DNA of 64,000 bases from Candidatus Manganitrophus noduliformans (lineage in GTDB: Bacteria; Nitrospirota; Nitrospiria; SBBL01; Manganitrophaceae), in contig NZ_VTOW01000002.1 in the NCBI RefSeq assembly GCF_012184425.1, forward strand, positions 682,001 through 746,000, in the 5' to 3' direction. Numbering within the stretch: the first letter of the stretch is position 1; each line of letters starts with the position of its first letter. The notes beneath the pieces were generated by a model, which searched no databases, was not told the origin of the DNA, and saw only the letters and a list, made by a program, of their open reading frames with translations. Below are positions 1-64,000 of this stretch, in pieces. The translations under genes and the position numbers were made by a program.

Positions 1-1100
1 TGCAGTTGGTATTCGACCGGATCTTCGATGGTGATGATCTTGTCCTCGCGCGTGTTGATCTCGGTGAGCGCCGCATAGAGGGTCGTTGTCTTGCCGCTTC
101 CGGTCGGCCCGGTCACCAGGACCATGCCGTACGGCTCCATGATTGCTTTTCGGAATTTTCTCAGATCCCCCTCGTTAAAACCGAGCCGGTCGAGGCGAAG
201 CTCATTGAGCTCCGCCGTAATGTACTCTTTGTCCAGAATCCGGATCACGACATCTTCGCCGAAGACGCTCGGAAGAATCGAAACCCGGAAATCGACCTTT
301 CGCTCTTCCAGCCGCATCTTGAAGCGGCCGTCTTGCGGAACCCGCTTCTCGGCGATATCGAGCTCGGAGAGGACCTTGATCCGGGTGATCAGCGCCGGAT
401 GAAACTTGATATCGAGGGGATCCATCGCGCGATAGAGCACCCCGTCGATCCGGTATTTCATCTGCACCTGCGTCTCGCTCGCTTCAATATGGATGTCGCT
501 CGCCCGCTTATGAAGGGCGTTGAGAATCAGCGTATCGAGGAGCTTGATGACCGGGCTGGTGTCCTTGCTGACCTTCTCGATCGAGAGGATCTCCTCCCCC
601 TTCTCATCCTCTTTGATCAGCACCGGTCTGAAGTCGGCCTGAATCTGCTGTAGCACCTGGCCCGATCCCTCGCTCCGCTTCAACGTCTCGAGGAGGGCGG
701 TCCGGCTGCTGAGCCCGAAGGTGATCTTCTCTTTCAGAATCAGCGCCAGTTCATCCATCGCCGCGAGTTTGGTCGGGTCGGAGATGAGAATGAGGATCTT
801 CCCTTCCGCTTCTCCGTAAGGAACGAAGGGATAACGATACATTAACTCGACCGGAATTTTCTTGAAGTAAGCGGAATCGATCTTGAAATGATCGAGCGGA
901 TAATACGGAAGGTGATACTGCTCGGCGAGCGCCTGGGCGAGGTCTTCCTCCGTGATGAACCCCTTCTCGATCAATGCCTCGCCGAGACGCATCCCCTTCC
1001 CGCTGTACGCTTCGAGGACCTGATCGATCACCTCCAGGGTCACCTTTCCCCTTTTGACCAGGAGGGCGCCGATCGGTATTCTTTTTGTGAAAGGTTTCAT
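1..1100 (-). CDS. gspE: GspE/PilB-family secretion ATPase, 3' part beyond window
   Basis: Hexameric cytoplasmic ATPase that would power pseudopilus/type II secretion or pilus assembly. The first 366 or so residues are visible, starting MKPFTKRIPIGALLVKRG. A GspE N-terminal domain is followed by the conserved stretches ASDIHIEA, RIDGVLY, KRVPQDGR and VVIRILDK, and by Walker A GPTGSGKTT close to the window edge. The Walker B and C-terminal parts lie outside the window. The ATG at 1098-1100 overlaps the gspF stop (ATGA), so the two genes are translationally coupled. Its partner gspF and a pseudopilin at 18832 suggest a type II secretion role, but PilB paralogues look similar and PilB itself is encoded at 33600. 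Confidence 0.93.
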   Translation of the reverse strand, partial: MKPFTKRIPIGALLVKRGKVTLEVIDQVLEAYSGKGMRLGEALIEKGFITEEDLAQALAEQYHLPYYPLDHFKIDSAYFKKIPVELMYRYPFVPYGEAEGKILILISDPTKLAAMDELALILKEKITFGLSSRTALLETLKRSEGSGQVLQQIQADFRPVLIKEDEKGEEILSIEKVSKDTSPVIKLLDTLILNALHKRASDIHIEASETQVQMKYRIDGVLYRAMDPLDIKFHPALITRIKVLSELDIAEKRVPQDGRFKMRLEERKVDFRVSILPSVFGEDVVIRILDKEYITAELNELRLDRLGFNEGDLRKFRKAIMEPYGMVLVTGPTGSGKTTTLYAALTEINTREDKIITIEDPVEYQL

Positions 1101-2302
1101 CGGATCGTTCCTGCAAGATGGAAAATGGGAAGGTACATGGCGATCAAGATCATCGCCACCAGGGAGCCGATCGTCAAAAGAAGGACCGGCTCGACCCAGG
1201 TCGTCACCCGCGAGAGGTAGAGATCCAGCTCCTCCTCATGGAAATTGGCCACCTCGTTGAGCATCTCCTCCAGCGAGCCGGTCGATTCCCCGACGGCGAT
1301 CATCTCGATCGAGATCTTCGGAAAAAGATCGATCTGAGAGAGGGCGGTCGAGATCCCGATTCCCGTCTTAACCGCCTCCCCGGCCCGCTCGACGTCATCA
1401 CGGACCACCCGATTGGTCATCGCCGACGCCACCATCCGGATCGCCTCCACCAGCGGGATGCCGCTCTTCAGGATCGTCGATAAGGTCCGGCTGATCCGGA
1501 TCAAGTGATGCCGCCGGACAATCGGCTTGATAAAGGGGAAAGAGAGCGAGAGCCGGTCGGCCTGCGCCCGTCCCCATCCGCTTTGGTAGAGGCTCCAGAG
1601 AAGCGCCCCGAGACCGGCGGCGGCCACCGACAGCAGGAAAAGATTCCCCTGAATAAAGTGGACGAGTCCAAGCAAGACCTTTGTGAAGAGGGGAAGATCG
1701 ACCTGTGATCCCTCATAGATTTCGGTGAAAGAAGGCATTACGTAGATCAGCAGAAAGCCGAGCACGCCGAACCCGATCGCCAAAAGAAAAGAAGGATAGG
1801 CCAACGCCCCGACGACCTTTTTCTTCACCTCCAAGATCTTCTTTTGATAATCCATGAAGCGACCGATGACCTCGACCAGGTTCCCGCTCTTCTCCCCCGC
1901 CCGGAGGGAGGAGACATAGAGATCCGAAAAGTAGCCGGGATGTTTCGCCATGGCGTCGGACATCGCGCTGCCGCTTCGAATATCCCGCTGCACCGCCTTG
2001 AGCGCCTCCACAAACCCGGGCTGGCTCCCCCGGTCGACGAGGACATCGAAGATCTTCATGATCGGAAGGCCGGCCTTCAAGAGGGCCATCAGCTCCTGAT
2101 TAAAGACCAGAAAATCGCGCGGAGGAAGCCGCCTCTGCATGGAAAGGGTCGGGAGGGAGAGGCCGATCGTCTTCGAAATGGAGAGGACCAGATATCCCTG
2201 CTCTTCCAGGCGGCTTCGAAGGAGCGATTCGCTTTCGGCCTCTTCCTGTTGGGTGACGATTGTTCCGTCCCCCTTGGCGACACGATATGAAAAGAAAGCC
2301 AT
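1097..2302 (-). CDS. gspF: Type II secretion / type IV pilus inner-membrane platform protein (GspF family)
   Basis: Polytopic inner-membrane platform protein that works with the GspE ATPase encoded immediately downstream. About 400 residues, the usual size, with two repeated T2SSF domains. The first (about 65-190) contains PPRDFLVFNQELMALLKAG and the second (about 270-390) contains FPKISIEMIAVGESTG. Hydrophobic segments lie near 170-195, 215-240 and at the C-terminus. The reading frame is open to a TTG at 2308, but the ATG at 2302 (MAFFSYRV) is the natural start for the family; its ribosome-binding site is weak. It overlaps gspE by 4 bp and lies 42 bp after mazG. Confidence 0.92.
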   Translation of the reverse strand: MAFFSYRVAKGDGTIVTQQEEAESESLLRSRLEEQGYLVLSISKTIGLSLPTLSMQRRLPPRDFLVFNQELMALLKAGLPIMKIFDVLVDRGSQPGFVEALKAVQRDIRSGSAMSDAMAKHPGYFSDLYVSSLRAGEKSGNLVEVIGRFMDYQKKILEVKKKVVGALAYPSFLLAIGFGVLGFLLIYVMPSFTEIYEGSQVDLPLFTKVLLGLVHFIQGNLFLLSVAAAGLGALLWSLYQSGWGRAQADRLSLSFPFIKPIVRRHHLIRISRTLSTILKSGIPLVEAIRMVASAMTNRVVRDDVERAGEAVKTGIGISTALSQIDLFPKISIEMIAVGESTGSLEEMLNEVANFHEEELDLYLSRVTTWVEPVLLLTIGSLVAMILIAMYLPIFHLAGTIR

Positions 2303-2318
2303 CTTCAAAACCGAGAGG

Positions 2319-2357
2319 ACGGGAGGGGGGAGGCGCCGAACGCCTCACCCCTCCCGT
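2319..2357 (-). terminator. GC-rich hairpin overlapping the mazG stop codon
   Basis: ACGGGAGGGG (2319-2328) pairs with CCCCTCCCGT (2348-2357), and inside it GAGGCG pairs with CGCCTC around a 5-nt loop. It spans the mazG stop at 2345-2347 and precedes gspF. No clear U-tract follows on the minus strand (only TTTT after ten bases), so it may be an attenuator or mRNA stabiliser rather than a full terminator. Confidence 0.4.
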
Positions 2358-3145
2358 GTTTCATCTTTCTTCGCTTTTTCCCAGAGGGCATCCATTTCCT
2401 CCAGAGAGAGCGTGTCGAGCGACACCCCCCGCTGTTTTGCTTCCGACTCCATCATTTGAAACCGGTCGGTGAAACGTTGAATCGTCCCGCGAAGCGCATC
2501 CTCCGGGTTCACCTTTAGGAAGCGGGCCGCATTCACCACCGCGAAGAGGAGATCTCCGACCTCCGCTTCGATTCGTGCCGGAACGCCTTCCGCCGCCGCC
2601 GTTCGAACCTCCTGAAATTCTTCCTCAATTTTACCAAAGACCGGCTCAATCGTCTTCCAATCAAATCCGACCCGGGCCGCCCTCGCTTGGATCTGGTGCG
2701 CCCGCAAAAGCGCCGGCAGCTGTCGCGGAATTCCATCTAATGCCGATTTGCGGGATTGATTTCGATCTTCTTTTTTCTTCATCTCCTCCCAGCGGGATAA
2801 GACCGCTTGCTGATCGAGGGGAGGGGCCTCCGATTGCTCCGGGGAGAAGACGTGCGGATGCCGGCGGGTCATCTTTTCCAACGAGGTCTTCACGACCGCT
2901 TCGATATCGAATTGGTTTCGCTCTTTCGCGATTTGCGCATGGAAGAGAACCTGGAAGAGAAGGTCTCCCAGCTCCTCGCAGAGCGGCTCGGCCTTTCCCG
3001 CTTCGATCGCTTCGAGGACTTCATACGCTTCTTCGATTAAAAAGGGCTTCAGCGATTCGGGGGTCTGCGCGCGGTCCCACGGACATCCCCCTTCCGCGCG
3101 CAGCCGGTCCATCAGCGCGACGAGCTGATCGAATGATTTCGACAT
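2345..3145 (-). CDS. mazG: Nucleoside triphosphate pyrophosphohydrolase MazG
   Basis: Hydrolyses (d)NTPs to the monophosphate and pyrophosphate, a house-cleaning or stress role in the cytoplasm. 266 residues starting MSKSFDQLVALMDRLR. Two MazG domains are visible. The first carries GCPWDRAQTPESLKPFLIEE followed by EELGDLLFQVLFHA, the EExxE..ExxD metal-binding pattern. The second carries EEEFQEVRTA and EAEVGDLLFAVVNAARFL. The start at 3143-3145 has AAGGAG seven bases upstream; an in-frame extension to 3334 only translates the REP-like repeat and is rejected. A promoter lies just upstream (3168-3195). Confidence 0.95.
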   Translation of the reverse strand: MSKSFDQLVALMDRLRAEGGCPWDRAQTPESLKPFLIEEAYEVLEAIEAGKAEPLCEELGDLLFQVLFHAQIAKERNQFDIEAVVKTSLEKMTRRHPHVFSPEQSEAPPLDQQAVLSRWEEMKKKEDRNQSRKSALDGIPRQLPALLRAHQIQARAARVGFDWKTIEPVFGKIEEEFQEVRTAAAEGVPARIEAEVGDLLFAVVNAARFLKVNPEDALRGTIQRFTDRFQMMESEAKQRGVSLDTLSLEEMDALWEKAKKDETREG

Positions 3146-3167
3146 ACTTCTCCTTATAAACCCGACT

Positions 3168-3195
3168 ATTATACAAGCTTTGAGGAGAGATGCAA
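3168..3195 (-). promoter_or_regulatory. Sigma-70-type promoter for mazG
   Basis: On the minus strand TTGCAT (3195-3190), a 16-bp spacer and a perfect TATAAT (3173-3168) lie about 23 bp before the mazG start codon. Confidence 0.6.
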
Positions 3196-3209
3196 GGGGG
3201 AAGCGATTG

Positions 3210-3333
3210 ATTGAAGCTCCCCGCAGCAAGCTGCGGGGAATCTTCGACCCGAAAGGATGGAAAGACTCTATTTGTATTCGCGCGTCTAACCTTCGCAGCA
3301 AGCTGCGAGGAATGCGACGCGCGTGCGTGTTCA
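3210..3333. repeat. REP-pair element, copy 1 (124 bp)
   Basis: Identical over 124 bp to 23087-23210 except for one base (3325 G versus 23202 A). It contains two hairpins: CCCCGCAGCAAGCTGCGGGG (3219-3238) and TCGCAGC-AA-GCTGCGA (3294-3309), each followed by G(G/A)GGAAT. Paired short palindromes in an intergenic space are typical of REP elements mobilised by RAYT transposases; a decayed RAYT gene lies at 15811. Both copies are read through by spurious open frames. Confidence 0.8.
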
Positions 3334-3438
3334 ACCGAACAAAAACAGAGGATTTTTTCCGGTCACAATTTCTGCAAGATACAAGGGTGCTTCACCCGTC
3401 AGCAAAGGGCTGCGCCAGTTCAAAAAGTTGCGGATTAT

Positions 3439-4461
3439 TCAGAATGTCATACAAGCGTAATAAATTGTGTTTTGTCTATCATCTTTATTAGAACCCCTTC
3501 CGCATCTGGTCCATGCCCAAGAGGTACGGGCGGCGCTTTCACCCGTGCTCGGGCAAACTCCAACCCGGTTGAGCGCGTCCACCACCGTCTGAATCAGCGG
3601 CTGCTGAATGTGCGGAGGAGACGTGAATGAAAACGGGGTGCTCCCTTGGGAAGTGGTCAAGAGAATCGGCCGGTCGTCAAAGATGGTATAAGCGATCTTC
3701 CCTTCCGTCCCGACGATCTCGGTCTGCTCCCACCGGTCATAGCCGGTAAAACACCAGCTCCCGACCCCATGCACCCCCGACTCGAAGACGAACGCGCCGG
3801 TGACGATGTCTTCGGCGGGATACCGCCGGGCCTGATTGGAGGCGAAACCGTGGACATGGCGGATCGGCCCGAGAAGATAATCGAGAAGGTCCAACATATG
3901 GGAGGCCAGATCGACGAAACGTCCGCCCCCCGCGATTTCCGGAATCACCCGCCAGGGGAGCGTATGCAGAGTAAGCTCGTCGGCGGCCAAAGGCCGGCGG
4001 AGCGTCATCGTCACGAAACGAACTTCCCCGATCGCCCGGGCGTCGAGGAGCTCCTTCACTTTGAGAAAACGGGGGAGCGCCCGCCGGTAATAGGCGACAA
4101 AAAGGGGAACGCCGGCCGCCCGGCACGCCGTGATCATCATCTGACATTCCTCGAAGTTCAGCGCCATCGGCTTTTCGACATAGACTGGTTTTCTGGCTTG
4201 GGCGCTCATCAGCGTATACGCTTTGTGAAAGGCGGGCGGGGTGGCGATGTAGACGGCATCAACTTCCGGATCCTCGATCAACGCCTCCGCGTTATCGTAC
4301 CACTTCGGCGCGCCGTGGCGCTGCGCATAATCTTTCGCCAACGCCCCGGTACGCCGCATGACCGCCGTCAGACGGGAGTGGTTCGCCTTTTGAAAACCGG
4401 GACCGCTTTTGACTTCGGCGACATTGCCGCAGCCGATCATTCCCCAACGGATCGTTCGCAT
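3439..4461 (-). CDS. Gfo/Idh/MocA family oxidoreductase, C-terminus apparently frameshifted
   Basis: NAD(P)-dependent oxidoreductase of sugar-like substrates; the substrate cannot be told from sequence. The Rossmann motif is MIGCGNVAE near the N-terminus, with YIATPP and the catalytic-lysine motif YVEKPMALN (about 100-110), then a C-terminal GFO_IDH domain (GGGRFVDLASHMLDLLDYL). The ATG at 4461 (MRTIRWGM) has GGAG nine bases upstream; a further ATG at 4476 lacks one. After CPSTGESAARTSW the frame runs into an atypical tail (AWTRCGRG...). Inserting one base in TTGGGC at about 3525 restores MDQMRKGF and a TAA at 3488-3490. A real mutation and a sequencing error cannot be separated. Confidence 0.85.
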   Translation of the reverse strand: MRTIRWGMIGCGNVAEVKSGPGFQKANHSRLTAVMRRTGALAKDYAQRHGAPKWYDNAEALIEDPEVDAVYIATPPAFHKAYTLMSAQARKPVYVEKPMALNFEECQMMITACRAAGVPLFVAYYRRALPRFLKVKELLDARAIGEVRFVTMTLRRPLAADELTLHTLPWRVIPEIAGGGRFVDLASHMLDLLDYLLGPIRHVHGFASNQARRYPAEDIVTGAFVFESGVHGVGSWCFTGYDRWEQTEIVGTEGKIAYTIFDDRPILLTTSQGSTPFSFTSPPHIQQPLIQTVVDALNRVGVCPSTGESAARTSWAWTRCGRGSNKDDRQNTIYYACMTF

Positions 4462-4476
4462 TTGCTTCAGCTCCAT

Positions 4477-4795
4477 AAAGGTTGGGATATATCACATGAA
4501 AATATTAAAAACAATATTACCGGACCCCCTTTTGGATCTGTCGAATTCCTTTTCATCCGCTTTCAATTATTTTTCTTCCTCCTCCGACATCTTCTTATGT
4601 TATAATGTCCTCGCTTTAGATCCATTCGTGCCGCCTGAACATCCATATCAAACCTTTCTGTTATCGTTTTGCCCTATTGAATTAAATTTTACGGATAACA
4701 TCATCCTCTTCGATTAGTGAAGATATTGCGGAGACGCGATTCTTCGCGCCCGTACGATCTCTATCTGAAACCTCCTCAAGGGAGAAGAACGATTT
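4477..4795. promoter_or_regulatory. Divergent intergenic region with extended -10 promoter for the exopolysaccharide operon
   Basis: This 319-bp AT-richer gap separates the oxidoreductase (minus) from the PilZ-glycosyltransferase gene (plus). TGTTATAAT, an extended -10 hexamer, lies at 4598-4606 on the plus strand without a clear -35. It would give a leader of about 180 nt, long enough for regulation. I see no recognisable riboswitch fold. A good ribosome-binding site, AAGGGAGAA, precedes the ATG at 4796. Confidence 0.45.
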
Positions 4796-6445
4796 ATGGC
4801 GACGATCATTCACCAAGAAGACAAACGGACAACGGATTCTCCCGGTATGGAATCGCTGGCAAGGCGGAGGGCCTATTCCCGCTCCAAAACGGCGCTCCCC
4901 TCTTTCTATCGGATCAAGCATTTTTCAAACCATCGTTCCGGGACGGCCATGCTGACCAATTGGAGCGTCGGCGGCGGGCGGATTGAAATGAGCCGGCCTT
5001 TGGAGGTCGGCACCTGGCTCGAGCTGGAATTGAAACCCGGATCGGCTTCCGACATGCCGATCCCCCCGATTCTTCGAAAGAAGCGACGGGTGCGCGCGCG
5101 GATCGTCCAAGAGGCGCCGCTCTTGTCCGACGTCGAAGCGCGAAATGGTTACGCATACGGCCTCGTCTTCGCCGTCGGCTGGAAAACGCTTTGTCGATAT
5201 CATTTTGAGCGCGCGCTTCCCTGGATCGCCCACCTCCTTTTCGCCGCCGGGATCTTTAATGTCCTCTACTTGAAGAGCTTTAATTTACACTACTTCTGGT
5301 ACGAACCGCTGATTAATCTTTACAGCCTCTTGATCTCTTTTTATATTCTCTCTCGATTCTTCCTCTCCTATTTTTACAAGCCGCCGAGGGATGCCGGGTA
5401 TTTGCCCCCCGTCACGGTGATCGTCGCTTGCAAAAACGAGGAGAACTCGATCGGCCGGACCCTCGATGCAATCTATCAATCCGATTATCCGCGTGACCGA
5501 ATGGAGGTCATCGCCGTGAACGACGGGTCCACCGACGGAACCGGCGGTGAGATGGAGCGGGCGAAGGAGCGCCATCCGGGACTCAAAATTATTCACTTCG
5601 ATAAAAACCTCGGCAAACGGCAAGGGATGGCCGCCGGGGCGCGGATGGCGACCGGGGAGATTTTGGTCTACATCGATTCCGATAGTTTTGTCAGAAGCGA
5701 GACCATCCGAAAGCTCGTTCAGGGATTTTCCGATCCGACCGTCGGCGCCGTTTGCGGACATGCCACCGTTCAGAACGCCCGGAAGAATCTTCTCACCAAA
5801 ATGCAAGAGGTCCGTTATTTTATCGCGTTCCGGGTGGTCAAGGCGGCGGAATCGGTCTTCTCCGCCGTGACCTGCTGCTCCGGCTGCCTGGCCGCCTACC
5901 GGCGCAAGCCGGTGATGGAGGTACTCGACACCTGGCTGAACCAGCGGTTTCTCGGAAGAGAGGCGACCTTCGGGGACGACCGCAGCCTGACCAACTTTAT
6001 GCTCCGGCGGTACCGGGTGATCTACCACTCCGAGGCGATCTGTACGACCCTGGTGCCGGAAACCTACCGCCAATTTTTTCGCCAGCAGCTCCGGTGGAAG
6101 AAGTCATGGATCCGGGAGAGTCTGCTTGCCGGCACTTTTATGTGGAAGCGGCATCCGATCGTCGCCTTCTTCTTTTATCTCGGGGTCCTCTTCCCGATCA
6201 TCTCCCCCCTCATCGCATTCGATAATCTGATCCTGCCGTTGATCGGATACGGAAGCCCCTCCCTTCTCTATATCTATGGCGCAACATTGATGGCCGCCGT
6301 CTATAGTCTCTACTATCTCGGCCGGTTCCGAACCGGGCTCTGGATCTACGGCATTTACTTCAGCTTCTTTTACATGTTCATCCTGGTCTGGCAAACCTAT
6401 TATGCCGTTTTGACCGTTCGGCGAAACCATTGGGGAACCCGATAA
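4796..6445 (+). CDS. PilZ domain fused to membrane family-2 glycosyltransferase (PgaC/hyaluronan-synthase-like)
   Basis: Predicted c-di-GMP-gated, membrane-embedded polysaccharide synthase, 549 residues. N-terminal PilZ domain (about 20-125) with both c-di-GMP motifs: RRxxxR at 24-29 and NxSxxG at 55-60 (NWSVGG). Two membrane segments follow (about 145-205). The GT2 domain (about 210-430) carries VIVACKNEE, the acceptor/metal motif YIDSDS, FGDDRSLT (the D-D catalytic region) and QQLRWKKSW (QxxRW, processive beta-glycan synthases). Three or four C-terminal membrane segments end the protein. The following deacetylase-like and barrel proteins suggest a poly-N-acetylglucosamine-like product. No PgaD-like partner gene is present; the fused PilZ domain may replace it. 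The next gene starts directly after the TAA. Confidence 0.9.
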   Translation: MATIIHQEDKRTTDSPGMESLARRRAYSRSKTALPSFYRIKHFSNHRSGTAMLTNWSVGGGRIEMSRPLEVGTWLELELKPGSASDMPIPPILRKKRRVRARIVQEAPLLSDVEARNGYAYGLVFAVGWKTLCRYHFERALPWIAHLLFAAGIFNVLYLKSFNLHYFWYEPLINLYSLLISFYILSRFFLSYFYKPPRDAGYLPPVTVIVACKNEENSIGRTLDAIYQSDYPRDRMEVIAVNDGSTDGTGGEMERAKERHPGLKIIHFDKNLGKRQGMAAGARMATGEILVYIDSDSFVRSETIRKLVQGFSDPTVGAVCGHATVQNARKNLLTKMQEVRYFIAFRVVKAAESVFSAVTCCSGCLAAYRRKPVMEVLDTWLNQRFLGREATFGDDRSLTNFMLRRYRVIYHSEAICTTLVPETYRQFFRQQLRWKKSWIRESLLAGTFMWKRHPIVAFFFYLGVLFPIISPLIAFDNLILPLIGYGSPSLLYIYGATLMAAVYSLYYLGRFRTGLWIYGIYFSFFYMFILVWQTYYAVLTVRRNHWGTR

Positions 6446-8353
6446 ATGAAGGAGCCGACCGATCCGTACGCTTCCATCTCCTTTCGCCAGGATCGCATTG
6501 CCTGGGGACTCTTATTTCTCCTCTCGTTTTTTCTCCTCGGCGGGGGATACCTCTGGCTTCATCGGGAGGTCGCGCCGCCCCCCGGGTTGCCGGCCGATTC
6601 CGACGACGACCCCCGCATCGCCGTCCTTGTTTACGATCATGTGACAAAAGCGAAAGGGGAGCATGTCGATCGGGAGCTCTTTCGGGAACATCTGGAGGCA
6701 TTGGAGCAACGCGGCTTCACCCCGATCACCCTCTCCGTATTGGCCGACTTTTACGAGCGGGGCCGGCCGCTTCCGCAGAACCCGCTGCTGCTCACCTTCG
6801 ATCACGGCTACCTCGACACCTATATGGCGGTCGACCCTGTCCTGCGCCGAAAAAAATGGCGCGCCGCAATGTTTGTCAAAACGGTCCGCCTGGAAAAGAG
6901 CGACACCTTCTTTCTCTACTGGGATCGGCTCCAAAGGATGGTCGACAGCGGCCTTTGGGAGATCGGATCAAACGGCCGGATCGGCAACGATCCGGCCCCG
7001 ATCGATCAGAGCGGCGAGGTCGGTCCTTTTTTAGCCCGGCGGATCTGGATGGAGAAAGAGGGCCGCCGGGAGACCGATTCCGAATTAAAAGATCGAATCC
7101 GGCAAGACTACCGATCGAGCAAGGAAGCGATCGAATCGAATCTCAGAGGGGTTCGTCCCGTTGCGTTTGCCGCGCCGTTTGGGGACTTCTCGAAAATTAC
7201 CGGCGATGCCGCCGTTGTTCACTTTAATCGGAACGCATCGGCTTCGCTCTACCCTCTCGGTTTCGTCGATGATCGATTCGGGGTCAACGACCGCTTCACC
7301 GATCCGCACGCCCTCAAGCGCCTTCGGGTCGATCCGGGCTGGTCCGGAGAGGAGTTGGTCCAACGGCTCACTTCCGCGATTGAATCGCTCCCCGACGGCG
7401 GCACTTTCGAGAACCCGCCGGTCCGATGGATCGCGGGCGAGGGGCGCATCTCTTCCGAAGGAGAAGCGCTCTTCTTGAAAGGCTTCCCTCGCACCGACCT
7501 CTGGCTTCCGGGAAGCGCCTGGACCGAAGAATGGGTGATGGAGGCCGATCTCTCGATCGAATCGGGCTCTTTCTGGCTGCTTCAGGAATCGGACTCGGGA
7601 GAGTCGTGGCGATGGGGAGGGGATCCGGCGGGCCTCTCGCTTCAACATCGGATGCCGGGGAAACCGTTGGAGACCCTCCGTCGGTTCGCCGCCGACGTGA
7701 CGCCGGGAAAACGGCATCATCTCAAGGTCATCAAACGAGGAAAAGGAATTTGGATCGAATGGGACCGCCGTCCCCTCACCGCGCACCCGGTCTATCTTCC
7801 CGGACCCTCGCGCGGGCCCCTCGGCTGGATCGGCTGGCGGACCGACGGGCCGGCGGCGCTGCAGATTTCAAACCTCCACCTCACCCGCTCTCCCGGCGAA
7901 ATCAGACCGGTAGGGGAGAACCCTTCACAAAAGGCGCTTGCCTCGCTCGTTAAGGAGGCCCCTCGGATCGCCGCCCTCTCCCCTCCCGGACTGGAGATGA
8001 CCGGGGATCGCCTGCACGAATTGCCTCTCGAATCGCAGCTCTTCAAAATCCTCTCGCATCGATACGGATGGGAGATCCTGCCGACGGTCCGGGTGTCTGC
8101 GAAGGGGAGAGAAATTCGGCGGATCAAGATGCCGGTTGACGACGGCGCATCCGTCCTCAGCGAGTCGACCCTGACCGAACTCCTCCACCGGGTTGAAAAG
8201 AAGGGATGGGGAGGAATTTATCTCGATCTCCGGCAACTCCCCCCCGCCACGCGCCAAAGCCTGCAACCGCTCCTCCGGCAATGGGGGTTTCTTTTCCAAA
8301 AAAGAGGACTGCGGCTCGCCTACGGCCCCGATGTATCGATCGATTCAAAATGA
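6446..8353 (+). CDS. PgaB-like polysaccharide deacetylase paralogue with degenerate metal site, plus LamG-like domain
   Basis: 635 residues. One N-terminal membrane anchor (about 18-38) places the rest in the periplasm. The deacetylase (CE4/PgaB-like) fold spans about 55-300. Motif 1 reads TFDHG (D119, H120) where the family has TFDD, and motif 2 reads SNGRIGN (N176, N181) where PgaB has H-x4-H. All three expected metal ligands (D, H, H) are therefore replaced, while spacing matches the intact paralogue in the next gene (56 residues between motifs in both). A beta-rich jelly-roll/LamG-like part follows (about 310-460). A C-terminal part (about 480-635) with GIYLDLRQLP may be a worn glycosidase-like barrel. 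I infer a binding or scaffold role in polymer handling rather than catalysis. The stop overlaps the next start (ATGA). Confidence 0.82.
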   Translation: MKEPTDPYASISFRQDRIAWGLLFLLSFFLLGGGYLWLHREVAPPPGLPADSDDDPRIAVLVYDHVTKAKGEHVDRELFREHLEALEQRGFTPITLSVLADFYERGRPLPQNPLLLTFDHGYLDTYMAVDPVLRRKKWRAAMFVKTVRLEKSDTFFLYWDRLQRMVDSGLWEIGSNGRIGNDPAPIDQSGEVGPFLARRIWMEKEGRRETDSELKDRIRQDYRSSKEAIESNLRGVRPVAFAAPFGDFSKITGDAAVVHFNRNASASLYPLGFVDDRFGVNDRFTDPHALKRLRVDPGWSGEELVQRLTSAIESLPDGGTFENPPVRWIAGEGRISSEGEALFLKGFPRTDLWLPGSAWTEEWVMEADLSIESGSFWLLQESDSGESWRWGGDPAGLSLQHRMPGKPLETLRRFAADVTPGKRHHLKVIKRGKGIWIEWDRRPLTAHPVYLPGPSRGPLGWIGWRTDGPAALQISNLHLTRSPGEIRPVGENPSQKALASLVKEAPRIAALSPPGLEMTGDRLHELPLESQLFKILSHRYGWEILPTVRVSAKGREIRRIKMPVDDGASVLSESTLTELLHRVEKKGWGGIYLDLRQLPPATRQSLQPLLRQWGFLFQKRGLRLAYGPDVSIDSK

Positions 8354-11300
8354 CGCCGATTTTTTTCTTTTTAGGAAACAGAGGGAAGGCCCGCTTGCGT
8401 GGGTCTCTTTATCCTGCGCTCTTAATCTTTGTCATCCTATTCGGAATCTCCCCCGCCTTTGGAAAATCACCCGGTCAAGATCTTCTCGATGAAGGGGTCT
8501 CCCTCTATCAAAAAGAGCGATACCAGGAAGCGTTGTCGCGCTTCAAGCGGGCCACCGAGCTCGATCCCGGACTTCTGAAGGGGTGGGAGAATATCGGGTG
8601 GGCCTATTACAAATTGGATCGGAAGGAGGAGGCGGTCCGGATCTGGGAAACCCTTCTCAAAATCGAGCCGGGGAATCTTCACCTGCTCAACGAAATCGGC
8701 TTTATTCACTTAAGCGGGGAGGCCTGGGAGAAGGCGGTCGTCTCTCTCCGGAAAAGCCTCCAAGTCGAACCGAACCAACCGAAGACGCGATTGCGATTGG
8801 GCGAGGCGTATCAGGCGTTGGGCCGATGGGAGAAGGCGGCACGGGAGTACGAAACGGCGCTGCGGCTCCGGCCGGGTGACCTGACGGCGATCCTACGGAG
8901 AATGGCCCTTTATGAGAAACGCGATCAGGAATTGGAGGCGATCGGCTTTCTGGAGGAGAAATTCTCTGAAACCTCCTCCCCGCTCTTGCGGTTTCACCTC
9001 GGACGCCTCCAGGCGCGGCGGGGAGATCGCGCCTATCGAAGCGGAGCCTACTCGGAGGCCGAAGCCGCCTATCAAACCGCCCTTCGGTGGGATCCGGACA
9101 ATCCCCAGTACCGGATCAACCTCGGCTGGACGAAACGGAAACAAGGGTCGACCGCGGCGGCGATTGCCGAATGGCGAGAAGCCCTCGACCGAGATCCCGA
9201 CCCAAGCCGCCTTTACCGCCCCTTGGCAGACGCCTATCTCGAACTCGGCGACAGGGCGGAGGCCCGCGCCTGGTACGAGCGGGGGTGGGGATCGGGGAGG
9301 CGGGAGCCTGAGGCGGCCTATCACCTCGCCGAAATCGCCTTTCAAGAGAATCAACGCGAGCGGGCGATCCAACGATTCAGCGATTTATCCACCCTTCCGG
9401 AGTGGGATGAAACTTGGGCGCTGCGCGTCGCAAACCTCTTCATCGCTTTGGATCAACCGGAGGAGGGGGTTTCCTTTTTCACTCAAAGAAAAACCGGGGA
9501 CCCAGGAAGGGGAAAAGCGCTCGGCCGGCTCTACGCTTATCAGGGTGGAAAGTCGTTTCGGGCCGGCGAGGTTGAGAGGGCGACACAACACTATCTTGCA
9601 GCACTCCAATTCGACAATCAGAATATGCAGGCGCTTCGGGACCTCGGCTGGTCCTACTGGAAGCAGGCGCAGTGGGACCGGTCCGAAGAGATTTGGAAAC
9701 GTTATCGCGCGGTTTATCCGGACCGTCCGGAACCGTATAATCTTCTTACGCAGATCTATCTGTACAAACGGGACTATCGCACCGCGATCGATTCAATCGA
9801 AGCAAGTTTAGCCCTCTCCCCCGATCAGCCGGATGAAAGGCTGAAGCGGGCCAAGGCTCGTTTCTGGGACGGCCGGTTCGACACGGGGAGACGGGAGGCC
9901 GAACAGCTGGCAACCCTCTATCCCGACCATCTCCCGATCCAGACCTTCTGGGGGGAGCTTCTGATGCAACACCACGATTTCAAACGGGGGAAGGAGCAAT
10001 GGCGAAAGGTGCTCGACCTCGGCTCGGTCTCTCCCAAGGCGGAGTATTTCTGGCTTCGGTCGATGTATGAATCGGGCGAATATGAGAAAGCGGTCGCCGA
10101 GGCGAAAAAGCGGGCCGGTGAGCATCCCCCGAAGCAGGCCATTCTTCGATTCTTGGCGGAAGATGCCCTCTTTCGGGAAGATAAAGAAGAGGCGGTTCGA
10201 TGGTATCGCCTCCTGACGGAAGCGTTCCCTCAACACCCTTCTTTTTGGCTGGAGCGCTCCCGGCTCTACCAGGAGATGAACCTTTTTCCGGAAAGCCTGA
10301 AAACATTGGAGCAGGCGCGGCAGGCCCACCCCGATCATCTTGAAATTCGCCTCTCCCTGACCGAGGCCGAGCGGCTCAACGGTAAATACGACGCGGCCGA
10401 GCGGCGCTACATCGAGCTGACCGAGGAATATCCCGACAACCGCCGCGCCTACATCGGCCTGCTCCAGACCCGGATCGAGGCGCGGCGCTTCAGGGAAGCG
10501 TTGGCCCTCCTGGAGCAGAACCGGAGCGCCTTCCTCAAGGGGTATGAGGTCGATCTGCAGCGGGGGGCGATCTACGCCGGGATGGGAGCCCCCGGCGACG
10601 CCGAATCGTCTTTCATGCGGGTCGCTTCGCCCGCCGAGACAACCCGCTATATTCCGATCCTCCTATATCACGGGTTGAGCGATCATCCGAGGAGCATGAA
10701 TCTTTCGGTCGATCTCTTCGACGCGCAGTTGCAGGCCCTTGGGGCCGCCGGTTATCAAACGATCACGATTCGGGAGCTCGGACGGATGGTCGACGGAAAA
10801 GAACCTTTCCCCCCCAAACCGATTTTGATCACCTTCGACGACGCCCGGATCGACGCGTTTCTCCTCGGCGACCCGATTCTGGCCAAACATGGGATGAAGG
10901 CGACGATGTTCGTTCCGACGGCGAAGATCACCGATCAAAACCCCTTTTTCGCCGATTGGGAGATGATCCGAAAATACGCCGGGACCGGACGGTGGGACCT
11001 GCAGAGCCACGGCGATCACGCCCACGATCTGATCCCGATCGACGCCGCCGAACAGATCGGCGGCTTCCTCGTCAACCGGCTCTGGATCAAAGAGCAGGAG
11101 CGGCTGGAGACCCGAGAGGAATATCTGCAGCGACTGGAGATCGATTATCGGCAAAGCCGCCGTTTGCTCGACCGGGAGGTCGCCGGACTCGATCTGATCG
11201 GCTATGCGTTCCCCTTCTCCGAGGCGGGACAGGAGAATATCGGGAACGAGCCGCGCGCCGCCGAATTTAACGAACAGCTGCTGGCGAAATATTTCCGGTT

Positions 11301-12528
11301 CGGGTTTGTCCAGGATCAAAACGGATATAACGCGATCGAGCCGGGCCCCGCTCCTGCCGGCCGGATGCTCCGCCGCTTCTCCGTTCCCCGCTCCTGGGAT
11401 GGGAAAAAACTTCTTGCGCATCTGACCGCCCAGCATCCCGGCCTCGCGGCCACGATCCGAATCGGCCAATCCTATTATTGGAGCGGGCGGTATGATACGG
11501 CGCGCGCGCTTTTCGAACGGCTTCCGGCCGAAGCGCCCTTGCTCAAAGGGGACAGCGCCTATTATCTGGCGGCCCTTTCCTATCAGCAGGGACGATATCG
11601 AGAAGCCGCGCGGCACTTTAGCCTCTCTCTCGCCGAAGGCTCGGAGCGGGCCGGGAATAGCGCCTCGCTGTTGAGGCAGATCGCGTGGCAAAATCAAGCT
11701 CAGACCGGAATCCGGTTCGGCCTCTTTCACGATTCCAACGACCGCAGCAACCGCTGGCAATCGCTCCTCTTTCGATACCCGCTCGCCCACCCGATCGACC
11801 TGTCGTTCGAGATCGGCCGGATCTCCTTTCGAGAAAACGGTTTCTCCCCGTTATCCGGCCAGGAATTGCGTGTCGGGGCGCGCTGGCAGACCTCGGCGCA
11901 GATTCTTTTGGAAGGGAGCGTTCGCGCGCGTTTCTTGGAGGGGGGAGACGATACCGGAAATTTATGGCTGACGGGGAAATATCAGGCCGACCATCAAGAA
12001 ATTCACCTCCGATGGGCGTATGAAGATGTGGAAACCCTTCAAGCGCATCGGATCGGTCTTCAGACACGGAACGGCGGATTTCGTTACCGCCTCCGGTTGA
12101 CATCGCAGTGGCGCGGCGACGTCGATTTTTTATACCGCTCTTATGAAGATGGAAACGAGCGGACCGACTTCCGAACGGGCCTCTCTTATCAGCTCCTTGC
12201 CTGGCCGGGGTGGCGGGTCGGCGCCGCGTTCACGCGGAGCGACACCCGCTTCCAATCGGACCGGTATTATACCCCGGCCGGGTTGAACGTCGGCCGCGCG
12301 ACCCTTTCCTATCGAAAGGCCTGGGATTCGGGAACGCTTCTGGAAGGAGAGGGGGGGATCGGCCTCGCCGAGGACACGCTGCGCGGAACCCGCTGGGTGG
12401 GATATGGCGAGATCAAATCGGTTCAGGCCTGGACCGACCAGATCCGATCGAGCCTCGCCTGGGACTACAACCGCTCGCCGGGCTACCGTAGTTGGACGGT
12501 GGAGGCGATGGCCCACTATCGGTTCTGA
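8350..12528 (+). CDS. TPR - polysaccharide deacetylase - outer-membrane beta-barrel fusion (PgaB + PgaA-like)
   Basis: 1392 residues from the ATG at 8350, coupled by ATGA overlap to the previous gene. A hydrophobic signal segment (about 18-38) is followed by some 18 tetratricopeptide repeats (about 38-755). A PgaB-type deacetylase domain (about 765-1050) has intact residues: TFDD (D830, D831) and H-x4-H in SHGDHAHD (H887, H892), matching the base plus metal ligands described for PgaB. Two more TPR-like helices (about 1060-1110) precede a C-terminal beta-barrel of about 280 residues with alternating aromatic/polar strands and a terminal Phe (AMAHYRF), as in PgaA porins. In E. coli, PgaA (TPR+porin) and PgaB (deacetylase) are separate proteins; here both functions seem joined in one chain spanning periplasm and outer membrane. 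Partner synthase at 4796. Confidence 0.88.
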   Translation: MTPIFFFLGNRGKARLRGSLYPALLIFVILFGISPAFGKSPGQDLLDEGVSLYQKERYQEALSRFKRATELDPGLLKGWENIGWAYYKLDRKEEAVRIWETLLKIEPGNLHLLNEIGFIHLSGEAWEKAVVSLRKSLQVEPNQPKTRLRLGEAYQALGRWEKAAREYETALRLRPGDLTAILRRMALYEKRDQELEAIGFLEEKFSETSSPLLRFHLGRLQARRGDRAYRSGAYSEAEAAYQTALRWDPDNPQYRINLGWTKRKQGSTAAAIAEWREALDRDPDPSRLYRPLADAYLELGDRAEARAWYERGWGSGRREPEAAYHLAEIAFQENQRERAIQRFSDLSTLPEWDETWALRVANLFIALDQPEEGVSFFTQRKTGDPGRGKALGRLYAYQGGKSFRAGEVERATQHYLAALQFDNQNMQALRDLGWSYWKQAQWDRSEEIWKRYRAVYPDRPEPYNLLTQIYLYKRDYRTAIDSIEASLALSPDQPDERLKRAKARFWDGRFDTGRREAEQLATLYPDHLPIQTFWGELLMQHHDFKRGKEQWRKVLDLGSVSPKAEYFWLRSMYESGEYEKAVAEAKKRAGEHPPKQAILRFLAEDALFREDKEEAVRWYRLLTEAFPQHPSFWLERSRLYQEMNLFPESLKTLEQARQAHPDHLEIRLSLTEAERLNGKYDAAERRYIELTEEYPDNRRAYIGLLQTRIEARRFREALALLEQNRSAFLKGYEVDLQRGAIYAGMGAPGDAESSFMRVASPAETTRYIPILLYHGLSDHPRSMNLSVDLFDAQLQALGAAGYQTITIRELGRMVDGKEPFPPKPILITFDDARIDAFLLGDPILAKHGMKATMFVPTAKITDQNPFFADWEMIRKYAGTGRWDLQSHGDHAHDLIPIDAAEQIGGFLVNRLWIKEQERLETREEYLQRLEIDYRQSRRLLDREVAGLDLIGYAFPFSEAGQENIGNEPRAAEFNEQLLAKYFRFGFVQDQNGYNAIEPGPAPAGRMLRRFSVPRSWDGKKLLAHLTAQHPGLAATIRIGQSYYWSGRYDTARALFERLPAEAPLLKGDSAYYLAALSYQQGRYREAARHFSLSLAEGSERAGNSASLLRQIAWQNQAQTGIRFGLFHDSNDRSNRWQSLLFRYPLAHPIDLSFEIGRISFRENGFSPLSGQELRVGARWQTSAQILLEGSVRARFLEGGDDTGNLWLTGKYQADHQEIHLRWAYEDVETLQAHRIGLQTRNGGFRYRLRLTSQWRGDVDFLYRSYEDGNERTDFRTGLSYQLLAWPGWRVGAAFTRSDTRFQSDRYYTPAGLNVGRATLSYRKAWDSGTLLEGEGGIGLAEDTLRGTRWVGYGEIKSVQAWTDQIRSSLAWDYNRSPGYRSWTVEAMAHYRF

Positions 12529-12554
12529 CGAAAGCGCCCCGTCTCGGGATGGCC

Positions 12555-13622
12555 TCAACGGCCGGTTTTCCGGCCGCTTCGTTCGGCCAGGCGCGGAAGA
12601 AATTCCGGATCTTGCCTTCCCAGGCTCCAGAAGACGACATTCCGGTAGCCAAACGACTCCAAGGCGGCGATCTTCTCCATCAAACTCTCGGCATCTTCAT
12701 AATAGACCGTGTGGCGGCCTCCTGCGTCGGTGTAGATGAAATAAGGAACGTTTCCGTTCGGATCACGCAGGATCTCCGCTCGATGGGCCTCGGCGAGAGA
12801 AGCGGCGCGATCATATTGAACCCCCTCCGCGTGCTCCCCTCCCCATTTCATCCCGCTGACCTTGAGAATCGGGACCACCCGCTCGCGAGGGCATTGGCTC
12901 TCGGCAAACTGAAGGATCTCTTTGATCCAGGCAGGGGTGGCGATCGGGCCGGGGCCGCTTTTTCCGCTGTGAAGATTGTAAAGCATGATCTGCAATCGAT
13001 CGGCCGATCGGCAGAGGTCGGCCCAGTCGGCGGCGCCGGGCCCGTCGGCGCGGCTCTCCCGCGCCTTCGGTTGAACGGTGACCGATAAGAGAATCCCCTT
13101 CTGCTTTAAATCGGCCGCCAGCTCACGGATAAACAGGCTAAAAAGATCCCGATCGACCGCCCGAAGATTTTCATAGTCGATATCGACCCCGGCAAAGCCG
13201 TGCGTCGCCGCGAGCCTGACGATCTCGCTTCGGTGCTGCCGGCGACGATCCGGATCGCTCAGGAGATCGTGGATGACCTGCGGGTCTTTCAAGATGACCG
13301 CTCCCCCCGCAGACGGTTTGACGTCGTTCACGACCGTCAGCCAGGGAAGCGCGTTGCCCTCCTTGACCCGTCCCGCTTCCAGATTGAACGGAATGTTCTT
13401 GTTGGCGAAAACCGGAGCACCTTCCGAATCGAGGTGGGCGGCGAAGAAATAGATGTCGTTGAGGAGCGACGGCGCGCTCCGAACTGAATCGATTCCTCGG
13501 TTGTAATCCCAATAAGTCACCCAGGCGCCGAGCCGCGCCGGCTTCGCTCCGCCGGACGCACAGGCAGCCAGGAAGAGCGGGAGGATAAAAAGAGACATAC
13601 GGAAGCGCCGTCCTAGCAACAT
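12555..13622 (-). CDS. GH18-like glycoside hydrolase lipoprotein
   Basis: 355-residue exported lipoprotein with lipobox LAAC near residue 20 (FILPLFLAACASGG). The barrel has the GH18 (chitinase/endo-beta-N-acetylglucosaminidase) active-site strand GFAGVDIDYENL: the DxDxE core is intact, but the first Asp of DxxDxDxE is Ala. Further GH18-like strands are LLSVTVQPK, LQIMLYN and VVFWSLGRQDP. Start ATG at 13622 with AAGG nine bases upstream; ATG 13598 (MSLFILP) is an alternative. It converges on the exopolysaccharide operon with a 26-bp gap. A role in trimming that polymer is attractive but only inferred; peptidoglycan or spore-type GH18 relatives are possible. Confidence 0.8.
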   Translation of the reverse strand: MLLGRRFRMSLFILPLFLAACASGGAKPARLGAWVTYWDYNRGIDSVRSAPSLLNDIYFFAAHLDSEGAPVFANKNIPFNLEAGRVKEGNALPWLTVVNDVKPSAGGAVILKDPQVIHDLLSDPDRRRQHRSEIVRLAATHGFAGVDIDYENLRAVDRDLFSLFIRELAADLKQKGILLSVTVQPKARESRADGPGAADWADLCRSADRLQIMLYNLHSGKSGPGPIATPAWIKEILQFAESQCPRERVVPILKVSGMKWGGEHAEGVQYDRAASLAEAHRAEILRDPNGNVPYFIYTDAGGRHTVYYEDAESLMEKIAALESFGYRNVVFWSLGRQDPEFLPRLAERSGRKTGR

Positions 13623-13649
13623 CGCAAAATACCTTGTTGAGTGTAGCGG

Positions 13650-13667
13650 CCGCGCGTTCACGCGCGG
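13650..13667. repeat. Intergenic palindrome CCGCGCGT-TC-ACGCGCGG
   Basis: Perfect 8-bp arms with a 2-nt loop lie in the GTAG(C)GGC...-type setting also seen in the palindromes at 22059 and 48908. It sits 28 bp upstream of the GH18 gene start and does not look like a terminator. Confidence 0.45.
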
Positions 13668-13776
13668 TCGAAAGGGAGGAAATCTTTGAACGATGTAAAA
13701 ATTTGGATTTTCTATTTTGAATTGAAACAGATTAAATCTCAAAAATCTAGACCTGGCCCTTTTCCCCAGCATGCTT

Positions 13777-13783
13777 GTTAGGC
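13777..13783 (-). other. Solitary attC core (GCCTAAC), left end of cassette array
   Basis: On the minus strand GCCTAAC follows the YciI-like gene stop by about 22 bp, where the R'' box of that cassette's attC should be. No matching L'/R' half is found further on, so this attC looks cut off at the junction with the GH18 region. Confidence 0.4.
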
Positions 13784-13805
13784 CACACGGTCCAGCAAAC
13801 TCCTA

Positions 13806-14147
13806 TCAGGACTCCGGGTCGAACATGATCTCGCGAACCTCCTGCGCGCAGCGACACCCAGCGGCGATCCGGGCAGCCCAAACGAGTGCCTCCTCACGTG
13901 AAGAAACCTCGATGATTGAAAACCCGCCGATAACTGCCTTTGTCTCCGGCACTGGTCCGACCGAGATGGTCCCGTCTGTGGCAACAATGGTCGATTGCTG
14001 GCGCTGGACACCGCCGCCGAAGATCCAGACCCCTGCGGCCTTTGCTTCCCGAACCACATTATGTGATGCTTCGGCCACCAACGGCCAATCTTCATCAGGA
14101 ATATGGTCCATCGAGCCGTCATCAAACGAAATCAAGTACCGAGGCAT
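13806..14147 (-). CDS. YCII-domain protein (cassette gene)
   Basis: 113-residue cytoplasmic protein of the YCII/DGPF family (alpha-beta ferredoxin-like dimers, function mostly unknown). Visible are MPRYLISFDDGSMDHIP, the strand GPVPETKAVIGGFSIIEV and the helix SREEALVWAARIAAGCRCAQEVREI, the usual YCII layout. The ATG at 14147 lies 20 bp after the GTTAGGC core of the attC at 14168, the normal position of a cassette gene. No promoter of its own is evident. YCII genes are frequent passengers of integron arrays. Confidence 0.82.
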   Translation of the reverse strand: MPRYLISFDDGSMDHIPDEDWPLVAEASHNVVREAKAAGVWIFGGGVQRQQSTIVATDGTISVGPVPETKAVIGGFSIIEVSSREEALVWAARIAAGCRCAQEVREIMFDPES

Positions 14148-14167
14148 CGTATCGTTCCTTCTTTGTG

Positions 14168-14241
14168 GCCTAACGATTCGGTTCAGCGGCGGGCCGCGCA
14201 GCGGACCGTCCGCTGCAACCGGTCAAATTTACACCTGTTAA
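14168..14241 (-). other. attC site 1 (integron cassette recombination site, somewhat degenerate)
   Basis: Minus-strand order: weak R'' (GTC/GTT-AAA region at 14222-14241 on plus), L'' GGTTGCAGCGG (14220-14210), a GC-rich centre, L' CCGCTGAACC (14189-14180), 5-bp spacer GAATC, R' GTTAGGC (14174-14168). L' and L'' pair perfectly apart from one unpaired G in L'', the extrahelical-base pattern of attC. It lies between two same-direction small genes. Confidence 0.6.
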
Positions 14242-14253
14242 AATTGAAGGTCA

Positions 14254-14679
14254 CTAATATGGGATAATTTTTCCACATTGTATACAGCTCGCTGAACTTA
14301 ACTCGGTAATGGCGATAGGAAACCCATGGATTCTGTTTGTGTCAGAATGGCACACAACCTTGACTGCGCCCATATCACCAACCCATTTCCCTCCTTTAAG
14401 CGCAATGCCAGTAGTGCCGGACCCAACATAAACGATATTAATTCTGTTTTTACTGTCTATCTGGACATGGCCCGAGGCAACAGCAGTAACGATATAGTTT
14501 TGGTAGCTCTCAGAAGCAACGCCAGTAAATACAGTCTTATAGTCACCACAGGAAGAAGGAAGCGTGTGCTTTATGTATTTGTCAAGCTTATAGCTGTTGT
14601 CCGTAAGACCATCGCCTTTGGGAGGAGGCAGCAAGGTTCCATTGATAACTGCACAGCCATGACAGAAGTAGGTACGCAT
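14254..14679 (-). CDS. Hypothetical cassette protein with CxxC pairs
   Basis: 141 residues, not recognised. It has CHGC near the N-terminus (C6/C9) and CIQCGK near the C-terminus (C132/C135), which could form a zinc ribbon. The middle is beta-rich (NYIVTAVASGHVQID, NRINIVYVGSGTTGI). No signal peptide or membrane segment. ATG 14679 lies 12 bp after the R' core of attC 2, and attC 1 follows its stop. Base composition is lower in G+C than the chromosome backbone, consistent with acquisition as a cassette. Confidence 0.65.
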   Translation of the reverse strand: MRTYFCHGCAVINGTLLPPPKGDGLTDNSYKLDKYIKHTLPSSCGDYKTVFTGVASESYQNYIVTAVASGHVQIDSKNRINIVYVGSGTTGIALKGGKWVGDMGAVKVVCHSDTNRIHGFPIAITELSSASCIQCGKIIPY

Positions 14680-14691
14680 CGGTCTCTATTC

Positions 14692-14780
14692 GCCTAACGA
14701 TAAAGCTGATCCGCCGCTGAAACGACCCTCATAAACCATGCGGGCTTGATAGCGGTCGGGGCTCCAGCAACTGGTTGGGC
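14692..14780 (-). other. attC site 2 (89 bp)
   Basis: Minus strand: R'' GCCCAAC (14780-14774), 5-bp spacer, L'' GCTGGAGCCCCGACCGC, a central loop, L' GCGGCGGATCAGCT, 5-bp spacer TTATC, R' GTTAGGC (14698-14692). GCTG-G-A versus GCTG-A leaves one unpaired G, as expected for attC. A further lone GCCTAAC (14853-14847) overlaps the stop codon of the upstream cassette gene and may be the remnant of another site. Confidence 0.8.
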
Positions 14781-14847
14781 ACAAGGAACGATGCCAATAA
14801 TAATAGGGATGTGTTCCTCATTTTCCTAGTCCGTGTTGACTGCCGGG

Positions 14848-15216
14848 TTAGGCACTTTTTGGCAATGTTTTCGATACGATGCCACGTTCATTCTCTCTCT
14901 CGGTTGGCGGCAAGTGAATTTGCATTTCAAGTGAGGCGATTCCAATATTGACAGTTGCCGTGAGTGAAACAGGCTGATCCGACAACGGTCGCGTTTTGAG
15001 TTCCTCTATGGCGATTTCGAGGATGCTACACATCTGTGCCGTTGAGGCGCGTACCGCCTTTTCGTTGAGCGCCTCGGTCATGTTGGTCGCAGTATTCGCC
15101 AACGAGTCGACGCCTCCCTTGACCGAAGTGGTGATCCCTTCCATGGCATCATTCGCCTTTGTTGCTACCTGTGCTCCGAGTTCTTTTATTTTGTCGAGCA
15201 TGGATAGAGCCCCCAT
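14848..15216 (-). CDS. Hypothetical cassette protein, helical N-terminus
   Basis: 122 residues, family not recognised. Residues 1-70 are amphipathic helix (DKIKELGAQVATKANDAMEGI, SVKGGVDSLANTATNMTEAL), resembling small phasin/apolipoprotein-like helical proteins. Residues 80-110 look like beta strands (VSLTATVNIGIASLEMQIHL). ATG 15216 is 20 bp after the R' core of attC 3. The TAA stop at 14848-14850 lies inside a GCCTAAC core. Soluble, no export signal. Confidence 0.65.
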   Translation of the reverse strand: MGALSMLDKIKELGAQVATKANDAMEGITTSVKGGVDSLANTATNMTEALNEKAVRASTAQMCSILEIAIEELKTRPLSDQPVSLTATVNIGIASLEMQIHLPPTERENERGIVSKTLPKSA

Positions 15217-15236
15217 TTAATTTCGTTTCGCGATAC

Positions 15237-15322
15237 TGCTAACGTAAAGCTGAGCCGACCGCGAAGCGATGCGGCCTAAAACGCGACGGTTTGATGCGGT
15301 CGGCTCCAGTGCCGTGTTAGGA
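15237..15322 (-). other. attC site 3 (86 bp, textbook structure)
   Basis: Minus strand: R'' TCCTAAC (15322-15316), 6-bp spacer, L'' CTGGAGCCGACCGC (15309-15296), a 33-nt loop, L' GCGGTCGGCTCAG (15262-15250), 6-bp spacer, R' GTTAGCA (15243-15237). The arms pair over 13 bp with exactly one unpaired G in L''. This is the single-strand fold recognised by integron integrases. Confidence 0.85.
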
Positions 15323-15348
15323 TCATTTCTCCTGTGCATGCAATAATA

Positions 15349-15717
15349 TTACGGGGCATTACCTGAAACAGGTTTTATTCTCCACAAATTACCCTTCACC
15401 TCATACCAAACGCGATAATAGATGAGGGGAATAGAAAATACCCGGTGCTCTACATCTATATCCGTCATGAAATCGCCGTTCCCATTCTTTAAGGCGTCAT
15501 TTACAGCATTATCTATTCGAGGAAGCCCGAAAGGTATAATGAACCAAATTCTCTTATCCTTTCCTATTACTTTACTGCCGACCTTCTCAGATGGCTGCGA
15601 AAGATCTACATTCTTTGTGGTCAGCATCGAGAAGTGAGCAATTTCAAATGTGGCACATCCTGATAATAAAGACACAGAGAATGCAAATAAAAATAGCGGA
15701 TAGAAGAGGTTCTTCAT
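15349..15717 (-). CDS. Small lipoprotein, cassette gene
   Basis: 122 residues with a lipoprotein signal peptide (LFLFAFSVSLLSGCATF, lipobox LSGC, Cys at about 21). The mature part contains NVDLSQPSEKVGSKVIGKD and a hydrophobic strand IWFIIPFGLPRIDNAVNDAL. No family assigned. AT-richer than neighbours. It is the fourth same-direction gene of the array, with attC 3 just after its stop and a half attC 32 bp before its start. Confidence 0.68.
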   Translation of the reverse strand: MKNLFYPLFLFAFSVSLLSGCATFEIAHFSMLTTKNVDLSQPSEKVGSKVIGKDKRIWFIIPFGLPRIDNAVNDALKNGNGDFMTDIDVEHRVFSIPLIYYRVWYEVKGNLWRIKPVSGNAP

Positions 15718-15748
15718 ATTTTCCCTCGTTAGTCTATAAAAAAGACTC

Positions 15749-15776
15749 CTAACTGAAAGCTAACCGGCGCGCGCTG
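15749..15776 (-). other. Half attC (L'-R' only) next to the RAYT remnant
   Basis: Minus strand GCGCGCCGGTTAGC-TTTCA-GTTAGGA has the same L'/spacer/R' layout as attC 3 (CGGCTCAGC-TTTAC-GTTAGCA). No matching L''/R'' half exists on the other side; the sequence runs straight into the transposase pseudogene. The array seems truncated here. Confidence 0.5.
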
Positions 15777-15810
15777 TTTGCAAATTCCGAAATTCCGGGG
15801 ACACCATACT

Positions 15811-16176
15811 TTAATTCTGTATGCTTCGCTTCGGTCCCGGCTTTCGACGATGAAAAATACAGCCCAATCCTTTTTCAAGTTTGGCCACAAACCCTTCCTC
15901 TCCAAGAGGACGCCCCGTCCGCTCATGATGCCGATGCGCCTCACCGATCGCGCGTCGTAAACCTTCTTCAGAGCGCGGCACCGCAATCAAATGCATGTGG
16001 TTCGGCATCAGGCAGTATGCCCAAACCTCCACCTTGAAGTGAGCGCTCTATTGGGCCATCAGCCGGATGTAGGCGTGGCAGTCCCCATCATGAAAAAATG
16101 TTTGTTGCCGACGGTTGCCACGTTGTGTGATGTGGAGGGGAAAACCAGTTGCAACCACTCGTGCTATTCTCGCCAT
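15811..16176 (-). pseudogene. REP-associated tyrosine transposase (RAYT, Y1_Tnp) remnant
   Basis: Read from ATG 16176 the frame gives MARIARVVATGFPLHITQRG, typical of RAYTs, then DGDCHAYIRLMAQ, an in-frame TAG (codon 43), then VEVWAYCLMPNHMHLIAVPR with the HUH-type motif (HMH). After GLRRAIGEAHR it jumps straight to HERTGRPLGEEGFVAKLE, the normal C-terminal end. About 80 residues are missing between, including the segment that carries the catalytic tyrosine (YVELNPVRA region in relatives). Nonsense mutation plus in-frame deletion make it inactive. It ends at a TAA at 15811. Confidence 0.88.
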
Positions 16177-16207
16177 GACGGCAAGGTATCCCTCTGTCTG
16201 AGCCGAG

Positions 16208-17047
16208 TCAAGAATTATTCTCTAATTTCTCCTGCAGTGTCTTACGAATCTCTGCACGACTCTTGCCGTGATGAGCCTCACGGTGATGATTTGGACAAAG
16301 AGCGACAACGTTGCCTACAGAATCTGATCCCTTCTCGTTCAAGGGGACCACATGATGGGTTTCCAGATAGACCTGCCCATTGGCCATGGTGAATCCCACT
16401 GCGCCGCAGTATTCACACCTTCCATTTGCACGTAGCAGAACATACCGGCGGACATCAGGACGGCGGACAAATGGGAAGGACTTCGTTTCGCCTCTTTCGG
16501 CAGGCCGTCCCAAAGGAACGGCCATATCAAACTGATCTACGAATCCGTCAGAACCACGCCCCAACCCACGCATTAAGGTGGTTTGCCCTGTATCCATGTC
16601 ATATTTCGCGACATGCCATGGCTCCGGATCCAAAGAGCGAAAGTGGACTTTAGATGCCTTGGAATTTGGGTCGTTTCTGTTCCGCTTCGTGCCTTCACAA
16701 AGAACGACTCTTATTGGGAGGTTCTTGCGATAGGCCTCCTTTATTGCCTCATCCATTTCTGTTGCGCGACGTACGGTAACGCCCTTACCCCTCTTGGCGA
16801 TATCTCGCGCATTCAACTCATCTGTAAGTACCCCATCCAACTCCTCGATGTCGCTATGCCAAAGGTTCAAAACGACAACCTCATTGGGCTGAACGAATGA
16901 CCAGTTATAGCAATACTTAGGATTTGCCGCGGCGCTTAACGCATTGCCCTTTGACGCTTCCCAATCACTAACATCCACGCCGACATCTCGAACCATGTCA
17001 TAGATTCTGTTCTTATCCTTTGGCCTGATCTGATCAAGAATCGGCAC
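16208..17047 (-). CDS. HNH endonuclease family protein
   Basis: 279 residues. The C-terminal HNH nuclease domain (about 195-270) has the zinc knuckles CEYCG and CPNHH and the catalytic core LETHHVVPLNEKG...GNVVALCPNHHREAHHG. The N-terminal two thirds (about 1-190) match nothing I know and could be a recognition domain, as in McrA-like modification-dependent enzymes. GTG start at 17047 with GGAG eight bases upstream. It sits 150 bp downstream of the DUF4062 gene, same strand, across a long inverted repeat. A defence or homing role is inferred from domain and location. Confidence 0.82.
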   Translation of the reverse strand: MPILDQIRPKDKNRIYDMVRDVGVDVSDWEASKGNALSAAANPKYCYNWSFVQPNEVVVLNLWHSDIEELDGVLTDELNARDIAKRGKGVTVRRATEMDEAIKEAYRKNLPIRVVLCEGTKRNRNDPNSKASKVHFRSLDPEPWHVAKYDMDTGQTTLMRGLGRGSDGFVDQFDMAVPLGRPAERGETKSFPFVRRPDVRRYVLLRANGRCEYCGAVGFTMANGQVYLETHHVVPLNEKGSDSVGNVVALCPNHHREAHHGKSRAEIRKTLQEKLENNS

Positions 17048-17094
17048 TGGACGATCTCCATTTCATCATTTTGGCACCGGCTTGATATTCTATC

Positions 17095-17193
17095 GGGGTC
17101 AAGTCTGCTCTTGACTCAAGTTACAAACTATAAACGATAACATATCGGGCTTTGATGCCTGCCTGATATTGAGCCAAGGGCAGACTTGACCCC
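17095..17193. repeat. Long inverted repeat (REP/MITE-like) between HNH and DUF4062 genes
   Basis: GGGGTCAAGTCTGCTCTTG (17095-17113) is the inverse of CAAGGGCAGACTTGACCCC (17175-17193) with one mismatch, separated by 61 bp. It ends 5 bp before the DUF4062 stop codon. Sequences of this kind often accompany RAYT transposases; it could also fold as a bidirectional terminator. Confidence 0.7.
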
Positions 17194-17197
17194 CGTT

Positions 17198-18367
17198 TTA
17201 TTTCAGCCCGGCACGAGCACTTGCTGCAGCCAGCGCGGTCTGGAAGGCTTCCAAGTTCGCTAGCGTGAACACCATAGTCAGTTCGACTTGTTGGGTTTGG
17301 CCAGATTCGGCAAGGGAGAGGCTTGCCTCAACTTTGCTCAGGGACTCACGAGGAAAGGTCTGAAACTGCCCAATAAGGTTGTCGACGAAAAGCGAAAGTT
17401 CCGCGCCGACACGCTCGAAGGGAGTATCTAACCTCGCGCATCGGATGCGTTTTGCCCACCGGAGCATGCCATCAAGCACGGAGCCGAGCATTCGTGACAC
17501 CCATATGATCCGTTGCAGGTCTCCAGCCTCCCCCGGCTTCCCAAAGCTCTCCTGGGCGTAGGTATTGAGAAGTTTGTTTGCAGAGGCAACGAAAGCTTGG
17601 AGTTCGTGCATGCGAGTGAGAATCCAATCTCCGGCGCTCATAGCAATCACATACTCGGCTGGGTCAAGTGTAAGGCCAGATTTGTATTCCAGAATCGAAT
17701 CGGAATGACGTTCGACTTCGTCGAGAAACGACTGTAGGAACAACCGATACTCCCAGCCCTTGGGCTTCTCCAGCGCGATGCGTAAGGCCTTTGGGCTGAG
17801 CGCGTCAAAGTAGCTTGGCAGTCCTCCTCCGTTCAATCTGAGCCGTGTTTTCAGCGAATCGGAAAAGAGATAAGCTAGTTGCCGCCTGAGCGTGCCAACA
17901 ATGTCTTGTGCGGTTTCGAAGGGAAAGGTCCAAACGCGTTCTTGAGAGCGAACGTATTCGATAAACTCGAACACACGACGTGTATCGACCGTCGCAGAGA
18001 AATCGGCGGTTCGGTTGTTTTTCCATGTTGGAACAACTGCGAGCACGCTTTTCTCAACAAAAGCGTAGATCGGAATCCCCTTCTGCCTGGCGCTGAGGAA
18101 CTCGAGATTAGTTATCGATTTGTCGGTTTTGTCGTCAATCGACCCGTATCTGCCCCCCACTATGAGGACGAAGACGTTCGCGTCTTTCTCGACTCGTGCT
18201 CGACAGTTCTCGATCGTATCCAGATCAGGATCGATCGGAAACGATGGCAACTCGGAGAGAAGTGGGATGTAGCCAAGCTCGTCGGCAATGAAATGCGCCA
18301 GGTCCGTGCGTATCTGACGGAGATCGTAGAACGTCGAACTTACCATTACATTTGGCGGGGAACTCAT
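17198..18367 (-). CDS. DUF4062 domain protein
   Basis: 389 residues. The N-terminal DUF4062 domain (about 5-110) is clear: VMVSSTFYDLRQIRTDL, ELPSFPIDPD, and DANVFVLIVGGRYGSID. Such domains, related in fold to TIR/nucleotide-binding sensors, usually head multi-domain signalling or defence proteins. The remaining 270 residues are mostly helical (RRQLAYLFSDSLKTRLRL; ISAGDWI-like segment near 240; VEASLSLAESGQ) and unassigned. No NTPase or nuclease domain is visible in this chain. The next gene on the strand is an HNH nuclease, a possible effector. ATG at 18367. Confidence 0.8.
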   Translation of the reverse strand: MSSPPNVMVSSTFYDLRQIRTDLAHFIADELGYIPLLSELPSFPIDPDLDTIENCRARVEKDANVFVLIVGGRYGSIDDKTDKSITNLEFLSARQKGIPIYAFVEKSVLAVVPTWKNNRTADFSATVDTRRVFEFIEYVRSQERVWTFPFETAQDIVGTLRRQLAYLFSDSLKTRLRLNGGGLPSYFDALSPKALRIALEKPKGWEYRLFLQSFLDEVERHSDSILEYKSGLTLDPAEYVIAMSAGDWILTRMHELQAFVASANKLLNTYAQESFGKPGEAGDLQRIIWVSRMLGSVLDGMLRWAKRIRCARLDTPFERVGAELSLFVDNLIGQFQTFPRESLSKVEASLSLAESGQTQQVELTMVFTLANLEAFQTALAAASARAGLK

Positions 18368-18831
18368 CCCTCTAGCCTTCGGTGAGTGTAGAGCCGTCTA
18401 ACATAATAAATAGACAGAAATTTTCTACCTTATTTTACGGAATTTTTTCTGTCTATCTCTCGTGAGTCATTCCTAAATTGTTGAAAATATGAAATGTCGA
18501 AAACCGATCTCCGGGAAAAACGGAAATTTTATACTTAATAATTCTGGACGACCGTGGTATATCACATCGAAATAAGTAAAAGCAATACCGTAACTGTAAA
18601 CCCACCCAACATGGATCGAATCAAATATGATCCTGCCTCCGGCGCCGAAGAAGTCACTCGATCAAGTTCGGAAAGTCATCCAACTGAAACAAATAAATGG
18701 CGCCCCGTATAGTTTAGATGGGTTTATCTTATAGCCTTTTCGGAGTGGGAAGAAAGTCTGATGAGGAGAGGTGGAGATCAGCTTAGCCGAAGAAAGAGGA
18801 TCCGGAAAGCTAGTCTCAAACAAGTGAACCG
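18368..18831. other. Non-coding gap at the right end of the accessory island
   Basis: 464 bp, AT-rich. The only structure I see is an inverted repeat TAGACAGAAA (18411-18420) / TTTCTGTCTA (18446-18455), upstream of the DUF4062 gene. No gene, tRNA or attachment site is recognised. Confidence 0.6.
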
Positions 18832-19242
18832 CTACCATTCATTATAAGAAGTCCCGTTGGTCCCGATGATATCGCTGCCGGAGTGGACGTCATAAATTCC
18901 GGATTCATCCCCTTCGGAGACAAAAATTTCGACCCAGCTATCGGTGGTTCCTGTGAAAGGATCGACCGGAATGGCCCGCAGGTATCCTTTTTCGACGAGG
19001 TCGGGGAGGGCGGCGGGATAGCTCCCCTGATCGGCGTGGTACTGATCGATGACATCGCGCATGACATAGAGATCTTTCTTGAGCGCCGCCTCTTTGGCCT
19101 TGATTGTGGCGATGCGATAAGACGGCTCGGCGAGGGTGACGAGGATGCCGACGATCGCCACCACGACCATCAATTCGATGAGGGTAAATCCCTTCTCCCC
19201 CCCCCGCCTTATTTTCTGAAATAGTCGATGAACCCGCTTCAC
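18832..19242 (-). CDS. gspG: Type II secretion major pseudopilin-like protein (GspG family)
   Basis: Pseudopilin processed by prepilin peptidase: the cleavage motif G|FTLIELMVVVAIVGIL has the required Glu+5 and a hydrophobic helix. The C-terminal part holds the GspG-type pattern VIDQYHADQGSYP and DIIGTNGTSYNEW, whose relatives bind calcium. I prefer the GTG at 19242, preceded by AAGGGG at good spacing and giving an 18-residue leader; ATG 19278 would give a 30-residue leader with a ribosome-binding site too close. 136 residues. Probable partner of gspF/gspE at the window start, although 16 kb away. Confidence 0.88.
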   Translation of the reverse strand: MKRVHRLFQKIRRGGEKGFTLIELMVVVAIVGILVTLAEPSYRIATIKAKEAALKKDLYVMRDVIDQYHADQGSYPAALPDLVEKGYLRAIPVDPFTGTTDSWVEIFVSEGDESGIYDVHSGSDIIGTNGTSYNEW

Positions 19243-19299
19243 AATTCCCCTTGTTCCTTTTATCCCTTGATTCCTCATTCCTAATTTTCAGATTCCTAA

Positions 19300-19989
19300 T
19301 TATTCTCTTAGTATAATCGGTTTCAGCGACTCCGACGCGAGCTGCTTTCGGAGCCGGCCGACGGCCGCGCGGGCCGCCTTCTCGGAGCGAAACGGTCCCA
19401 CCCGAACCCGGTGGGACGGTCCGTCTCCCGTTTCAATCGTCTCCATGCGGACCGCTTGACCCTCCCCTCCCAGCTTTTCCTTGATCCGAGCGGCATTCTC
19501 CTTGGATTGAAAGGAGCCGACCTGAATGAAAAAATCGCCGTGGCCGCGCATTTTCTCAAAACCGACGATCTCGATTTCAACGTCCGCCGTTCCCGCTTGA
19601 ATCATTCCCAATTTTCTGGCCGCCTCGTAGGAAAGATCGAGAATCCGATCGCCCACGAACGGTCCCCGATCGTTCACCTTCACCCGAACGCTCCGGCCGC
19701 TGTCCAGTTTCGTCACGCGAAGATGGGTCCCGAAAGGAAGGGTCTGGTGGGCTGCGGAAAGTTCGAACATATTATAAATTTCGCCGCTGCTGGTCGGCCT
19801 GCCATGAAAATCTTTTCCGTACCAAGAAGCCAGGCCGATCTCCCGGTAGCCGAGGCCATAATCGGCCTTGCGAGGGGAGCCGGCGCACCCGCTGAACGCA
19901 AGGAGTCCGACCAGAATCACGAGATGAATAGAGAGAGAATGAGGAAAAGAGGTTGGAAAGGAGCGCTTTGTGTTAATCGTCAAAGACAT
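19300..19989 (-). CDS. rlpA: RlpA-like septal lytic transglycosylase lipoprotein with SPOR domain
   Basis: 229 residues. Lipoprotein signal peptide (LLAFSGCAGS). Double-psi beta-barrel RlpA domain (about 50-140): ASWYGKDFHGRPTSSGE, the RlpA signature, and VKVNDRGPFVGDRILDLSY with the catalytic Asp region. C-terminal SPOR domain (about 150-228: FFIQVGSFQSKENA, HRVRVGPFRSEKAARAA) binds denuded septal glycan. It cleaves peptidoglycan strands lacking stem peptides at the outer-membrane/periplasm interface during division. Confidence 0.92.
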   Translation of the reverse strand: MSLTINTKRSFPTSFPHSLSIHLVILVGLLAFSGCAGSPRKADYGLGYREIGLASWYGKDFHGRPTSSGEIYNMFELSAAHQTLPFGTHLRVTKLDSGRSVRVKVNDRGPFVGDRILDLSYEAARKLGMIQAGTADVEIEIVGFEKMRGHGDFFIQVGSFQSKENAARIKEKLGGEGQAVRMETIETGDGPSHRVRVGPFRSEKAARAAVGRLRKQLASESLKPIILRE

Positions 19990-20181
19990 GGCCGTCGATT
20001 CGCGGGGGTGGAAGGCGGATCCCCCTTTGGGGTCGCGCCGACGTCTTCTCCATCCTCCCGAACAGGGATCGAACCGCTCTGCCCTTTTTTTCCAGCGAAG
20101 ATGGAAAGACCATTGGAAAGAAGATCATCGCCCGGCTGAAAAGCCTTTTGGATTGAAAGCGATTTTGCCCGGCGAACCGGA

Positions 20182-20400
20182 TTAATTTCTAATCTTGATC
20201 ACCCTCATCTTGCAGGAGGGGCAAAAAAGTTTGGGGGTCAGCTCGCTGGCGCAGACGGGACACGATTCTTTGCGTCGCTCGATCGCCCGGCGCGCCCCCT
20301 GCCGCCGATCGGCCTGCCGCCGCTCTCCTTGGCGGCGGTCTTCCGTTTCATCCCGCCGTTCTCCGGCACGTCTCTCTTGAGAGTCAATCACTTCGGTCAC
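20182..20400 (-). CDS. Small Arg/Glu-repeat protein with C-terminal zinc ribbon
   Basis: 72 residues. The first 45 consist of reiterated RRxxERRxxDRR blocks (ERRAGERRDE, DRRQGERRQADRRQGARR), a highly charged helix. The rest is a zinc-ribbon-like CPVC...CPSC pair. Function unknown; RNA or membrane-surface binding is a guess. GTG start at 20400 is only one base from GGGAGGA, so the GTG at 20391 with ten-base spacing may be the true start. Confidence 0.65.
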   Translation of the reverse strand: MTEVIDSQERRAGERRDETEDRRQGERRQADRRQGARRAIERRKESCPVCASELTPKLFCPSCKMRVIKIRN

Positions 20401-20431
20401 TCCTCCCTAAAGAAGCGCAAGCGGCCCGACT

Positions 20432-21001
20432 TCATGCCATCAGAAGGGCTACCACGCCGCAAATCAGATTAATGCTCATCAGGCGAACCGATAAATGATG
20501 AAGCCGATTAAAGTCGGGAGGATTCTCCCCGGTTTCCACCTCTTCCACCGTTTGGACGGCGGCCGAACCGGAAGAGGCCAGAACCATCGAGGGGCGCAAC
20601 GCCCCCTCTCGGGCGACGGCGGCGACTTTGGTCGACGACTGGGAGGCCATCCAACTGCGAAGTTTCGGCGAGACGACCAGGGCCGAGTAAAGCCCCCCCG
20701 CCGACATCACCAGGATGGCAAGATACCGCGTGAGATTCCAGGGGGTGAGATTCTCCCAGGTCCAATATTTGATGATTCCGGTGATCATCAGCGCCGCGAT
20801 GCAAAAAAGGGAGAGAAGATCGAACTTCCTCAAAATCTCCCCCATCAGTTCGCCCGCGGTGCGCCGCGATTTGATCCGCCGGAAAAGAATGGGGGCGACG
20901 ATTAAACCGATCGCCACGATTCCGCCGACCCAAACGGAGAGGGCCAGCAGGTGAATGAATTGAATCCCCATGAAGTAAAAGTTCGGAATCGGAACTTCCA
21001 T
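20432..21001 (-). CDS. DUF4149 family integral membrane protein
   Basis: 189 residues with four hydrophobic segments: IQFIHLLALSVWVGGIVAIG (about 12-38), LLSLFCIAALMITGI (about 62-78), YLAILVMSAGGLYSALVV (about 92-110) and the C-terminal LICGVVALLMA. The first helix with HxLALSxWVGG is characteristic of DUF4149/TMEM205-type proteins. Role unknown. Between segments 3 and 4 is a soluble loop with a TVEEVETGENPPDFNRLHH segment. Confidence 0.8.
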   Translation of the reverse strand: MEVPIPNFYFMGIQFIHLLALSVWVGGIVAIGLIVAPILFRRIKSRRTAGELMGEILRKFDLLSLFCIAALMITGIIKYWTWENLTPWNLTRYLAILVMSAGGLYSALVVSPKLRSWMASQSSTKVAAVAREGALRPSMVLASSGSAAVQTVEEVETGENPPDFNRLHHLSVRLMSINLICGVVALLMA

Positions 21002-21080
21002 CGTCCCCTTCTTAATCAGTCTATATCAGTCTATCGAACCCGTGGCGCGTCGTTCTCCGACGATTTTTAATTCCTGAAAA

Positions 21081-21266
21081 TCATTCCTGCAAAAACCCAG
21101 GCTTGCGCCGACATTCCGTGACTTCATCCGCGAGCGAGAAGCCCCCTTCCCGAACCCGGCGCAAGAGGAGGGGAAAGAGATTGCCGGGAAGAAAAATGAA
21201 AAGCAAAACGCGAAAGCGATGTTTGGAGAAACGGGCGAGGATTGCTTCAGACGGGGGCTTGCTCAT
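21081..21266 (-). CDS. Possible small protein coupled to the PilZ gene
   Basis: 61 residues whose ATG overlaps the stop of the PilZ gene (ATGA). One hydrophobic stretch (FRVLLFIFLPGNLFPLLL) between basic residues could be a membrane segment. No family recognised. The overlap and codon composition make it plausible but it is short. Confidence 0.35.
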   Translation of the reverse strand: MSKPPSEAILARFSKHRFRVLLFIFLPGNLFPLLLRRVREGGFSLADEVTECRRKPGFLQE

Positions 21267-21637
21267 GAACCACGTTTTTTCTTCTCTTCCTTATCGATCC
21301 AGCCGCTGATGATCTTCTTCTGACTCGCCGGAAGGTCGATAAAGCGAACGCCGACCCCTTCGGAGATAATTCCGTTGTGGTCGTATTTCTTCTTCCAGGC
21401 GACTTCGCAGGTGCAGCGAACCTTCGTTTTGTTGTCGGGAAGGATAAACTCGATTGGAAAACGATCCCCCACCTTCAGCGTCTGCGCCGAGGAGAGGAAG
21501 AGCCCTCCTTGGCTGATATTCTCGGCATACGCCAGGAAGACCTTGTTGGAGTACTTTCCCTTGACCTCGAGAACGATGAACGGGACCCGGGTGGATTCCC
21601 GCCGGTTGACCTTTGGTTTCCGTTCAGAAGTCAGCAT
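21263..21637 (-). CDS. PilZ domain protein
   Basis: 124-residue stand-alone PilZ domain, a cytoplasmic c-di-GMP receptor. The motif begins RRESTR (RRxxxR, residues 12-17), followed about 24 residues on by ENISQGGLFL (NxSxxG), so both ligand motifs are intact. The C-terminal strand GVGVRFIDLP is typical. It presumably links c-di-GMP level to motility or surface behaviour; several targets (pili, the PilZ-synthase at 4796) exist in the window. Confidence 0.9.
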   Translation of the reverse strand: MLTSERKPKVNRRESTRVPFIVLEVKGKYSNKVFLAYAENISQGGLFLSSAQTLKVGDRFPIEFILPDNKTKVRCTCEVAWKKKYDHNGIISEGVGVRFIDLPASQKKIISGWIDKEEKKKRGS

Positions 21638-21742
21638 ATCCCCCCCTCAATCAAAGTAGAAAGATGAGGCTGACTATATCAATTTTGGGGAGATCCGTCA
21701 ATCAAATTCAGCGACGCGGGGCGTCCCGTTGCTGCGCCGATT

Positions 21743-21776
21743 TTCTTCCTTCGCCCGATGGCGGGCGAAGGAAGAA
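21743..21776 (-). terminator. Strong hairpin downstream of rpsR
   Basis: A perfect 15-bp stem (TTCTTCCTTCGCCCG / CGGGCGAAGGAAGAA) with a 4-nt loop begins 18 bp after the rpsR stop. No U-run follows on the minus strand, so termination would be Rho-assisted, or the stem protects the 3' end. Confidence 0.5.
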
Positions 21777-21793
21777 CCCCTAGTCGATCGTGT

Positions 21794-22021
21794 CTATCGC
21801 TCTTCCGCAAAGGCCAAGAAGGCGATATTCCGGGCGCGCTTGATCGCGGCGGTCAGAATCCGCTGGTGCGCGGCGCAGTTTCCGGAAATCCGCCGTGGGA
21901 TGATCTTCCCCCGCTCGGTGAGAAATCCCTTTAAAACCTGGATCTCCTTGTAATCGACCGTCTCTTTCTTCTCGGTGCAAAAACGGCAGACGCGCCTCCG
22001 TTGAAAATATTTCTTCTCCAC
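21794..22021 (-). CDS. rpsR: 30S ribosomal protein bS18
   Basis: 75 residues, normal length. The start is GTG (GTGGAGAAGAAA) preceded by GGAGGA. It carries the bS18 signatures [19 protein letters not shown] and [28 protein letters not shown]. It retains zinc-type cysteines (CRFC). It binds bS6 on the 30S platform and is encoded in the classic order rpsF-ssb-rpsR. Confidence 0.97.
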
Positions 22022-22058
22022 AACTCCTCCGTTTTGTTCTTATTCCTGAACACGCATC

Positions 22059-22087
22059 GTAGGGGCGTATGGCAATACGCCCCCTAC
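22059..22087. repeat. GTAGGGGCG palindrome, short form
   Basis: GTAGGGGCGTAT and ATACGCCCC(C)TAC form a near-perfect palindrome between ssb and rpsR, directly adjoining the ssb stop codon (22088-22090). Same end sequences as the element at 48908-48970. Confidence 0.7.
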
Positions 22088-22489
22088 CTAAAATGGAACC
22101 TCATCCATCCCCTCGTCGCCGGGCAGGTCGCTGCGTGAAGGCCCCTCCGAGGAGCCGTCTTGACGCTTGGGCAGAAACCGGATCGTCTGGGCGACGACCT
22201 CATGCTTGTTCCGCTTCTGACCGTCTTCCGTCTCCCATCGACGCTGCTGAAGTCTCCCGTCGACGATGACCCCCTGGCCCTTGGAAAGATACTGTCCGCT
22301 GTTCTCCGCCTGCTTTCCGAAGACCACGATGTCGATGAAGCAGACTTCGTCCTTCATCTCGTCTCCCTGCTTGTAGCGGTGGTTGACGGCCAGCCCGAAA
22401 CTGGCGACGGCCGTTCCGCTCGGCGTGTAGCGGATCTCCGGGTCCTTGGTAAGGTTTCCAATCAAAATGACTTTGTTAAAGCTGACCAT
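22088..22489 (-). CDS. ssb: Single-stranded DNA-binding protein
   Basis: 133 residues starting MVSFNKVILIGNLTKDPE, with GAGGAG seven bases upstream of ATG 22489. The OB-fold is complete (PEIRYTPSGTAVASFGLAVN, VCFIDIVVFGKQAEN, GQGVIVDGRLQQRRWE). The acidic C-terminal tail ends DEVPF, equivalent to the DDIPF tip that recruits replication and repair partners. Confidence 0.97.
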   Translation of the reverse strand: MVSFNKVILIGNLTKDPEIRYTPSGTAVASFGLAVNHRYKQGDEMKDEVCFIDIVVFGKQAENSGQYLSKGQGVIVDGRLQQRRWETEDGQKRNKHEVVAQTIRFLPKRQDGSSEGPSRSDLPGDEGMDEVPF

Positions 22490-22567
22490 TTTCTCACTCC
22501 TCGTTCCGCAGATAAGCACCTTTCTGTCAAAAAAGACGAAAACGACCGCGGAACTCTCAAGTTGATA

Positions 22568-22936
22568 TTATCTCCCTCCGACCGATTCCCGATCACGGAA
22601 CGATGAGACCGGCTTTTCATCGCGTGCGGGAAGGGTTTTTCCAAGCTGCTCGTCCTCGATTTTGATGGTGATGAATTTGATGATCGACTCGTCGAGTCGA
22701 TAGCTCCGTTCCAGTTCGGAGACCGTCGTCCCGGTTCCCTTGAAATGGGCGATCAGATAGGTCCCTTTCTTTTCCTTCCGCACTTCGTAGGCGAGCTTCT
22801 TTTTGCCCCAATTCTCGGTGACGACCACTTCCCCTCCCGCTTTCTGGATCACCCCTTTGATCTTTTCAGTGATCTTGGCGACCTCTTCATCGGAAAGGGA
22901 CGGTTTGACGATGAAAATCGTCTCATATCCATTCAT
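22568..22936 (-). CDS. rpsF: 30S ribosomal protein bS6
   Basis: 122 residues starting MNGYETIFIVKPSLSDEEV; ATG 22936 has GAGGGAG five bases upstream (an in-frame ATG eight codons earlier lacks one). Typical bS6 features are NWGKKKLAYEVRKEKKGTYLIAHF and ERSYRLDESIIKFITIKI. It heterodimerises with bS18 on the 30S subunit and is first gene of rpsF-ssb-rpsR. Confidence 0.97.
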   Translation of the reverse strand: MNGYETIFIVKPSLSDEEVAKITEKIKGVIQKAGGEVVVTENWGKKKLAYEVRKEKKGTYLIAHFKGTGTTVSELERSYRLDESIIKFITIKIEDEQLGKTLPARDEKPVSSFRDRESVGGR

Positions 22937-23086
22937 GAATTCTCCCTCACGGTTAATCAAGCCCTAAAACAGGTTTAGAGCGAGGATGTTTACAAGGCAT
23001 TTGCAGTGCAACCGCACCACCCCTGCCGCGATTTCGGACGGTTTCCCATCCGCTTTGCGCTGCTTAAAGAAAATGCCCTTCCAGGC

Positions 23087-23210
23087 ATTGAAGCTCCCCG
23101 CAGCAAGCTGCGGGGAATCTTCGACCCGAAAGGATGGAAAGACTCTATTTGTATTCGCGCGTCTAACCTTCGCAGCAAGCTGCGAGGAATGCGACGCGCG
23201 TACGTGTTCA
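23087..23210. repeat. REP-pair element, copy 2 (124 bp)
   Basis: Same orientation and 123/124 identical to 3210-3333, with both GCAGCAAGCTGC hairpins. It lies between ychF and rpsF in a housekeeping cluster. Confidence 0.8.
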
Positions 23211-23283
23211 CTCAAGATCAACGCCACATTTTTTAACATATCCGATTTTCCGAGTCAATTGGACCGTGACCGTTCCGGCGCAC

Positions 23284-24378
23284 CTAAACATTGAACCGGA
23301 AATAGACGCAGTCCCCGTCTTGGACGAGATACTCCTTCCCTTCCAGGCGGAGCAGTCCCTTCTCCTTGATCGCTTGCGCGCTGCCGAGACGGATCAAATC
23401 GTCGTAGCGGAAAATTTCGGCCCGGATGAAACCCCGTTCGATGTCGGAATGGATCTTTCCCGCCGCCTGCACCGCCGGAGTCCCCTTGGAGATCGTCCAC
23501 CCTTTGACCTCATCCTCACCGACGGTAAAAAATGTGATCAGCCCCAGAAGGCGATACGAAGCGCGGATCAGCCGGGCGAGCCCCGGTTCGGTCAGCCCCA
23601 ACTCCTTCAAGAAGACCGCTCCCTCCTCGGGGGAAAGGACGGCGATCTCCGACTCGATCTTTCCGCTGATGATGATGCACTCGGTCCCCTCCTGCCGGGC
23701 GATCTCAACGACGCGGTCGGAGTAGGCGTTCCCCTTCTCGACATCCCCTTCCGGCACGTTCGCCACGTAGAGAATCGGCTTTCCCGTCAAAAGGGCCAGC
23801 TCCTTCATGACCGGCGCCTCTTCTTCCGAGAACGGAACCTGTCTCGCCGATTTTCCTTCCGAGAGGGCCTCTTTCAGACGGGTCAGGAGCGTCGCCTCCC
23901 GCACCGATTCTTTATCGCCCGACTTCGCCTTCTTCTCAACCCGGAGAAGCCGCTTATCGATGGAATCCAAATCTTTCAGAATCAGCTCGGTATCGATGAT
24001 CTCCACATCGCGCTTCGGGTTGACCGCCCCGTTGACATGGACGATCTCCGGATCGTCGAAGCAGCGGACAATGTGGACCAGCGCATCGACCTCACGGATA
24101 TGGCCCAGAAATTGATTTCCGAGCCCTTCCCCCTTGCTGGCCCCTTCGACCAAGCCGGCGATATCGACGAACTCCATATTCGTCGGCGTCCGCTTCTTCG
24201 GCCGATAGATCTCCGACAACCGGGTGATCCGCTCATCCGGAACCTCCACGATCCCGACGTTCGGCTCGACGGTACAGAAAGGATAGTTCGCGACCGCCGC
24301 GTTGGCGCGGGTCAGCGCATTAAAAATGGTCGACTTTCCGACGTTCGGAAGCCCGATAATTCCACAATTCACTGCCAT
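23284..24378 (-). CDS. ychF: Redox-regulated ATPase YchF (Obg family)
   Basis: 364 residues, full length. GTPase-fold motifs are GLPNVGKSTIFN (G1), DIAGLVEGASKGEGLGNQFL (G3 and Obg glycine patch) and YVANVPEGD in place of the canonical NKxD, which explains ATP preference in this family. The C-terminal TGS domain is TFFTVGEDEVKGWTISKG. It associates with ribosomes and stress control. Next to pth, as in very many bacteria. Confidence 0.97.
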   Translation of the reverse strand: MAVNCGIIGLPNVGKSTIFNALTRANAAVANYPFCTVEPNVGIVEVPDERITRLSEIYRPKKRTPTNMEFVDIAGLVEGASKGEGLGNQFLGHIREVDALVHIVRCFDDPEIVHVNGAVNPKRDVEIIDTELILKDLDSIDKRLLRVEKKAKSGDKESVREATLLTRLKEALSEGKSARQVPFSEEEAPVMKELALLTGKPILYVANVPEGDVEKGNAYSDRVVEIARQEGTECIIISGKIESEIAVLSPEEGAVFLKELGLTEPGLARLIRASYRLLGLITFFTVGEDEVKGWTISKGTPAVQAAGKIHSDIERGFIRAEIFRYDDLIRLGSAQAIKEKGLLRLEGKEYLVQDGDCVYFRFNV

Positions 24379-24394
24379 CTTTTTTCCTAAAACA

Positions 24395-24429
24395 CGTGAG
24401 GCGTGAGCTCTCTCTCCTCACGCCTCACG
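24395..24429. repeat. Hairpin between ychF and pth
   Basis: CGTGAGGCGTGAG (24395-24407) and CTCACGCCTCACG (24417-24429) form a perfect 13-bp stem with a 9-nt loop. It fills most of the pth-ychF gap. It may be a repeat family of this genome or an intercistronic processing signal. Confidence 0.6.
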
Positions 24430-24434
24430 GCATT

Positions 24435-25001
24435 TTAATGGTACCGATTCATTGCCTCGGTGATCCGCCCCTCCAGAAGAAGGGGAAGCGCCTCGACCCC
24501 TTTGTCGATCGATTCCTCCACCTGCTTCAATTCTTCCGATCGAAAGGGGGTCAGGACATAATCGGCCGGATCTTGGCTTGGGTCGCGGCCGATCCCGATC
24601 CGGAGACGGATAAACCCATCGGTTCCGGTCGCATCGATGATCGACGCCACCCCGCGGTGGCCCCCCGCGCTTCCTTTGGGCCGGATTCGAATCCGGCCGC
24701 ACGGGAGGTCGAGATCATCATACACCACAATCATTTCGGAGGGGGAGAGACCGAAAAGCTGAAGAAGATACTGAATCGACCGGCCGCTTCGGTTCATGAA
24801 GGTCTGCGGCTTCACCAGAACCAAATCGATCTGCCCGGAGGGGACGGCCAACCGGCCCTGTCCCACCCTGGCTTCACCCTTCTTTTCGGAGAGAGAGATA
24901 CCGTGGTCCTTTGCGAAAGAATCGATCAGCCAAAAACCGACGTTGTGCTTGGTCTCCTCATACTCCGGGCCGGGGTTCCCCAGTCCGACGATCATTTTCA
25001 C
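24435..25001 (-). CDS. pth: Peptidyl-tRNA hydrolase
   Basis: 188 residues. Releases tRNA from prematurely dropped peptidyl-tRNA. Catalytic and binding residues are visible: GLGNPGPEYEETKHNVGFW (catalytic His), KPQTFMNRSG (Asn), VVYDDLDLPCGRIR (Asp) and GSAGGHRGVASI (Asn position is His-Arg-Gly context as usual). Located between rplY and ychF in the standard order. Confidence 0.97.
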   Translation of the reverse strand: MKMIVGLGNPGPEYEETKHNVGFWLIDSFAKDHGISLSEKKGEARVGQGRLAVPSGQIDLVLVKPQTFMNRSGRSIQYLLQLFGLSPSEMIVVYDDLDLPCGRIRIRPKGSAGGHRGVASIIDATGTDGFIRLRIGIGRDPSQDPADYVLTPFRSEELKQVEESIDKGVEALPLLLEGRITEAMNRYH

Positions 25002-25021
25002 GATCCGCTCCTCAAAAGAAC

Positions 25022-25097
25022 GGGGCCGGGTGTCGGGGGCCGGGGATCGGTAATAAATTTTTGTTTTGCTGGCCCCTGACTCCTGACACCCGGCCCC
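25022..25097. repeat. Inverted repeat between rplY and pth
   Basis: GGGGCCGGGTGTC (25022-25034) is inverted as GACACCCGGCCCC (25085-25097), and a second imperfect pair of GGCC-rich blocks lies inside. About 76 bp. It occupies the space between two genes otherwise co-transcribed. Confidence 0.6.
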
Positions 25098-25112
25098 TGC
25101 TCCTGAAGGAGC

Positions 25113-25859
25113 TTACTTCTTGGTCTCTTTTTTCTCTTCCTTCCCCTTTGCCTCGGGCTTTGCCTTGGCCTCTCCGGCTTTGGACTCTCCCTTTCCTTCC
25201 GCCTTCGCGCCTTCCTCTCCCTCTTTCTTGGAGAGGACCTCCGGCTCTTTCAGCTCCTTGGGCGCCGTCAACAGCTCTTCCAGCTGCGCCTCGGAAATCG
25301 GCGCTGCCACGGAGACGACCACATGGTCGGGATCGGTCATCATCTCGATCCCTTCCGCCAACTGGATGTCCTTCGCATGAATCGACTCTCCAATCCCGAG
25401 CGCGGAAGCATCGACCTGAATATGATCGGGGATCGACAGCGGCAGACAGCGGATCTCCAACTCACGCATATTGTGCTGAAGCACCCCCCCCTCTTTGACC
25501 CCCTCCGACACCGTCCCGGTGACCTCGACCGGCACCTTGACCACGATCGGCTCGTTCATATTGAGCTCGAAGAGATCGGCATGCAGGATCTTTCCGTTAA
25601 TCGGATCGCGATGAAATTCACGCAGGATCGCCACACGGGATTCCTCGCCCGATCCCCCCGCGATTTGAAGGGTAATCAGCGTATTTTCTCCCGAGGCCGA
25701 ATGGAGCACCTTGTTGATATCTTTGGGGTCCATAGTCAGCAGGGTGGAAGTGCCTGCGGCGTAGAGCACCGCCGGTATTTTCCCGCGCATTCTCAACTGC
25801 CGGGCGATCCCCTTGCCGGCCTCTTTTCGAAATTCACTCCGGATCTCAATCTTTTGCAT
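25113..25859 (-). CDS. rplY: 50S ribosomal protein bL25 (CTC form) with charged C-terminal tail
   Basis: 248 residues, the long two-domain CTC form that binds 5S rRNA. The N-terminal L25 domain has EFRKEAGKGIARQLRMRGKIPAVLY; the C-terminal TL5 domain has EPIVVKVPVEVTGTVSEGVKEGGVLQHNMRELEI and LPLSIPDHIQVDASALGIG. The last 45 or so residues are a low-complexity Lys/Glu/Ala/Gly tail (KKEGEEGAKAEGKGESKAGE). GAGAGG precedes ATG 25859. Confidence 0.95.
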   Translation of the reverse strand: MQKIEIRSEFRKEAGKGIARQLRMRGKIPAVLYAAGTSTLLTMDPKDINKVLHSASGENTLITLQIAGGSGEESRVAILREFHRDPINGKILHADLFELNMNEPIVVKVPVEVTGTVSEGVKEGGVLQHNMRELEIRCLPLSIPDHIQVDASALGIGESIHAKDIQLAEGIEMMTDPDHVVVSVAAPISEAQLEELLTAPKELKEPEVLSKKEGEEGAKAEGKGESKAGEAKAKPEAKGKEEKKETKK

Positions 25860-25917
25860 AAAACCTCTCTTGTGGGAGGGACCTCCCGGTCCCGATTCTG
25901 ATCTAGCCTGTCACTCT

Positions 25918-26856
25918 TTACACGAAGAGAGAGCTGACCGACGCCTCTTCGTGAATCCGCTTAATCGCTTCGCCGATGAGGGAAGCGATCGACAAAACGG
26001 TGATTTTCTTACAGATCTGATCTTTCCCCTTCAGCGGGATCGTATTCGTCACCACGATCTCATCAATGGGGGCTTCGGAGAGCCGCTGCAAGGCCGGACC
26101 CGACAGGACCGGGTGCGTGCACCCGGCGACGATCCGGGCCGCCCCCTTTGTTTTGATCGCCGCCGCCGCCTGCGCGATGGTCCCCGCCGTGTCGATCATA
26201 TCGTCGAGGATCAGGATATCCCGCCCGACGACATCGCCGATAATATTCATAATCTTCGTCCGGTTGGGGCCTTCCCGCCGTTTATCGATAATGGCCAAGC
26301 CGACATTCAATCTCTTGGCGAAGGCGCGCGCCCGCTCCACCCCCCCCGCATCGGGGGAGACCACCACGAGATCGTTAAACTTCTTCTTCCTGAAATAGTC
26401 GAGCAAAACCGGCGTCGCATAAAGATGATCGACCGGGATGTTGAAAAAGCCCTGGATCTGTCCGGCATGAAGATCGATCGTCAAAACCCGATCGGCCCCC
26501 GCCGTTGCGATCAGATCGGCCACGACCTTCGCCGTGATCGGCACCCGGGGCTGGTCTTTCCGGTCCTGCCGCGCATACCCGTAATAGGGGATGACCGCCG
26601 TGATCTTCTCTGCCGAGGCGCGCCGGAGGGCATCGATCAGGATCAGCAGTTCCATGATATGGTTATTCACCGGTTCCGAAGTCGATTGAACGACAAAGAC
26701 ATCGCTGCCGCGAACATTCTCGTCGATCTTGATGAAGATTTCTCCATCACTGAACGTGGAGACGACGGCATGTCCGAGCGAGATACCGAGGTAATCACAG
26801 ATCTCTTTGGTGAGGACTGGATTTGAATTACCCGAAAAAAGCTTCAACCGTCGCAT
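25918..26856 (-). CDS. prs: Ribose-phosphate pyrophosphokinase
   Basis: 312 residues. Makes PRPP from ribose 5-phosphate and ATP. Motifs are [20 protein letters not shown] (ATP/flexible loop region), [23 protein letters not shown] (metal-binding) and the PRPP-binding loop [11 protein letters not shown]. Followed by rplY downstream, with tRNA-Gln and ispE upstream. Confidence 0.97.
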
Positions 26857-26935
26857 GGGAAGCGATCCTCATAAGCCCCGCAGACAGTTCTGATGCGCTC
26901 CGTTTCCGGTTCATCAGAACTGTTTTGGGGTGGTT

Positions 26936-27010
26936 TGGCTGGGGCGCCAGGGATCGAACCTGGGCTGCGAGATCCAAAATCTCGTGACCTGCCAGCTAGT
27001 CGACGCCCCA
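26936..27010 (-). tRNA. tRNA-Gln (anticodon TTG)
   Basis: 75 nt on the minus strand with CCA encoded. The acceptor stem TGGGGCG pairs with CGCCCCA, and the discriminator is G. The anticodon stem CGAGA/TCTCG encloses the loop TTTTGGA (anticodon TTG). The T-arm is CAGGTTCGATCCCTG. Lies between ispE and prs, 11 bp after the ispE stop. Confidence 0.96.
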
Positions 27011-27021
27011 ATAATAAAAAC

Positions 27022-27915
27022 TTATACCGGCGACCTTCTCAATATTCGGGCGACCCACACCTTTACCGAGTCCTTCTTTTCGAAGGCGGCGGCGGCCTGT
27101 TTGGCCGAAGAATACTCGCTGAAGCGGGCAAAAAGGGTCGGACCACTACCCGACATCAAAATCCCTTTTCCTCCCAAGCCGAGGAGTTTCTTCTTGATTT
27201 GGGTGAGTTGCGGAAAGGCCTCTAACGTGACTTCTTCCAAGTCGTTATGAGGGCGGTGATAGATCTCCCTTAAAGAAGGTCTGTGCGCAATAAATTTGTT
27301 TATAGTAATCTCCCGGTCGCTTTTTGTCAACCCTAATTTTCGCGAAAACGCCTGATAAACCCAAGCGGTCGAGACGGCGATTCCGGGGTTGACCAGCACC
27401 ATCCACCCCGGTCCGTTCGCCGTCGCCGGCTCAATCTCGTCCCCCCTTCCCGACGCCCAAGCGGTCGGACCGGAGAGGAAGAAAGGAACATCACTTCCGA
27501 GCGTTGCGCCAAGGCGGGCCAATCGCTCGCGCGGCCAACGAAGACCCCAAAGGCGGTTCAAACCGATCAACGTCGCCGCCGCATCGCTGCTTCCCCCCCC
27601 CAGCCCCGCCGCAATCGGAATGTTCTTGGTGAGCCGGATGGAAACCCCCTTCGATCGCGCCTCTCCCTGGAAAGCGGCCTTTTGGAGCGCTTCGGCCGCC
27701 CGGAAGACGAGGTTGGAGCGGTCGGCCGGAAGGGAAAATCCATTCTCAATCGTTAAGCGAACATCGGACCACTCCTCCCGGAGGGCGATGAAATCGTAGA
27801 GGCCGACCATCTGCATCAGGGAGAGGATTTCATGGTAGCCGTCTTCTCTCCGCCCGAGGACCTTCAAATAAAGATTGACTTTGGCGGGGGCCTTGATCAA
27901 AACGGTTTTTTTCAT
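27022..27915 (-). CDS. ispE: 4-diphosphocytidyl-2-C-methyl-D-erythritol kinase
   Basis: 297 residues. GHMP kinase of the MEP isoprenoid pathway. Visible are KAPAKVNLYLKVLGRREDGYHEI (N-terminal substrate motif), the ATP-binding loop PIAAGLGGGSSDAAA, and GSDVPFFL plus the C-terminal MSGSGPTLFA. Complete. Confidence 0.96.
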   Translation of the reverse strand: MKKTVLIKAPAKVNLYLKVLGRREDGYHEILSLMQMVGLYDFIALREEWSDVRLTIENGFSLPADRSNLVFRAAEALQKAAFQGEARSKGVSIRLTKNIPIAAGLGGGSSDAAATLIGLNRLWGLRWPRERLARLGATLGSDVPFFLSGPTAWASGRGDEIEPATANGPGWMVLVNPGIAVSTAWVYQAFSRKLGLTKSDREITINKFIAHRPSLREIYHRPHNDLEEVTLEAFPQLTQIKKKLLGLGGKGILMSGSGPTLFARFSEYSSAKQAAAAFEKKDSVKVWVARILRRSPV

Positions 27916-27996
27916 ACAATCGGTATAATGGGGTTATCGAGAGGGGGAATTGTACGATATTCCGGCGCAAAAGGCGAGCGGGGCGGATTTTTTTTG

Positions 27997-29433
27997 CTAC
28001 GCAAGGGGATCGTCGGCGTTGTCGTCAGCATCGTCTTCGAGGTCCGGATCGACCTCCCCGTTTTTCAGCTTCTTGATGCCGTATTTATCGAGCCGGTAAC
28101 GGAAAGAGCGGAAGTTGAGGTGAAGGAGCTTGGCCGCCTCTTTCTTGACCCAGTTTGTCTCTTGAAGGGCCTTCAGAAGAAGCTCCTTTTCAATCTTTCC
28201 GATCAGATCTTCCAAATGGAGCCCGTCTTCGGGGATGGCGGCCGGAATCGGAAAGCTCCCCTCCGGTTTAAGAAAGCCTTGGTTAAAATCGGCCAGGGTC
28301 AGCATTTTATGGGAGGCCAGCGCGACGGCGCGCTCGACCACGTTCTCGAGCTCTCGCACATTTCCCTTCCATTCGTGGTTCATCAAGACACGCATCGCCT
28401 CCGGTTCAATCCCCTCGATTTCTTTTCCGAGGCTCTGATTGAATTTGCGCAGAAAAAAATCGGCCAGCAAAGGGATATCTTCCGGCCGCTCCCGCAAGGG
28501 AGGAAGGTCGATCGGGATCACGTCTAAACGGTAGTAGAGATCCTCGCGGAATTTCCCCTCCGCCACCATCTTCTCCAGATCGCGATTGGTCGCCGCGATG
28601 ATCCGCACATCGACCTTCAAATCTTTTGTTCCGCCTACGCGGCGAAATTCTTTCTCCTGGAGGACCCTCAAGAGCTTGACCTGGATCGATAGAGAGGTCT
28701 CCCCGATTTCATCGAGGAAAATGCTCCCTTCGTGGGCGATCTCAAAAAGCCCTTCTTTGTTTCCGATCGCTCCCGTGAAAGAGCCTTTCATGTGGCCGAA
28801 GAGCTCGCTTTCCAGCAGCGCTTCCGGAAGCGCGCTGCAGTTGACGGTGACGAAGGATCGATCGCGCCTCGCGCTGTTGAAATGAATCGCCCGCGCGATC
28901 AGCTCCTTCCCCGTTCCCGATTCTCCATAGATCAAGACGTTGCTCTTGCTGTCGGCCACCTTCCGGACCAGATCGAGCACCCGCTTCATCTTCTCGCTTC
29001 TTCCGATAATCTGGGTGAAGGTCGCCTGGCCCTTCAGCTCGCGGCGAAGCTGAGTATTCTCCTGGCGCAGCTTCCTCCGCTCCAGGGCATTCTTGATGAT
29101 TAGCTTGACCTCGTCGATCTGAAACGGTTTGGTCAAATAATCATAGGCCCCCTCTTTCATCGCTTCGACGGCCGTCTCCGCCGAGGCATAGGCGGTCATC
29201 ATGATCACGATCGTCTCGGGAGAAAGCTCCTTCAGCCCCTTTAAGAGATCGAGGCCGCTCATCCGGGGCATCTTCATGTCGGTCAGGACCAGGTCGTAGA
29301 TGTCTTTCTCCAACACCTTCAGGGCCCGGTCGCCGTCTTCCGCCGTTTCGACGAAATAGCCCTCTTTCTTAAGGACAATCGACAGGAAGTCCCGCATGCT
29401 TTTTTCATTGTCAACGACCAGTACTTTCTCCAT
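27997..29433 (-). CDS. pilR: NtrC-type sigma-54 response regulator PilR
   Basis: 478 residues. Receiver domain (1-120) with phosphoacceptor D52 (LVLTDMKMPRMSG). AAA+ domain (about 140-375) with Walker A GESGTGKE, the sigma-54 contact loop ELFGHMKGSFTGA (GSFTGA, a tolerated variant of GAFTGA), Walker B GSIFLDEIGE and the arginine finger region PLRERPEDIP. Fis-type HTH (about 420-465: EAAKLLHLNFRSFRYRLDKYGI). The acidic tail is unusual (EVDPDLEDDADDNADD). Paired with pilS 9 bp upstream; expected to control pilin transcription. Confidence 0.93.
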   Translation of the reverse strand: MEKVLVVDNEKSMRDFLSIVLKKEGYFVETAEDGDRALKVLEKDIYDLVLTDMKMPRMSGLDLLKGLKELSPETIVIMMTAYASAETAVEAMKEGAYDYLTKPFQIDEVKLIIKNALERRKLRQENTQLRRELKGQATFTQIIGRSEKMKRVLDLVRKVADSKSNVLIYGESGTGKELIARAIHFNSARRDRSFVTVNCSALPEALLESELFGHMKGSFTGAIGNKEGLFEIAHEGSIFLDEIGETSLSIQVKLLRVLQEKEFRRVGGTKDLKVDVRIIAATNRDLEKMVAEGKFREDLYYRLDVIPIDLPPLRERPEDIPLLADFFLRKFNQSLGKEIEGIEPEAMRVLMNHEWKGNVRELENVVERAVALASHKMLTLADFNQGFLKPEGSFPIPAAIPEDGLHLEDLIGKIEKELLLKALQETNWVKKEAAKLLHLNFRSFRYRLDKYGIKKLKNGEVDPDLEDDADDNADDPLA

Positions 29434-29442
29434 CTCTCTTTC

Positions 29443-31194
29443 CTATACCGATAACGACTTCAACCGGTTCTCTGTAGATTGAAAAAGATCGGACGGACGA
29501 TCGGCCGCCGGAGAGCGCTCCGGACGGGAATCTTCGATATCCAGCCGTTCGCTCCTTGTCAACTCATCCAGCGGAAGGGTGATAAAAAAGGTGGTTCCCT
29601 TGGAAGAGCTCTCGACGCGAATTTCTCCCGCATGTTCTTCGATGATCCGCTGGACGATCGACAGACCCAAACCCGATCCGGAGCTTTTTGTCGTGAAGAA
29701 GGGATAAAAGATTTTCGGGAGATCTCCCTTTTGAATCCCCCCTCCCGTGTCGGCGAAAAGGACCTCGATCCGCTCGTCGGAGACCACCGCTCCTTTCCCT
29801 TTTTTAGGACGGCTCCGCCGCGTCGAAATCGTCAGCACCCCTTCTTCCGGCATCGCTTGAAAGGCATTGATCGAGAGATTCCAGAAAACCTGCCGGATCT
29901 GGTCGGGATCGATCAGAATCATCTGCGGCTCCGACGGAATCAGCAGGGAAACCTTGATCCGATCGTGATACTCCGGATGATTCTGAAGAAGCTGGACCGT
30001 TTCCGATAAAAGCGCGTGGAGATCGGTCCGCCTTCGCCGCGGCGGCAGCGGCTTCGCGTAAAGAAGAAATTGCGTGATAATCGAGTTGAGCCGGTCCGCT
30101 TCTCTGACGGCGATCTCCATCAACTTAAGATGTTCATCGCGGAGGTTGAGGTCGCCTTTGAGCACCTCGATCGAACCGCTGAGGGAGGCGAGCGGGTTTC
30201 GGATCTCATGGGCCATTCCGGCCGCCATCTCTCCGATGGTCGCCAGACGCTCCTTCTTTTGCATCTCTTCTTCGAGGCTTTTTAGCTGGGTCAAATCCTG
30301 GAACGTCCCGATAATTCCGATTTGCCCCCCGTGCTCGTTCCGAAGGGGCGAGATCGTCACGCCGAGCAGGCAGCGCTCTCCCTGCTTCGTAGAAATCTCT
30401 CCGTCGAATCGCTGCGGAACGCCGGTAATCGCAAGATCTCGGTAGCGGTCCCGAATCTCCCCCCAGGAGAAGAGCTCCCACCAGATCGATCCGACCGCCT
30501 CTTCCGCCCGAAAACCGGTCATTTCGGAGGCCGACCGGTTAAACGAGGTGATCTTTCCGGAAAGATCGGTCGTCACGAGACCGCTCGAGATACTCTCCAC
30601 GATGTCTTCCGTGAAAACGCGCAGCTTTGAAAACCCGACCTCTTTCTCATGCAATCGCTCCGAGAGCCTTCCGCTGAGGCTGCCGACGGTAAAGAAGGTG
30701 ATCATATAAAGAAAGAGCATATAAAACACCTCTTTCTCGCCGAGCAGACTGGGGGAATTGAAAGGAGGAACGTGGGCATATTGTAGATTCACGACGGTGC
30801 CGAATAAAAACGTCGCCGCGGCCGCGGTCAGCACCCCCCCCTTGCGGTGGAAGAAGATGCAGGCCGAAACGATCGTAATGACGTAAAGAAAAGAAAAGGG
30901 GCTCTGAATCCCTCCTGTCACTACGATCAGGGCCGTTTCGAACAAAAGGTCGATCCCCAACTGAACGGAGACGAAAAAGAGGGGATACCGCGTCCGCGAA
31001 ATGAAGAGGGCATAAACAAGGGTGAGGAAATAGGTCGACCCGATCAGGAAATAAAAGGTGGTGATCGACCATGGGTTTTTGAGGTAATTGAGCTGCAGCA
31101 GAAGTGGGATACCGAGAAGGGAGGTCACCAGGAAGATCCGGAGGGCCATCAGCCACTTGATCCTCCCCAGAATGATCTCGTCTTCTCTTTTCAT
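29443..31194 (-). CDS. pilS: PilS-type membrane sensor histidine kinase
   Basis: 583 residues. Six hydrophobic segments (about 14-185) as in PilS, then a PAS domain (about 200-310, ITSFNRSASEMTGF), HisKA with phospho-His H329 (GMAHEIRNPLASL), and HATPase_c with the N box (FWNLSINAFQAM), ADTGGGI and GSGLGLSIVQRI. Together with PilR it forms a two-component system, by analogy sensing pilin in the membrane. Confidence 0.93.
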   Translation of the reverse strand: MKREDEIILGRIKWLMALRIFLVTSLLGIPLLLQLNYLKNPWSITTFYFLIGSTYFLTLVYALFISRTRYPLFFVSVQLGIDLLFETALIVVTGGIQSPFSFLYVITIVSACIFFHRKGGVLTAAAATFLFGTVVNLQYAHVPPFNSPSLLGEKEVFYMLFLYMITFFTVGSLSGRLSERLHEKEVGFSKLRVFTEDIVESISSGLVTTDLSGKITSFNRSASEMTGFRAEEAVGSIWWELFSWGEIRDRYRDLAITGVPQRFDGEISTKQGERCLLGVTISPLRNEHGGQIGIIGTFQDLTQLKSLEEEMQKKERLATIGEMAAGMAHEIRNPLASLSGSIEVLKGDLNLRDEHLKLMEIAVREADRLNSIITQFLLYAKPLPPRRRRTDLHALLSETVQLLQNHPEYHDRIKVSLLIPSEPQMILIDPDQIRQVFWNLSINAFQAMPEEGVLTISTRRSRPKKGKGAVVSDERIEVLFADTGGGIQKGDLPKIFYPFFTTKSSGSGLGLSIVQRIIEEHAGEIRVESSSKGTTFFITLPLDELTRSERLDIEDSRPERSPAADRPSDLFQSTENRLKSLSV

Positions 31195-31225
31195 CGACCG
31201 ATCCTGCCGAAGTATCGCAACCCGT

Positions 31226-32431
31226 TTATCCCACCACCGAGGCCAGTTTGAAGATCGGAAGGTACATGGCGATCACGATCGTTCCGATGGTGATACCAAG
31301 GAAGACCATCAGCATCGGCTCCAGCAACGAGGTGAGGGCGCCGACCGCCGAATCGACCTCGTCGTCGTAAAAATCGGCGATTTTGCTCAGCATGGCGTCG
31401 AGCGCCCCGGTCGTCTCCCCGACCGCGATCATCTGGACCACCATCGGAGGGAAAACTTTCTCTTTCCCGAGCGGATCTGAAATGGTCTTCCCTTCGCTGA
31501 TGCTTTGACGGGCGTTCATGAGCGCCTGCTCGATAATTTTATTTCCCGCCGTCTTCGCGACGATCCCCAGCCCCTCGAGAATCGGCACACCGCTGGCGAT
31601 CAATGTCCCTAAGGTCCGTGTAAACTTCGCAACGGCGGCCTTCCGGATCAAATCACCAAGAACCGGGAGTTTTAGAGCAATCTTGTCGACCGTCTTCCTT
31701 CCACTCGGCGTCCGGTAATATTTTTTGAAACCAAAAACGGCCAAGCCGACGGCCCCTACAATGATGAGGATATTCGATTTCATGAAATAGCTGATATCGA
31801 TGACAAACTGGGTCAGCGCCGGAAGGGTGCCGCCGAAATCGGTAAACATCTGCGCAAAAATCGGGATCACGAAGACGAGCAAGACCACAATCACGATCCC
31901 CGCCACCCCCATGATGGTGGAGGGATAGACCATCGCCGATTTGATCTGCTTTTTCAATTTCATCGATTTTTCAATGTGCTTCGCCAACCGATTCAAAATC
32001 GTATCGAGAATCCCCCCCGCCTCCCCAGCGGCCACCATGTTCACATAGAGGTCATCGAAGACTTTGGGGTGTTTCCGCAAGGCATCGGCATAGGTCGATC
32101 CTCCCTCCACATCCCCCCGGACCTCTCCGACCGCCTTTGCTAAAACCGGATTCTCGCATTGCGCCGATAAAATTTCAAGACATTGCACCAGCGGAAGCCC
32201 GGCGTCGATCATGGTGGCGAATTGCCGCGTGAAGATCACAATATCCTTATCGCTGACCTTCCCTCCGCCGAATCCCGGGATCTTGAGATCTTTGGCCTTT
32301 TGCTGAACGGAGGTGACAAGGATATTTTCCTTTCTGAGAAGCGCGATGACCTCCTCCCGGCTGTTCGCCGCCAGCTGCCCTTTCTGAATCGTCCCCTGTC
32401 GGGTCTTCCCCGTCCATTCAAACGTCGCCAT
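31226..32431 (-). CDS. pilC: Type IV pilus inner-membrane platform protein PilC
   Basis: 401 residues, GspF superfamily. Two T2SSF domains (about 65-190 and 268-390: TRQFATMIDAGLPLVQ and FTRTLGTLIASGVPILEGL). Membrane helices near 170-190 and 212-235 (GVAGIVIVVLLVFVIPIFAQM) and at the C-terminus. Follows pilT (36 bp) and pilB in one operon; anchors the assembly and retraction ATPases. Confidence 0.95.
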   Translation of the reverse strand: MATFEWTGKTRQGTIQKGQLAANSREEVIALLRKENILVTSVQQKAKDLKIPGFGGGKVSDKDIVIFTRQFATMIDAGLPLVQCLEILSAQCENPVLAKAVGEVRGDVEGGSTYADALRKHPKVFDDLYVNMVAAGEAGGILDTILNRLAKHIEKSMKLKKQIKSAMVYPSTIMGVAGIVIVVLLVFVIPIFAQMFTDFGGTLPALTQFVIDISYFMKSNILIIVGAVGLAVFGFKKYYRTPSGRKTVDKIALKLPVLGDLIRKAAVAKFTRTLGTLIASGVPILEGLGIVAKTAGNKIIEQALMNARQSISEGKTISDPLGKEKVFPPMVVQMIAVGETTGALDAMLSKIADFYDDEVDSAVGALTSLLEPMLMVFLGITIGTIVIAMYLPIFKLASVVG

Positions 32432-32467
32432 GGATCGCTCCTTGATGACTGGGTGTCATCGTTTTTT

Positions 32468-33586
32468 CTAGTTCCGAACCATCTTCCCCGGATCGCGAGC
32501 GGCCGAACCCGGACCGGCCCCTCCGCCGCGATTGACCATGTTGATCAGCTCCTCGACATTGCTCGATCTCGCAAGCGCGTCTTCATACGAGATGATCCGT
32601 TTTGTGTATAGCTCATACAGCGACTGGTTCATCGTCTGCATTCCATGTTTCCCTTGACCGGTCTGCATGGAAGAGTAAATCTGATGGACCTTGTCCTCGC
32701 GGATGAGGTTCCGGATCGCCGGCGTCGGGATCAGGACCTCCATCGCCATCGCCCTCCCTTGGCCGTTCGACTTGGCGATCAGCTGCTGCGAGATGATCCC
32801 CTCCAACACGAACGAAAGCTGTGCCCGGACCTGAGGCTGCTGATGGGGCGGGAAAACATCGATGATCCGGTTGACCGTTTGCGCGCAGGAGTTGGTGTGA
32901 AGGGTCCCGAAGGTCAGATGGCCTGTTTCCGAGATGGTGAGCGCCGCCTCGATCGTCTCCAGATCGCGCATCTCCCCGATCAACACGACATCGGGGTCTT
33001 GGCGAAGAATATATTTCAATGCCGCCTTGAAGCTCTTTGTATCGGTCGTCACCTCCCGCTGGTTCACCACCGATTTCTTATGGGGATGAAGAAACTCGAT
33101 CGGGTCTTCGATGGTCAGGATATGATCGTGGCGTTCCGAGTTGATCCGATCGATCATGGAGGCCAGGGTGGTCGATTTTCCGCTTCCGGTCGGCCCGGTC
33201 ACCAGGACCAATCCCCTCGGTTTCTTGACCAACTCTTGGACCACGTGAGGGAGTCCTAATTCTTCAAACGTTTTGATTTTGAAAGGGATGGTCCGAATGG
33301 CCGCGCCGACCGCGCCCCGCTGCATGAAAATATTGCCTCGGAATCGGCTAAAGCCCTTCAATCCGAATGAGAAGTCGAGCTCGTTTTCCTCTTCAAATCG
33401 ATGCTTCTGCGCATCGGTCAGAACACTGTAGACCAGCTGCTTCGTATCGGCCGGCGTCAGCTGCGGGAGATCGAGCGGCGTCAGATGTCCGTTGACCCGA
33501 ATCTGGGGGGCGGAGCCTGTCGTCAGATGCAAATCCGACGCACCCTTTTCAATCATGATCTGAAGTAACTGATGCAAATTGGCCAT
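32468..33586 (-). CDS. pilT: Type IV pilus retraction ATPase PilT
   Basis: 372 residues. Walker A GPTGSGKSTT (K137). Asp box ILTIEDPIEFLH. Walker B region RQDPDVVLIGEMRDLETIE. His box GHLTFGTLHTNS. The C-terminal motif AIRNLIREDKVHQI is characteristic of PilT rather than PilB. Drives pilus depolymerisation for twitching and DNA uptake. Between pilB and pilC. Confidence 0.97.
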   Translation of the reverse strand: MANLHQLLQIMIEKGASDLHLTTGSAPQIRVNGHLTPLDLPQLTPADTKQLVYSVLTDAQKHRFEEENELDFSFGLKGFSRFRGNIFMQRGAVGAAIRTIPFKIKTFEELGLPHVVQELVKKPRGLVLVTGPTGSGKSTTLASMIDRINSERHDHILTIEDPIEFLHPHKKSVVNQREVTTDTKSFKAALKYILRQDPDVVLIGEMRDLETIEAALTISETGHLTFGTLHTNSCAQTVNRIIDVFPPHQQPQVRAQLSFVLEGIISQQLIAKSNGQGRAMAMEVLIPTPAIRNLIREDKVHQIYSSMQTGQGKHGMQTMNQSLYELYTKRIISYEDALARSSNVEELINMVNRGGGAGPGSAARDPGKMVRN

Positions 33587-33599
33587 GCGTGCTCCTTAC

Positions 33600-35396
33600 T
33601 TAATCCGCAAACGTGCTGTCCAACACCTCTTCGATCGTGGTCATTCCCTCTTTGACCTTCGATAAGCCGCTCATCCGAAGGGTTTTCATCCCAAGAGAGA
33701 TCGCCTTTTTTTTGAGCTCATCCGCGGAAGCCCCTTGGAGGATCAATTCTCTCAGTTCCTCTTTCACCGGCATTACTTCATAGAGCGCCACCCGCCCTTT
33801 GTAGCCTGTTTTGTTGCAAACATCACACCCCTTCCCCTTGTAAATCACCAAACCTTTCAGCTCTTCCTGTTTGAAACCGGCCTTCAGAAGCGCATCGGGA
33901 GGGAGACTATCGGGCTCCTTGCATTTGGCGCAGATTCTTCTGGCGAGCCGCTGCGCCAGGATGAGAACGACTGAGGAGGCGACCAGAAAAGGCTCAATCC
34001 CCATGTTGAGGAGACGATTGACCGTACCGGGGGCGTCATTGGTGTGAAGGGTCGATAAGACCAGATGGCCGGTGAGGGCCGCTTTGACGCCGATCTCGGC
34101 CGTCTCATAATCCCGGATCTCTCCGACCATGACGACATCGGGATCTTGCCGGAGAAACGATCGGAGGGCCGCCGCGAAATTCAGGCCGATTTCATCTTTC
34201 ATCTGAACCTGATTGATCCCCATCAGGTTATACTCCACCGGATCTTCCGCCGTCATGATATTGATTTCGGTGGTATTGATGGTGCTCAGGGCGGAATAGA
34301 GGGTGGTCGTCTTTCCGCTTCCGGTCGGCCCGGTCACCAACACCATTCCATACGGAGCGTTGATCGCCTCCGTAAAGTCTTTCAGCGCCCCCTCTTCGAA
34401 ACCGAGTTTGGTCAAATCGAGGGAAAGGTTTCCCTTATCGAGGATACGCATCACCACCTTCTCCCCGAAGAGGCAGGGAAGGGTGGAGACACGGAAATCG
34501 ACCTCTTTCTTCTTTCCGAGCTTCAGTTTGATCCGTCCGTCCTGGGGGAGCCGGCGCTCCGCGATATCGAGCTTCGACATGATCTTCAGACGGGAGACCA
34601 CGGCGTTCTTGATCTTGATCGGAAGATTCATGATCGTCTTCATCGAGCCGTCGATCCGGAACCGGACCCGAAAAACGGTTTCAAAAGGCTCCACATGAAT
34701 ATCGCTGGCGCCCACTTTGATCGCATTGACCAAGACGCCGTTGACCAGCTTGACGATAGGAGCATCGACATCTTTGATTCCCCCGTCATCCTGCTGCTCC
34801 TCGACAACATCGATGTTCTCCAGGGCGTCTCCCACCACGGTATCGAAGTCATCGACCGAGACCATGGCGTTGTCTTCATCCTGGCCTTGGAAACCACCCG
34901 TATCTTCTTCCGAGAGGGTATAGTCTTTGGCCTCGATCGTCATTGTCTTCTCGACGACGGCCAGGGCTCCCTTGCCGTAATACTTATTGATCAATTCGAC
35001 CACGGAAGACTCCGCGGCGATGATCGGCTCGACGTTGTAACCGGTCATGAACTTGATGTCATCTATCGCAAAGACATCGGAGGGATCGACCATCGCGAGG
35101 CTCAGCGTGGCTCCCATCCGCTTGATCGGAACAACCAGATATTTCTTCACCACTTCGGCCGGAACCAATTTGACCACCGCAGGGTCGATCTCTATCTTTG
35201 TAAGGTCCGCCGCCGGAACGCCATACTGTTGGCTTAAGAATTTCAACAGTTTGGCTTCATCGATAAATCCCAAGCGAACCAGAATGCTCCCGAGCCGCCC
35301 CCCCTCTTTCTTCTGGACCAGCAACGCCTTTTGGAGCTGCTCATCGTTAATCAACTGCGCATTCACGATGAGCTTTCCAAGTTTTTCCGAAACCAA
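33600..35396 (-). CDS. pilB: Type IV pilus extension ATPase PilB
   Basis: 598 residues from a TTG at 35396 (MVSEKLGKLIVNAQLI) with GAGGGG nine bases upstream; the frame stays open to 35540, but that stretch has no PilB-like sequence. N-terminal MshEN-type domain (about 1-140) that may bind c-di-GMP: LGKLIVNAQLINDEQLQKAL and GVPAADL. ATPase core: Walker A GPTGSGKTTT (K362), EDPVEYNLMGINQVQ, RQDPDVVMVGEIRD, and a tetracysteine zinc site (CAKC ... CDVC). Confidence 0.94.
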   Translation of the reverse strand: MVSEKLGKLIVNAQLINDEQLQKALLVQKKEGGRLGSILVRLGFIDEAKLLKFLSQQYGVPAADLTKIEIDPAVVKLVPAEVVKKYLVVPIKRMGATLSLAMVDPSDVFAIDDIKFMTGYNVEPIIAAESSVVELINKYYGKGALAVVEKTMTIEAKDYTLSEEDTGGFQGQDEDNAMVSVDDFDTVVGDALENIDVVEEQQDDGGIKDVDAPIVKLVNGVLVNAIKVGASDIHVEPFETVFRVRFRIDGSMKTIMNLPIKIKNAVVSRLKIMSKLDIAERRLPQDGRIKLKLGKKKEVDFRVSTLPCLFGEKVVMRILDKGNLSLDLTKLGFEEGALKDFTEAINAPYGMVLVTGPTGSGKTTTLYSALSTINTTEINIMTAEDPVEYNLMGINQVQMKDEIGLNFAAALRSFLRQDPDVVMVGEIRDYETAEIGVKAALTGHLVLSTLHTNDAPGTVNRLLNMGIEPFLVASSVVLILAQRLARRICAKCKEPDSLPPDALLKAGFKQEELKGLVIYKGKGCDVCNKTGYKGRVALYEVMPVKEELRELILQGASADELKKKAISLGMKTLRMSGLSKVKEGMTTIEEVLDSTFAD

Positions 35397-35615
35397 AGGA
35401 ACCCCTCGATATGAACAGATAACCTGGGATCGGTCCGACCGAACGAAGGAATGACGAGAGCCGACCGGCGAACCACGCTTCCGACATGAAAACCACAAAA
35501 ATACTGAGAAAAGTCTATCCCAAGTTACAATTTCTGTCAACGAAACGGGGGATGAGACAAAAAATGGCGCCTACCGATCCGGGATCGGTTTTATTCTCTC
35601 TTCTTTTTCGAAAAA

Positions 35616-36503
35616 TCAATGTAGAAGAGGACCGAGAGAAAGCGCCTCTTGAAGGGCTTGCCTCATCTTGGAGAGGGGCGCTTTTTGCTTCGTCCAGATT
35701 TCAAAGGCGAGGGCCCCTTGATGAAGGAGCATCCCGAGACCCGGAACGACCGTCGCGCCCGCCTCTTTCGCCGCGGCGAGGAGCGGGGTCTCTTCAGGAC
35801 GATAGATCAGGTCGGCGACCGACCAACGGGGATCGAGCAGATGGGGCGGAAAGGGGGAGGGATCTCCTTGCTTCATTCCAAGGGGGGTGGTATTCACCAA
35901 GAGGGTCGGCCGATCCGAATCGGCCGGAAAACCGGGGCCGAAATCGACCCCGACGAGGGATGTCTTCAAACGCGGCGCGACGGCGGTTACTCGATCGGCC
36001 AGCGCTTTCCCGCGCGACGCCGTCCGCGCCGCGATCACCATTTCCGCAATCGGCTCTTGCGCCAACGCCACCGCAACCCCCTTCGCCGCCCCTCCGGCCC
36101 CCAGAAGAATCACCCGCTTTCCAGAGAGATCGACATTTCTTTCTTGAAGGGATTCGAGAAAGCCACGCCCGTCGGTATTGCGGCCGATCAGCCGGCCCGA
36201 GGCGACTTCGATCGTGTTGACCGCGCCGATTTTCCCGGCCTCTTCGTCGATCTCGTCGAGAAAAGGGAAGATCGTCTCCTTATGGGGAAGGGTGACATTC
36301 ACTCCGAGAATCCCCAGCGGGAGGATCCCCCTGACCGCCCCTTCCAACCGGTCGGGATGGACCTCGAAGGGGACATAGCGATAGGGAAGACCGAGGGCGT
36401 CGAAAGCCGCGTTGTGCATCAGTGGGGAAAGGGTATGGGTAATCGGGTGCCCGAAGATTCCAAAGATTTTCGTCTGGCCGGTGATCGGTTTCAAATCAGT
36501 CAT
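35616..36503 (-). CDS. aroE: Shikimate dehydrogenase
   Basis: 295 residues from MTDLKPITGQTKIFGIFGHP (ATG 36503; ATG 36536 is also open). Reduces 3-dehydroshikimate with NADPH. Substrate site HTLSPLMHNAAF; catalytic Lys in NVTLPHKET; Asp in IGRNTDGRGF; nucleotide loop LLGAGGAAKG with basic ART cluster; C-terminal GLGMLLHQGALAFEIWT. No strong ribosome-binding site at either start. Confidence 0.95.
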   Translation of the reverse strand: MTDLKPITGQTKIFGIFGHPITHTLSPLMHNAAFDALGLPYRYVPFEVHPDRLEGAVRGILPLGILGVNVTLPHKETIFPFLDEIDEEAGKIGAVNTIEVASGRLIGRNTDGRGFLESLQERNVDLSGKRVILLGAGGAAKGVAVALAQEPIAEMVIAARTASRGKALADRVTAVAPRLKTSLVGVDFGPGFPADSDRPTLLVNTTPLGMKQGDPSPFPPHLLDPRWSVADLIYRPEETPLLAAAKEAGATVVPGLGMLLHQGALAFEIWTKQKAPLSKMRQALQEALSLGPLLH

Positions 36504-36562
36504 CGGATCGGGTGGCCGCTTCTTTATCGAGGCCATGAGTGGGACGGTTTTTTCGAAAACCG

Positions 36563-37918
36563 TTATCGGTACTGGGAGACCGGAATATTTTGGAGAAACC
36601 CCATCAGCCCTTCGGCATCGGCGGAGACGACCTGAACGGAGAGATCCAATTCCTTTTCAAGATCTTGCGGCGTCATCCCATCCAAGAAGAGGTTTCGCTC
36701 CTCGTTCAGGGCCACCGACGGGAGCAGAAGGATCCGGTTTCCGAATCGATCCGAGGTCCGCTGTCGGACCGCTCTGATGATATCCCTGCCGGACATGAGC
36801 CCGGCCACCGTCACCGAGTCGCCGAAGAAATCGTTGACGACGGTCACCACCTCCATCTCCGCGCCACGGATTCGAACCCGTTTCAGGCATGACGTTAAAA
36901 AAGGAGAAAAGGAGGTCCCCGTCGCCATGAGAATTTGGGCCGGCTCGGAGATCTTTTTCGGTAAAAAAGGAAGCATCCCTTCGAAGTCGCTCAGGAAAAG
37001 GGGGACAATTCCGACCCCGTTTCCCTGCTGGGGGAGATCGGCATATTCTTCCAAGGGAGGGAACGGAAGGCCCGCCTTGGTATACCATTCGTCCGCCAGG
37101 AAGACGAACGGATAGCCGATCTCCTTCCGGAACCGCCTCTGCCACGGCTTGATCCACTCGATCATCTCGCGCGCCCCCTCGACGCTCACCTCCCGAAGCG
37201 CTTGAAGTCCCTGCCGATGCCGGGTCAGGCCGATCGGGACGACTGCCAGCGATCCGACCGAGGGGTAGAACTTCACCAGATCCTCGATGCTTTTAACCAG
37301 ATAGTCGCCGTCGTTAATGCCCGGACAGAGAACGATCTGCGTGTGAAGGACAATTCCATGTTCGGTCATCTCGCGTATTTCGGCCAGGATATCGCGCGCG
37401 CGCGGATTGACCAGCATCAAGCGGCGCAGCTCCAGGTCGGTGGTATGGACCGAAATATAAAGGGGGCTCATCTTCTGCTCGAAGATCCGCTCTTTGTCTT
37501 TCCGGGTCAAATTCGTCAGGGTGATGTAGTTGCCGAAGAGGAAAGAAAACCGGTAATCTTCATCGCGGATATAGAGGGTATCCCGCTGTCCTTCCGGCAT
37601 TTGATCGACAAAACAGAAGAAGCATTTGTTCGGACAGCTTCGGATCTTCATCTCCGGGAAGTCGATTCCGAGCGCTTCATCGAGATCTTTTTCGACTTCG
37701 ACCTCCCACACTTCGCCGTTCGGCTTCGCCAGCTCCAGGAGGAGTTCTTCTTCTCCTTCCACAAAACGGTAGTCGAGGACATCCTTCATCTCTCTACCGT
37801 TCATGCTGATCAACCGATCGCCGGCCTCCACCCCGACCGCTTCCGCAATGCTGCCGGGCTCGACCTTCTCAATCGTCAATCCCGCATTTTTTGAAAGACG
37901 GACCCCTTTTTGTTCCAC
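36563..37918 (-). CDS. PDZ - radical SAM - DUF512 protein
   Basis: 451 residues. N-terminal PDZ-like domain (about 8-75: VEPGSIAEAVGVEAGDRLIS). Radical SAM [4Fe-4S] motif CPNKCFFC (C95, C99, C102). DUF512 C-terminal domain with GVGIVPLFLSDFE and VVNDFFGDSVTVAGLM. Members are widespread in anaerobes and Firmicutes next to der; their reaction is not established. GTG start at 37918 after AAGGAAGGTGG. Promoter at 37976-38005. Confidence 0.9.
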   Translation of the reverse strand: MEQKGVRLSKNAGLTIEKVEPGSIAEAVGVEAGDRLISMNGREMKDVLDYRFVEGEEELLLELAKPNGEVWEVEVEKDLDEALGIDFPEMKIRSCPNKCFFCFVDQMPEGQRDTLYIRDEDYRFSFLFGNYITLTNLTRKDKERIFEQKMSPLYISVHTTDLELRRLMLVNPRARDILAEIREMTEHGIVLHTQIVLCPGINDGDYLVKSIEDLVKFYPSVGSLAVVPIGLTRHRQGLQALREVSVEGAREMIEWIKPWQRRFRKEIGYPFVFLADEWYTKAGLPFPPLEEYADLPQQGNGVGIVPLFLSDFEGMLPFLPKKISEPAQILMATGTSFSPFLTSCLKRVRIRGAEMEVVTVVNDFFGDSVTVAGLMSGRDIIRAVRQRTSDRFGNRILLLPSVALNEERNLFLDGMTPQDLEKELDLSVQVVSADAEGLMGFLQNIPVSQYR

Positions 37919-37975
37919 AAACCACCTTCCTTCAGGTTACTTGCAGAAGGGAAAACCTTCCGCAACGAAGGGTTG

Positions 37976-38005
37976 ATTATAGTAGTCGGTGGGTCTGAAT
38001 GTCAA
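37976..38005 (-). promoter_or_regulatory. Sigma-70 promoter for the radical SAM gene
   Basis: Minus strand TTGACA (38005-38000), 18-bp spacer, TATAAT (37981-37976): both hexamers match consensus fully. About 58 bp before the GTG start. Confidence 0.75.
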
Positions 38006-38215
38006 ATAGGGAGTTTTCAACACCTCGGGTGGAAAGATTGTGGATAAGCGCCTCTCAATCACGACGAAAGGCCGATCTCTCTTGGCGAGAGAGCAGTTTG
38101 CCTAAATAGGAGGCAGGCCGCGGCACGGGAAATGAATTGGGAAACGAATCATATCGTTTCCATCATCCGACCGATCTCCTCTTCAAAATAAAAAATAAAC
38201 TTTGATAAAAAAACC

Positions 38216-38244
38216 TTGCCCGATGAGATTCAATTCGTTATAAT
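38216..38244 (+). promoter_or_regulatory. Sigma-70 promoter for the 38287 gene
   Basis: TTGCCC (38216-38221), 17-bp spacer, TATAAT (38239-38244), about 43 bp before the ATG. The rest of the 368-bp gap 37919-38286 holds the divergent promoter and a weak CTCTC/GAGAG hairpin near 38080; nothing else seen. Confidence 0.7.
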
Positions 38245-38286
38245 CGGCTCGCCTTCGTTCATGGAAAAATTGGGAGAAATTTTCAA

Positions 38287-38568
38287 ATGGTCTTTGAGAT
38301 CCATCATATTGAAGGGTTCGATCCGACCGGAAGGATGTTCAGCCGCAACGTTCGGGTCAACGTCGGCGAAAACGGCTACACCGGCCACTGCAGCTACGAA
38401 GGTTTGACGGTCCAGACGAGCGAATATCCGACGGTCGAAGAGGTTTTAAGCGATCTCGCCAAGAAACTTCAAAAAAAAGGATTCACAGAGTTGAGGACGC
38501 GGGTCAACTTCAGAGAAGATCGCTACCTCGCCGAGAGAGAGCCCTGGGTTTATTACAAAGCGTCGTAA
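38287..38568 (+). CDS. Conserved-looking small hypothetical protein
   Basis: 93 residues, not recognised. Mixed alpha/beta: a beta-rich first half (MVFEIHHIEGFDPTGRMF, NVRVNVGENGYTGHC) and a helix (TVEEVLSDLAKKLQKKGF) followed by LRTRVNFREDRYL. Ends with an aromatic WVYYK. A good promoter, GGGAG ribosome-binding site and codon use like its neighbours make it a real gene. Cytoplasmic. Confidence 0.75.
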   Translation: MVFEIHHIEGFDPTGRMFSRNVRVNVGENGYTGHCSYEGLTVQTSEYPTVEEVLSDLAKKLQKKGFTELRTRVNFREDRYLAEREPWVYYKAS

Positions 38569-38683
38569 CGCCCTGATTCAACACCGCCCAAGGACATTCT
38601 TTTTATTTTTTCCGCCTGCTGCCTACCCCCTCCTGTGTTTTGACTCTAGAAATCCGTTGTGTTAGGATGTCGCCGGTTTTGAG

Positions 38684-39865
38684 ATGAAGTCACATTCCTA
38701 CAAAAAAACGTTCCTGTTTGTTCTCTTTGCCGCCCTGGTTATGTGGGGGCTCGGCCAGTGGATCACCCTCCCCTCGTCGGCCCGGCAGACCGAGCCGAGA
38801 GAAATCAACCCCGACACGCTGAAAAAGACCAAGCTGGATGAGGCGAAGCGACAGTTTCGCCTCTCTGCGCGACAGAAGAAAGACCCTGATTCTCCGCTCC
38901 CCTCGCTTCTGACCCTGTACGATGATAACCAGTTCCAAGCCGTCTCGGATCAAATTGTCGGCCTCTCGGACGATCAGAAAAATGCCCCCCTCCATCTCCT
39001 GCACGGCAACGCCCTGGCCTTCCTCGGCAAACATGAAGAAGCGGCGGGGGCCTATCAGGAGGCCTATCGTCGGGCCGAGACCCTTCAAGAACAGGCCGCC
39101 GCGTTGGCGAATTTCGGGCTACTCTACTCGACAAAGCGGGTCTGGAAAGAGGGAATCGTCTGGACCGAGCGGGCGCTGGCGATCGACCGCCAGACCGGCG
39201 ACCGGCAGGCTGAAGGAGCCGATCTCGCCCTTCTGGGAACCCTTTATTATCAAGCGGGAGACACCGCGAAGGGATCGGAAGCGCACATGGAAGCGTTGAA
39301 GATCGCCGAGGCGATCTCCGATCGGCGGCTGATGGCGCGCCAGCTTGCGTCGATCGGCAATCTCCACTACCTCGATCGGTCCTACGAGACGGCCCTCGAT
39401 TATCAACAAAAGGCGCTGAAGCTTTATCGGGAGTTGGGAAACCCGATCGGGGAGGCGGTCTCCCTCACCAGCCTCAGCTTCATCTATAAAGACCGAAAAG
39501 ATTTCGCGAAGGCGCTCTCGTTCCAATCCGACGCCCTCGCCATCCATCAGGCGGGAGACGATCTCTCTTCCCAGTCAAATGCTCACATCAATTTCGCGCT
39601 GATTTATCAGGATCAGGGAGAATTGGAGAAAGCGATCGGATCGGCGGAGAAGGCGCTGAAGATCCGGGAGGAGATGAATGATCTCCCCGGAATGGCGAAT
39701 GTCGAAGGAACGATCGGAACGATCCACCAGAGCTTCGGCAACCTTCCCCAGGCGATTCAGCACCTTGAAAAATCAAAGGAGCTTTTCCAAAGGGGAGGCG
39801 CCTCTCAGCAAATCCATATCGTCGATCAACGGATTCAGATCCTGCGCGATCAGATGCAGAACTAG
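38684..39865 (+). CDS. Exported/membrane-anchored TPR protein
   Basis: 393 residues. Uncleaved or cleaved N-terminal hydrophobic segment (FLFVLFAALVMWGLGQWI). At least seven TPR units (about 75-370), several of the Rapsyn/LGN-like 40-residue type (AISDRRLMARQLASIGNLHY; YKDRKDFAKALSFQSDALAI; LPGMANVEGTIGTIHQSFG). Likely a periplasmic protein-protein scaffold. Partner unknown. It converges on the next operon with a 37-bp gap. Confidence 0.85.
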   Translation: MKSHSYKKTFLFVLFAALVMWGLGQWITLPSSARQTEPREINPDTLKKTKLDEAKRQFRLSARQKKDPDSPLPSLLTLYDDNQFQAVSDQIVGLSDDQKNAPLHLLHGNALAFLGKHEEAAGAYQEAYRRAETLQEQAAALANFGLLYSTKRVWKEGIVWTERALAIDRQTGDRQAEGADLALLGTLYYQAGDTAKGSEAHMEALKIAEAISDRRLMARQLASIGNLHYLDRSYETALDYQQKALKLYRELGNPIGEAVSLTSLSFIYKDRKDFAKALSFQSDALAIHQAGDDLSSQSNAHINFALIYQDQGELEKAIGSAEKALKIREEMNDLPGMANVEGTIGTIHQSFGNLPQAIQHLEKSKELFQRGGASQQIHIVDQRIQILRDQMQN

Positions 39866-39902
39866 CCCTCCGAATCGCGCGCAAGGCCCCTTCCGAATCT
39901 CT

Positions 39903-40499
39903 CTACAAAACCAAAATCCCCAAAACTGCCGTCACCGACACCACCGTCAAGATCCCTCCCCCCATGACAAAGAGGCCGCCGACTTTGAAGTAGTCGCGGC
40001 GGCGGAGCCATTCTCCCATCCCGATGGCGGCAAAGCCGATCAATGCCGGGATTCCGAAAAAAGTCAGAAGGTCCCGGTAGCCCGGCTTCAAGTAGATCGG
40101 AAGGGTTCCATAAAATGGCTTCGCCTCTTTATCTTCCGCTTTGATGACGACGTCATATTGGGTCATCTGCTCGGTGAAGCTGGGAGGACCGCTCTTCGGG
40201 ATCAGGGTGACGTGGACCGGCGCCGCTTCATCGGGAGGCAGATCGATATTCCGGGGATCGACCCTCGCAATCCATCCCTGCGGCTTTCGCTCGATGCTGA
40301 GGGTATAAAAGTTCGTTTCCTTTCCAGGATTGGAAATGACGATATCGACGACCCGCCGCTCCCCCGATTCGAGAAAGCGGGGGGAGGGAATCCGGGAGAA
40401 GATGTCGGCCGATTGCGGCTCCGGCGGCGCATCTTGGGCAAGACCCACGCTGAAGAAGAAGAGCAAGGCGAAAGCGATCGAGCGGATTAAGAGACCCAC
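39903..40499 (-). CDS. Exported NEW3-like Ig-fold membrane protein
   Basis: 198 residues from GTG 40499, overlapping the previous gene by 13 bp. Signal peptide (IAFALLFFFSVGLAQD). One Ig-like domain (about 40-140: RRVVDIVISNPGKETNFYTLSIERKPQGW, LPPDEAAPVHVTLIP) of the NEW3/CARDB kind found beside carbohydrate-active and surface proteins. Two C-terminal membrane helices. Last gene of a four-gene overlapping operon with a glycosyltransferase. The longer open frame to 41096 is a shadow. Confidence 0.75.
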   Translation of the reverse strand: MGLLIRSIAFALLFFFSVGLAQDAPPEPQSADIFSRIPSPRFLESGERRVVDIVISNPGKETNFYTLSIERKPQGWIARVDPRNIDLPPDEAAPVHVTLIPKSGPPSFTEQMTQYDVVIKAEDKEAKPFYGTLPIYLKPGYRDLLTFFGIPALIGFAAIGMGEWLRRRDYFKVGGLFVMGGGILTVVSVTAVLGILVL

Positions 40500-41023
40500 A
40501 TCCGTTCCCCCGCCAAGTAGGCCTTGATCTGATCGGAATGCCCCACCAGGCCGGCGAGCAGGCCGAGCGCAACCAGCAGGACCAGCGGCATCCAGGGAAC
40601 GAGGACCGGCAGCCCCTTTGGGGGAAGGAGCCAGACGCCGTAATTGAGCCACCAGGCCATCTGTGAGCGGGTATCGAAGAGATAATGCGTTGCGAACATG
40701 AAGGTGAGCAGGCGCGCCTCCTTCTCCCCATATCGGCGGAAGAGGAGAGGAGACAGGATAAAGATCGGCGTATGGAAGAAACTCCGGTATTGCGCCCAGA
40801 TCACATGATCGATGTCGGGAATCAGGGTCGTGAAGATCCGGAGGAAAATCATCGGAGAGAACCCCTCCAGGACGATCAAGACAAAAAAGGCGAGGACGAG
40901 GTGGGTGGTCGCTTCCAGGAAAAGATAAAGATGCCAGTGGCTGACCCAGAGGGGCTGCCCGTATTTCTCGAAGAGGAGATAAAAAAGTATAATTCCCGAC
41001 ATCGGCAAGATAAAGCGCCTCAT
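40487..41023 (-). CDS. YdjM/DUF457-like membrane metal-dependent hydrolase
   Basis: 178 residues with four or five membrane segments. The conserved polar residues of the YdjM-type membrane hydrolase family are present: TTHLVLAFF, LIPDIDHVIW (PDxDH), SFFHTPIF and FATHYLFD. Substrate unknown; homologues often act on lipids or are DNA-damage induced. ATGA overlap with the glycosyltransferase gene upstream. Confidence 0.75.
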   Translation of the reverse strand: MRRFILPMSGIILFYLLFEKYGQPLWVSHWHLYLFLEATTHLVLAFFVLIVLEGFSPMIFLRIFTTLIPDIDHVIWAQYRSFFHTPIFILSPLLFRRYGEKEARLLTFMFATHYLFDTRSQMAWWLNYGVWLLPPKGLPVLVPWMPLVLLVALGLLAGLVGHSDQIKAYLAGERMWVS

Positions 41024-42762
41024 CCGACCTCCTCCCGCTTCTCCGGAACTTCCGCCAATCCCGCGACGGGGCCGAGTTCCGGACTCCCGGACGCAACGTC
41101 CCCTTCCTTTCTTTTCTTATCGGTCACCCAAAAGGTGAGATAACGCCCCAGCATCAAGCGGGTCTGCGCATCGACCGCGGGCAATCCGACCAGGAAAATA
41201 TAAGAGAGGGGGACCAATGCCCACTGCAATGTCATCGAAACGGTCCGCCATCGGCCGTAGCGCGCGGGGCGCGGGGGAAGGAGCGCATGACAGAGAAAGA
41301 CCGAGAGGAACACGCCGACCAGCGCCATCGATAAGATCGACCGGGTGGTCGCGGTAAAATTATAAGCGAGCACCGTCTGATAAAATTCTCTCCCGCCGAC
41401 CAACAGGGGAAGGCTCCCGAAGACCGGAATGACAAAAGGGGCGCTCCCCCAGCTGTAATTCCCCTCGAGCATTCGGAAGACATGCTTAATTTTCTTTCGA
41501 AGCGGAATGGCCCGATCGATTAAGAACCCCCGCATCATCAAGGGGAACTTCTCGATCCCCCAGGCCCACCGCCGCATCTGTTTATATTGATTAATCAGCG
41601 TCCGCCAGTAACTCTCCGCCAGGTTCGCATCCATCGAAACGGGAACATAAAGCGGGATCGTCTCATACTGTCCCCCATAATACAAGTAGCAGGAGTAGAA
41701 AATCACCGAGTCGTCCGAAATGACATCGACCGGCCAATACCCGACCTCCACCAACGCCTTGAACGACATCGCGTGGCTGGAGAAGGTGATGAGGAGATCG
41801 GGCCGGATGCTCTGCACCATGTGCCAGAAGGTGGTGCTGTTGGCGACCACCCGCGCGAACGACGGCGCATCCCAGATATTGTTATGATACATCGGAAGCG
41901 GCTGGTAGCTTCGCCGGGTCCGCTGCGGGTGGATGATGTAGTTGTAAGTGAGGCAGCCGAAGTACTGCCGATCGACGCAGGTATCGGCGTCGAAGGCGGA
42001 AAGGATCACCCGGTCATAAGGAATGTTCTCCCGGTCCAGGTATTGCTTGGCCTGGCGGGCCGCCCAGGCCATGTTCGCCCCTTTGACGCGCGCCTCGCCC
42101 GGAATCCCGTCGGGATGAAAGGTCGTTAAGAAGGCGCCGAAGGAAGATCCAAACTCCTGCCGAAGGGCCTTCGCCTTCCGGTAGGCCGGAATCCCCTCTC
42201 GCTCCTCGAAGGCGAGCACCACGATCATCCGCTCATTCGGATAGTCGGCCTGCAAGAGGGCCCTCAATGAAGAACGAAGGATTTCGAGCCCTTCCTGATA
42301 AGTCGGGAAGATCACCAGATGGCGGATTGTCGTCCAATCCCAGACGTCGACCTTTTCCGTTTCGATTCGCCGGATTTCCTGCAGATGAAGACGCAGGCTC
42401 TGAAGCCTCCGCTTTGGAGCCCCTTCTCTTTCGGCGCGCGCCGTCTCCTCCTCGATCTCCCGGCGATAGGCCGGAATTTCCCCCGACGCTTTTTCGCATC
42501 GCCTCCGCCAATCAGTCCCCCACTCCATCCGCACCCGCCGGTAAGCGAGGAGCATGAAGATGGAAAAATAGGTCACGCGGATCAGCCAATAAAGGTCGTA
42601 AGCGATGATGAAGATCGCGACGGCGACCGGTTGAAAGAAGGAGAAAATAAAAAGGCCGAGAAAGGTCGACCAGAGGAGAAGGCCGGGAACGATCTCAAAG
42701 GCGCGCTGCAGGAGCGCATCCCTTCGGTGGGACGTGCGGGGAGAAGGAAGAAAAACACCCAT
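41020..42762 (-). CDS. Membrane glycosyltransferase, family 2-like
   Basis: 580 residues. Two N-terminal membrane segments (about 25-75), a charged coiled-coil insert (about 85-135: EIPAYRREIEEETARAEREG), the GT2-like domain (about 145-400: LVIFPTYQEGLEILRSSLRALL, LSAFDADTCVD, VISDDSVIF, QYKQMRRWAWG with QxxRW-like QMRRW), and four C-terminal membrane segments. Product unknown. Start ATG overlaps the TAA of the previous gene (TAATG). Confidence 0.85.
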   Translation of the reverse strand: MGVFLPSPRTSHRRDALLQRAFEIVPGLLLWSTFLGLFIFSFFQPVAVAIFIIAYDLYWLIRVTYFSIFMLLAYRRVRMEWGTDWRRRCEKASGEIPAYRREIEEETARAEREGAPKRRLQSLRLHLQEIRRIETEKVDVWDWTTIRHLVIFPTYQEGLEILRSSLRALLQADYPNERMIVVLAFEEREGIPAYRKAKALRQEFGSSFGAFLTTFHPDGIPGEARVKGANMAWAARQAKQYLDRENIPYDRVILSAFDADTCVDRQYFGCLTYNYIIHPQRTRRSYQPLPMYHNNIWDAPSFARVVANSTTFWHMVQSIRPDLLITFSSHAMSFKALVEVGYWPVDVISDDSVIFYSCYLYYGGQYETIPLYVPVSMDANLAESYWRTLINQYKQMRRWAWGIEKFPLMMRGFLIDRAIPLRKKIKHVFRMLEGNYSWGSAPFVIPVFGSLPLLVGGREFYQTVLAYNFTATTRSILSMALVGVFLSVFLCHALLPPRPARYGRWRTVSMTLQWALVPLSYIFLVGLPAVDAQTRLMLGRYLTFWVTDKKRKEGDVASGSPELGPVAGLAEVPEKREEVG

Positions 42763-44216
42763 TAAAGACGGCTCCCCAGGAGCGTCGAGCGGGGCCTTCC
42801 GAAAGAGAGATCCGCCTGGTAAAGCCGGTTTCGAAAAAGAAAGGTGACCTGATCGGGGTCGTGATAAACAAATCGGTGCGCTTCGCCGGGGATTTGGAAA
42901 AGCGGATAGGTATTGGGAGAACCCGGCCCGCCGATCTCGGTGATATAGACGGTATCGCCGGCGCCGTAGAGAATGTGGAATTGATCGCTGTACCAGACCG
43001 GCGCGATGACCGTTCCTTCCCGCCGGACGGCCGTTTCAAAAGAACCGGCCTCCCGTCCCCCCAAGGCCTTTCCCTCCTCGAGGTGATAAACGAAAATCCC
43101 CTGTTTCGTCTGGTAGAGAAGCCGTTTCCCGTCGCCATTGAACAGGACCGTTTGAACCCCGGCCGCGACCGGCAGAGGGGCCGCGGAGGGAACGTCGTCG
43201 ATGAGCCAGAGAATATGGTGTCGATCGATCAAAGCGATTTTTCCCCGGGGCGAGACGACGAGGCGCTCGGGGTCATTTCTTTCCGCCGGGTCGATCGGAA
43301 GCTCCGCCAGCGTGGTTCGCTCGCCGGTCACGAGGTCTTGCCTGAAAAGAACCGGCGGGGAGGTTGTTACAAAATAGAGGAAATTTTCAAGAAGGGCATA
43401 TCCTTGGACCGGGTCGGGGACCACCTGCGCGATCGATCTTTTTTCATAATCGGCCCGATAGAGCGACTCCCCCTGCATGAAGAAGAGACGAAGTCCGGTT
43501 TTGGTCCATTTCCAACGATCGACCTCTCCTCCCCCTTCGGGCGGGGTCCATTCGAACGGCGGCTCCCGCTCTTCACCCTCCCCGACGGCCAGGATAAAAT
43601 AGCGTTTCGATCGAGAGGTCGAAACGGAAAAGGCAGCCCCCCGGCCGTCCCCCAGCCAAAGGAGACGATCGATGGAATCTTCGACGGAGAGCGCCCCCCC
43701 CGGGTCGGAGTCGAATGGGAAAAGAAGGCGCTCCTCTCTCCGATCCATATCGAAGAGCCAGAGGGACTCCCCCTCGTCCGCGTTTTTCCGGTGGACATAA
43801 ATCAGCTTCCGGCCGTCGGGCGAGACGGCGAAGGTCCGAATTTCTTTCGCCGACACGGAGGAGACGGCGATCCGCTTCGGGATCAACAATATCTGATCCT
43901 CGACGGTAATTCGATTCGCCCGGATCTCCACCTCTTTTCGCCAGGAGCGGAAATTCTCCGAGTTCACCTCCAAGATGTATCGCGAGGGGAGCAGGCCTTG
44001 AATCTCGGCCGGCGTCCGATCGGTCCCTTCCCGCCGGTTGATGCGGATCTTCGCCCCCTCCGGATACGACTTTAAAACAAGGGTCCCCGTCGGAACCAGC
44101 GCCTGCGTCTGAAAATCATACCGGTATCCGCTCGCGCCGAGAATCAGCACGGGGGCGACGATCGTAAATAAGAAGAGCGCTCCAAGAAAAAAAGCCCTTC
44201 GATAGCGCGGTTTCAT
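42762..44216 (-). CDS. PEGA-domain / WD40-like membrane-anchored protein
   Basis: 484 residues. One N-terminal membrane anchor (FFLGALFLFTIVAPVLILGA). PEGA domain (about 42-112: TGTLVLKSYPEGAKIRINRR, TPAEIQGLLPSRYILEV). Then a TolB/WD40-like propeller (about 125-480: AVSPDGRKLIYVHRK, LLWLGDGRGAAFSVS, VVSPRGKIALIDR, APVWYSDQFHILY). Probably an extracytoplasmic sensor or scaffold of the glycosyltransferase operon that follows. Confidence 0.85.
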   Translation of the reverse strand: MKPRYRRAFFLGALFLFTIVAPVLILGASGYRYDFQTQALVPTGTLVLKSYPEGAKIRINRREGTDRTPAEIQGLLPSRYILEVNSENFRSWRKEVEIRANRITVEDQILLIPKRIAVSSVSAKEIRTFAVSPDGRKLIYVHRKNADEGESLWLFDMDRREERLLFPFDSDPGGALSVEDSIDRLLWLGDGRGAAFSVSTSRSKRYFILAVGEGEEREPPFEWTPPEGGGEVDRWKWTKTGLRLFFMQGESLYRADYEKRSIAQVVPDPVQGYALLENFLYFVTTSPPVLFRQDLVTGERTTLAELPIDPAERNDPERLVVSPRGKIALIDRHHILWLIDDVPSAAPLPVAAGVQTVLFNGDGKRLLYQTKQGIFVYHLEEGKALGGREAGSFETAVRREGTVIAPVWYSDQFHILYGAGDTVYITEIGGPGSPNTYPLFQIPGEAHRFVYHDPDQVTFLFRNRLYQADLSFGRPRSTLLGSRL

Positions 44217-44236
44217 GAGAGCAATCCGAAAATTTC

Positions 44237-44767
44237 CTATTCGAGAATCTCTAACTGATTTTCAACTGAAAGGACCCCGCTTGTATTCCGGGCGATCCGT
44301 TCCGCTTCCTTCTTTTCCCGTTCACTCTGCACGCGGCCGGACAAAATCACCTTCCCTTTTTCCGCCTCGACGTCGATGGCGAGCGCGTGGGTCATTGGAT
44401 TTTGGATCAATCGCGATGTGATTTTGGAGGCGATGACGGCATCTTCGAATCGGTCAGGCCGTCTCATTTGTCCCACACGAAGGAGATTCTCGACCTGCCG
44501 GACGCCGGCCACCCCCGCCGCAATTTCCGCCGCCCGGCGTTTCCGGTCTTCCGACGGGAGCGTGCCGGAGAGGGTGACGATCCCTTGACGGCTGTCGACA
44601 TTGATCCGGAAGAGATGGAGGGTTGCGTCATTGGCCAGCTTCGCCCGAATCCGGGAGGTGATGGCGGTGTCGTCCGCCCGTTCTTCCGCCCCCTTCTTCG
44701 GGTGAGCGGCGCACCCGATCACCCCGATGCAGAGCGCCATTAACAAGGCATAATAAACCGTCCGCAT
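44237..44767 (-). CDS. Lipoprotein with two BON domains
   Basis: 176 residues. Lipobox IGCA after a 19-residue signal. Two BON domains (about 33-98: DDTAITSRIRAKLANDATL; about 108-174: EDAVIASKITSRLIQNPMT), each ending in a VxxVEN(L/Q)L motif. BON proteins (OsmY/DolP type) sit in the periplasm or at the outer membrane and bind phospholipid. Downstream neighbour of another BON lipoprotein. Confidence 0.9.
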   Translation of the reverse strand: MRTVYYALLMALCIGVIGCAAHPKKGAEERADDTAITSRIRAKLANDATLHLFRINVDSRQGIVTLSGTLPSEDRKRRAAEIAAGVAGVRQVENLLRVGQMRRPDRFEDAVIASKITSRLIQNPMTHALAIDVEAEKGKVILSGRVQSEREKKEAERIARNTSGVLSVENQLEILE

Positions 44768-44842
44768 CTTTTTTCTCCAAATTGGAAACGTGGATCAAAA
44801 CGCGGGGGCGGCCCAGAGGCGACCGCCCTCCGCGTCAAAGAG

Positions 44843-45247
44843 CTACCCGAGATCTTCCAGCAGATTCACCGACAACGTGCTCCCCGACTCATTCGAAGAG
44901 CCCTCGATACGACCGACCTTTAGATTGTCCTCGACCTCTCGGACTCCTTCGGTATTCTGGGCCAGCTCGATCGCCTTCTGCTTCTGGTCCTGACTATCAA
45001 CCACCCCGTTCAGGAAGACAACCCCATTTTGGGTATCGACATCGATATTCATCCCGTTCAGAACATCATCGGAGAGGAGCTTCGCCTTCACCTTTGCGGT
45101 CAGCGCCGCATCATCGGTTCGGGTCGTGGTCCCCGCGCCGCGATCGGTCGGCGCGCTCTCCGTATCGCGGTCCCGCCAGCTGGCACAACCGGTTGTCACT
45201 CCAATGAGCAGAATCAAAACCAACAGCTTGCTGAGTGTCTCTTTCAT
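44843..45247 (-). CDS. BON-domain lipoprotein
   Basis: 134 residues. Lipobox TTGC. One BON domain (about 45-112: DDAALTAKVKAKLLSDDVL, IDVDTQNGVVFLNGVVDSQ, GVREVEDNLKV) followed by a Ser/Asn-rich tail. Likely an envelope-stress lipoprotein; between an outer-membrane protein gene and the two-BON lipoprotein. Confidence 0.9.
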   Translation of the reverse strand: MKETLSKLLVLILLIGVTTGCASWRDRDTESAPTDRGAGTTTRTDDAALTAKVKAKLLSDDVLNGMNIDVDTQNGVVFLNGVVDSQDQKQKAIELAQNTEGVREVEDNLKVGRIEGSSNESGSTLSVNLLEDLG

Positions 45248-45264
45248 TGTGTTTCTCCTTGTGA

Positions 45265-45930
45265 TTAGTGGAACAGGAACGTAAGCGCGCCGCGCACCGT
45301 GTAGTTATTCGTCTCAAGATCGGGGAGGGCGGCGCGGACTGCGGCGTTGTCGATGTTCTCCCTGAAGTCCCAGAAGGTCGCACGATATTCCACACTGAAA
45401 GTCACGTTCTCCGTAATCCCAATATCGAAACCTCCCCCCGCGTGCCAGCCGGGCGCCACATCGTGCTCCAGGGGCGAGACATTCTGAAGGTTCGTCGGGG
45501 GTGTCGCGAGCCCTTTCTCAAAATCGGTTCTAAAATAAACCCATGTCACTCCACCGATCAGATACGGGGTGACCGGCCAGGGAAGGACAGTGAACGGGGC
45601 GCCGACCGGGTAGATCAGTCCGCTCACACTCAAAGGGATCTCCGACAGGACGATCGACTCGTTCAGAAATGTCTCCTCCAGCGTGCCGGCAGAGACCTCC
45701 AACCCCATAAAAGAAAGGACCCGAAACCGGAGATGAGCGCCGGCAAATCCTTCGCCGCCGTCTCCGTCCCGAGACGATAAAAACCCGCCGTGAACACCGG
45801 CGCCGACATTGGCAATTTCGGGAACAAACCAGGCACGCTCATCCTCCCGGTCCTGCGCATGGGCGGAAAGGGCGCCCGTCAAGATAAACGCGATCAGCCA
45901 TAAACCTGTCTTCAAACCAAGCCACTTCAT
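45265..45930 (-). CDS. Small outer-membrane beta-barrel protein
   Basis: 221 residues. Signal peptide cleaved near AHA|QDR. About eight predicted amphipathic strands (GVHGGFLSSRDG, GAHLRFRVLSFMGLEVSAG, TPYLIGGVTWVYFRT, AGGGFDIGITENVTFSVEYRA) ending in FLFH, an OmpA/OmpW-sized barrel. Function unknown. Confidence 0.85.
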   Translation of the reverse strand: MKWLGLKTGLWLIAFILTGALSAHAQDREDERAWFVPEIANVGAGVHGGFLSSRDGDGGEGFAGAHLRFRVLSFMGLEVSAGTLEETFLNESIVLSEIPLSVSGLIYPVGAPFTVLPWPVTPYLIGGVTWVYFRTDFEKGLATPPTNLQNVSPLEHDVAPGWHAGGGFDIGITENVTFSVEYRATFWDFRENIDNAAVRAALPDLETNNYTVRGALTFLFH

Positions 45931-46371
45931 TCGAAGCCTCCTTCACTCTCAACAAGAGAAATCGATATCGATCCGGTCTGTCATCGCGATGATTCGTTTT
46001 TGTCGAAAGGCGGCTACGACACGATGGGCCGAGGACACGCTGATATTTTGGAGAAGTTTTTTGAACACCGCGATACATTCCGTCGATACGTTTACTTGTG
46101 TGCGTTCTCTGGACCAGATCGTGCGCTGGTCAGCCGACGACCGCATTTCACTGATAGTATCTGGCAAGAAATGACCCGTTGTTCCGTTCCACTTCGCGAT
46201 CCGGACGCTTCTCCCTCGTCGCGAATCATCCTTTGCCTGCTTTATGGAAAGGGGAAGATCATCCCCTTTCGCCTCATGATGGACCGCGAGGCCTTCAACG
46301 TCCAGGGAAGATGGCGGGATAACTGGCGCTTCATTCGACGAGCGTCCATTCTTCTCCCGCTCACTGAAAGA
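45931..46371. other. 441-bp gap without a convincing gene
   Basis: An open frame at 46000-46419 (plus) exists, but its product (FFEHRDTFRRYVYLCAF...) has no recognisable family, no ribosome-binding site and overlaps a better gene on the other strand. I leave the stretch unassigned. Confidence 0.5.
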
Positions 46372-46545
46372 CTAGGCGGCCCGTCGATGAGGGCGGCTGA
46401 CGACCTTGCGGTTGGATAGGATGACCTTGTCCACGATCTCTCCGCAATAAACACATCTCCAGCCTGGATAAAACCACGCGTATTCGTCTTCCAGACCGTA
46501 GAAGTTCTCGTGGACCATCGATCCTGAGCATCTTGGGCAATTCAT
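46372..46545 (-). CDS. Tiny zinc-ribbon protein (57 residues)
   Basis: Starts MNCPRCSGSMVHENFYGLED and contains WRCVYCGEIVDKVI, giving a CPRC...CVYC zinc ribbon, followed by a basic tail (NRKVVSRPHRRAA). ATG 46545 has AGAGG six bases upstream. The pattern (MxCPRC.G.M..E.F.D...W.C..CGE..D) is one I associate with a recurrent small family in environmental bacteria. Function unknown; perhaps nucleic-acid binding. Confidence 0.75.
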   Translation of the reverse strand: MNCPRCSGSMVHENFYGLEDEYAWFYPGWRCVYCGEIVDKVILSNRKVVSRPHRRAA

Positions 46546-46873
46546 AATCGACCTCTACTCCATATAAAGTTCGTTTCTGAGATGAGAGGAACATTTCCTC
46601 TTCGCCGACTCTGTATTAGGAAAAAAGCAAGTCCCATGCCAGTAGAACGCTTTCGAATTCATCGGTTAGAAGGGACCTCTTCGGATGATCGATGAAAAAA
46701 CATGCACTTTTTAGGAAGTGGGATCAATCCGTTGCAAACGGGATGCGCCGACGGGAGGGAAGACGAAATTAATTGGAAATCAAAGTAGATGGAGAGAATT
46801 GCCTTGGGTAAGTTATATACAAACGATGCGGGGGCTTAATGAAGATATGTAAATCTTTCACACCCGGGAATCA
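46546..46873. other. 328-bp gap, nothing recognised
   Basis: AT-rich stretch between the zinc-ribbon gene (minus) and the 3' end of the ldcA-like gene. No gene, repeat or RNA motif seen. Confidence 0.5.
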
Positions 46874-47788
46874 TCAAAGGACGGCCGGTTCCAACATTCG
46901 CAGGGAGCCGGTCATTCCATCGATCCGCACAGGAAGGCCGAAGGGAAGGGTGGCGAGCGAATCCCCATGGCCGGAAGGGAAACCAAAGAGAACCGGGACG
47001 GGGAGTTCATCAAAAATTTCCATAATGATCTCGGGAAGGAGCTCCGGCTGGCAACGGGGCATCTGACCGAAGACAACCCCCCGCACATGGTCGAATTTGC
47101 CCAACCCTTTCAGATAAGAGAGCATCCGATCGATTCGATAGGGGGCCTCATCGATGTCTTCAATAAAGAGGATCTTATCTTCGGTCTCGATCTCATAGGG
47201 GGTCCCGATGGTTGTGCAGATCAGGGTAAGACAGCCGCCGGTCAAGATCCCCTCCGCTTGACCGGGCCGCAATGTCCGGACGCCGGGGAACGACATTTCC
47301 AACGCCTCGCCGCCGAGGACCTTCATGAAGTTTTCGTCCATCGCCTGATTCGGTCCTTTCCCAAACTGCGTTGCGACCATCGGGCCATGGAAGGTCACCC
47401 AACCCAAGATACGGGAGAAATAGAGGAGCAGGGTCGTGACATCGCTGCAGCCGAGGAAAATCTTCGGTTCAAGGCGGTTCCGATCGAGGAAGCGAAGGAG
47501 CCGGGCGGCTCCGGAGCCCCCCCGCGCGCAGAGGACGGCGCGGACATCACGGTTCTCGAACATCGACCGGAGGTCGGCCGCCCGGTCGGGGTCTTTCCCG
47601 GCGAGGTAGCGGTGGCGCTTCTCAACGTGCCGCCCGACGATGACCTTAAACCCAAGCTGTTCGAGCCGAAGCACGCCTCGGTGAAGATCGGCCGGCTCCA
47701 CCCGCCCGGCCGGCGCCACAACTCCGATCGTCTCCCCGGGGGAGAGCCGTTTCGGCTTGATGATCGACTGCCGGCGCTGATCAGACAC
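46874..47788 (-). CDS. ldcA: LD-carboxypeptidase (peptidase S66 family)
   Basis: 304 residues. Removes the terminal D-Ala of murein tetrapeptides during recycling (or relates to MccF). Serine nucleophile motif GCSDVTTLL, ARGGSGAARLL, GGCLTLICTTIGTPYE and ILFIEDIDEAPYRIDRML are typical. The GTG at 47788 (MSDQRRQSI) has GGAGGT five bases before it and overlaps the previous stop; a TTG further upstream is less likely. Next to mpl, supporting a peptidoglycan role. Confidence 0.9.
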   Translation of the reverse strand: MSDQRRQSIIKPKRLSPGETIGVVAPAGRVEPADLHRGVLRLEQLGFKVIVGRHVEKRHRYLAGKDPDRAADLRSMFENRDVRAVLCARGGSGAARLLRFLDRNRLEPKIFLGCSDVTTLLLYFSRILGWVTFHGPMVATQFGKGPNQAMDENFMKVLGGEALEMSFPGVRTLRPGQAEGILTGGCLTLICTTIGTPYEIETEDKILFIEDIDEAPYRIDRMLSYLKGLGKFDHVRGVVFGQMPRCQPELLPEIIMEIFDELPVPVLFGFPSGHGDSLATLPFGLPVRIDGMTGSLRMLEPAVL

Positions 47789-48902
47789 CGACCACCTCCT
47801 CAAAAATCAGATCGTGCAGCTCGGGGCGGAAGAGACGGATCTCTGAATTGTCGCGGCTCGGATGGACCCGGTTGGTCAACAAGATCACAATGAGATCCCT
47901 CTTCCGGTCGACCCAAATTGATGTTCCGGTAAAGCCAAGGTGGCCGAAGCTCATTGGAGAAAAAAACCGGCCCGAAGAGGAACGGGGATGCGAGGGGGTG
48001 TCCCACCCCAACCCCCAGGAAGAGCCGACCGGAATGTCATTCCCCTTCTGGCAGGTGGTGAAGAGGGTGGCCAGCGTCGAATTGAGCGGCCCCGTCCCCT
48101 CGATCGAATCGATCCAAAGCCGGACCAGACGGTAGACCTCCCACGCCGTCGAGAATAAACCGGCATGGCCGGCCACCCCTCCCATCGCATACGCATTATC
48201 GTCGTGAACCCACCCCCGGATCACCTTTCCCCGCCAGGGGCACTCTTCAGTCGCGGCAAAAAGGCGCCCCCGATAGGCCTGAGGCCGCCGTCCGAGCCGG
48301 ATAAAGAAAGTCTCCTTGCAATCGTGTTTTGAAAAGATATTCCGATAACAAAAGCGGTGAAGCGGCTCCGTCGCCACCGCTTCCACCACCTCGCCCAGGA
48401 GGATAAAACCGAGATCGCTATAAAGGCTCTTCGCCCCCGGATAGGCGATCAGCGGCTCCTCTTTCACCCGTTGGCAGATTTTCCGCTTGGCTGCGGAGGA
48501 GCCGAGAAAACCGGGATCTTTTTCCTCCTGTTCCGCAATCTCCTGATAATAAGGCCTCCAATCGGGAAGACCGGCGCTGTGGTTCAAGAGATGATAGAGG
48601 GTGATCTCCCGCTTCGCCCCGAAAGTAAACTCGGGAAAAAACTTCGAGAGCGGATCGGTGAGGGCAAGAAGGTCATTCTGAATTAAAATGAGGATCGCGG
48701 CGGCGGTGGCGAGCGGCTTGGTCAGGGAGGCGAGATCAAAAAGAGTATCGCAGGTCATCGGGACCTGGTTGGGAATCAGCGAGGCCGATCCGAACGCCTG
48801 ATGAAAACGGACCTCCCCTTGGGAGTAGATCAATAGGACCCCCCCCGGGAAGACCCCGGCGGCGACCCCCTCCTGCATTTTTTGGGAGATTCGATTAGAC
48901 AC
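47781..48902 (-). CDS. Beta-lactamase-fold serine hydrolase
   Basis: 373 residues, no export signal. Class C/penicillin-binding fold with SLTK (S59-K62, SxxK), YSDLG in the YxN position and C-terminal HLGFTGTSIWVD (the HxG motif replaces KTG). Such cytosolic or exported esterases and amidases have many substrates. Location between mpl and ldcA suggests a murein-peptide or beta-lactam-like substrate. GTG start at 48902 with no clear ribosome-binding site. Confidence 0.85.
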   Translation of the reverse strand: MSNRISQKMQEGVAAGVFPGGVLLIYSQGEVRFHQAFGSASLIPNQVPMTCDTLFDLASLTKPLATAAAILILIQNDLLALTDPLSKFFPEFTFGAKREITLYHLLNHSAGLPDWRPYYQEIAEQEEKDPGFLGSSAAKRKICQRVKEEPLIAYPGAKSLYSDLGFILLGEVVEAVATEPLHRFCYRNIFSKHDCKETFFIRLGRRPQAYRGRLFAATEECPWRGKVIRGWVHDDNAYAMGGVAGHAGLFSTAWEVYRLVRLWIDSIEGTGPLNSTLATLFTTCQKGNDIPVGSSWGLGWDTPSHPRSSSGRFFSPMSFGHLGFTGTSIWVDRKRDLIVILLTNRVHPSRDNSEIRLFRPELHDLIFEEVVGV

Positions 48903-48907
48903 GCCTG

Positions 48908-48970
48908 GTAGGGGCGCAATTCATTGCGCCCTCGCACCTCTCATTCGGGCGTGATGAATCACGCCCCTAC
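48908..48970. repeat. GTAGGGGCG element (63 bp, double palindrome)
   Basis: Ends are GTAGGGGCG / CGCCCCTAC. Inside are two further palindromes, GGGCGCAATTCATTGCGCCC and GGGCGTGATGAATCACGCCC. The right end supplies the stop codon of mpl (TAG complement at 48967-48969), and the left end lies 5 bp from the next start codon. Related to 22059-22087. Confidence 0.75.
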
Positions 48971-50370
48971 GAAGACAATCCGGAAATCAATTTTTGGTGA
49001 ATCCCGCCGAAACCGCCGCTCGACATTACGCAGACGACATCTCCCGGCGCCAGCTCCTTCACCATTTCGGAGACGATCCGGTCGGGGGTCGATAAAAACC
49101 GGGCGTTCTTTCCGAGCGCGACCAGATCGGAGATGATCTTTTCGGGATGAAGCCGATCCTCCGCCGGAATCTTCTCCGGGGCGAAGATGTCTGCCAAGAT
49201 AATCCGGTCGGCCGGGGCAAGGGCGGCGACAAACTCTTTCTGAAAGACATTCCGCCGGCTGGTGGCGGAGCGCGGCTCGAAGACGGCCCAGAGCCGTCGG
49301 GTCGGATACCGGAGCCGGAGGGCCATGAGGGTCTCGGAGATGGCGGTCGGATGATGGGCGAAGTCGTCGATGATCAAAATATCGCGAACCTCCCCCACGA
49401 TCTCCTGGCGCCGCTTGATCCCCTCGAATCGCAGCACCCCTTCCGCGATTTTTTCCCAAGGAACGCCGACCTCGTGCGCCAACGCGATCACTGCCAATGT
49501 ATTTTTCAGGTTATGCCGGCCGGCCAAGGGGCTTCGAATCGTCCCCATTTTTTTTCGGCGGCGGAAAACGTCGAACGAAAGGAGTTCCCCGGTCATATGG
49601 ATCTGCTCCGCCTGCCAATCGGCCTCTTCATCGATCCCGTAGGTCTCGATCCGGCAGCCGGCCCCTTTGATGACCTCCCCGATCGCGGGATCTCCCGCGG
49701 CCGTCACCAGCAATCCCTCCGCGGGGAGAAGCGCCACGAACTTTCGGAAAGATTGTTTGATCGCCGTCAGATCGGCATAGATGTCGCCGTGGTCGAACTC
49801 GATACTGGTCAGGATGGCATGATGAGGCTGATAATGAAGGAACTTGGGTCCTTTGTCGAAGAAGGCGGTATCGTATTCGTCTCCTTCAACGACGAAGTAA
49901 TTCCCCTTTCCCAAGCGGTGATTGCTGTTGAAGTTCTTCACCCAGCCGCCGATCATCATTCCCGGATCGAGCCCTGCCGAGGTCAATACCCAGGCGAGAA
50001 GAGAAGAGGTGGTCGTCTTTCCGTGTGTCCCGGCCACCACCAGCGACGCTTTTCCCTTGAGGAAAAACTCCCCCAGCGCCGCCGGCATGGAGAAATAGGG
50101 CAATCCCCGCTCCAGGGTGGCGACCACCTCCGGATTGGTTTTGCCGACGGCGTTTCCGATGATCACCAGGTCGGTATTCGGTTCGATGTGGGCCGGGTCA
50201 TACCCGATCTTACAGGGGATTCCGGCTTCTTCAAGAAGGGTGCTCATGGGGGGGTAGATCTGTGTGTCGGAGCCGGTGACGGCGTGCCCCGCCTTTTTGA
50301 GAAGTCCGGCCAAGGCGGCCATCCCCGTCCCGCAGATGGCGATGATATGAATCCGTTTTGATTCCGGCAA
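48967..50370 (-). CDS. mpl: UDP-N-acetylmuramate:L-alanyl-gamma-D-glutamyl-meso-DAP ligase
   Basis: 467 residues. Attaches recycled murein tripeptide to UDP-MurNAc. Mur-ligase motifs are IIAICGTGMAALAG (N-terminal Rossmann), P-loop AGTHGKTTTSSL, EGDEYDTAFFDKGPKF (specific for Mpl) and IIDDFAHHPTAI. TTG start at 50370 with GAGG seven bases upstream. Promoter at 50401-50429. Confidence 0.95.
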   Translation of the reverse strand: MPESKRIHIIAICGTGMAALAGLLKKAGHAVTGSDTQIYPPMSTLLEEAGIPCKIGYDPAHIEPNTDLVIIGNAVGKTNPEVVATLERGLPYFSMPAALGEFFLKGKASLVVAGTHGKTTTSSLLAWVLTSAGLDPGMMIGGWVKNFNSNHRLGKGNYFVVEGDEYDTAFFDKGPKFLHYQPHHAILTSIEFDHGDIYADLTAIKQSFRKFVALLPAEGLLVTAAGDPAIGEVIKGAGCRIETYGIDEEADWQAEQIHMTGELLSFDVFRRRKKMGTIRSPLAGRHNLKNTLAVIALAHEVGVPWEKIAEGVLRFEGIKRRQEIVGEVRDILIIDDFAHHPTAISETLMALRLRYPTRRLWAVFEPRSATSRRNVFQKEFVAALAPADRIILADIFAPEKIPAEDRLHPEKIISDLVALGKNARFLSTPDRIVSEMVKELAPGDVVCVMSSGGFGGIHQKLISGLSS

Positions 50371-50400
50371 AGAGGTCCCTCATTCCATCGGAATGAAGGG

Positions 50401-50429
50401 AGTGTATCAGGCTATTTCAGTTTTATCAA
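50401..50429 (-). promoter_or_regulatory. Sigma-70-like promoter for mpl
   Basis: Minus strand TTGATA (50429-50424), 17-bp spacer, TACACT (50406-50401), about 30 bp before the start codon. Confidence 0.55.
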
Positions 50430-50511
50430 GCCGGTAAGTCATTACCAAGGAAGAAGTGGAGATGATCTCGGAAAAATGGGAAGGGATCAAAGATTCAGGT
50501 CAGAGTCTCTT

Positions 50512-50889
50512 CTAACTCAGACCCTCTTGAAGATGGTGGCGGACTTTCTGGAGAACTTCGCCGGGGTTGATCGGCTTTACGATATAATCTTTGGCCCCCA
50601 ACTCCATTCCCCGCGCCTTGGAAACCGGATCGACTTTGGCGGAGATAATCAGCACCGGAATCTGGTTCATTCCGGGGTCGGCCCGCATCGCCTCCATGAC
50701 CCCGAAACCATCCAGCTTCGGCATCATCAGATCCGAAAGGACCAGCGCCGGTCTTTCCTGTTGAACCTTCTCAACCGCCTCGACCCCGTCTCTCGCCGCC
50801 ACGACGATATACCCCCCTCGTTTCAGTACGGCCGTCAAAATCTGGACCGTATCCTGATTATCGTCAACGACTAAAATCTTTTTTTGCAA
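50512..50889 (-). CDS. Single-domain response regulator
   Basis: 125 residues consisting only of a CheY-like receiver: VDDNQD, phosphoacceptor in LVLSDLMMPKLDG, LIISAKVD (Thr/Ser switch position is Ser) and AKDYIVKPINPGE. TTG start at 50889 with AGGAGGTG about eight bases upstream. No partner kinase is adjacent; the hybrid kinase at 60989 is the only other candidate in view. Confidence 0.9.
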   Translation of the reverse strand: MQKKILVVDDNQDTVQILTAVLKRGGYIVVAARDGVEAVEKVQQERPALVLSDLMMPKLDGFGVMEAMRADPGMNQIPVLIISAKVDPVSKARGMELGAKDYIVKPINPGEVLQKVRHHLQEGLS

Positions 50890-51440
50890 GGATCTTCACC
50901 TCCTGGTAGCTACAAAGGGAATCGCTGGAACCTCCCTCCGCGGGCGGACCGACACTTTCCTACAGCATAGCCGATTGTGGCGCTCATGTGGATTCCTCTT
51001 CACCGCGTCCGCTCAACTTCTTTATTTAAATGTACGCCGTCTCTATACACCGCGCGGTACTTTATCAATCGGCCGATCGGAAGTCCATCCCGAAATGTAG
51101 ATATCCATTCACCTATCTTCAAGTCGGACGACTAATGACGAATCATCTCGTCGGGCCCGTAGGAGGGATCGCTTGGATCCCAGGGGTATTGGAACACGCT
51201 GAACCGAGAATGGAAACAAGAGCAGAATCGAAGAAGAAACGGATGATGACGCAGACAGCGTTTATTGTATCACTACCTTTCCATGAAATACAAGGAAGGA
51301 GTCACGCGCAACTGCTCCACTCCAGGTAGAACTGGATCAGGATGGGTTGAGAGCCCAAACTCATCAATACCAATTGCGAGTAATTGTCTCTGGTTCAGCT
51401 ACTGGCATAACTTTTGCTTTTTTTATGTTCGGAGAAATAG
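50890..51440. other. 551-bp divergent gap, nothing recognised
   Basis: Separates the response regulator (minus) and ion-channel operon (plus). Short open frames here lack family features and ribosome-binding sites. No RNA motif recognised. It should contain the promoters of both units. Confidence 0.5.
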
Positions 51441-52241
51441 ATGCTCAAGAAAGAATCAGAGGAAGATGAAAACGGCCTCCGCCAAGCACGTTGGGAGTTG
51501 CTCCGGCAGGTCGATTCACTGCTTGATCAGCCGATGGTCTTCCTGTCATTCGCCTGGATCGGCCTTCTGATCCTCGACCTGACGGGGCACAACGGCGTTG
51601 TGCGCACCCTGACTTATGCGATCTGGGGAATCTTTGTTTTAGATTTTTTAATCGAGATCCTCGTCGCACCGGACAAGGCGGTCTACCTTCGCCGCCATTG
51701 GTTGACCGTCTTCTCGTTGGCTCTCCCCGCGCTTCGCATTTTACGGGTCGCTCAAACCCTTCGATTTCTCCGGGTCACCGGTACGGTGCGGCCGGTCAAT
51801 CTGGCCCGACTCATTACCTCGTTCAGCCGCGGCATGGGAGCGGTCCGGACCACTCTCGGCCGCCACGGCTTCGGGTACGTCCTGGCCCTAACGGTCCTGA
51901 TCACCTTCGCCGGCGCAGCCGGCATGGTTTTTTTTGAAAACCCGGCTGCATTGCGTTCATCGGGATATGTCGAGGCGGCGGAGCAAGGTGCCGGGTTCCA
52001 CAGCTACGCAGAGGCGCTCTGGTGGACCGCAATGATCATCACCACGATGGGTTCGGAATACTGGCCGAAAACCGCCGAGGGCCGGATTCTTTGCTGGCTC
52101 CTGGCAGTCTACGCTTTCGCGATTTTCGGCTACATCACCGCCACGATCGCAAGCTTTCTGATCGGGCGGCCTCCCCCCGATGAGCGGATGGAGCGGGAAG
52201 AAGAAGCGCCGAACATCGTCAGACCAGAGGAGACAAAATAA
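51441..52241 (+). CDS. Voltage-gated-like ion channel with atypical pore motif
   Basis: 266 residues. Six membrane segments; an S4-like basic helix (ILRVAQTLRFLRVTG) and a pore loop before the last helix. The pore signature reads TTMGSEYWP where potassium channels have TVGYG, so ion selectivity is uncertain. C-terminal 30 residues are cytosolic and acidic. Ribosome-binding site GGAGAAATAG. First gene of an operon with a small membrane protein, DUF421 and DUF2254 genes. Confidence 0.85.
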   Translation: MLKKESEEDENGLRQARWELLRQVDSLLDQPMVFLSFAWIGLLILDLTGHNGVVRTLTYAIWGIFVLDFLIEILVAPDKAVYLRRHWLTVFSLALPALRILRVAQTLRFLRVTGTVRPVNLARLITSFSRGMGAVRTTLGRHGFGYVLALTVLITFAGAAGMVFFENPAALRSSGYVEAAEQGAGFHSYAEALWWTAMIITTMGSEYWPKTAEGRILCWLLAVYAFAIFGYITATIASFLIGRPPPDERMEREEEAPNIVRPEETK

Positions 52242-52268
52242 TGAGAAACTCATTTTAAGGATGAAACG

Positions 52269-52781
52269 ATGGCAACCATGAAACAGGTCGGAAATTTAGA
52301 AATCGATGAGGATCTCCCTTTTCAAGAGCGCTCCTGGAAAATCCAACGAATCGGCTGGATTCTCATGGCGCTCGCGGTGCTGGGAGCCCTCCTCGGGTTA
52401 TTCGGTCCGGGGCCGCTCAGCAGCGCCGGCCAGGGCCGACAAGGGGGGCCCCTCCGGTTGGAGTACAAACGCTTCGAGCGCTTTCAGTCCCCGACGACGC
52501 TCCGCGTCCTTGTGGGGCCCGGCGCCGAAAAAGAGGGAGCGGTCCGCCTCTGGATCGATCTCGATTACTTGAAGGGGGTGCAGATTCGACGGATCACCCC
52601 GGAGCCGGATGAGACCCAAAGCGGCCCGGATCGTCTTACCTACCTCTTTCGGGTCGAGAAATCGGGGCCCCCAAAAGAAATTACATTTCACCTGGAGACC
52701 GAGCAGTTCGGACTGCTTCCGGGCCGGATCGGTCTTAACACGGGAGAGGAATTGGCTTTCCGCCAATGGATTTATCCATGA
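52269..52781 (+). CDS. Membrane-anchored hypothetical protein
   Basis: 170 residues. One membrane helix (IGWILMALAVLGALLGLFG, about 28-47) with a cytoplasmic N-terminus, then an extracytoplasmic beta-sandwich-like domain (LRLEYKRFERFQSPTTL, AVRLWIDLDYLKGVQI, EITFHLETEQFGLLPGRI). Family not recognised. AAGGA seven bases before ATG. Genes of this type recur beside DUF421 genes, in my recollection, but the function is unknown. Confidence 0.75.
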   Translation: MATMKQVGNLEIDEDLPFQERSWKIQRIGWILMALAVLGALLGLFGPGPLSSAGQGRQGGPLRLEYKRFERFQSPTTLRVLVGPGAEKEGAVRLWIDLDYLKGVQIRRITPEPDETQSGPDRLTYLFRVEKSGPPKEITFHLETEQFGLLPGRIGLNTGEELAFRQWIYP

Positions 52782-52815
52782 GTGCGCTCCCCCTTCATGA
52801 ACCAAGGAGGTCTTT

Positions 52816-53265
52816 ATGGACGCCGTTCTACGCGGCCTCGCCGTTTACATTTTTCTTTTAATCGTCTTTCGGATTGGCGGCAAACGTTCTGTTTCGGAGG
52901 TCACCACCTTCGACTTTGTCCTCATTCTGATCATTGCGGAGGCGGCCCAACAGGCCCTGCTCGGCCAGGACTACTCCATCACCAATGCCTTTCTGTTGAT
53001 TATCACACTCCTGGGCGCCGACATCCTGATGTCTTTGGTCAAGCAACGGTCGCCGCGGGCGGAAAAGTGGCTCGATGGGGTTCCCCTGATCATTGTGGAA
53101 AACGGCCGCCCGCTCCACGATCGAATGGACAAAGCACGTGTCGATGAATCGGATATTTTAACGGCGGCCCGGGAGCGACTCGGGCTGGAGCGGATGGATC
53201 AGATCAAATATGCCGTGTTGGAGCGGAGCGGCGGGATTTCAATCATTCCGAAGCGGGCGGCATAA
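52816..53265 (+). CDS. DUF421 (YetF-like) membrane protein
   Basis: 149 residues. Two or three N-terminal membrane helices with the family motif [27 protein letters not shown], then the small cytoplasmic DUF421 domain ([39 protein letters not shown]). AAGGAGG ribosome-binding site. Function in bacteria unclear (envelope or stress). Confidence 0.9.
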
Positions 53266-53287
53266 CCGGCTCTCGAAAGGGTCAAAA

Positions 53288-54625
53288 ATGAAAACAAAAG
53301 CGATTCAATTTTGGGACTGGCTTCGAACCAGCTTCTGGTTCGTCCCGACGCTCGCGACGATCCTGGCGATCGGTCTCTCCTTCATGATGACTCACCTTGA
53401 CGGCCGAATCGGCGATGACTGGCCGCAAACGTGGTGGATCTATGGCGGCCAGCCGGAGGGGGGGCGCATCCTTCTCTCGACGATCGCCGGATCGATGATC
53501 ACCGTCGCGGGGGTCGTCTTCTCGATCACGATCGTCGTTCTCTCCCTCGCCTCCTCGCAGTTCGGTCCCCGTTTGCTTCGCAACTTCATGCGCGACCCCG
53601 GAAACCAGATCGTCCTCGGGACTTTTGTCGGGACGTTCATCTACTGTCTTCTCGTCCTCCGGACGGTCACCGGAGACGGCGAGGAGGGGTTCGTCCCGCA
53701 TCTCTCCATCACCTTCGGCATCGTCCTGGCGATCTTCAGTCTCGGCGTGTTGATCTACTTCATCCACCACATCTCGGCGTCGATTCAGGCCTCGACGATC
53801 ATCTCCACCGTGGGGGAAGAGCTCGATGAGGCGATCGATGGGGTCTTTCCGGAGGAGCTCGGGGAAGAAACGCCGGAGAGCCGCCAACGCGGCAAAGCCG
53901 ATATTCCGAAGGAATTCGAAGCGGAGGCGGTCTCGATCTGCGCGTCGGAGATCGGCTACCTTCAGGCAATCGACAACGAGAAGCTGATGCGCCTTGCCCG
54001 ACAGAAGAATCTCCTTCTGCGGCTCGTACAGCGCCCGGGGGATTATATCAGCTGGGGTCACGTGCTGGTGCGGGCTTGGCCGAGGGAGCGGGTCGATGAG
54101 ACGGTCTCCGGCCAAATCCACGCGGCCTTCATTCTCGGAAGGGAGCGGACACTGACGCAGGATGTGAAATTCGGCATCCAGCAGCTCGTCGAGACCGCTG
54201 TCCGCGCCGTCTCTCCCGGCATCAACGATCCGTTCACCGCCACCACCTGCATCGACCGCCTCGGGGCCTCGCTCTCCCGCCTGGCCGAGCGGACGATTCC
54301 TTCTCCCTACCGCTATGACGATGAAAACCATCTCCGGATCATCGCCGACCCGGTCACCTTCGTGGAGGTCGCCGAGGATGCCTTTGAGGATATCCGGCAG
54401 TATGGATCATCGAGTATAGCGGTCACGCTTCGGCTTCTGGAAAGTCTTGCCGTGATCGGAACACATATTCATCGAGAGGAAGACCGGGCGGCGCTTCTCC
54501 GGCATGCCGAGCAGGTTAAAACAGAAGCAAAAGAAAAGCTGACGATGTCTTGGTATCGAAGTGAGATCGACGCGCGGTACGCGGCGGTCTTGCGGGCGCT
54601 GACGCGCCAGAGAGAAGCGGCCTGA
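53288..54625 (+). CDS. DUF2254 membrane protein
   Basis: 445 residues. Four membrane segments in the first 165 residues (SFWFVPTLATILAIGLSFMM; GSMITVAGVVFSITIVVLSL; GTFVGTFIYCLLVL; GIVLAIFSLGVLIYFI). The C-terminal half is cytoplasmic with the conserved DUF2254 signature AVRAVSPGINDPFTATTCIDRL. ATG 53288 with GAAAGG. Function unknown. Converges with the next gene (24 bp). Confidence 0.9.
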   Translation: MKTKAIQFWDWLRTSFWFVPTLATILAIGLSFMMTHLDGRIGDDWPQTWWIYGGQPEGGRILLSTIAGSMITVAGVVFSITIVVLSLASSQFGPRLLRNFMRDPGNQIVLGTFVGTFIYCLLVLRTVTGDGEEGFVPHLSITFGIVLAIFSLGVLIYFIHHISASIQASTIISTVGEELDEAIDGVFPEELGEETPESRQRGKADIPKEFEAEAVSICASEIGYLQAIDNEKLMRLARQKNLLLRLVQRPGDYISWGHVLVRAWPRERVDETVSGQIHAAFILGRERTLTQDVKFGIQQLVETAVRAVSPGINDPFTATTCIDRLGASLSRLAERTIPSPYRYDDENHLRIIADPVTFVEVAEDAFEDIRQYGSSSIAVTLRLLESLAVIGTHIHREEDRAALLRHAEQVKTEAKEKLTMSWYRSEIDARYAAVLRALTRQREAA

Positions 54626-54649
54626 CCGAAAGCGACCGCTTCGAGTCAA

Positions 54650-57124
54650 TCACTGTCCCAAAAGAACTGAGACCGAGTTTCCGCTGCGATTTACCACGAC
54701 GAGATCGAGTTTGGAGTTCGCATTCGGATCATCCGGGTCGTACGGATCATTCGGCGGATCATCATCAAAATAACCTGTGGCGGCGGCGACCGGATTTTTT
54801 CCTTCTCCGAGAATCTCCTCTCGGGAAGGCCCAAAGGTCCCATCTCCGACCCCCAGATAGATCGTAACTGATTCGGTATTGTCTTGGGTATTGCCCGTGG
54901 GATGGAAATTCGGAATGATCAGATCCGGTTTTCTATCCCGGTTAAAGTCCCCCACCGCAATCCCTTGGGGCTCCAATCCAACCGGGAAGCGGGTCGGCGC
55001 TGCAAAACCGCCGGCACCGTCATTCAAGAAGATCGAGACCGTTCCGCTCTCGCGATTCACCACTGCCAGATCGAGAATCCCATCTTCATTGAAGTCTTCC
55101 GATGCCAAGGCGACCGGCCGATGGAATGCGTCACTTCCGACCGAAAAAGAGGTCGGAGCCTCGAAACTCCCGGCCCCATCCCCCAACAGAAGAGAGATGG
55201 TATTAATCAGTTCATTCGTTACGACCAAGTCGAGGTGAGTGTCTCCATTAAAATCTCCTGAAGCGATTCCAGAGGGGCTGACACCCGCTGCGAAGAGCGT
55301 TTTTGAAGCGAATCCACCTACGCCGTCTCCAATGAGGATAACCACATTTCCAACCCCACTCATCACAGATGAAACGGCCACATCCGGATTTCCGTCTTCA
55401 TTGAAATCGGCAACAAGCAGGTCAGAAGGAAAAGTCTTTCCGCTATCGGCCGGGTTCGTCCAGAGATCGATAGAGGCGGGGGTAAAAATCCCATTCCCAT
55501 TATTCGAAAGGAGGGTCATTGTACCACTGGTGCCATTCGATACGACGAGATCGGCCGGGTTTAGGTTTCCATGGAATTTTCCAGCGGCAAGATGTTCTGG
55601 ATTGTTTCCGACATCATATACAGGGATCGAGACAGTATCAAAACCAAAATTATCCTCATCCTCGGGATCGGCCCAATTTCCAATGCCAAACAGGATTGAG
55701 ACTTTGTGGGTTCCAAAGTTAGTAGTAGCCAGATCCGATATTGAATCTCCATCAAAATCGGCGATCGCAACGTCGCTCGGACTTTCTTCTGGCTCCACAG
55801 AAAACTCGTTCGGTTCGCCGAGAAAGGGAAGGATAAAGCTCTGATCCGCCCCGTAGTTCGTTCCTCTGCTGTTCGTCGCCACGATGCGGTAGTGGTAGGG
55901 TCTGTTTGGCTCCAGAGCTTCTAGGCCGTCCGCGATCGGCACAAAAGTATTCCCACCCGGTGTGGTCTGCAGCGCCGTGCTGCTGCCGTAGGCCGTCGTC
56001 ACCCCCCATTCAAAATAAACCGTCGTTTCTCCCGAGAATCCAAGCGGGTTCACCTCCCCATGTAAGATCGCCGAGCCGGTCTTTAACACCTCGCTCGGGG
56101 GCAAGGTCACCACCGCCGGGGGCGGGATCGGAATCGGCGTCGCCGAGGCTTCCTCGGACGGAAGGCTTTCCCCGTGGGCATTCTCCGCTGTCAGAATGTA
56201 ATAGTAGAGGGTGTTGTTCGTGAGGGCGGTGTGGGTATAGCTGGTGCCGGAGAGATTGGGAATCTTCGTTCCGTTGTCCGGGGTGACCTCCGCCGTCGTG
56301 CTCCAGTAGACGTTGTAAAATTGCGCCCCGGCGGCGGCATTCCAGTTGAGGATCACCTCACTGTCCGCCGCGGAGGCGGTCAAGTTCGTCGGTTGCACCG
56401 GAACCGTCTCCGCCGCAAAAGGGGTCGCCGAAACCTCTGCCGATTCGGCACCCTGCCCGAGGTTGTTTTGGGCGGTGACGACGAAAAAGTAGGTCGTGCC
56501 GTTGGTCAGGTCGTCCTCGATATAGACAGTGGCGCCTCCCGGCACCTGGGTCCGATTTCCGCCGACAATGGTGTTCCAATTATCTCGGTTGATCCCGGAG
56601 ACGGTCGCCCTGTAGAGGAAATAACTCGAGGCGCCGGTGACGGAGTTCCATTCCAGGGTGACCTGACCGTCCGCGGCGATCGCTCTTAATCCGGTGGGAG
56701 GAAGAGGAAGCGCGGTCGACGTCGGCGTGGCGGAGACCTCGGCCGATTCGGCGCTCTCCCCCGCCTCATTCACCGCCGTAACGACAAAATAATAGGGTGT
56801 CCCGTCGAGTAGATCGCTCTGCGTGAAAGGACCGGCGGCCGCGGGATTCCGCTTCCCGAAAGGGAGGGTCTCGTAATTCGTTTTCGTCACCCCGGGGCCG
56901 GCCGCCACGTAGACATTGTAAGAGGTCGCCCCGTCGACCGGGTCCCATCCGATGACAACCGCTCCGCTGAACGCAGTGACGGCGACCCCGGTCGGCGCGG
57001 CGGGAGGACGTCCCCCCCGATGCCGGCCCCCTCCCCGCCCGCAGGCGTGAAGAGACAAGGCGATGACGAGAAAAAAAATCCCTGCTCCCCGTAAGGAGAG
57101 AGGGCTTAACTTGATCCGGTTCAT
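54650..57124 (-). CDS. Large lipoprotein with fibronectin-III and FG-GAP/VCBS repeats
   Basis: 824 residues. Lipoprotein signal (VIALSLHACGRGG). Three FN3 domains (about 40-330; each with YNVYV/SYFLYR-type strands and YYFVVTAVNEAGESAES linkers), a fourth FN3-like unit (about 345-430, TVYFEWGVTTAYGSS), then about six FG-GAP/VCBS repeats (about 440-824: DFDGDSISDLATTN, DFNEDGNPDVAVSS, DFNGDTHLDLVVTN, DFNRDRKPDLIIPN) with calcium-binding DxDxD loops. Surface-exposed, maybe adhesive. ATG 57124 chosen because the likely promoter leaves earlier starts untranscribed. Confidence 0.88.
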   Translation of the reverse strand: MNRIKLSPLSLRGAGIFFLVIALSLHACGRGGGRHRGGRPPAAPTGVAVTAFSGAVVIGWDPVDGATSYNVYVAAGPGVTKTNYETLPFGKRNPAAAGPFTQSDLLDGTPYYFVVTAVNEAGESAESAEVSATPTSTALPLPPTGLRAIAADGQVTLEWNSVTGASSYFLYRATVSGINRDNWNTIVGGNRTQVPGGATVYIEDDLTNGTTYFFVVTAQNNLGQGAESAEVSATPFAAETVPVQPTNLTASAADSEVILNWNAAAGAQFYNVYWSTTAEVTPDNGTKIPNLSGTSYTHTALTNNTLYYYILTAENAHGESLPSEEASATPIPIPPPAVVTLPPSEVLKTGSAILHGEVNPLGFSGETTVYFEWGVTTAYGSSTALQTTPGGNTFVPIADGLEALEPNRPYHYRIVATNSRGTNYGADQSFILPFLGEPNEFSVEPEESPSDVAIADFDGDSISDLATTNFGTHKVSILFGIGNWADPEDEDNFGFDTVSIPVYDVGNNPEHLAAGKFHGNLNPADLVVSNGTSGTMTLLSNNGNGIFTPASIDLWTNPADSGKTFPSDLLVADFNEDGNPDVAVSSVMSGVGNVVILIGDGVGGFASKTLFAAGVSPSGIASGDFNGDTHLDLVVTNELINTISLLLGDGAGSFEAPTSFSVGSDAFHRPVALASEDFNEDGILDLAVVNRESGTVSIFLNDGAGGFAAPTRFPVGLEPQGIAVGDFNRDRKPDLIIPNFHPTGNTQDNTESVTIYLGVGDGTFGPSREEILGEGKNPVAAATGYFDDDPPNDPYDPDDPNANSKLDLVVVNRSGNSVSVLLGQ

Positions 57125-57154
57125 GGGTTTCCCACATGTTTCATACTCCATTTG

Positions 57155-57183
57155 AGTGTAACAGTCGATCCCCCTTTTGACAA
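57155..57183 (-). promoter_or_regulatory. Sigma-70-like promoter for the FN3 lipoprotein gene
   Basis: Minus strand TTGTCA (57183-57178), 17-bp spacer, TACACT (57160-57155), about 30 bp before ATG 57124. Confidence 0.5.
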
Positions 57184-57217
57184 GAAAACGGCCGTTCCGT
57201 CGTGCCATGTCTGATCC

Positions 57218-57246
57218 TTGACGTGTCCCGGCCAATCCTCTATAAT
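57218..57246 (+). promoter_or_regulatory. Sigma-70 promoter for lysS
   Basis: TTGACG (57218-57223), 17-bp spacer, TATAAT (57241-57246), 77 bp before the lysS ATG. Nearly consensus. Confidence 0.75.
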
Positions 57247-57322
57247 GATTTGATTTTTGAAAGGATTCTCACTGCTCAGAGAGTCGTCCCAGCCCAATAC
57301 GAATTGAGGAGTTTCATCCTAG

Positions 57323-58813
57323 ATGGAAGAGACCAACGACCAGATTGTCCAGCGGATCAAGAAGCTGGAGAGCCTCCGCGCCGCCGGGATCGATCCGTAC
57401 GGCGCCCGCTTCGAGGGGAAGACGCCGCTCGCCGAGATCGTCGAGAAGTATCACTCCTCCACCAAAGAGACCCTTGAGGCGCAGCCGGTTTCCTATAAGA
57501 TCTCAGGGAGGATGGTCTCGCTTCGCCGTTTCGGCAAAGCCGCTTTTTCCCACCTGCAAGACGCCACCGGACGGCTTCAGGTCTATTTCAAGAAAGACCA
57601 TCTGGGGGAGGCCGGTTACGATCTCTTCGAGAAGCTCGATATCGGCGACTACATTGGAGTCGAAGGTCCCCTTTTCCGGACGAAGACCGACGAATTGACC
57701 CTTCAAGCCGATCGCCTGACCCTTCTCTCCAAATCGCTCCGGCCCCTTCCGGAGAAGTGGCACGGGCTGACCGATGTCGAAACCCGCTACCGGATGCGAT
57801 ATGTCGATCTGATCGCCAACCCGGAAGTCCGAAAAGTGTTTGCCCTTCGCAGCATGATCATCGATTCGATTCGCCGCTTTCTGACACAGCATGATTTTCT
57901 GGAAGTAGAGACGCCGATGATGCACCCGATTCCCGGCGGGGCCGCGGCGCGCCCTTTCATTACGCATCACAATACGCTGGGAGTCGATCTCTACCTGAGG
58001 ATCGCGCCGGAGCTTTATCTGAAGCGGCTGATCGTCGGCGGGTTCGAGCGGGTCTATGAGATCAACCGGAATTTCCGAAACGAGGGGATCTCGACGATCC
58101 ACAACCCCGAATTCACCATGCTCGAATTCTACATGGCCTACGCCGATTACCGGGATCTAATGTCGTTCACCGAATCGCTCATCACCACGGTGGCGAAGGA
58201 GGTCTTGGGGACGCTGACGTTCGAATACCAGGGAAAACAGATCGACCTCACCCCCCCCTGGCGCCGGCTCGCCTACCTCGATGCGATCGCGGAGAAATAC
58301 CGGGTGGCAGTGAGCGACCTCTCCGATCCAGAAAAGGTCGCCGAGCTGATGCAGCGGGCGGGGCTGCCGATGAAACCAGGGGCTTCGCTTGGGAAACAGT
58401 TGAACGATCTCTTCGAGATGACGGTCGAGCCGGCGCTGACGGGACCGATCTTCATCACCGACTACCCGACCGAGATCTCCCCGTTGGCAAAGCGAAAGCC
58501 GGACCAGCCGCATCTCACCGAACGGTTTGAGATGTATATCGCCTCGCGCGAGATCGCCAACGCCTTCTCCGAGTTGAACGACCCGCACGATCAACGGTCC
58601 CGCTTTGAATCGCAGGCGGCCCAGCGGGCGGCCGGCGATTTGGAAGCCCACGTCATGGATGAGGACTACCTTCGCGCCCTGGAGTACGGGATGCCCCCGA
58701 CCGCGGGGGAAGGGATCGGGATCGACCGGCTGGTGATGTTGTTGACCAATCAGAGCTCGATTCGCGACGTGATCCTCTTTCCGCAATTAAGACCAGAGAG
58801 GAGTGAACGTTAG
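57323..58813 (+). CDS. lysS: Lysyl-tRNA synthetase, class II
   Basis: 496 residues. OB-fold anticodon-binding domain (about 55-165: [19 protein letters not shown]). Catalytic core: motif 1 region [18 protein letters not shown], motif 2 [14 protein letters not shown], motif 3 [19 protein letters not shown] eleven bases before ATG. The stop codon lies inside an intergenic repeat. Confidence 0.97.
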
Positions 58814-58886
58814 TCGTTATTCGTGAGTCGTTATTCGTAAATGATATTTGATTTTACGTTTAACGTTGAACGGATAGCGAATAACG
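58808..58886. repeat. CGTTATTCG repeat between lysS and lolC
   Basis: CGTTATTCG occurs at 58815 and 58829 and inverted (CGAATAACG) at 58878-58886, with TTTTACGTTTAACG between. Same vocabulary as 60217-60290. It overlaps the lysS stop and ends 13 bp before the lolC ATG, leaving no obvious ribosome-binding site for lolC. Confidence 0.65.
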
Positions 58887-58898
58887 TTACCTAATTAA

Positions 58899-60206
58899 AT
58901 GTCTTTGCCTTATGAATTTTTCGTCGGCCTTCGCTACTTAAAGGCCAAACGGCGCCAAAAAAGCATCTCTCTGAATACCCTGATCTCGATCGGCGGGGTC
59001 ATGGTCGGCGTGGCCGCACTGATCGCCACCCTCGCCGTCATGACCGGCTTCAAGGAAGACCTCCGCGATAAGATCCTCGGGACCAACTCCCACATCGTCA
59101 TCACCGACCGGACCCGGGACGAGATTCCCGAATATCCCCGGCTGGTTGACGAGGCGAAGAAGGTTCCACACGTGGTCGCCGCCACCCCCTTTATCTTCAG
59201 ACAGGTCCTCCTCTCATCCGACACCAATGTCTTCGGCGTGGTCCTGCGCGGAATTAACCCTGAAACCGAGGCGGAGGTCACCGAGATCGGGAAAAACATC
59301 ATCGAAGGGCGGCTCGACTATCTGACGAATCCGCCTGATTCCTCCCTTCCTGAAGAAGAGATCGGCGAGACGGAAGGGGAGCCGGAGAAGATTCTTCCCG
59401 GCATCATCATCGGCAGGGAGCTGGCGGGGCGATTGGGGGCGTTTCTCGGAGATCGGATCAATATCGTCTCGCCGGTCGGCCAGGAGGGAGCGTCGATCGG
59501 CAAATCGCTCACCGGCCCGATGGGCTTTACGCCGAAGATCCGGAAATTCCGGGTGGTCGGCATTTTCGACTCCGGGATGTACGAATATGACTCCTCCCTC
59601 GCCTATATCTCGATCAAAGAGGCGCAGAACTTCTTCAACCTCTCCGACGCGGTCACCGGGATCGAGGTGAAGGTCGATGATATCTTCATCGCCGATCGTG
59701 TGGCGGATCAGATCGAGACCCATCTCGGTTTTCCGTACCAGGCGCGCGACTGGATGAAGCTTAACCGGAACCTCTTCTCGGCGCTCCAGCTTGAAAAGAT
59801 GATGATGTTCATTATCCTCGTCTTGATCATTCTGGTCGCCTCCTTTAACATCGTCAGCACCCTCACGATGACGGTGGTTGAAAAGAGCCGGGAGATCGCC
59901 ATTCTTAAAGCGATGGGGGCGACGCGGGAGTCGATCATGCGGATCTTCATGATGGAGGGGGTGATTATCGGTCTGGTCGGCGTGATCCTGGGGACCCCCT
60001 TGGGACTGGTCGTCTGTTGGATGCTTCAGAAGTTTTATACGCTGCCGGCCGACATCTACTACATCAGCCACCTGCCGGTGAAGATCAACGCGCTCGATGT
60101 CTTCGTTGTCTCATTGGCGGCGGTCCTCATCGGGTTTTTCGCCACCCTCTACCCCTCCTGGCAGGCCGCCAAACTCGATCCCGCCGAAGCGCTGAGGTAC
60201 GAGTGA
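58899..60206 (+). CDS. lolC: Lipoprotein-releasing ABC transporter permease LolC/LolE
   Basis: 435 residues with four membrane helices: one at about 25-48 (GGVMVGVAALIATLAVM) and three in the C-terminal third (about 300-325, 345-375, 395-418), with a large MacB-type periplasmic domain between. C-terminal FtsX signature (VEKSREIAILKAMGATRESIMRIF) and YPSWQAAKLDPAEALRYE. One LolC/E-type gene next to lolD suggests a homodimeric LolF-like exporter; a second permease is not in view. Confidence 0.93.
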   Translation: MSLPYEFFVGLRYLKAKRRQKSISLNTLISIGGVMVGVAALIATLAVMTGFKEDLRDKILGTNSHIVITDRTRDEIPEYPRLVDEAKKVPHVVAATPFIFRQVLLSSDTNVFGVVLRGINPETEAEVTEIGKNIIEGRLDYLTNPPDSSLPEEEIGETEGEPEKILPGIIIGRELAGRLGAFLGDRINIVSPVGQEGASIGKSLTGPMGFTPKIRKFRVVGIFDSGMYEYDSSLAYISIKEAQNFFNLSDAVTGIEVKVDDIFIADRVADQIETHLGFPYQARDWMKLNRNLFSALQLEKMMMFIILVLIILVASFNIVSTLTMTVVEKSREIAILKAMGATRESIMRIFMMEGVIIGLVGVILGTPLGLVVCWMLQKFYTLPADIYYISHLPVKINALDVFVVSLAAVLIGFFATLYPSWQAAKLDPAEALRYE

Positions 60207-60216
60207 GCAAGGACAC

Positions 60217-60290
60217 CGTTAAACGTTATTTGTTATTCGTGAATCGTGAAATTCGTTTTACGTTTAACGAATAACGACTCACGAATAACG
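60217..60290. repeat. CGTTATTCG repeat between lolC and lolD
   Basis: GTTATTCGTGA (60232-60242) pairs perfectly with TCACGAATAAC (60279-60289); TTTTACGTTTAACG lies inside. Second copy of the repeat family at 58808. It ends 14 bp before the lolD ATG. Confidence 0.7.
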
Positions 60291-60304
60291 TTTTTAGGTT
60301 CTAT

Positions 60305-60973
<669 letters not shown>

Positions 60974-60988
60974 AGGGAACGCGTCTGA

Positions 60989-63826
60989 TCAGCGGGAATT
61001 CGCTTCGTCCGAGGAGCGGTCGGGGGCCCGATGCTCCTCCCTCGGAAGTCCGATCAGCCCCGCCACCACGGCGACCAATCCGGCCGGATCGACCGGCTTG
61101 GGAACATGTTTTTGAAAACCGGCCATGAGGGCCCGCCGTCGATCGGCCCTTCCTGCATAAGCGGTCAACGCCACCGCCGGAACGCTCCTCTCCCCGCGCT
61201 CGGCCTCTCGCGCCCGGACCTTCCGGATCAGGGAATAGCCATCCTCTCCCGGCATCTCAATATCACTCACCAAGAGATCGGGTTTTTTCCGCTTGAGCCT
61301 GTCGATCGCCTCTCGGGTCGATGAAACGGTGATCACCCGGGCGCCCGATCGTTGAAGAATCAGGGTGAGCAGTTCGCGGGCGTCGGCTTCATCGTCCACC
61401 AACAAAACTTCAACTCCCTCCAGCATCATCGCAGGGGTCGGCGGCATTGTCTCCTCCGAGCGTTTCATCTCCGGATCGGGTGATTCCTCGGAGAGCACTT
61501 TGAGCGGAAGGGTCACCGTGAAATTCGCTCCTTTTCCTTCGCCGGGACTCTCGGCTGAAACGGTCCCGCCGTGGAGTTCCACCAGATGGCGGACGATGGC
61601 CAAGCCGAGCCCCAACCCTCCGTAGAATCGGGTGCTCACTCTCTCGGCTTGCCGGAACCGATCAAAAACATAAGGGAGAAACTCGGGATGGATCCCGATT
61701 CCCGCGTCTTCTACTCGAATCTGGATTGCGGAGTCGATCCGACGGAGTTCGATCTCGACCCGGCCTCCGGTCGGGGTGAACTTGATGGCGTTCGACAGCA
61801 AATTCCAGACAACCTGCTGCAGGCGGTCCGGATCTCCCGAGATCGATTCGATTCTTTCATCGAAGGTTGAATCCAGCGTGATTCCTTTGGCGTTCGCCGC
61901 CGTTTGCACCGTCTCAATCGCCGCCTCGATCACCGGCTTCAACGCGATCGAGCGAACATCGAGCCGAAGCTTTCCGGCGATGATCCGGGAGACATCGAGA
62001 AGATCATCGATCAACTGCGCCTGGGCCTTGGCGTTCCGCTCGATCGTTTCATAGGCCGATGTCACCGTCTCCCGATCCAGATCTCCCATCTGGAGCAGTC
62101 GGGCCCATCCGTAGATGGCGTTCAGCGGGGTGCGCAGTTCATGGGAGACGGTCGCCAGGAACTCATCCTTGGCACGGTTGGCCGCCTCCGCCTCCCGCCG
62201 CGCCTGCTGCTCGCGCGCGAGCAGGCCGACCCGCTCCTCCTCCGCCCGGCGCCGCTCGGTGACATCGCTGGCCAGAATGAGCAGCGCCTTTCTCCCCTTG
62301 AATACGATCGGACTGCGCGTGATCTCCACCTCGATGATCGTCCCGTCTTTCTTGCGATGCCGCCACACCCCGGCGGAGCGAAGGCCTAAAGCCACCTCCT
62401 TGGGAACATCCGCGTGTTTTTGGGCCAGCTTCGGGATATCCTCCGGCGGACGGATCTCTTTGACCGTCATCGACAGAAACTCCTCACGGGAGTAGCCGTA
62501 ATGCCGGACCGCCGCTTCGTTCACCTCCAGAAAGGCCATGCTTTCGATTTCATAAACCCACATCGGCTGCGGGTTGGTCTCGAAGAGAAGGCGATACTGC
62601 GTTTCACTCTCCTGAAGTTTCTGTTCGATCCCCTTGCGTCCCGTGATATCGACGACGGAGGCAAGCCAGCCGGTAAGGGCGCCATGGTTGTCCCGGACCG
62701 GAACGGGGGTCAGCACAACATCGAATCGCGTTTCGTTTCGGCGCCGGAAGCGCAGTTCAAAACCGCCCGGGGGGACCTTCCCGGCCATCGTGGCCTCGAA
62801 CGCCTGGCTGATCCGATCGATCTCTTCCGGCGGCCAGTAGAGATAGGGCGGGTCCGCTCCGACCAGCTCCGATTCGCTCCACCCCACCATGTCGCAGAAG
62901 GCGCGATTGACATAGGTTTTACGCCCGTTCGGATCGACCATGGTGATCCCGGCCGGGATGGCATCTTCAATTGCCCGCCGGAAGGCAAATTCATTTTGAA
63001 GCGTCTCCTCAGCCCCCTTTCGCGCGGTGACATCCATACAGAGACCGACGAAACGCTCCGCCCCCCCGTTCGGATCGTAGAAGACGCGGCCGCGGGCCTC
63101 TACCCACGCTGTTTCCCCGTTCGGCTTGATGATCCGATATTCTACGCCGTAGTCGGTCTTTTTTTCTTGGATGGTCTGTTGAACCCGATTTAAAACCCGG
63201 TTCAAATCGTCTGGGTGAATATCCCGTTTGAAATCTTCAAAGGTGCCGCCGAATGTCCCCGGCGCCAGGCCATGAATCTTTTCGAGATTAGGAGACCAGG
63301 CGACCTTTCCGCTCCGGATATCGAACTCGAAGACCCCCATTCTGCCGGCTTCGAGCGCGATCTTGAGAAGCTCCTCGCTCTTATGCCACGCCTTCTCCGT
63401 CCGTTGCTGCGCCGTGATATCTTGAACCAGAGAGAAGTATCCTTTCACTTTTCCATCGGCCCAATGCGGGGAGTAAGTCGCCCGGATATACCGCTCCCCG
63501 CCCTCCCGATAGGGAACTTTACCGTCAAAAACGACACGCTCCCCTGAGAACACTTTCTCGATATAAGGAAGCAGGGCGGCATAAGCCCCTTCACCCAGGA
63601 TCTCTTTGACATGCCGTCCATCGAGATCGGAGGGTTTCTGGCCGAACCACTCTTCGTACACCCTATTATTAAATCGATAGCAATGCCCCGCATCGACATA
63701 GGCGATGAGGACCGGCATGGAATCGGTGATTAAGCGGAGCTTCTCGATCTCCTCGGCCGCCCTTGCCCCTTCCAATCCGTCTTCGCCTGCGGGCCTGGTA
63801 TCTTTTTTCTGCATATTTTCTTTCAT
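60989..63826 (-). CDS. Multi-PAS hybrid sensor histidine kinase
   Basis: 945 residues, no membrane segment, so cytosolic. Four PAS/PAC units: about 25-140, 150-270, 280-400 and 405-525 (KLRLITDSMPVLIAYVDAGHCY; GVEYRIIKPNGETAWVEARGR; RRAIEDAIPAGITMVDPNG; TQYRLLFETNPQPMWVYEI). HisKA with H562 (VSHELRTPLNAIYG), HATPase_c (VVWNLLSNAIKFT; GLGLGLAIVRHLVELHGG) and a C-terminal receiver with D855 (LLVSDIEMPGEDG). Signal unknown; no DNA-binding partner adjacent. Confidence 0.94.
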   Translation of the reverse strand: MKENMQKKDTRPAGEDGLEGARAAEEIEKLRLITDSMPVLIAYVDAGHCYRFNNRVYEEWFGQKPSDLDGRHVKEILGEGAYAALLPYIEKVFSGERVVFDGKVPYREGGERYIRATYSPHWADGKVKGYFSLVQDITAQQRTEKAWHKSEELLKIALEAGRMGVFEFDIRSGKVAWSPNLEKIHGLAPGTFGGTFEDFKRDIHPDDLNRVLNRVQQTIQEKKTDYGVEYRIIKPNGETAWVEARGRVFYDPNGGAERFVGLCMDVTARKGAEETLQNEFAFRRAIEDAIPAGITMVDPNGRKTYVNRAFCDMVGWSESELVGADPPYLYWPPEEIDRISQAFEATMAGKVPPGGFELRFRRRNETRFDVVLTPVPVRDNHGALTGWLASVVDITGRKGIEQKLQESETQYRLLFETNPQPMWVYEIESMAFLEVNEAAVRHYGYSREEFLSMTVKEIRPPEDIPKLAQKHADVPKEVALGLRSAGVWRHRKKDGTIIEVEITRSPIVFKGRKALLILASDVTERRRAEEERVGLLAREQQARREAEAANRAKDEFLATVSHELRTPLNAIYGWARLLQMGDLDRETVTSAYETIERNAKAQAQLIDDLLDVSRIIAGKLRLDVRSIALKPVIEAAIETVQTAANAKGITLDSTFDERIESISGDPDRLQQVVWNLLSNAIKFTPTGGRVEIELRRIDSAIQIRVEDAGIGIHPEFLPYVFDRFRQAERVSTRFYGGLGLGLAIVRHLVELHGGTVSAESPGEGKGANFTVTLPLKVLSEESPDPEMKRSEETMPPTPAMMLEGVEVLLVDDEADARELLTLILQRSGARVITVSSTREAIDRLKRKKPDLLVSDIEMPGEDGYSLIRKVRAREAERGERSVPAVALTAYAGRADRRRALMAGFQKHVPKPVDPAGLVAVVAGLIGLPREEHRAPDRSSDEANSR

Positions 63827-63962
63827 GTCGTTAACAAAAGGATCGGCAAATAGATATATGATTTTAAAGGAATCGAGGGAAAAAATGCAACCCTACGACT
63901 GGATCGGAAATCGTCTAAGCGGACCCGATCGGAAAGCAGGCAAGAGCATGAAGCTTGAACAA

Positions 63963-63994
63963 AAAAGGGAGCGACCGAAAGGTCGCTCCCTTTT
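63963..63994. terminator. Rho-independent terminator-like hairpin
   Basis: AAAAGGGAGCGACC and GGTCGCTCCCTTTT form a perfect 14-bp stem with a GAAA tetraloop. With A-tract before and T-tract after, it can act in both directions. No gene end is close inside the window, so it probably ends a plus-strand transcript or a gene beyond the edge. Confidence 0.75.
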
Positions 63995-64000
63995 GAGAAG

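Follow-up and report, generated by a model that had tools for sequence, protein, structure and literature searches.

Three intact open reading frames lie end to end on the forward strand of the window (the whole 64,000-nucleotide stretch of Candidatus Manganitrophus noduliformans DNA analysed here), at positions 4796-6445 (gene 1), 6446-8353 (gene 2), and 8350-12528 (gene 3). The start codon ATG of gene 2 comes directly after the TAA that ends gene 1, and genes 2 and 3 overlap in ATGA. As the original prediction stated, these genes encode a PilZ-GT2 synthase, a PgaB-like protein, and a fusion of TPR, deacetylase, and barrel, and their domains and folds support the view that three adjoining genes hold the steps of synthesis, deacetylation, and outer-membrane export. 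The predicted absence of PgaD from the operon also holds, as the ORF list contains no PgaD-like frame across 4796-13772. Ahead of the operon, Rfam detects no known structured RNA, its sole find being a tRNA at 26939-27010, and promoter and terminator scans give signals at about chance level. The host is a relative of manganese-oxidising bacteria.

Gene 1 (549 aa) consists of a PilZ-like N-terminus and a GT2 synthase (Pfam 2e-30) that carries the HAS/NodC-type motifs DSD, GDDR, QQLRWKKSW, and a C-terminal HWGTR, while the PgaC motifs DGD, TED, and QRLRWAQGG are missing. The best NCBIfam model is NodC at 190 bits, below its equivalog cut-off of 550, which indicates that gene 1 is not NodC itself, and the PgaC_IcaA profile reaches only 152 bits against a cut-off of 422. 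The best solved relative is a hyaluronan synthase, and the C-terminal WGTR is common to gene 1 and a solved HAS. In the GT2 tree, which has long branches, gene 1 falls on the NodC/HAS side and not with PgaC. On these grounds, we regard the synthase as HAS/NodC-like rather than PgaC-like; because its identities to NodC, HAS, and PgaC are uniformly low (23-32%) and the tree branches are long, the linkage that it forms cannot be read from its sequence. The PilZ motifs RxxxR and [D/N]xSxxG are present in the N-terminus (4853-5200, limits approximate) as R25xxxR29 and N55xSxxG60. The window protein itself stays below the Pfam PilZ threshold, while three of nine orthologues (best 1.9e-8) and the Paenibacillus relative match; the orthologue in genome G028 has no PilZ-like domain. 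Gene 1 is probably under c-di-GMP control via this PilZ-like domain, which could stand in for PgaD.

Gene 2 encodes a membrane-anchored pseudo-deacetylase of 635 aa, in which a transmembrane helix is followed by a degenerate CE4 domain (6614-7390; Pfam 3e-14) with a fold match to PgaB (3VUS and 4U10), and by a CBM66/laminin-G-like beta-sandwich (7430-7888) seen in the AlphaFold model and matched by Foldseek to 4B1M and 4AZZ. At the positions where PgaB has H55, D115, H184, and H189, alignments place D64, H120, N176, and N181 in gene 2. The metal ligands Asp-His-His are not retained in the aligned lineages: the second Asp, replaced by H, R, T, N, Y, S, or P, and the H55 position are lost in all of them, and the His positions are changed in most. 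The PgaB hydrolase domain (GHL13) was not found in gene 2, which likely carries a GH18-like remnant, as suggested by profile hits that are weak (hmmsearch E 7e-4 against a solved GH18; hhalign probability 19%). Because the active-site residues are lost in every lineage and the hydrolase domain is missing, gene 2 cannot act as a working PgaB.

Gene 3 (1392 aa) begins with a signal peptide, followed by a TPR superhelix (8470-10644; Pfam TPR and model), a CE4 deacetylase domain (10645-11433; residues ~766-1028), a helical TPR-like stretch (11437-11694; Pfam TPR at ~1037-1089 and model helices), and a 16-strand outer-membrane barrel (11701-12525). The AlphaFold model of residues 640-1392 (pLDDT 88, pTM 0.84) contains both the deacetylase fold and the 16 barrel strands, in agreement with the barrel of 12-16 strands that had been predicted. 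Foldseek matches the model to the PgaA barrel 4Y25 (E 8.5e-13, the top match) and to PgaB deacetylases, and also to the BcsC/PelB-type exporters 9B8A, 6TZK, and 9H80. The Pfam PgaA_barrel model matches four of 11 gene 3 orthologues and does not match the window protein. By alignment, the CE4 active site is intact (H774, D830, D831, H887, and H892): of 11 sequences, all have H774, D830, D831, and H887, and ten have H892, so that the metal ligands Asp-His-His and the catalytic Asp (D830, D831, H887, and H892) are retained. The best reading of this intact site is that the gene 3 domain is the working deacetylase of the system. In E. coli, PgaB docks on PgaA, and the deacetylase of gene 3 is fused at the corresponding place.

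A GH18 lipoprotein with the lipobox LAAC and the catalytic motif DIDYE lies on the reverse strand at 12555-13598 (start codon approximate; Pfam 4e-21). Its DxDYEN motif is retained in all of the first four orthologues (4/4), and its closest solved relatives are YdhD and YaaH, which are spore or peptidoglycan hydrolases. Genomes from several phyla have it beside the operon, and we regard it as a conserved fourth member of the system, overlooked in the original prediction.

The same gene order recurs in other genomes. Besides the window, four Nitrospirota genomes and members of several other phyla carry orthologous loci, indicating that the operon is not a chance arrangement. Even within the Nitrospirota the locus is rare (4/396), which counts against a distinct system. 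Independently made assemblies from about eight phyla contain the gene 3 fusion, which rules out an assembly artefact. All four genes stand together at ten loci (the window, L014, L015, L016, L020, L021, L022, L024, L027, and L043). A Paenibacillus plasmid carries a PilZ-GT2 (44%), a pseudo-deacetylase (HMM 1.6e-41), and a GH18 but no barrel, as expected because Paenibacillus is monoderm.

We then considered whether the operon could be a re-packed Pga system that produces PNAG (beta-1,6-GlcNAc) in place of pgaABCD. Both in fold and in sequence, the exporter barrel and the deacetylase resemble PgaA and PgaB, and a full-length PgaB is missing from most other locus-bearing genomes, as this reading would have it. 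However, a complete pgaABCD lies elsewhere in the same genome (G000:C2, ~210.1-216.3 kb), with Pfam matches for PgaA_barrel, CE4 and GHL13 (both in the genome's own PgaB), GT2, and PgaD; the operon is therefore a second system, and a replacement of pga in this genome is ruled out. Moreover, only two of the 12 locus-bearing genomes, those of the window and of one Desulfobacterales, hold a PgaB match that reaches the hydrolase domain, indicating that the system is independent of pga. Together with the motifs of the synthase and the inactive site and missing hydrolase domain of gene 2, this makes a re-packed Pga system unlikely. Of the claim that three genes do the work of pgaABCD, the packing of the steps, the fusion, and the lack of PgaD stand, whereas the canonical operon, the HAS/NodC-like synthase, the dead CE4 of gene 2, and the overlooked GH18 speak against the rest.

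The relation of gene 1 to hyaluronan synthase, its best solved relative, and the UDP-sugar dehydrogenase-type gene that adjoins the Paenibacillus relative would fit a hyaluronan- or uronic-acid-containing heteropolymer, made from UDP-GlcNAc and UDP-GlcA or another uronic sugar with its GlcNAc units deacetylated. But no sugar-nucleotide dehydrogenase adjoins the locus in the window, the best NCBIfam model, NodC, is a GlcNAc homopolymer synthase, and the CE4 and GH18 partners suit a GlcNAc polymer, so we consider a heteropolymer very improbable. The GH18 may instead be a peptidoglycan or spore-type hydrolase, and it could be an unrelated cell-wall enzyme that is convergent by chance, leaving a three-part system: most loci have it on the strand opposite the operon, its closest solved structures are of that type, and it lies ~3 kb from the operon in G303. 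Its position beside the operon in several phyla, its orientation in the operon direction in the Desulfobacterales locus L022 and in Paenibacillus, and the likely GH18-like remnant in gene 2 itself make an unrelated neighbour unlikely.

We therefore favor, as the likely explanation, a distinct four-protein synthase-dependent exopolysaccharide system that would work as follows. The HAS/NodC-type GT2 in the inner membrane would polymerise and extrude a GlcNAc-containing chain, perhaps beta-1,4, and c-di-GMP would probably switch it on via the PilZ-like domain. From its inner-membrane anchor, gene 2, which carries a dead deacetylase and a carbohydrate-binding-like sandwich, would probably hold or accompany the growing chain. 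The chain would then follow the gene 3 TPR superhelix, be partly de-N-acetylated by the CE4 in this scaffold shortly before it reaches the outer membrane, and exit via the attached 16-strand barrel. The GH18 lipoprotein would trim or clear it, thereby filling the part played in Pga by the hydrolase domain of PgaB. The product is best read as a GlcNAc-containing polymer that is deacetylated in part and may be beta-1,4-linked (chitin/chitosan-like); if it is so linked, the operon would be a bacterial route to secreted chitosan. More tentatively, it may represent a further secretion class, thinly spread over many mostly uncultured phyla, for Gram-negative synthesis and export of a beta-1,4-GlcN/GlcNAc polymer of the chitin/chitosan type that c-di-GMP would control directly; the deacetylase would sit in the export scaffold, and a pseudo-deacetylase would serve as escort. 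The architecture breaks the usual pairing by joining a HAS/NodC-type synthase to a Pga-type exporter and deacetylase. The gene 3 fusion supports the idea, based so far on E. coli pull-downs, that deacetylation occurs on an outer-membrane-proximal TPR scaffold, and it offers a single-chain construct for structural study of this step; the conserved dead deacetylase makes a non-catalytic role of such domains testable.

We found no description of this operon architecture in the open-access literature searched, and it differs from each of its known relatives. Like PgaABCD/HmsHFRS (PNAG), it has a TPR and 16-strand barrel exporter, a PgaB-like CE4, a GT2, and likely c-di-GMP control, but here the deacetylase is inside the exporter, there is an extra dead CE4 protein, the synthase is of HAS/NodC type, PgaD is absent, and a separate GH18 is found instead of a GHL13 domain within PgaB. 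The synthase shares DSD, GDDR or GEDR, and QQxRWx[KR]S with the NodC, hyaluronan synthase, and chitin synthase GT2s, and the C-terminal WGTR with HAS, whereas its PilZ-like N-terminus, its outer-membrane export operon, and an identity of only 28-32% set it apart. An HAS/NodC-type GT2 also adjoins a CE4 deacetylase in the NodB-NodC chitooligosaccharide pair, unlike which the operon has a dedicated outer-membrane exporter, a pseudo-deacetylase, and a GH18. Divergent pgaB clades likewise have re-packed deacetylase/synthase loci without PgaD, but they also lack pgaA, no exporter was detected in them, and they fuse the GT to the deacetylase (PMC7112194), whereas here the exporter is fused to it. 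BcsC and PelB combine a long TPR superhelix and a 16-strand barrel in a single chain, as gene 3 does, but hold no enzyme domain within it. The hydrolase-pore fusion BcsZC of cellulose operons (PMC7112194) is a precedent for a periplasmic enzyme fused to an outer-membrane pore, although its enzyme is a cellulase in a cellulose system, whereas in gene 3 a deacetylase lies between TPRs.

The original prediction read the operon as a rebuilt pga system, and this reading does not hold, because the window's own genome carries an intact canonical pgaABCD elsewhere. This operon lies at about 210.1-216.3 kb of contig C2 (minus strand, 6124-12310 of the extracted stretch L005, G000:C2:204000-222000) and encodes PgaA, PgaB, PgaC and PgaD, with Pfam matches to PgaA_barrel (4e-71), PgaB CE4 plus GHL13 (1e-141) and PgaD (1e-39). 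Downstream of it lie genes of glycyl-tRNA synthetase type; upstream are a RecO-like gene and sensor kinases. Among 12 genomes with the new locus, a PgaB match reaching the hydrolase domain is found only in this genome and in one Desulfobacterales genome, so some genomes combine the new system with pga and others carry it without pga.

As predicted, three joined open reading frames are present on the plus strand at 4796-6445, 6446-8353 and 8350-12528, with a TAA-ATG joint and then an ATGA overlap. Gene 1 (4796-6445) had been called a PilZ-GT2 synthase. The GT2 assignment stands (Pfam, 2e-30). The PilZ motifs R25xxxR29 and N55xSxxG60 lie within the first 135 residues, but Pfam PilZ has no match to this protein; it matches three of nine orthologues (best 1.9e-8), and the orthologue in genome G028 has no PilZ-like domain. 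The NCBIfam scores are 190 bits for NodC (the chitooligosaccharide synthase group) and 152 bits for PgaC, each below its own cut-off. Among solved structures, hyaluronan synthases are its best relatives (2e-33), with an alignment extending through the C-terminal WGTR. DSD, GDDR, QQxRWKKS and WGTR are the hyaluronan synthase motif set, all except WGTR also being close to NodC, whereas PgaC has DGD, TED, QRLRWAQGG and WxSPDRG. A GT2 tree places the gene 1 family, NodC and hyaluronan synthases opposite PgaC (100/98), although its long branches call for caution.

Gene 2 (6446-8353) encodes a PgaB-like CE4 domain. In its AlphaFold model (pLDDT 79), one transmembrane helix is accompanied by a CE4 fold of PgaB type, a sandwich resembling CBM66 and a small alpha/beta tail. 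Because the second Asp of TFDD and the H55 position are lost in every lineage aligned, and the metal His in most, we read gene 2 as a conserved pseudo-deacetylase. Gene 3 (8350-12528) encodes TPRs, a CE4 domain, further TPR-type helices and a barrel. The fusion is borne out by an AlphaFold model of residues 640-1392, built on 11 orthologues (pLDDT 88, pTM 0.84). In it, TPR helices precede an alpha/beta deacetylase (about 766-1028), after which come further helices (1030-1115) and then 16 strands of transmembrane type (1118-1391). Its best matches in the PDB are the PgaA barrel 4Y25 (E 8.5e-13, TM 0.73 by target), the PgaB-type deacetylases 4U10, 4F9D and 3VUS, BcsC and PelB; Pfam PgaA_barrel matches four of 11 orthologous barrels (best 1.4e-8). 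The active-site residues H774, D830, D831 and H887 are kept in 11/11 orthologues and H892 in 10/11; the His residues are independent evidence, and the Asp pair is not, since many of the loci had been located through the TFDDAR pattern itself. The CE4 domains of gene 3 group together, separate from gene 2 and PgaB (92/89), indicating that the two CE4 types split before the locus spread.

Relatives were sought in the genus, order and class, in 85,000 species genomes and in 396 Nitrospirota genomes, where four matches include the window's own. The predicted gene order recurs: the three pooled searches give ten loci with the GT2, the pseudo-deacetylase, the TPR-CE4-barrel protein and, as a fourth gene, a GH18 lipoprotein (L017-L019 duplicate the contigs of G002, G028 and G011 and are counted once). 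By their record titles they belong to Nitrospirota (including Candidatus Manganitrophaceae for the congener G002), Nitrospinaceae, Gammaproteobacteria, Desulfobacterales, Acidobacteria and Omnitrophota; single labels could be wrong, because the 85,000-genome scan records are metagenome bins. Planctomycetota and Elusimicrobia hold parts of the locus, and Lentisphaerae has a TPR-CE4 relative in which no barrel was matched. A Lentisphaerae contig (L028:6654-16796) encodes three neighbouring TPR/CE4-type proteins of 813, 1117 and 1346 aa; they are relatives of genes 2 and 3, again with no matched barrel. The GH18 gene is convergent to the operon in most loci and co-directional in Desulfobacterales (L022); in genome G303 the two are separated by an extra gene of polysaccharide-deacetylase type and a further gene for a secreted protein (L043:9593-12469).

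A Paenibacillus plasmid (L029) carries three adjacent genes, for a PilZ-GT2 (44% in the GT core), a pseudo-deacetylase of the gene 2 type (1.6e-41) and a GH18, with no barrel, as expected for a monoderm. A UDP-glucose/GDP-mannose dehydrogenase-type gene (L029:5965-7209), missing from the plasmid gene table, adjoins the PilZ-GT2, so the polymer of this relative might include a uronic sugar. A Sphingobium plasmid encodes a 1099-aa protein with CE4 and GT2 in one chain (L035:1850-5149), followed by VirJ-like and lysyl-phosphatidylglycerol synthase-like genes. Elsewhere in the window, type IV pilus-type genes, all on the minus strand (1097-2308, 18832-19278 and 27997-31194), comprise a T2SSF/PilC protein, a pilin-like protein and a PilS/PilR-type two-component pair, and an 861-aa protein with fibronectin type III and FG-GAP repeats (54650-57235, minus) is probably a surface or secreted protein.

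By its anatomy, the system consists of a synthase in the inner membrane, a non-catalytic, sugar-binding-like protein anchored in the same membrane, an outer-membrane exporter with an intact-site deacetylase, and a GH18 lipoprotein. In the mechanism we propose, c-di-GMP would bind the PilZ-like domain and turn synthesis on, gene 2 would escort the chain, deacetylation would take place on the gene 3 TPR scaffold directly before the pore, and GH18 would trim the chain. CE4 and GH18 families both act on GlcNAc-type sugars, so the polymer is most likely GlcNAc-based; a beta-1,4 linkage, favoured by the synthase type, is possible.

We rate the locus as a synthase-dependent exopolysaccharide system. 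The suggestion that its architecture may be undescribed agrees with the open-access literature searched, in which neither a deacetylase-porin fusion nor the four-gene set turned up. Known variants include pga operons with GT-deacetylase fusions without PgaA or PgaD, and cellulose operons with a BcsZC fusion (PMC7112194); these variants and the PgaA scaffold model are the nearest published ideas. In E. coli, PgaB docks on PgaA as a separate protein; gene 3 joins both modules in one chain, and their order relative to the pore is unchanged.

Follow-up and report, generated by a model that had tools for sequence, protein, structure and literature searches.

A PgaB-like protein that has lost its deacetylase residues as a candidate polymer-binding scaffold in a Nitrospirota exopolysaccharide operon

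Introduction

In cellulose synthesis, the membrane-anchored periplasmic protein BcsB carries carbohydrate-binding folds and guides the chain from the synthase. The closest described counterparts of the protein studied here are PgaB and BpsB, which combine a PNAG de-N-acetylase with a GH153 hydrolase in pgaABCD operons. The porin-proximal TPRs of E. coli PgaA bind the deacetylase domain of PgaB, raise its activity and bind the polymer; how polysaccharide gets through the periplasm, from synthase to porin, is still not well understood (PMC9384988). A survey of exopolysaccharide operons describes divergent and duplicated pgaB genes and N-terminal GT fusions, and the part of its text considered here contains neither a dead PgaB paralogue nor a CE4 domain inside a porin (PMC7112194). 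Our search of open-licence papers found no description of a dead PgaB paralogue. Inactive NodB folds as such are already known, namely Ba0150 (4M1B) and EcCDA (2VYO) (PMC10967932).

Results

Organization of the locus

We analysed a window of 64,000 nt from Candidatus Manganitrophus noduliformans (Nitrospirota; genome G000), contig NZ_VTOW01000002.1, positions 682,001–746,000. The genes and the domain relevant here are as follows.

4796–6445, + strand: GT2 polysaccharide synthase, NodC/PgaC-like, with a PilZ-like N-terminus
6446–8353, + strand: pseudo-deacetylase gene, 635 aa
8350–12528, + strand: partner protein of 1392 aa (Pfam, NCBIfam), consisting of TPRs, an intact CE4, further TPRs and a predicted outer-membrane barrel
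10651–11469, + strand: intact CE4 of the partner, with H774, D830, D831, H887 and H892
12555–13772, − strand: intact GH18 lipoprotein from a convergent gene (PF00704, E=4e-21; catalytic DIDYE kept; lipobox)

The ATG of the pseudo-deacetylase gene lies immediately after the TAA of the GT2 gene, and its TGA shares four bases with the partner ATG at 8350. Because the gene abuts the stop on one side and overlaps the next start on the other, we regard the GT2 synthase, the pseudo-deacetylase and the TPR-CE4-barrel fusion as one unit. The synthase matches the NodC model with E=5e-56 and the PgaC/IcaA model with E=3e-44, both under the cut-off; among the synthase orthologues, only that of G302, a genome of another class, has a PilZ match at the Pfam cut-off. 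The TPR stretch of the partner gives a weak TIGR03939 match, while its outer-membrane barrel is predicted from position and composition. As in pgaABCD operons, a GT2 synthase, a deacetylase and a TPR porin occur together, in the same gene order in five genomes; in place of a separate PgaA and a live PgaB, however, the porin gene itself encodes the live CE4, and the free copy looks dead. The neighbouring GH18 gene keeps DxDxE in 5/5 clusters and the lipobox in 4/5.

G000 also carries a second locus, L003:277-3590 (G000:C2 near 213101-213742), which is a conventional pgaA/pgaB-like pair with an intact deacetylase. Elsewhere in the window, we observed a PilS-like histidine kinase with a T2SSE/MshEN ATPase at 29443–35540, belonging to a type IV pilus or type II secretion cluster, a 580-aa ORF at 41020–42762 with no Pfam match at E 1e-5, and an 861-aa ORF at 54650–57235 that carries fibronectin III and FG-GAP repeats and probably encodes a surface protein.

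Orthologues and distribution

Four orthologues of the pseudo-deacetylase were found: G002 (same genus, 73% identity), G028 (same class, 44%), G011 (same order, 41%) and G302 (same phylum, another class, 25%). They reach three other families, so that the five loci represent four families and two classes, in a sample of five sequences that come mostly from metagenome-assembled genomes of one phylum. Each orthologue adjoins the same synthase and fusion gene, and the frame is open over 626–645 aa in 5/5 genomes. The distribution is patchy: the gene is present in 4 of 269 searched genomes of the class, G000 included, and in 1 of 20 searched genomes of the family of G302. Three other species of the genus (G003, G004 and G005) have no pseudo gene; a partial match in G005 to a 689-aa PgaB-like frame was left out of the class count. 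The fusion gene, among the genomes searched, occurs only where the pseudo-deacetylase gene is also present. A single-protein scan of genome contigs returned no orthologue, and an alignment-based scan returned only three orthologues already found plus one intact CE4, L040. The phylum sample around the L040 genome contained no orthologue in a search run without a positive control, and a plasmid search gave partial PgaB-like matches only.

The CE4 fold is kept and its catalytic residues are replaced

The domain and residues concerned are listed below.

6605–7381, + strand: pseudo-CE4 (NodB2/PgaB-type) domain, residues 54–312
6635–6637, + strand: D64, in place of the motif-5 catalytic-acid His
6800–6805, + strand: D119 (base, kept) and H120 (in place of the metal Asp)
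6971–6973, + strand: N176, in place of metal His1
6986–6988, + strand: N181, in place of metal His2

An earlier note, made from the DNA letters, had described this frame as a deacetylase paralogue of conserved fold with H120, N176 and N181 at the ligand positions, and both the frame and the residues are exactly as it described. By sequence and predicted structure, the domain is a genuine CE4/NodB fold with a recognisable CE4 sequence: it matches Pfam PF01522 (E=3e-14) and BpsB 5bu6 (E=3e-18), and its predicted fold gives Z values of 19.4 to PgaB 3vus and 19.7 to PplD 6dq3, in a model of modest confidence (mean pLDDT 63). The match to TIGR03938 PgaB (E=5e-24) reaches 84.6 bits and stays below the curated equivalog cut-off of 321.9. 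The spacing between H120 and N176 is 56, the same as between D831 and H887 in the partner CE4, again in agreement with the note.

Among the catalytic residues, the motif-1 base D119 is the sole survivor; it is kept in 4/5 orthologues and is Glu in G302. The Asp-His-His metal site and the motif-5 His are replaced at all four positions in 5/5 orthologues, and an intact catalytic site was found in none of them (0/5). We aligned the pseudo family with PgaBs, with the intact CE4s of fusion proteins and with one further CE4. The motif-5 position is His in the eight intact CE4s and D/D/G/E/A in the five orthologues, while the metal Asp position reads H/H/R/T/G, metal His1 N/N/N/Y/M and metal His2 N/N/P/T/V. 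Of 16 columns invariant in the eight intact CE4s, three are lost in all five pseudo members, namely the motif-5 His, the metal Asp and metal His1 (hypergeometric count 0.007, a guide only for so few and related sequences); metal His2 is lost too, and is missing from the 16 only because the reference CE4 L040 has another His spacing. The loss of ligands proposed in the note thus extends to all five loci, but the trio H/N/N is not conserved: the residues differ between families, which rules out a fixed H/N/N trio. Since the replacing residues are not conserved, the old active site is not under one fixed constraint. Several surface positions are invariant and specific to the pseudo family, namely G71, H73, F102, D160, L293 and R294.

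We also searched residues 1–330 of the five orthologues for H-x2..5-H and DD and found no His or Asp pair able to restore the site, so the shifted motif that would have contradicted the note did not appear. HLWLH in the membrane helix of G028 and HLKNH in G011 are not common to the orthologues and lie away from the site, and every DD pair found sits outside motif 1. Together, the residue pattern suggests that the pseudo-deacetylase is catalytically inactive.

A predicted membrane anchor, a predicted lectin-type fold and a probable truncated GH18-like end

Outside the pseudo-CE4, three further parts of the chain are predicted.

6476–6562, + strand: predicted N-terminal membrane helix, residues 11–39, present in the model
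7418–7897, + strand: lectin-type β-sandwich of CBM66/LamG-like fold, residues 325–484
7919–8350, + strand: truncated GH18-like half barrel, residues 492–635

The region of residues 11–39 is the sole strongly hydrophobic stretch in 5/5 orthologues, and positive charge is greater before the helix than after it in 4/5; the chain beyond the helix is predicted to face the periplasm. The lectin-type domain matches 4b1m in Foldseek (E=6e-10) and 4azz with Z 17.2 over 151 residues, and had no match in the Pfam search. The LamG-like domain of the earlier note therefore holds as a predicted fold (CBM66, Z 17) and not as a Pfam match, and a lectin-type fold in the model is consistent with the carbohydrate binding for which the domain had been cited.

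When residues 492–635 were folded alone, all 50 entries listed in the fold comparison were GH18-fold entries, with Z up to 7.9; Foldseek alone was weak (best E 0.03), and a profile match to the neighbouring GH18 gave E 2.5e-5 against 0.69 for the reversed control. Although Z alone is middling, the unanimity of the fold list and the controlled profile match make a truncated GH18-like domain the likely identity of the C-terminus. The position of the catalytic Glu is R596 (codon 8231–8233) and reads R/R/R/S in the four closer orthologues, G302 being too divergent there to read; an active GH18 has a complete barrel with DxxDxDxE, whereas this segment has 144 residues. Set beside the C-terminal GH153 domain of PgaB-type proteins, it matches GH18-fold entries (Z up to 7.9) over about half a barrel. 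The intact counterparts of both dead domains, CE4 and GH18, are products of adjacent genes. These counterparts, the dead GH18-like end, the membrane anchor and the lost motif-5 His go beyond what the note had described.

Selection and origin

In a comparison of G000 with G002, the NG86 method gives the intact CE4 a dN/dS of 0.113, the pseudo-CE4 0.16–0.19, the C-terminal part 0.19 and the lectin fold 0.21; with dS near 0.9 these values are rough, and decay would give about 1. The gene is under purifying selection and is not decaying, in line with the selection that the note had suspected. Recent decay is ruled out by these values together with the orthologues, none of which among the five loci carries an intact D/H/H.

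In a 61-row CE4 tree, which replaced a weak 14-row tree, the pseudo family and the fusion CE4s form one clade with support 100/99 versus 52 others, the added outsiders having been filtered to keep the [FY]DD motif. Because of this single clade, the simple reading is that the pseudo-CE4 arose by CE4 duplication inside the operon. After the duplication, one copy would have joined the porin and kept catalysis, and the free copy would have lost it. The branches of the pseudo family are longer than those of the fusion CE4s, and the G302 member sits beside the fusion CE4s on a long branch; catalytic residues may have been lost independently in its lineage. In the G302 fusion (L071:9680-13582), the CE4 has a broken motif 1 and lacks the motif-5 His as well as both metal His. 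The two CE4 domains of this operon thus look dead, and since the partner CE4 is dead too, a live partner CE4 is not always required. A separate CE4 gene adjoins the G302 cluster (L071:13593-14669, − strand), and live deacetylase activity may have moved again in this lineage.

Discussion

We propose, with a rough probability of 0.55, that the dead PgaB-like protein is an inner-membrane-anchored periplasmic scaffold that binds polymer between the NodC/PgaC-like synthase and the porin, probably holding or guiding the polymer rather than cutting it. The nascent GlcNAc-type chain would exit the GT2 synthase and be gripped by the lectin-fold domain and by the empty groove of the pseudo-CE4. It would then be handed on to the partner, whose TPR superhelix would receive it and whose intact CE4, within the porin chain, would deacetylate it ahead of export; the truncated GH18-like end would contribute a binding surface or docking site. 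The exported polymer is presumably a GlcNAc polymer, and we lean towards a beta-1,4 linkage, as the synthase is nearer to NodC than to PgaC models and has a GH18 neighbour. A scaffold is the best explanation because the live CE4 here sits where the porin-proximal TPRs of PgaA bind the deacetylase domain of PgaB. In its favour are a retained fold whose catalytic residues are replaced in 5/5 orthologues, the purifying selection, the lectin-type fold, the single pseudo/fusion clade, the occurrence of the fusion only alongside the pseudo gene, and the kept gene order. Against it count the five-sequence sample, the variable residues at the replaced ligand positions, the model pLDDT of 63, the dead partner CE4 of G302, and D119 kept in 4/5 orthologues, so that some chemistry is possible.

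Rather unlikely is a pure protein-protein adaptor or allosteric regulator, whose CE4-like surface would dock the TPRs or the synthase and control assembly or activity without polymer contact. PgaA TPRs do bind the PgaB deacetylase domain (PMC9384988), which makes a CE4-shaped surface a natural docking part, and the active-site positions drift freely while several pseudo-specific surface positions are invariant; the lectin-type and GH18-like domains, however, are carbohydrate-binding folds. We regard as improbable a re-tooled enzyme, that is, a metal-independent hydrolase or other NodB-fold chemistry using D119 together with pseudo-family residues like H73, D160 and R294. Metal-independent NodB-fold enzymes exist (3CL6, PMC10967932), and H73 is kept in 5/5 orthologues and D119 in 4/5, but the lost ligands are not replaced by any constant set of polar residues, and D119 becomes Glu in G302. 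A functionless copy decaying since the CE4 moved into the porin gene is largely refuted and very improbable: the longer branches and the weaker constraint than in the intact CE4 (0.16–0.19 versus 0.113) fit it, but the open frames in 5/5 genomes, the purifying selection, the four-base overlap with the next gene and a loss common to two classes do not.

The scaffold reading leads to a more tentative proposal, namely a class of export operons in which the free PgaB-like protein may be an all-dead guide (CE4, lectin, GH18-like), with the live CE4 in the porin and a GH18 lipoprotein next door. With a conserved dead processing enzyme and a natural fusion of the live enzyme to the porin, carrying and cutting fall to different proteins, and the question of polymer passage becomes testable with two proteins.

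Among known systems, Ba0150 and EcCDA are likewise NodB folds without catalytic residues, but they lie outside exopolysaccharide operons, 4M1B derives from peptidoglycan deacetylases, and no live partner CE4 within a porin chain is described there. BcsB has an unrelated fold, and its likeness to the pseudo-deacetylase would be a functional analogy only. The partner resembles PgaA, BcsC and PelB in its long TPR superhelix and in the barrel region at its C-terminus, whereas its chain holds an intact CE4 between the TPRs and the barrel, where PgaA only binds the enzyme. Like PgaB and BpsB, the pseudo-deacetylase combines a CE4 of the NodB2 type with a barrel-type hydrolase-like domain behind it, and its operon also encodes a GT2 synthase and a TPR porin. 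It differs from them in lacking the metal His/Asp2 and the motif-5 His, in a predicted membrane helix that takes the place of the lipid anchor, in the lectin fold between the two domains, and in a C-terminus that appears to be a GH18-like half without the catalytic Glu.
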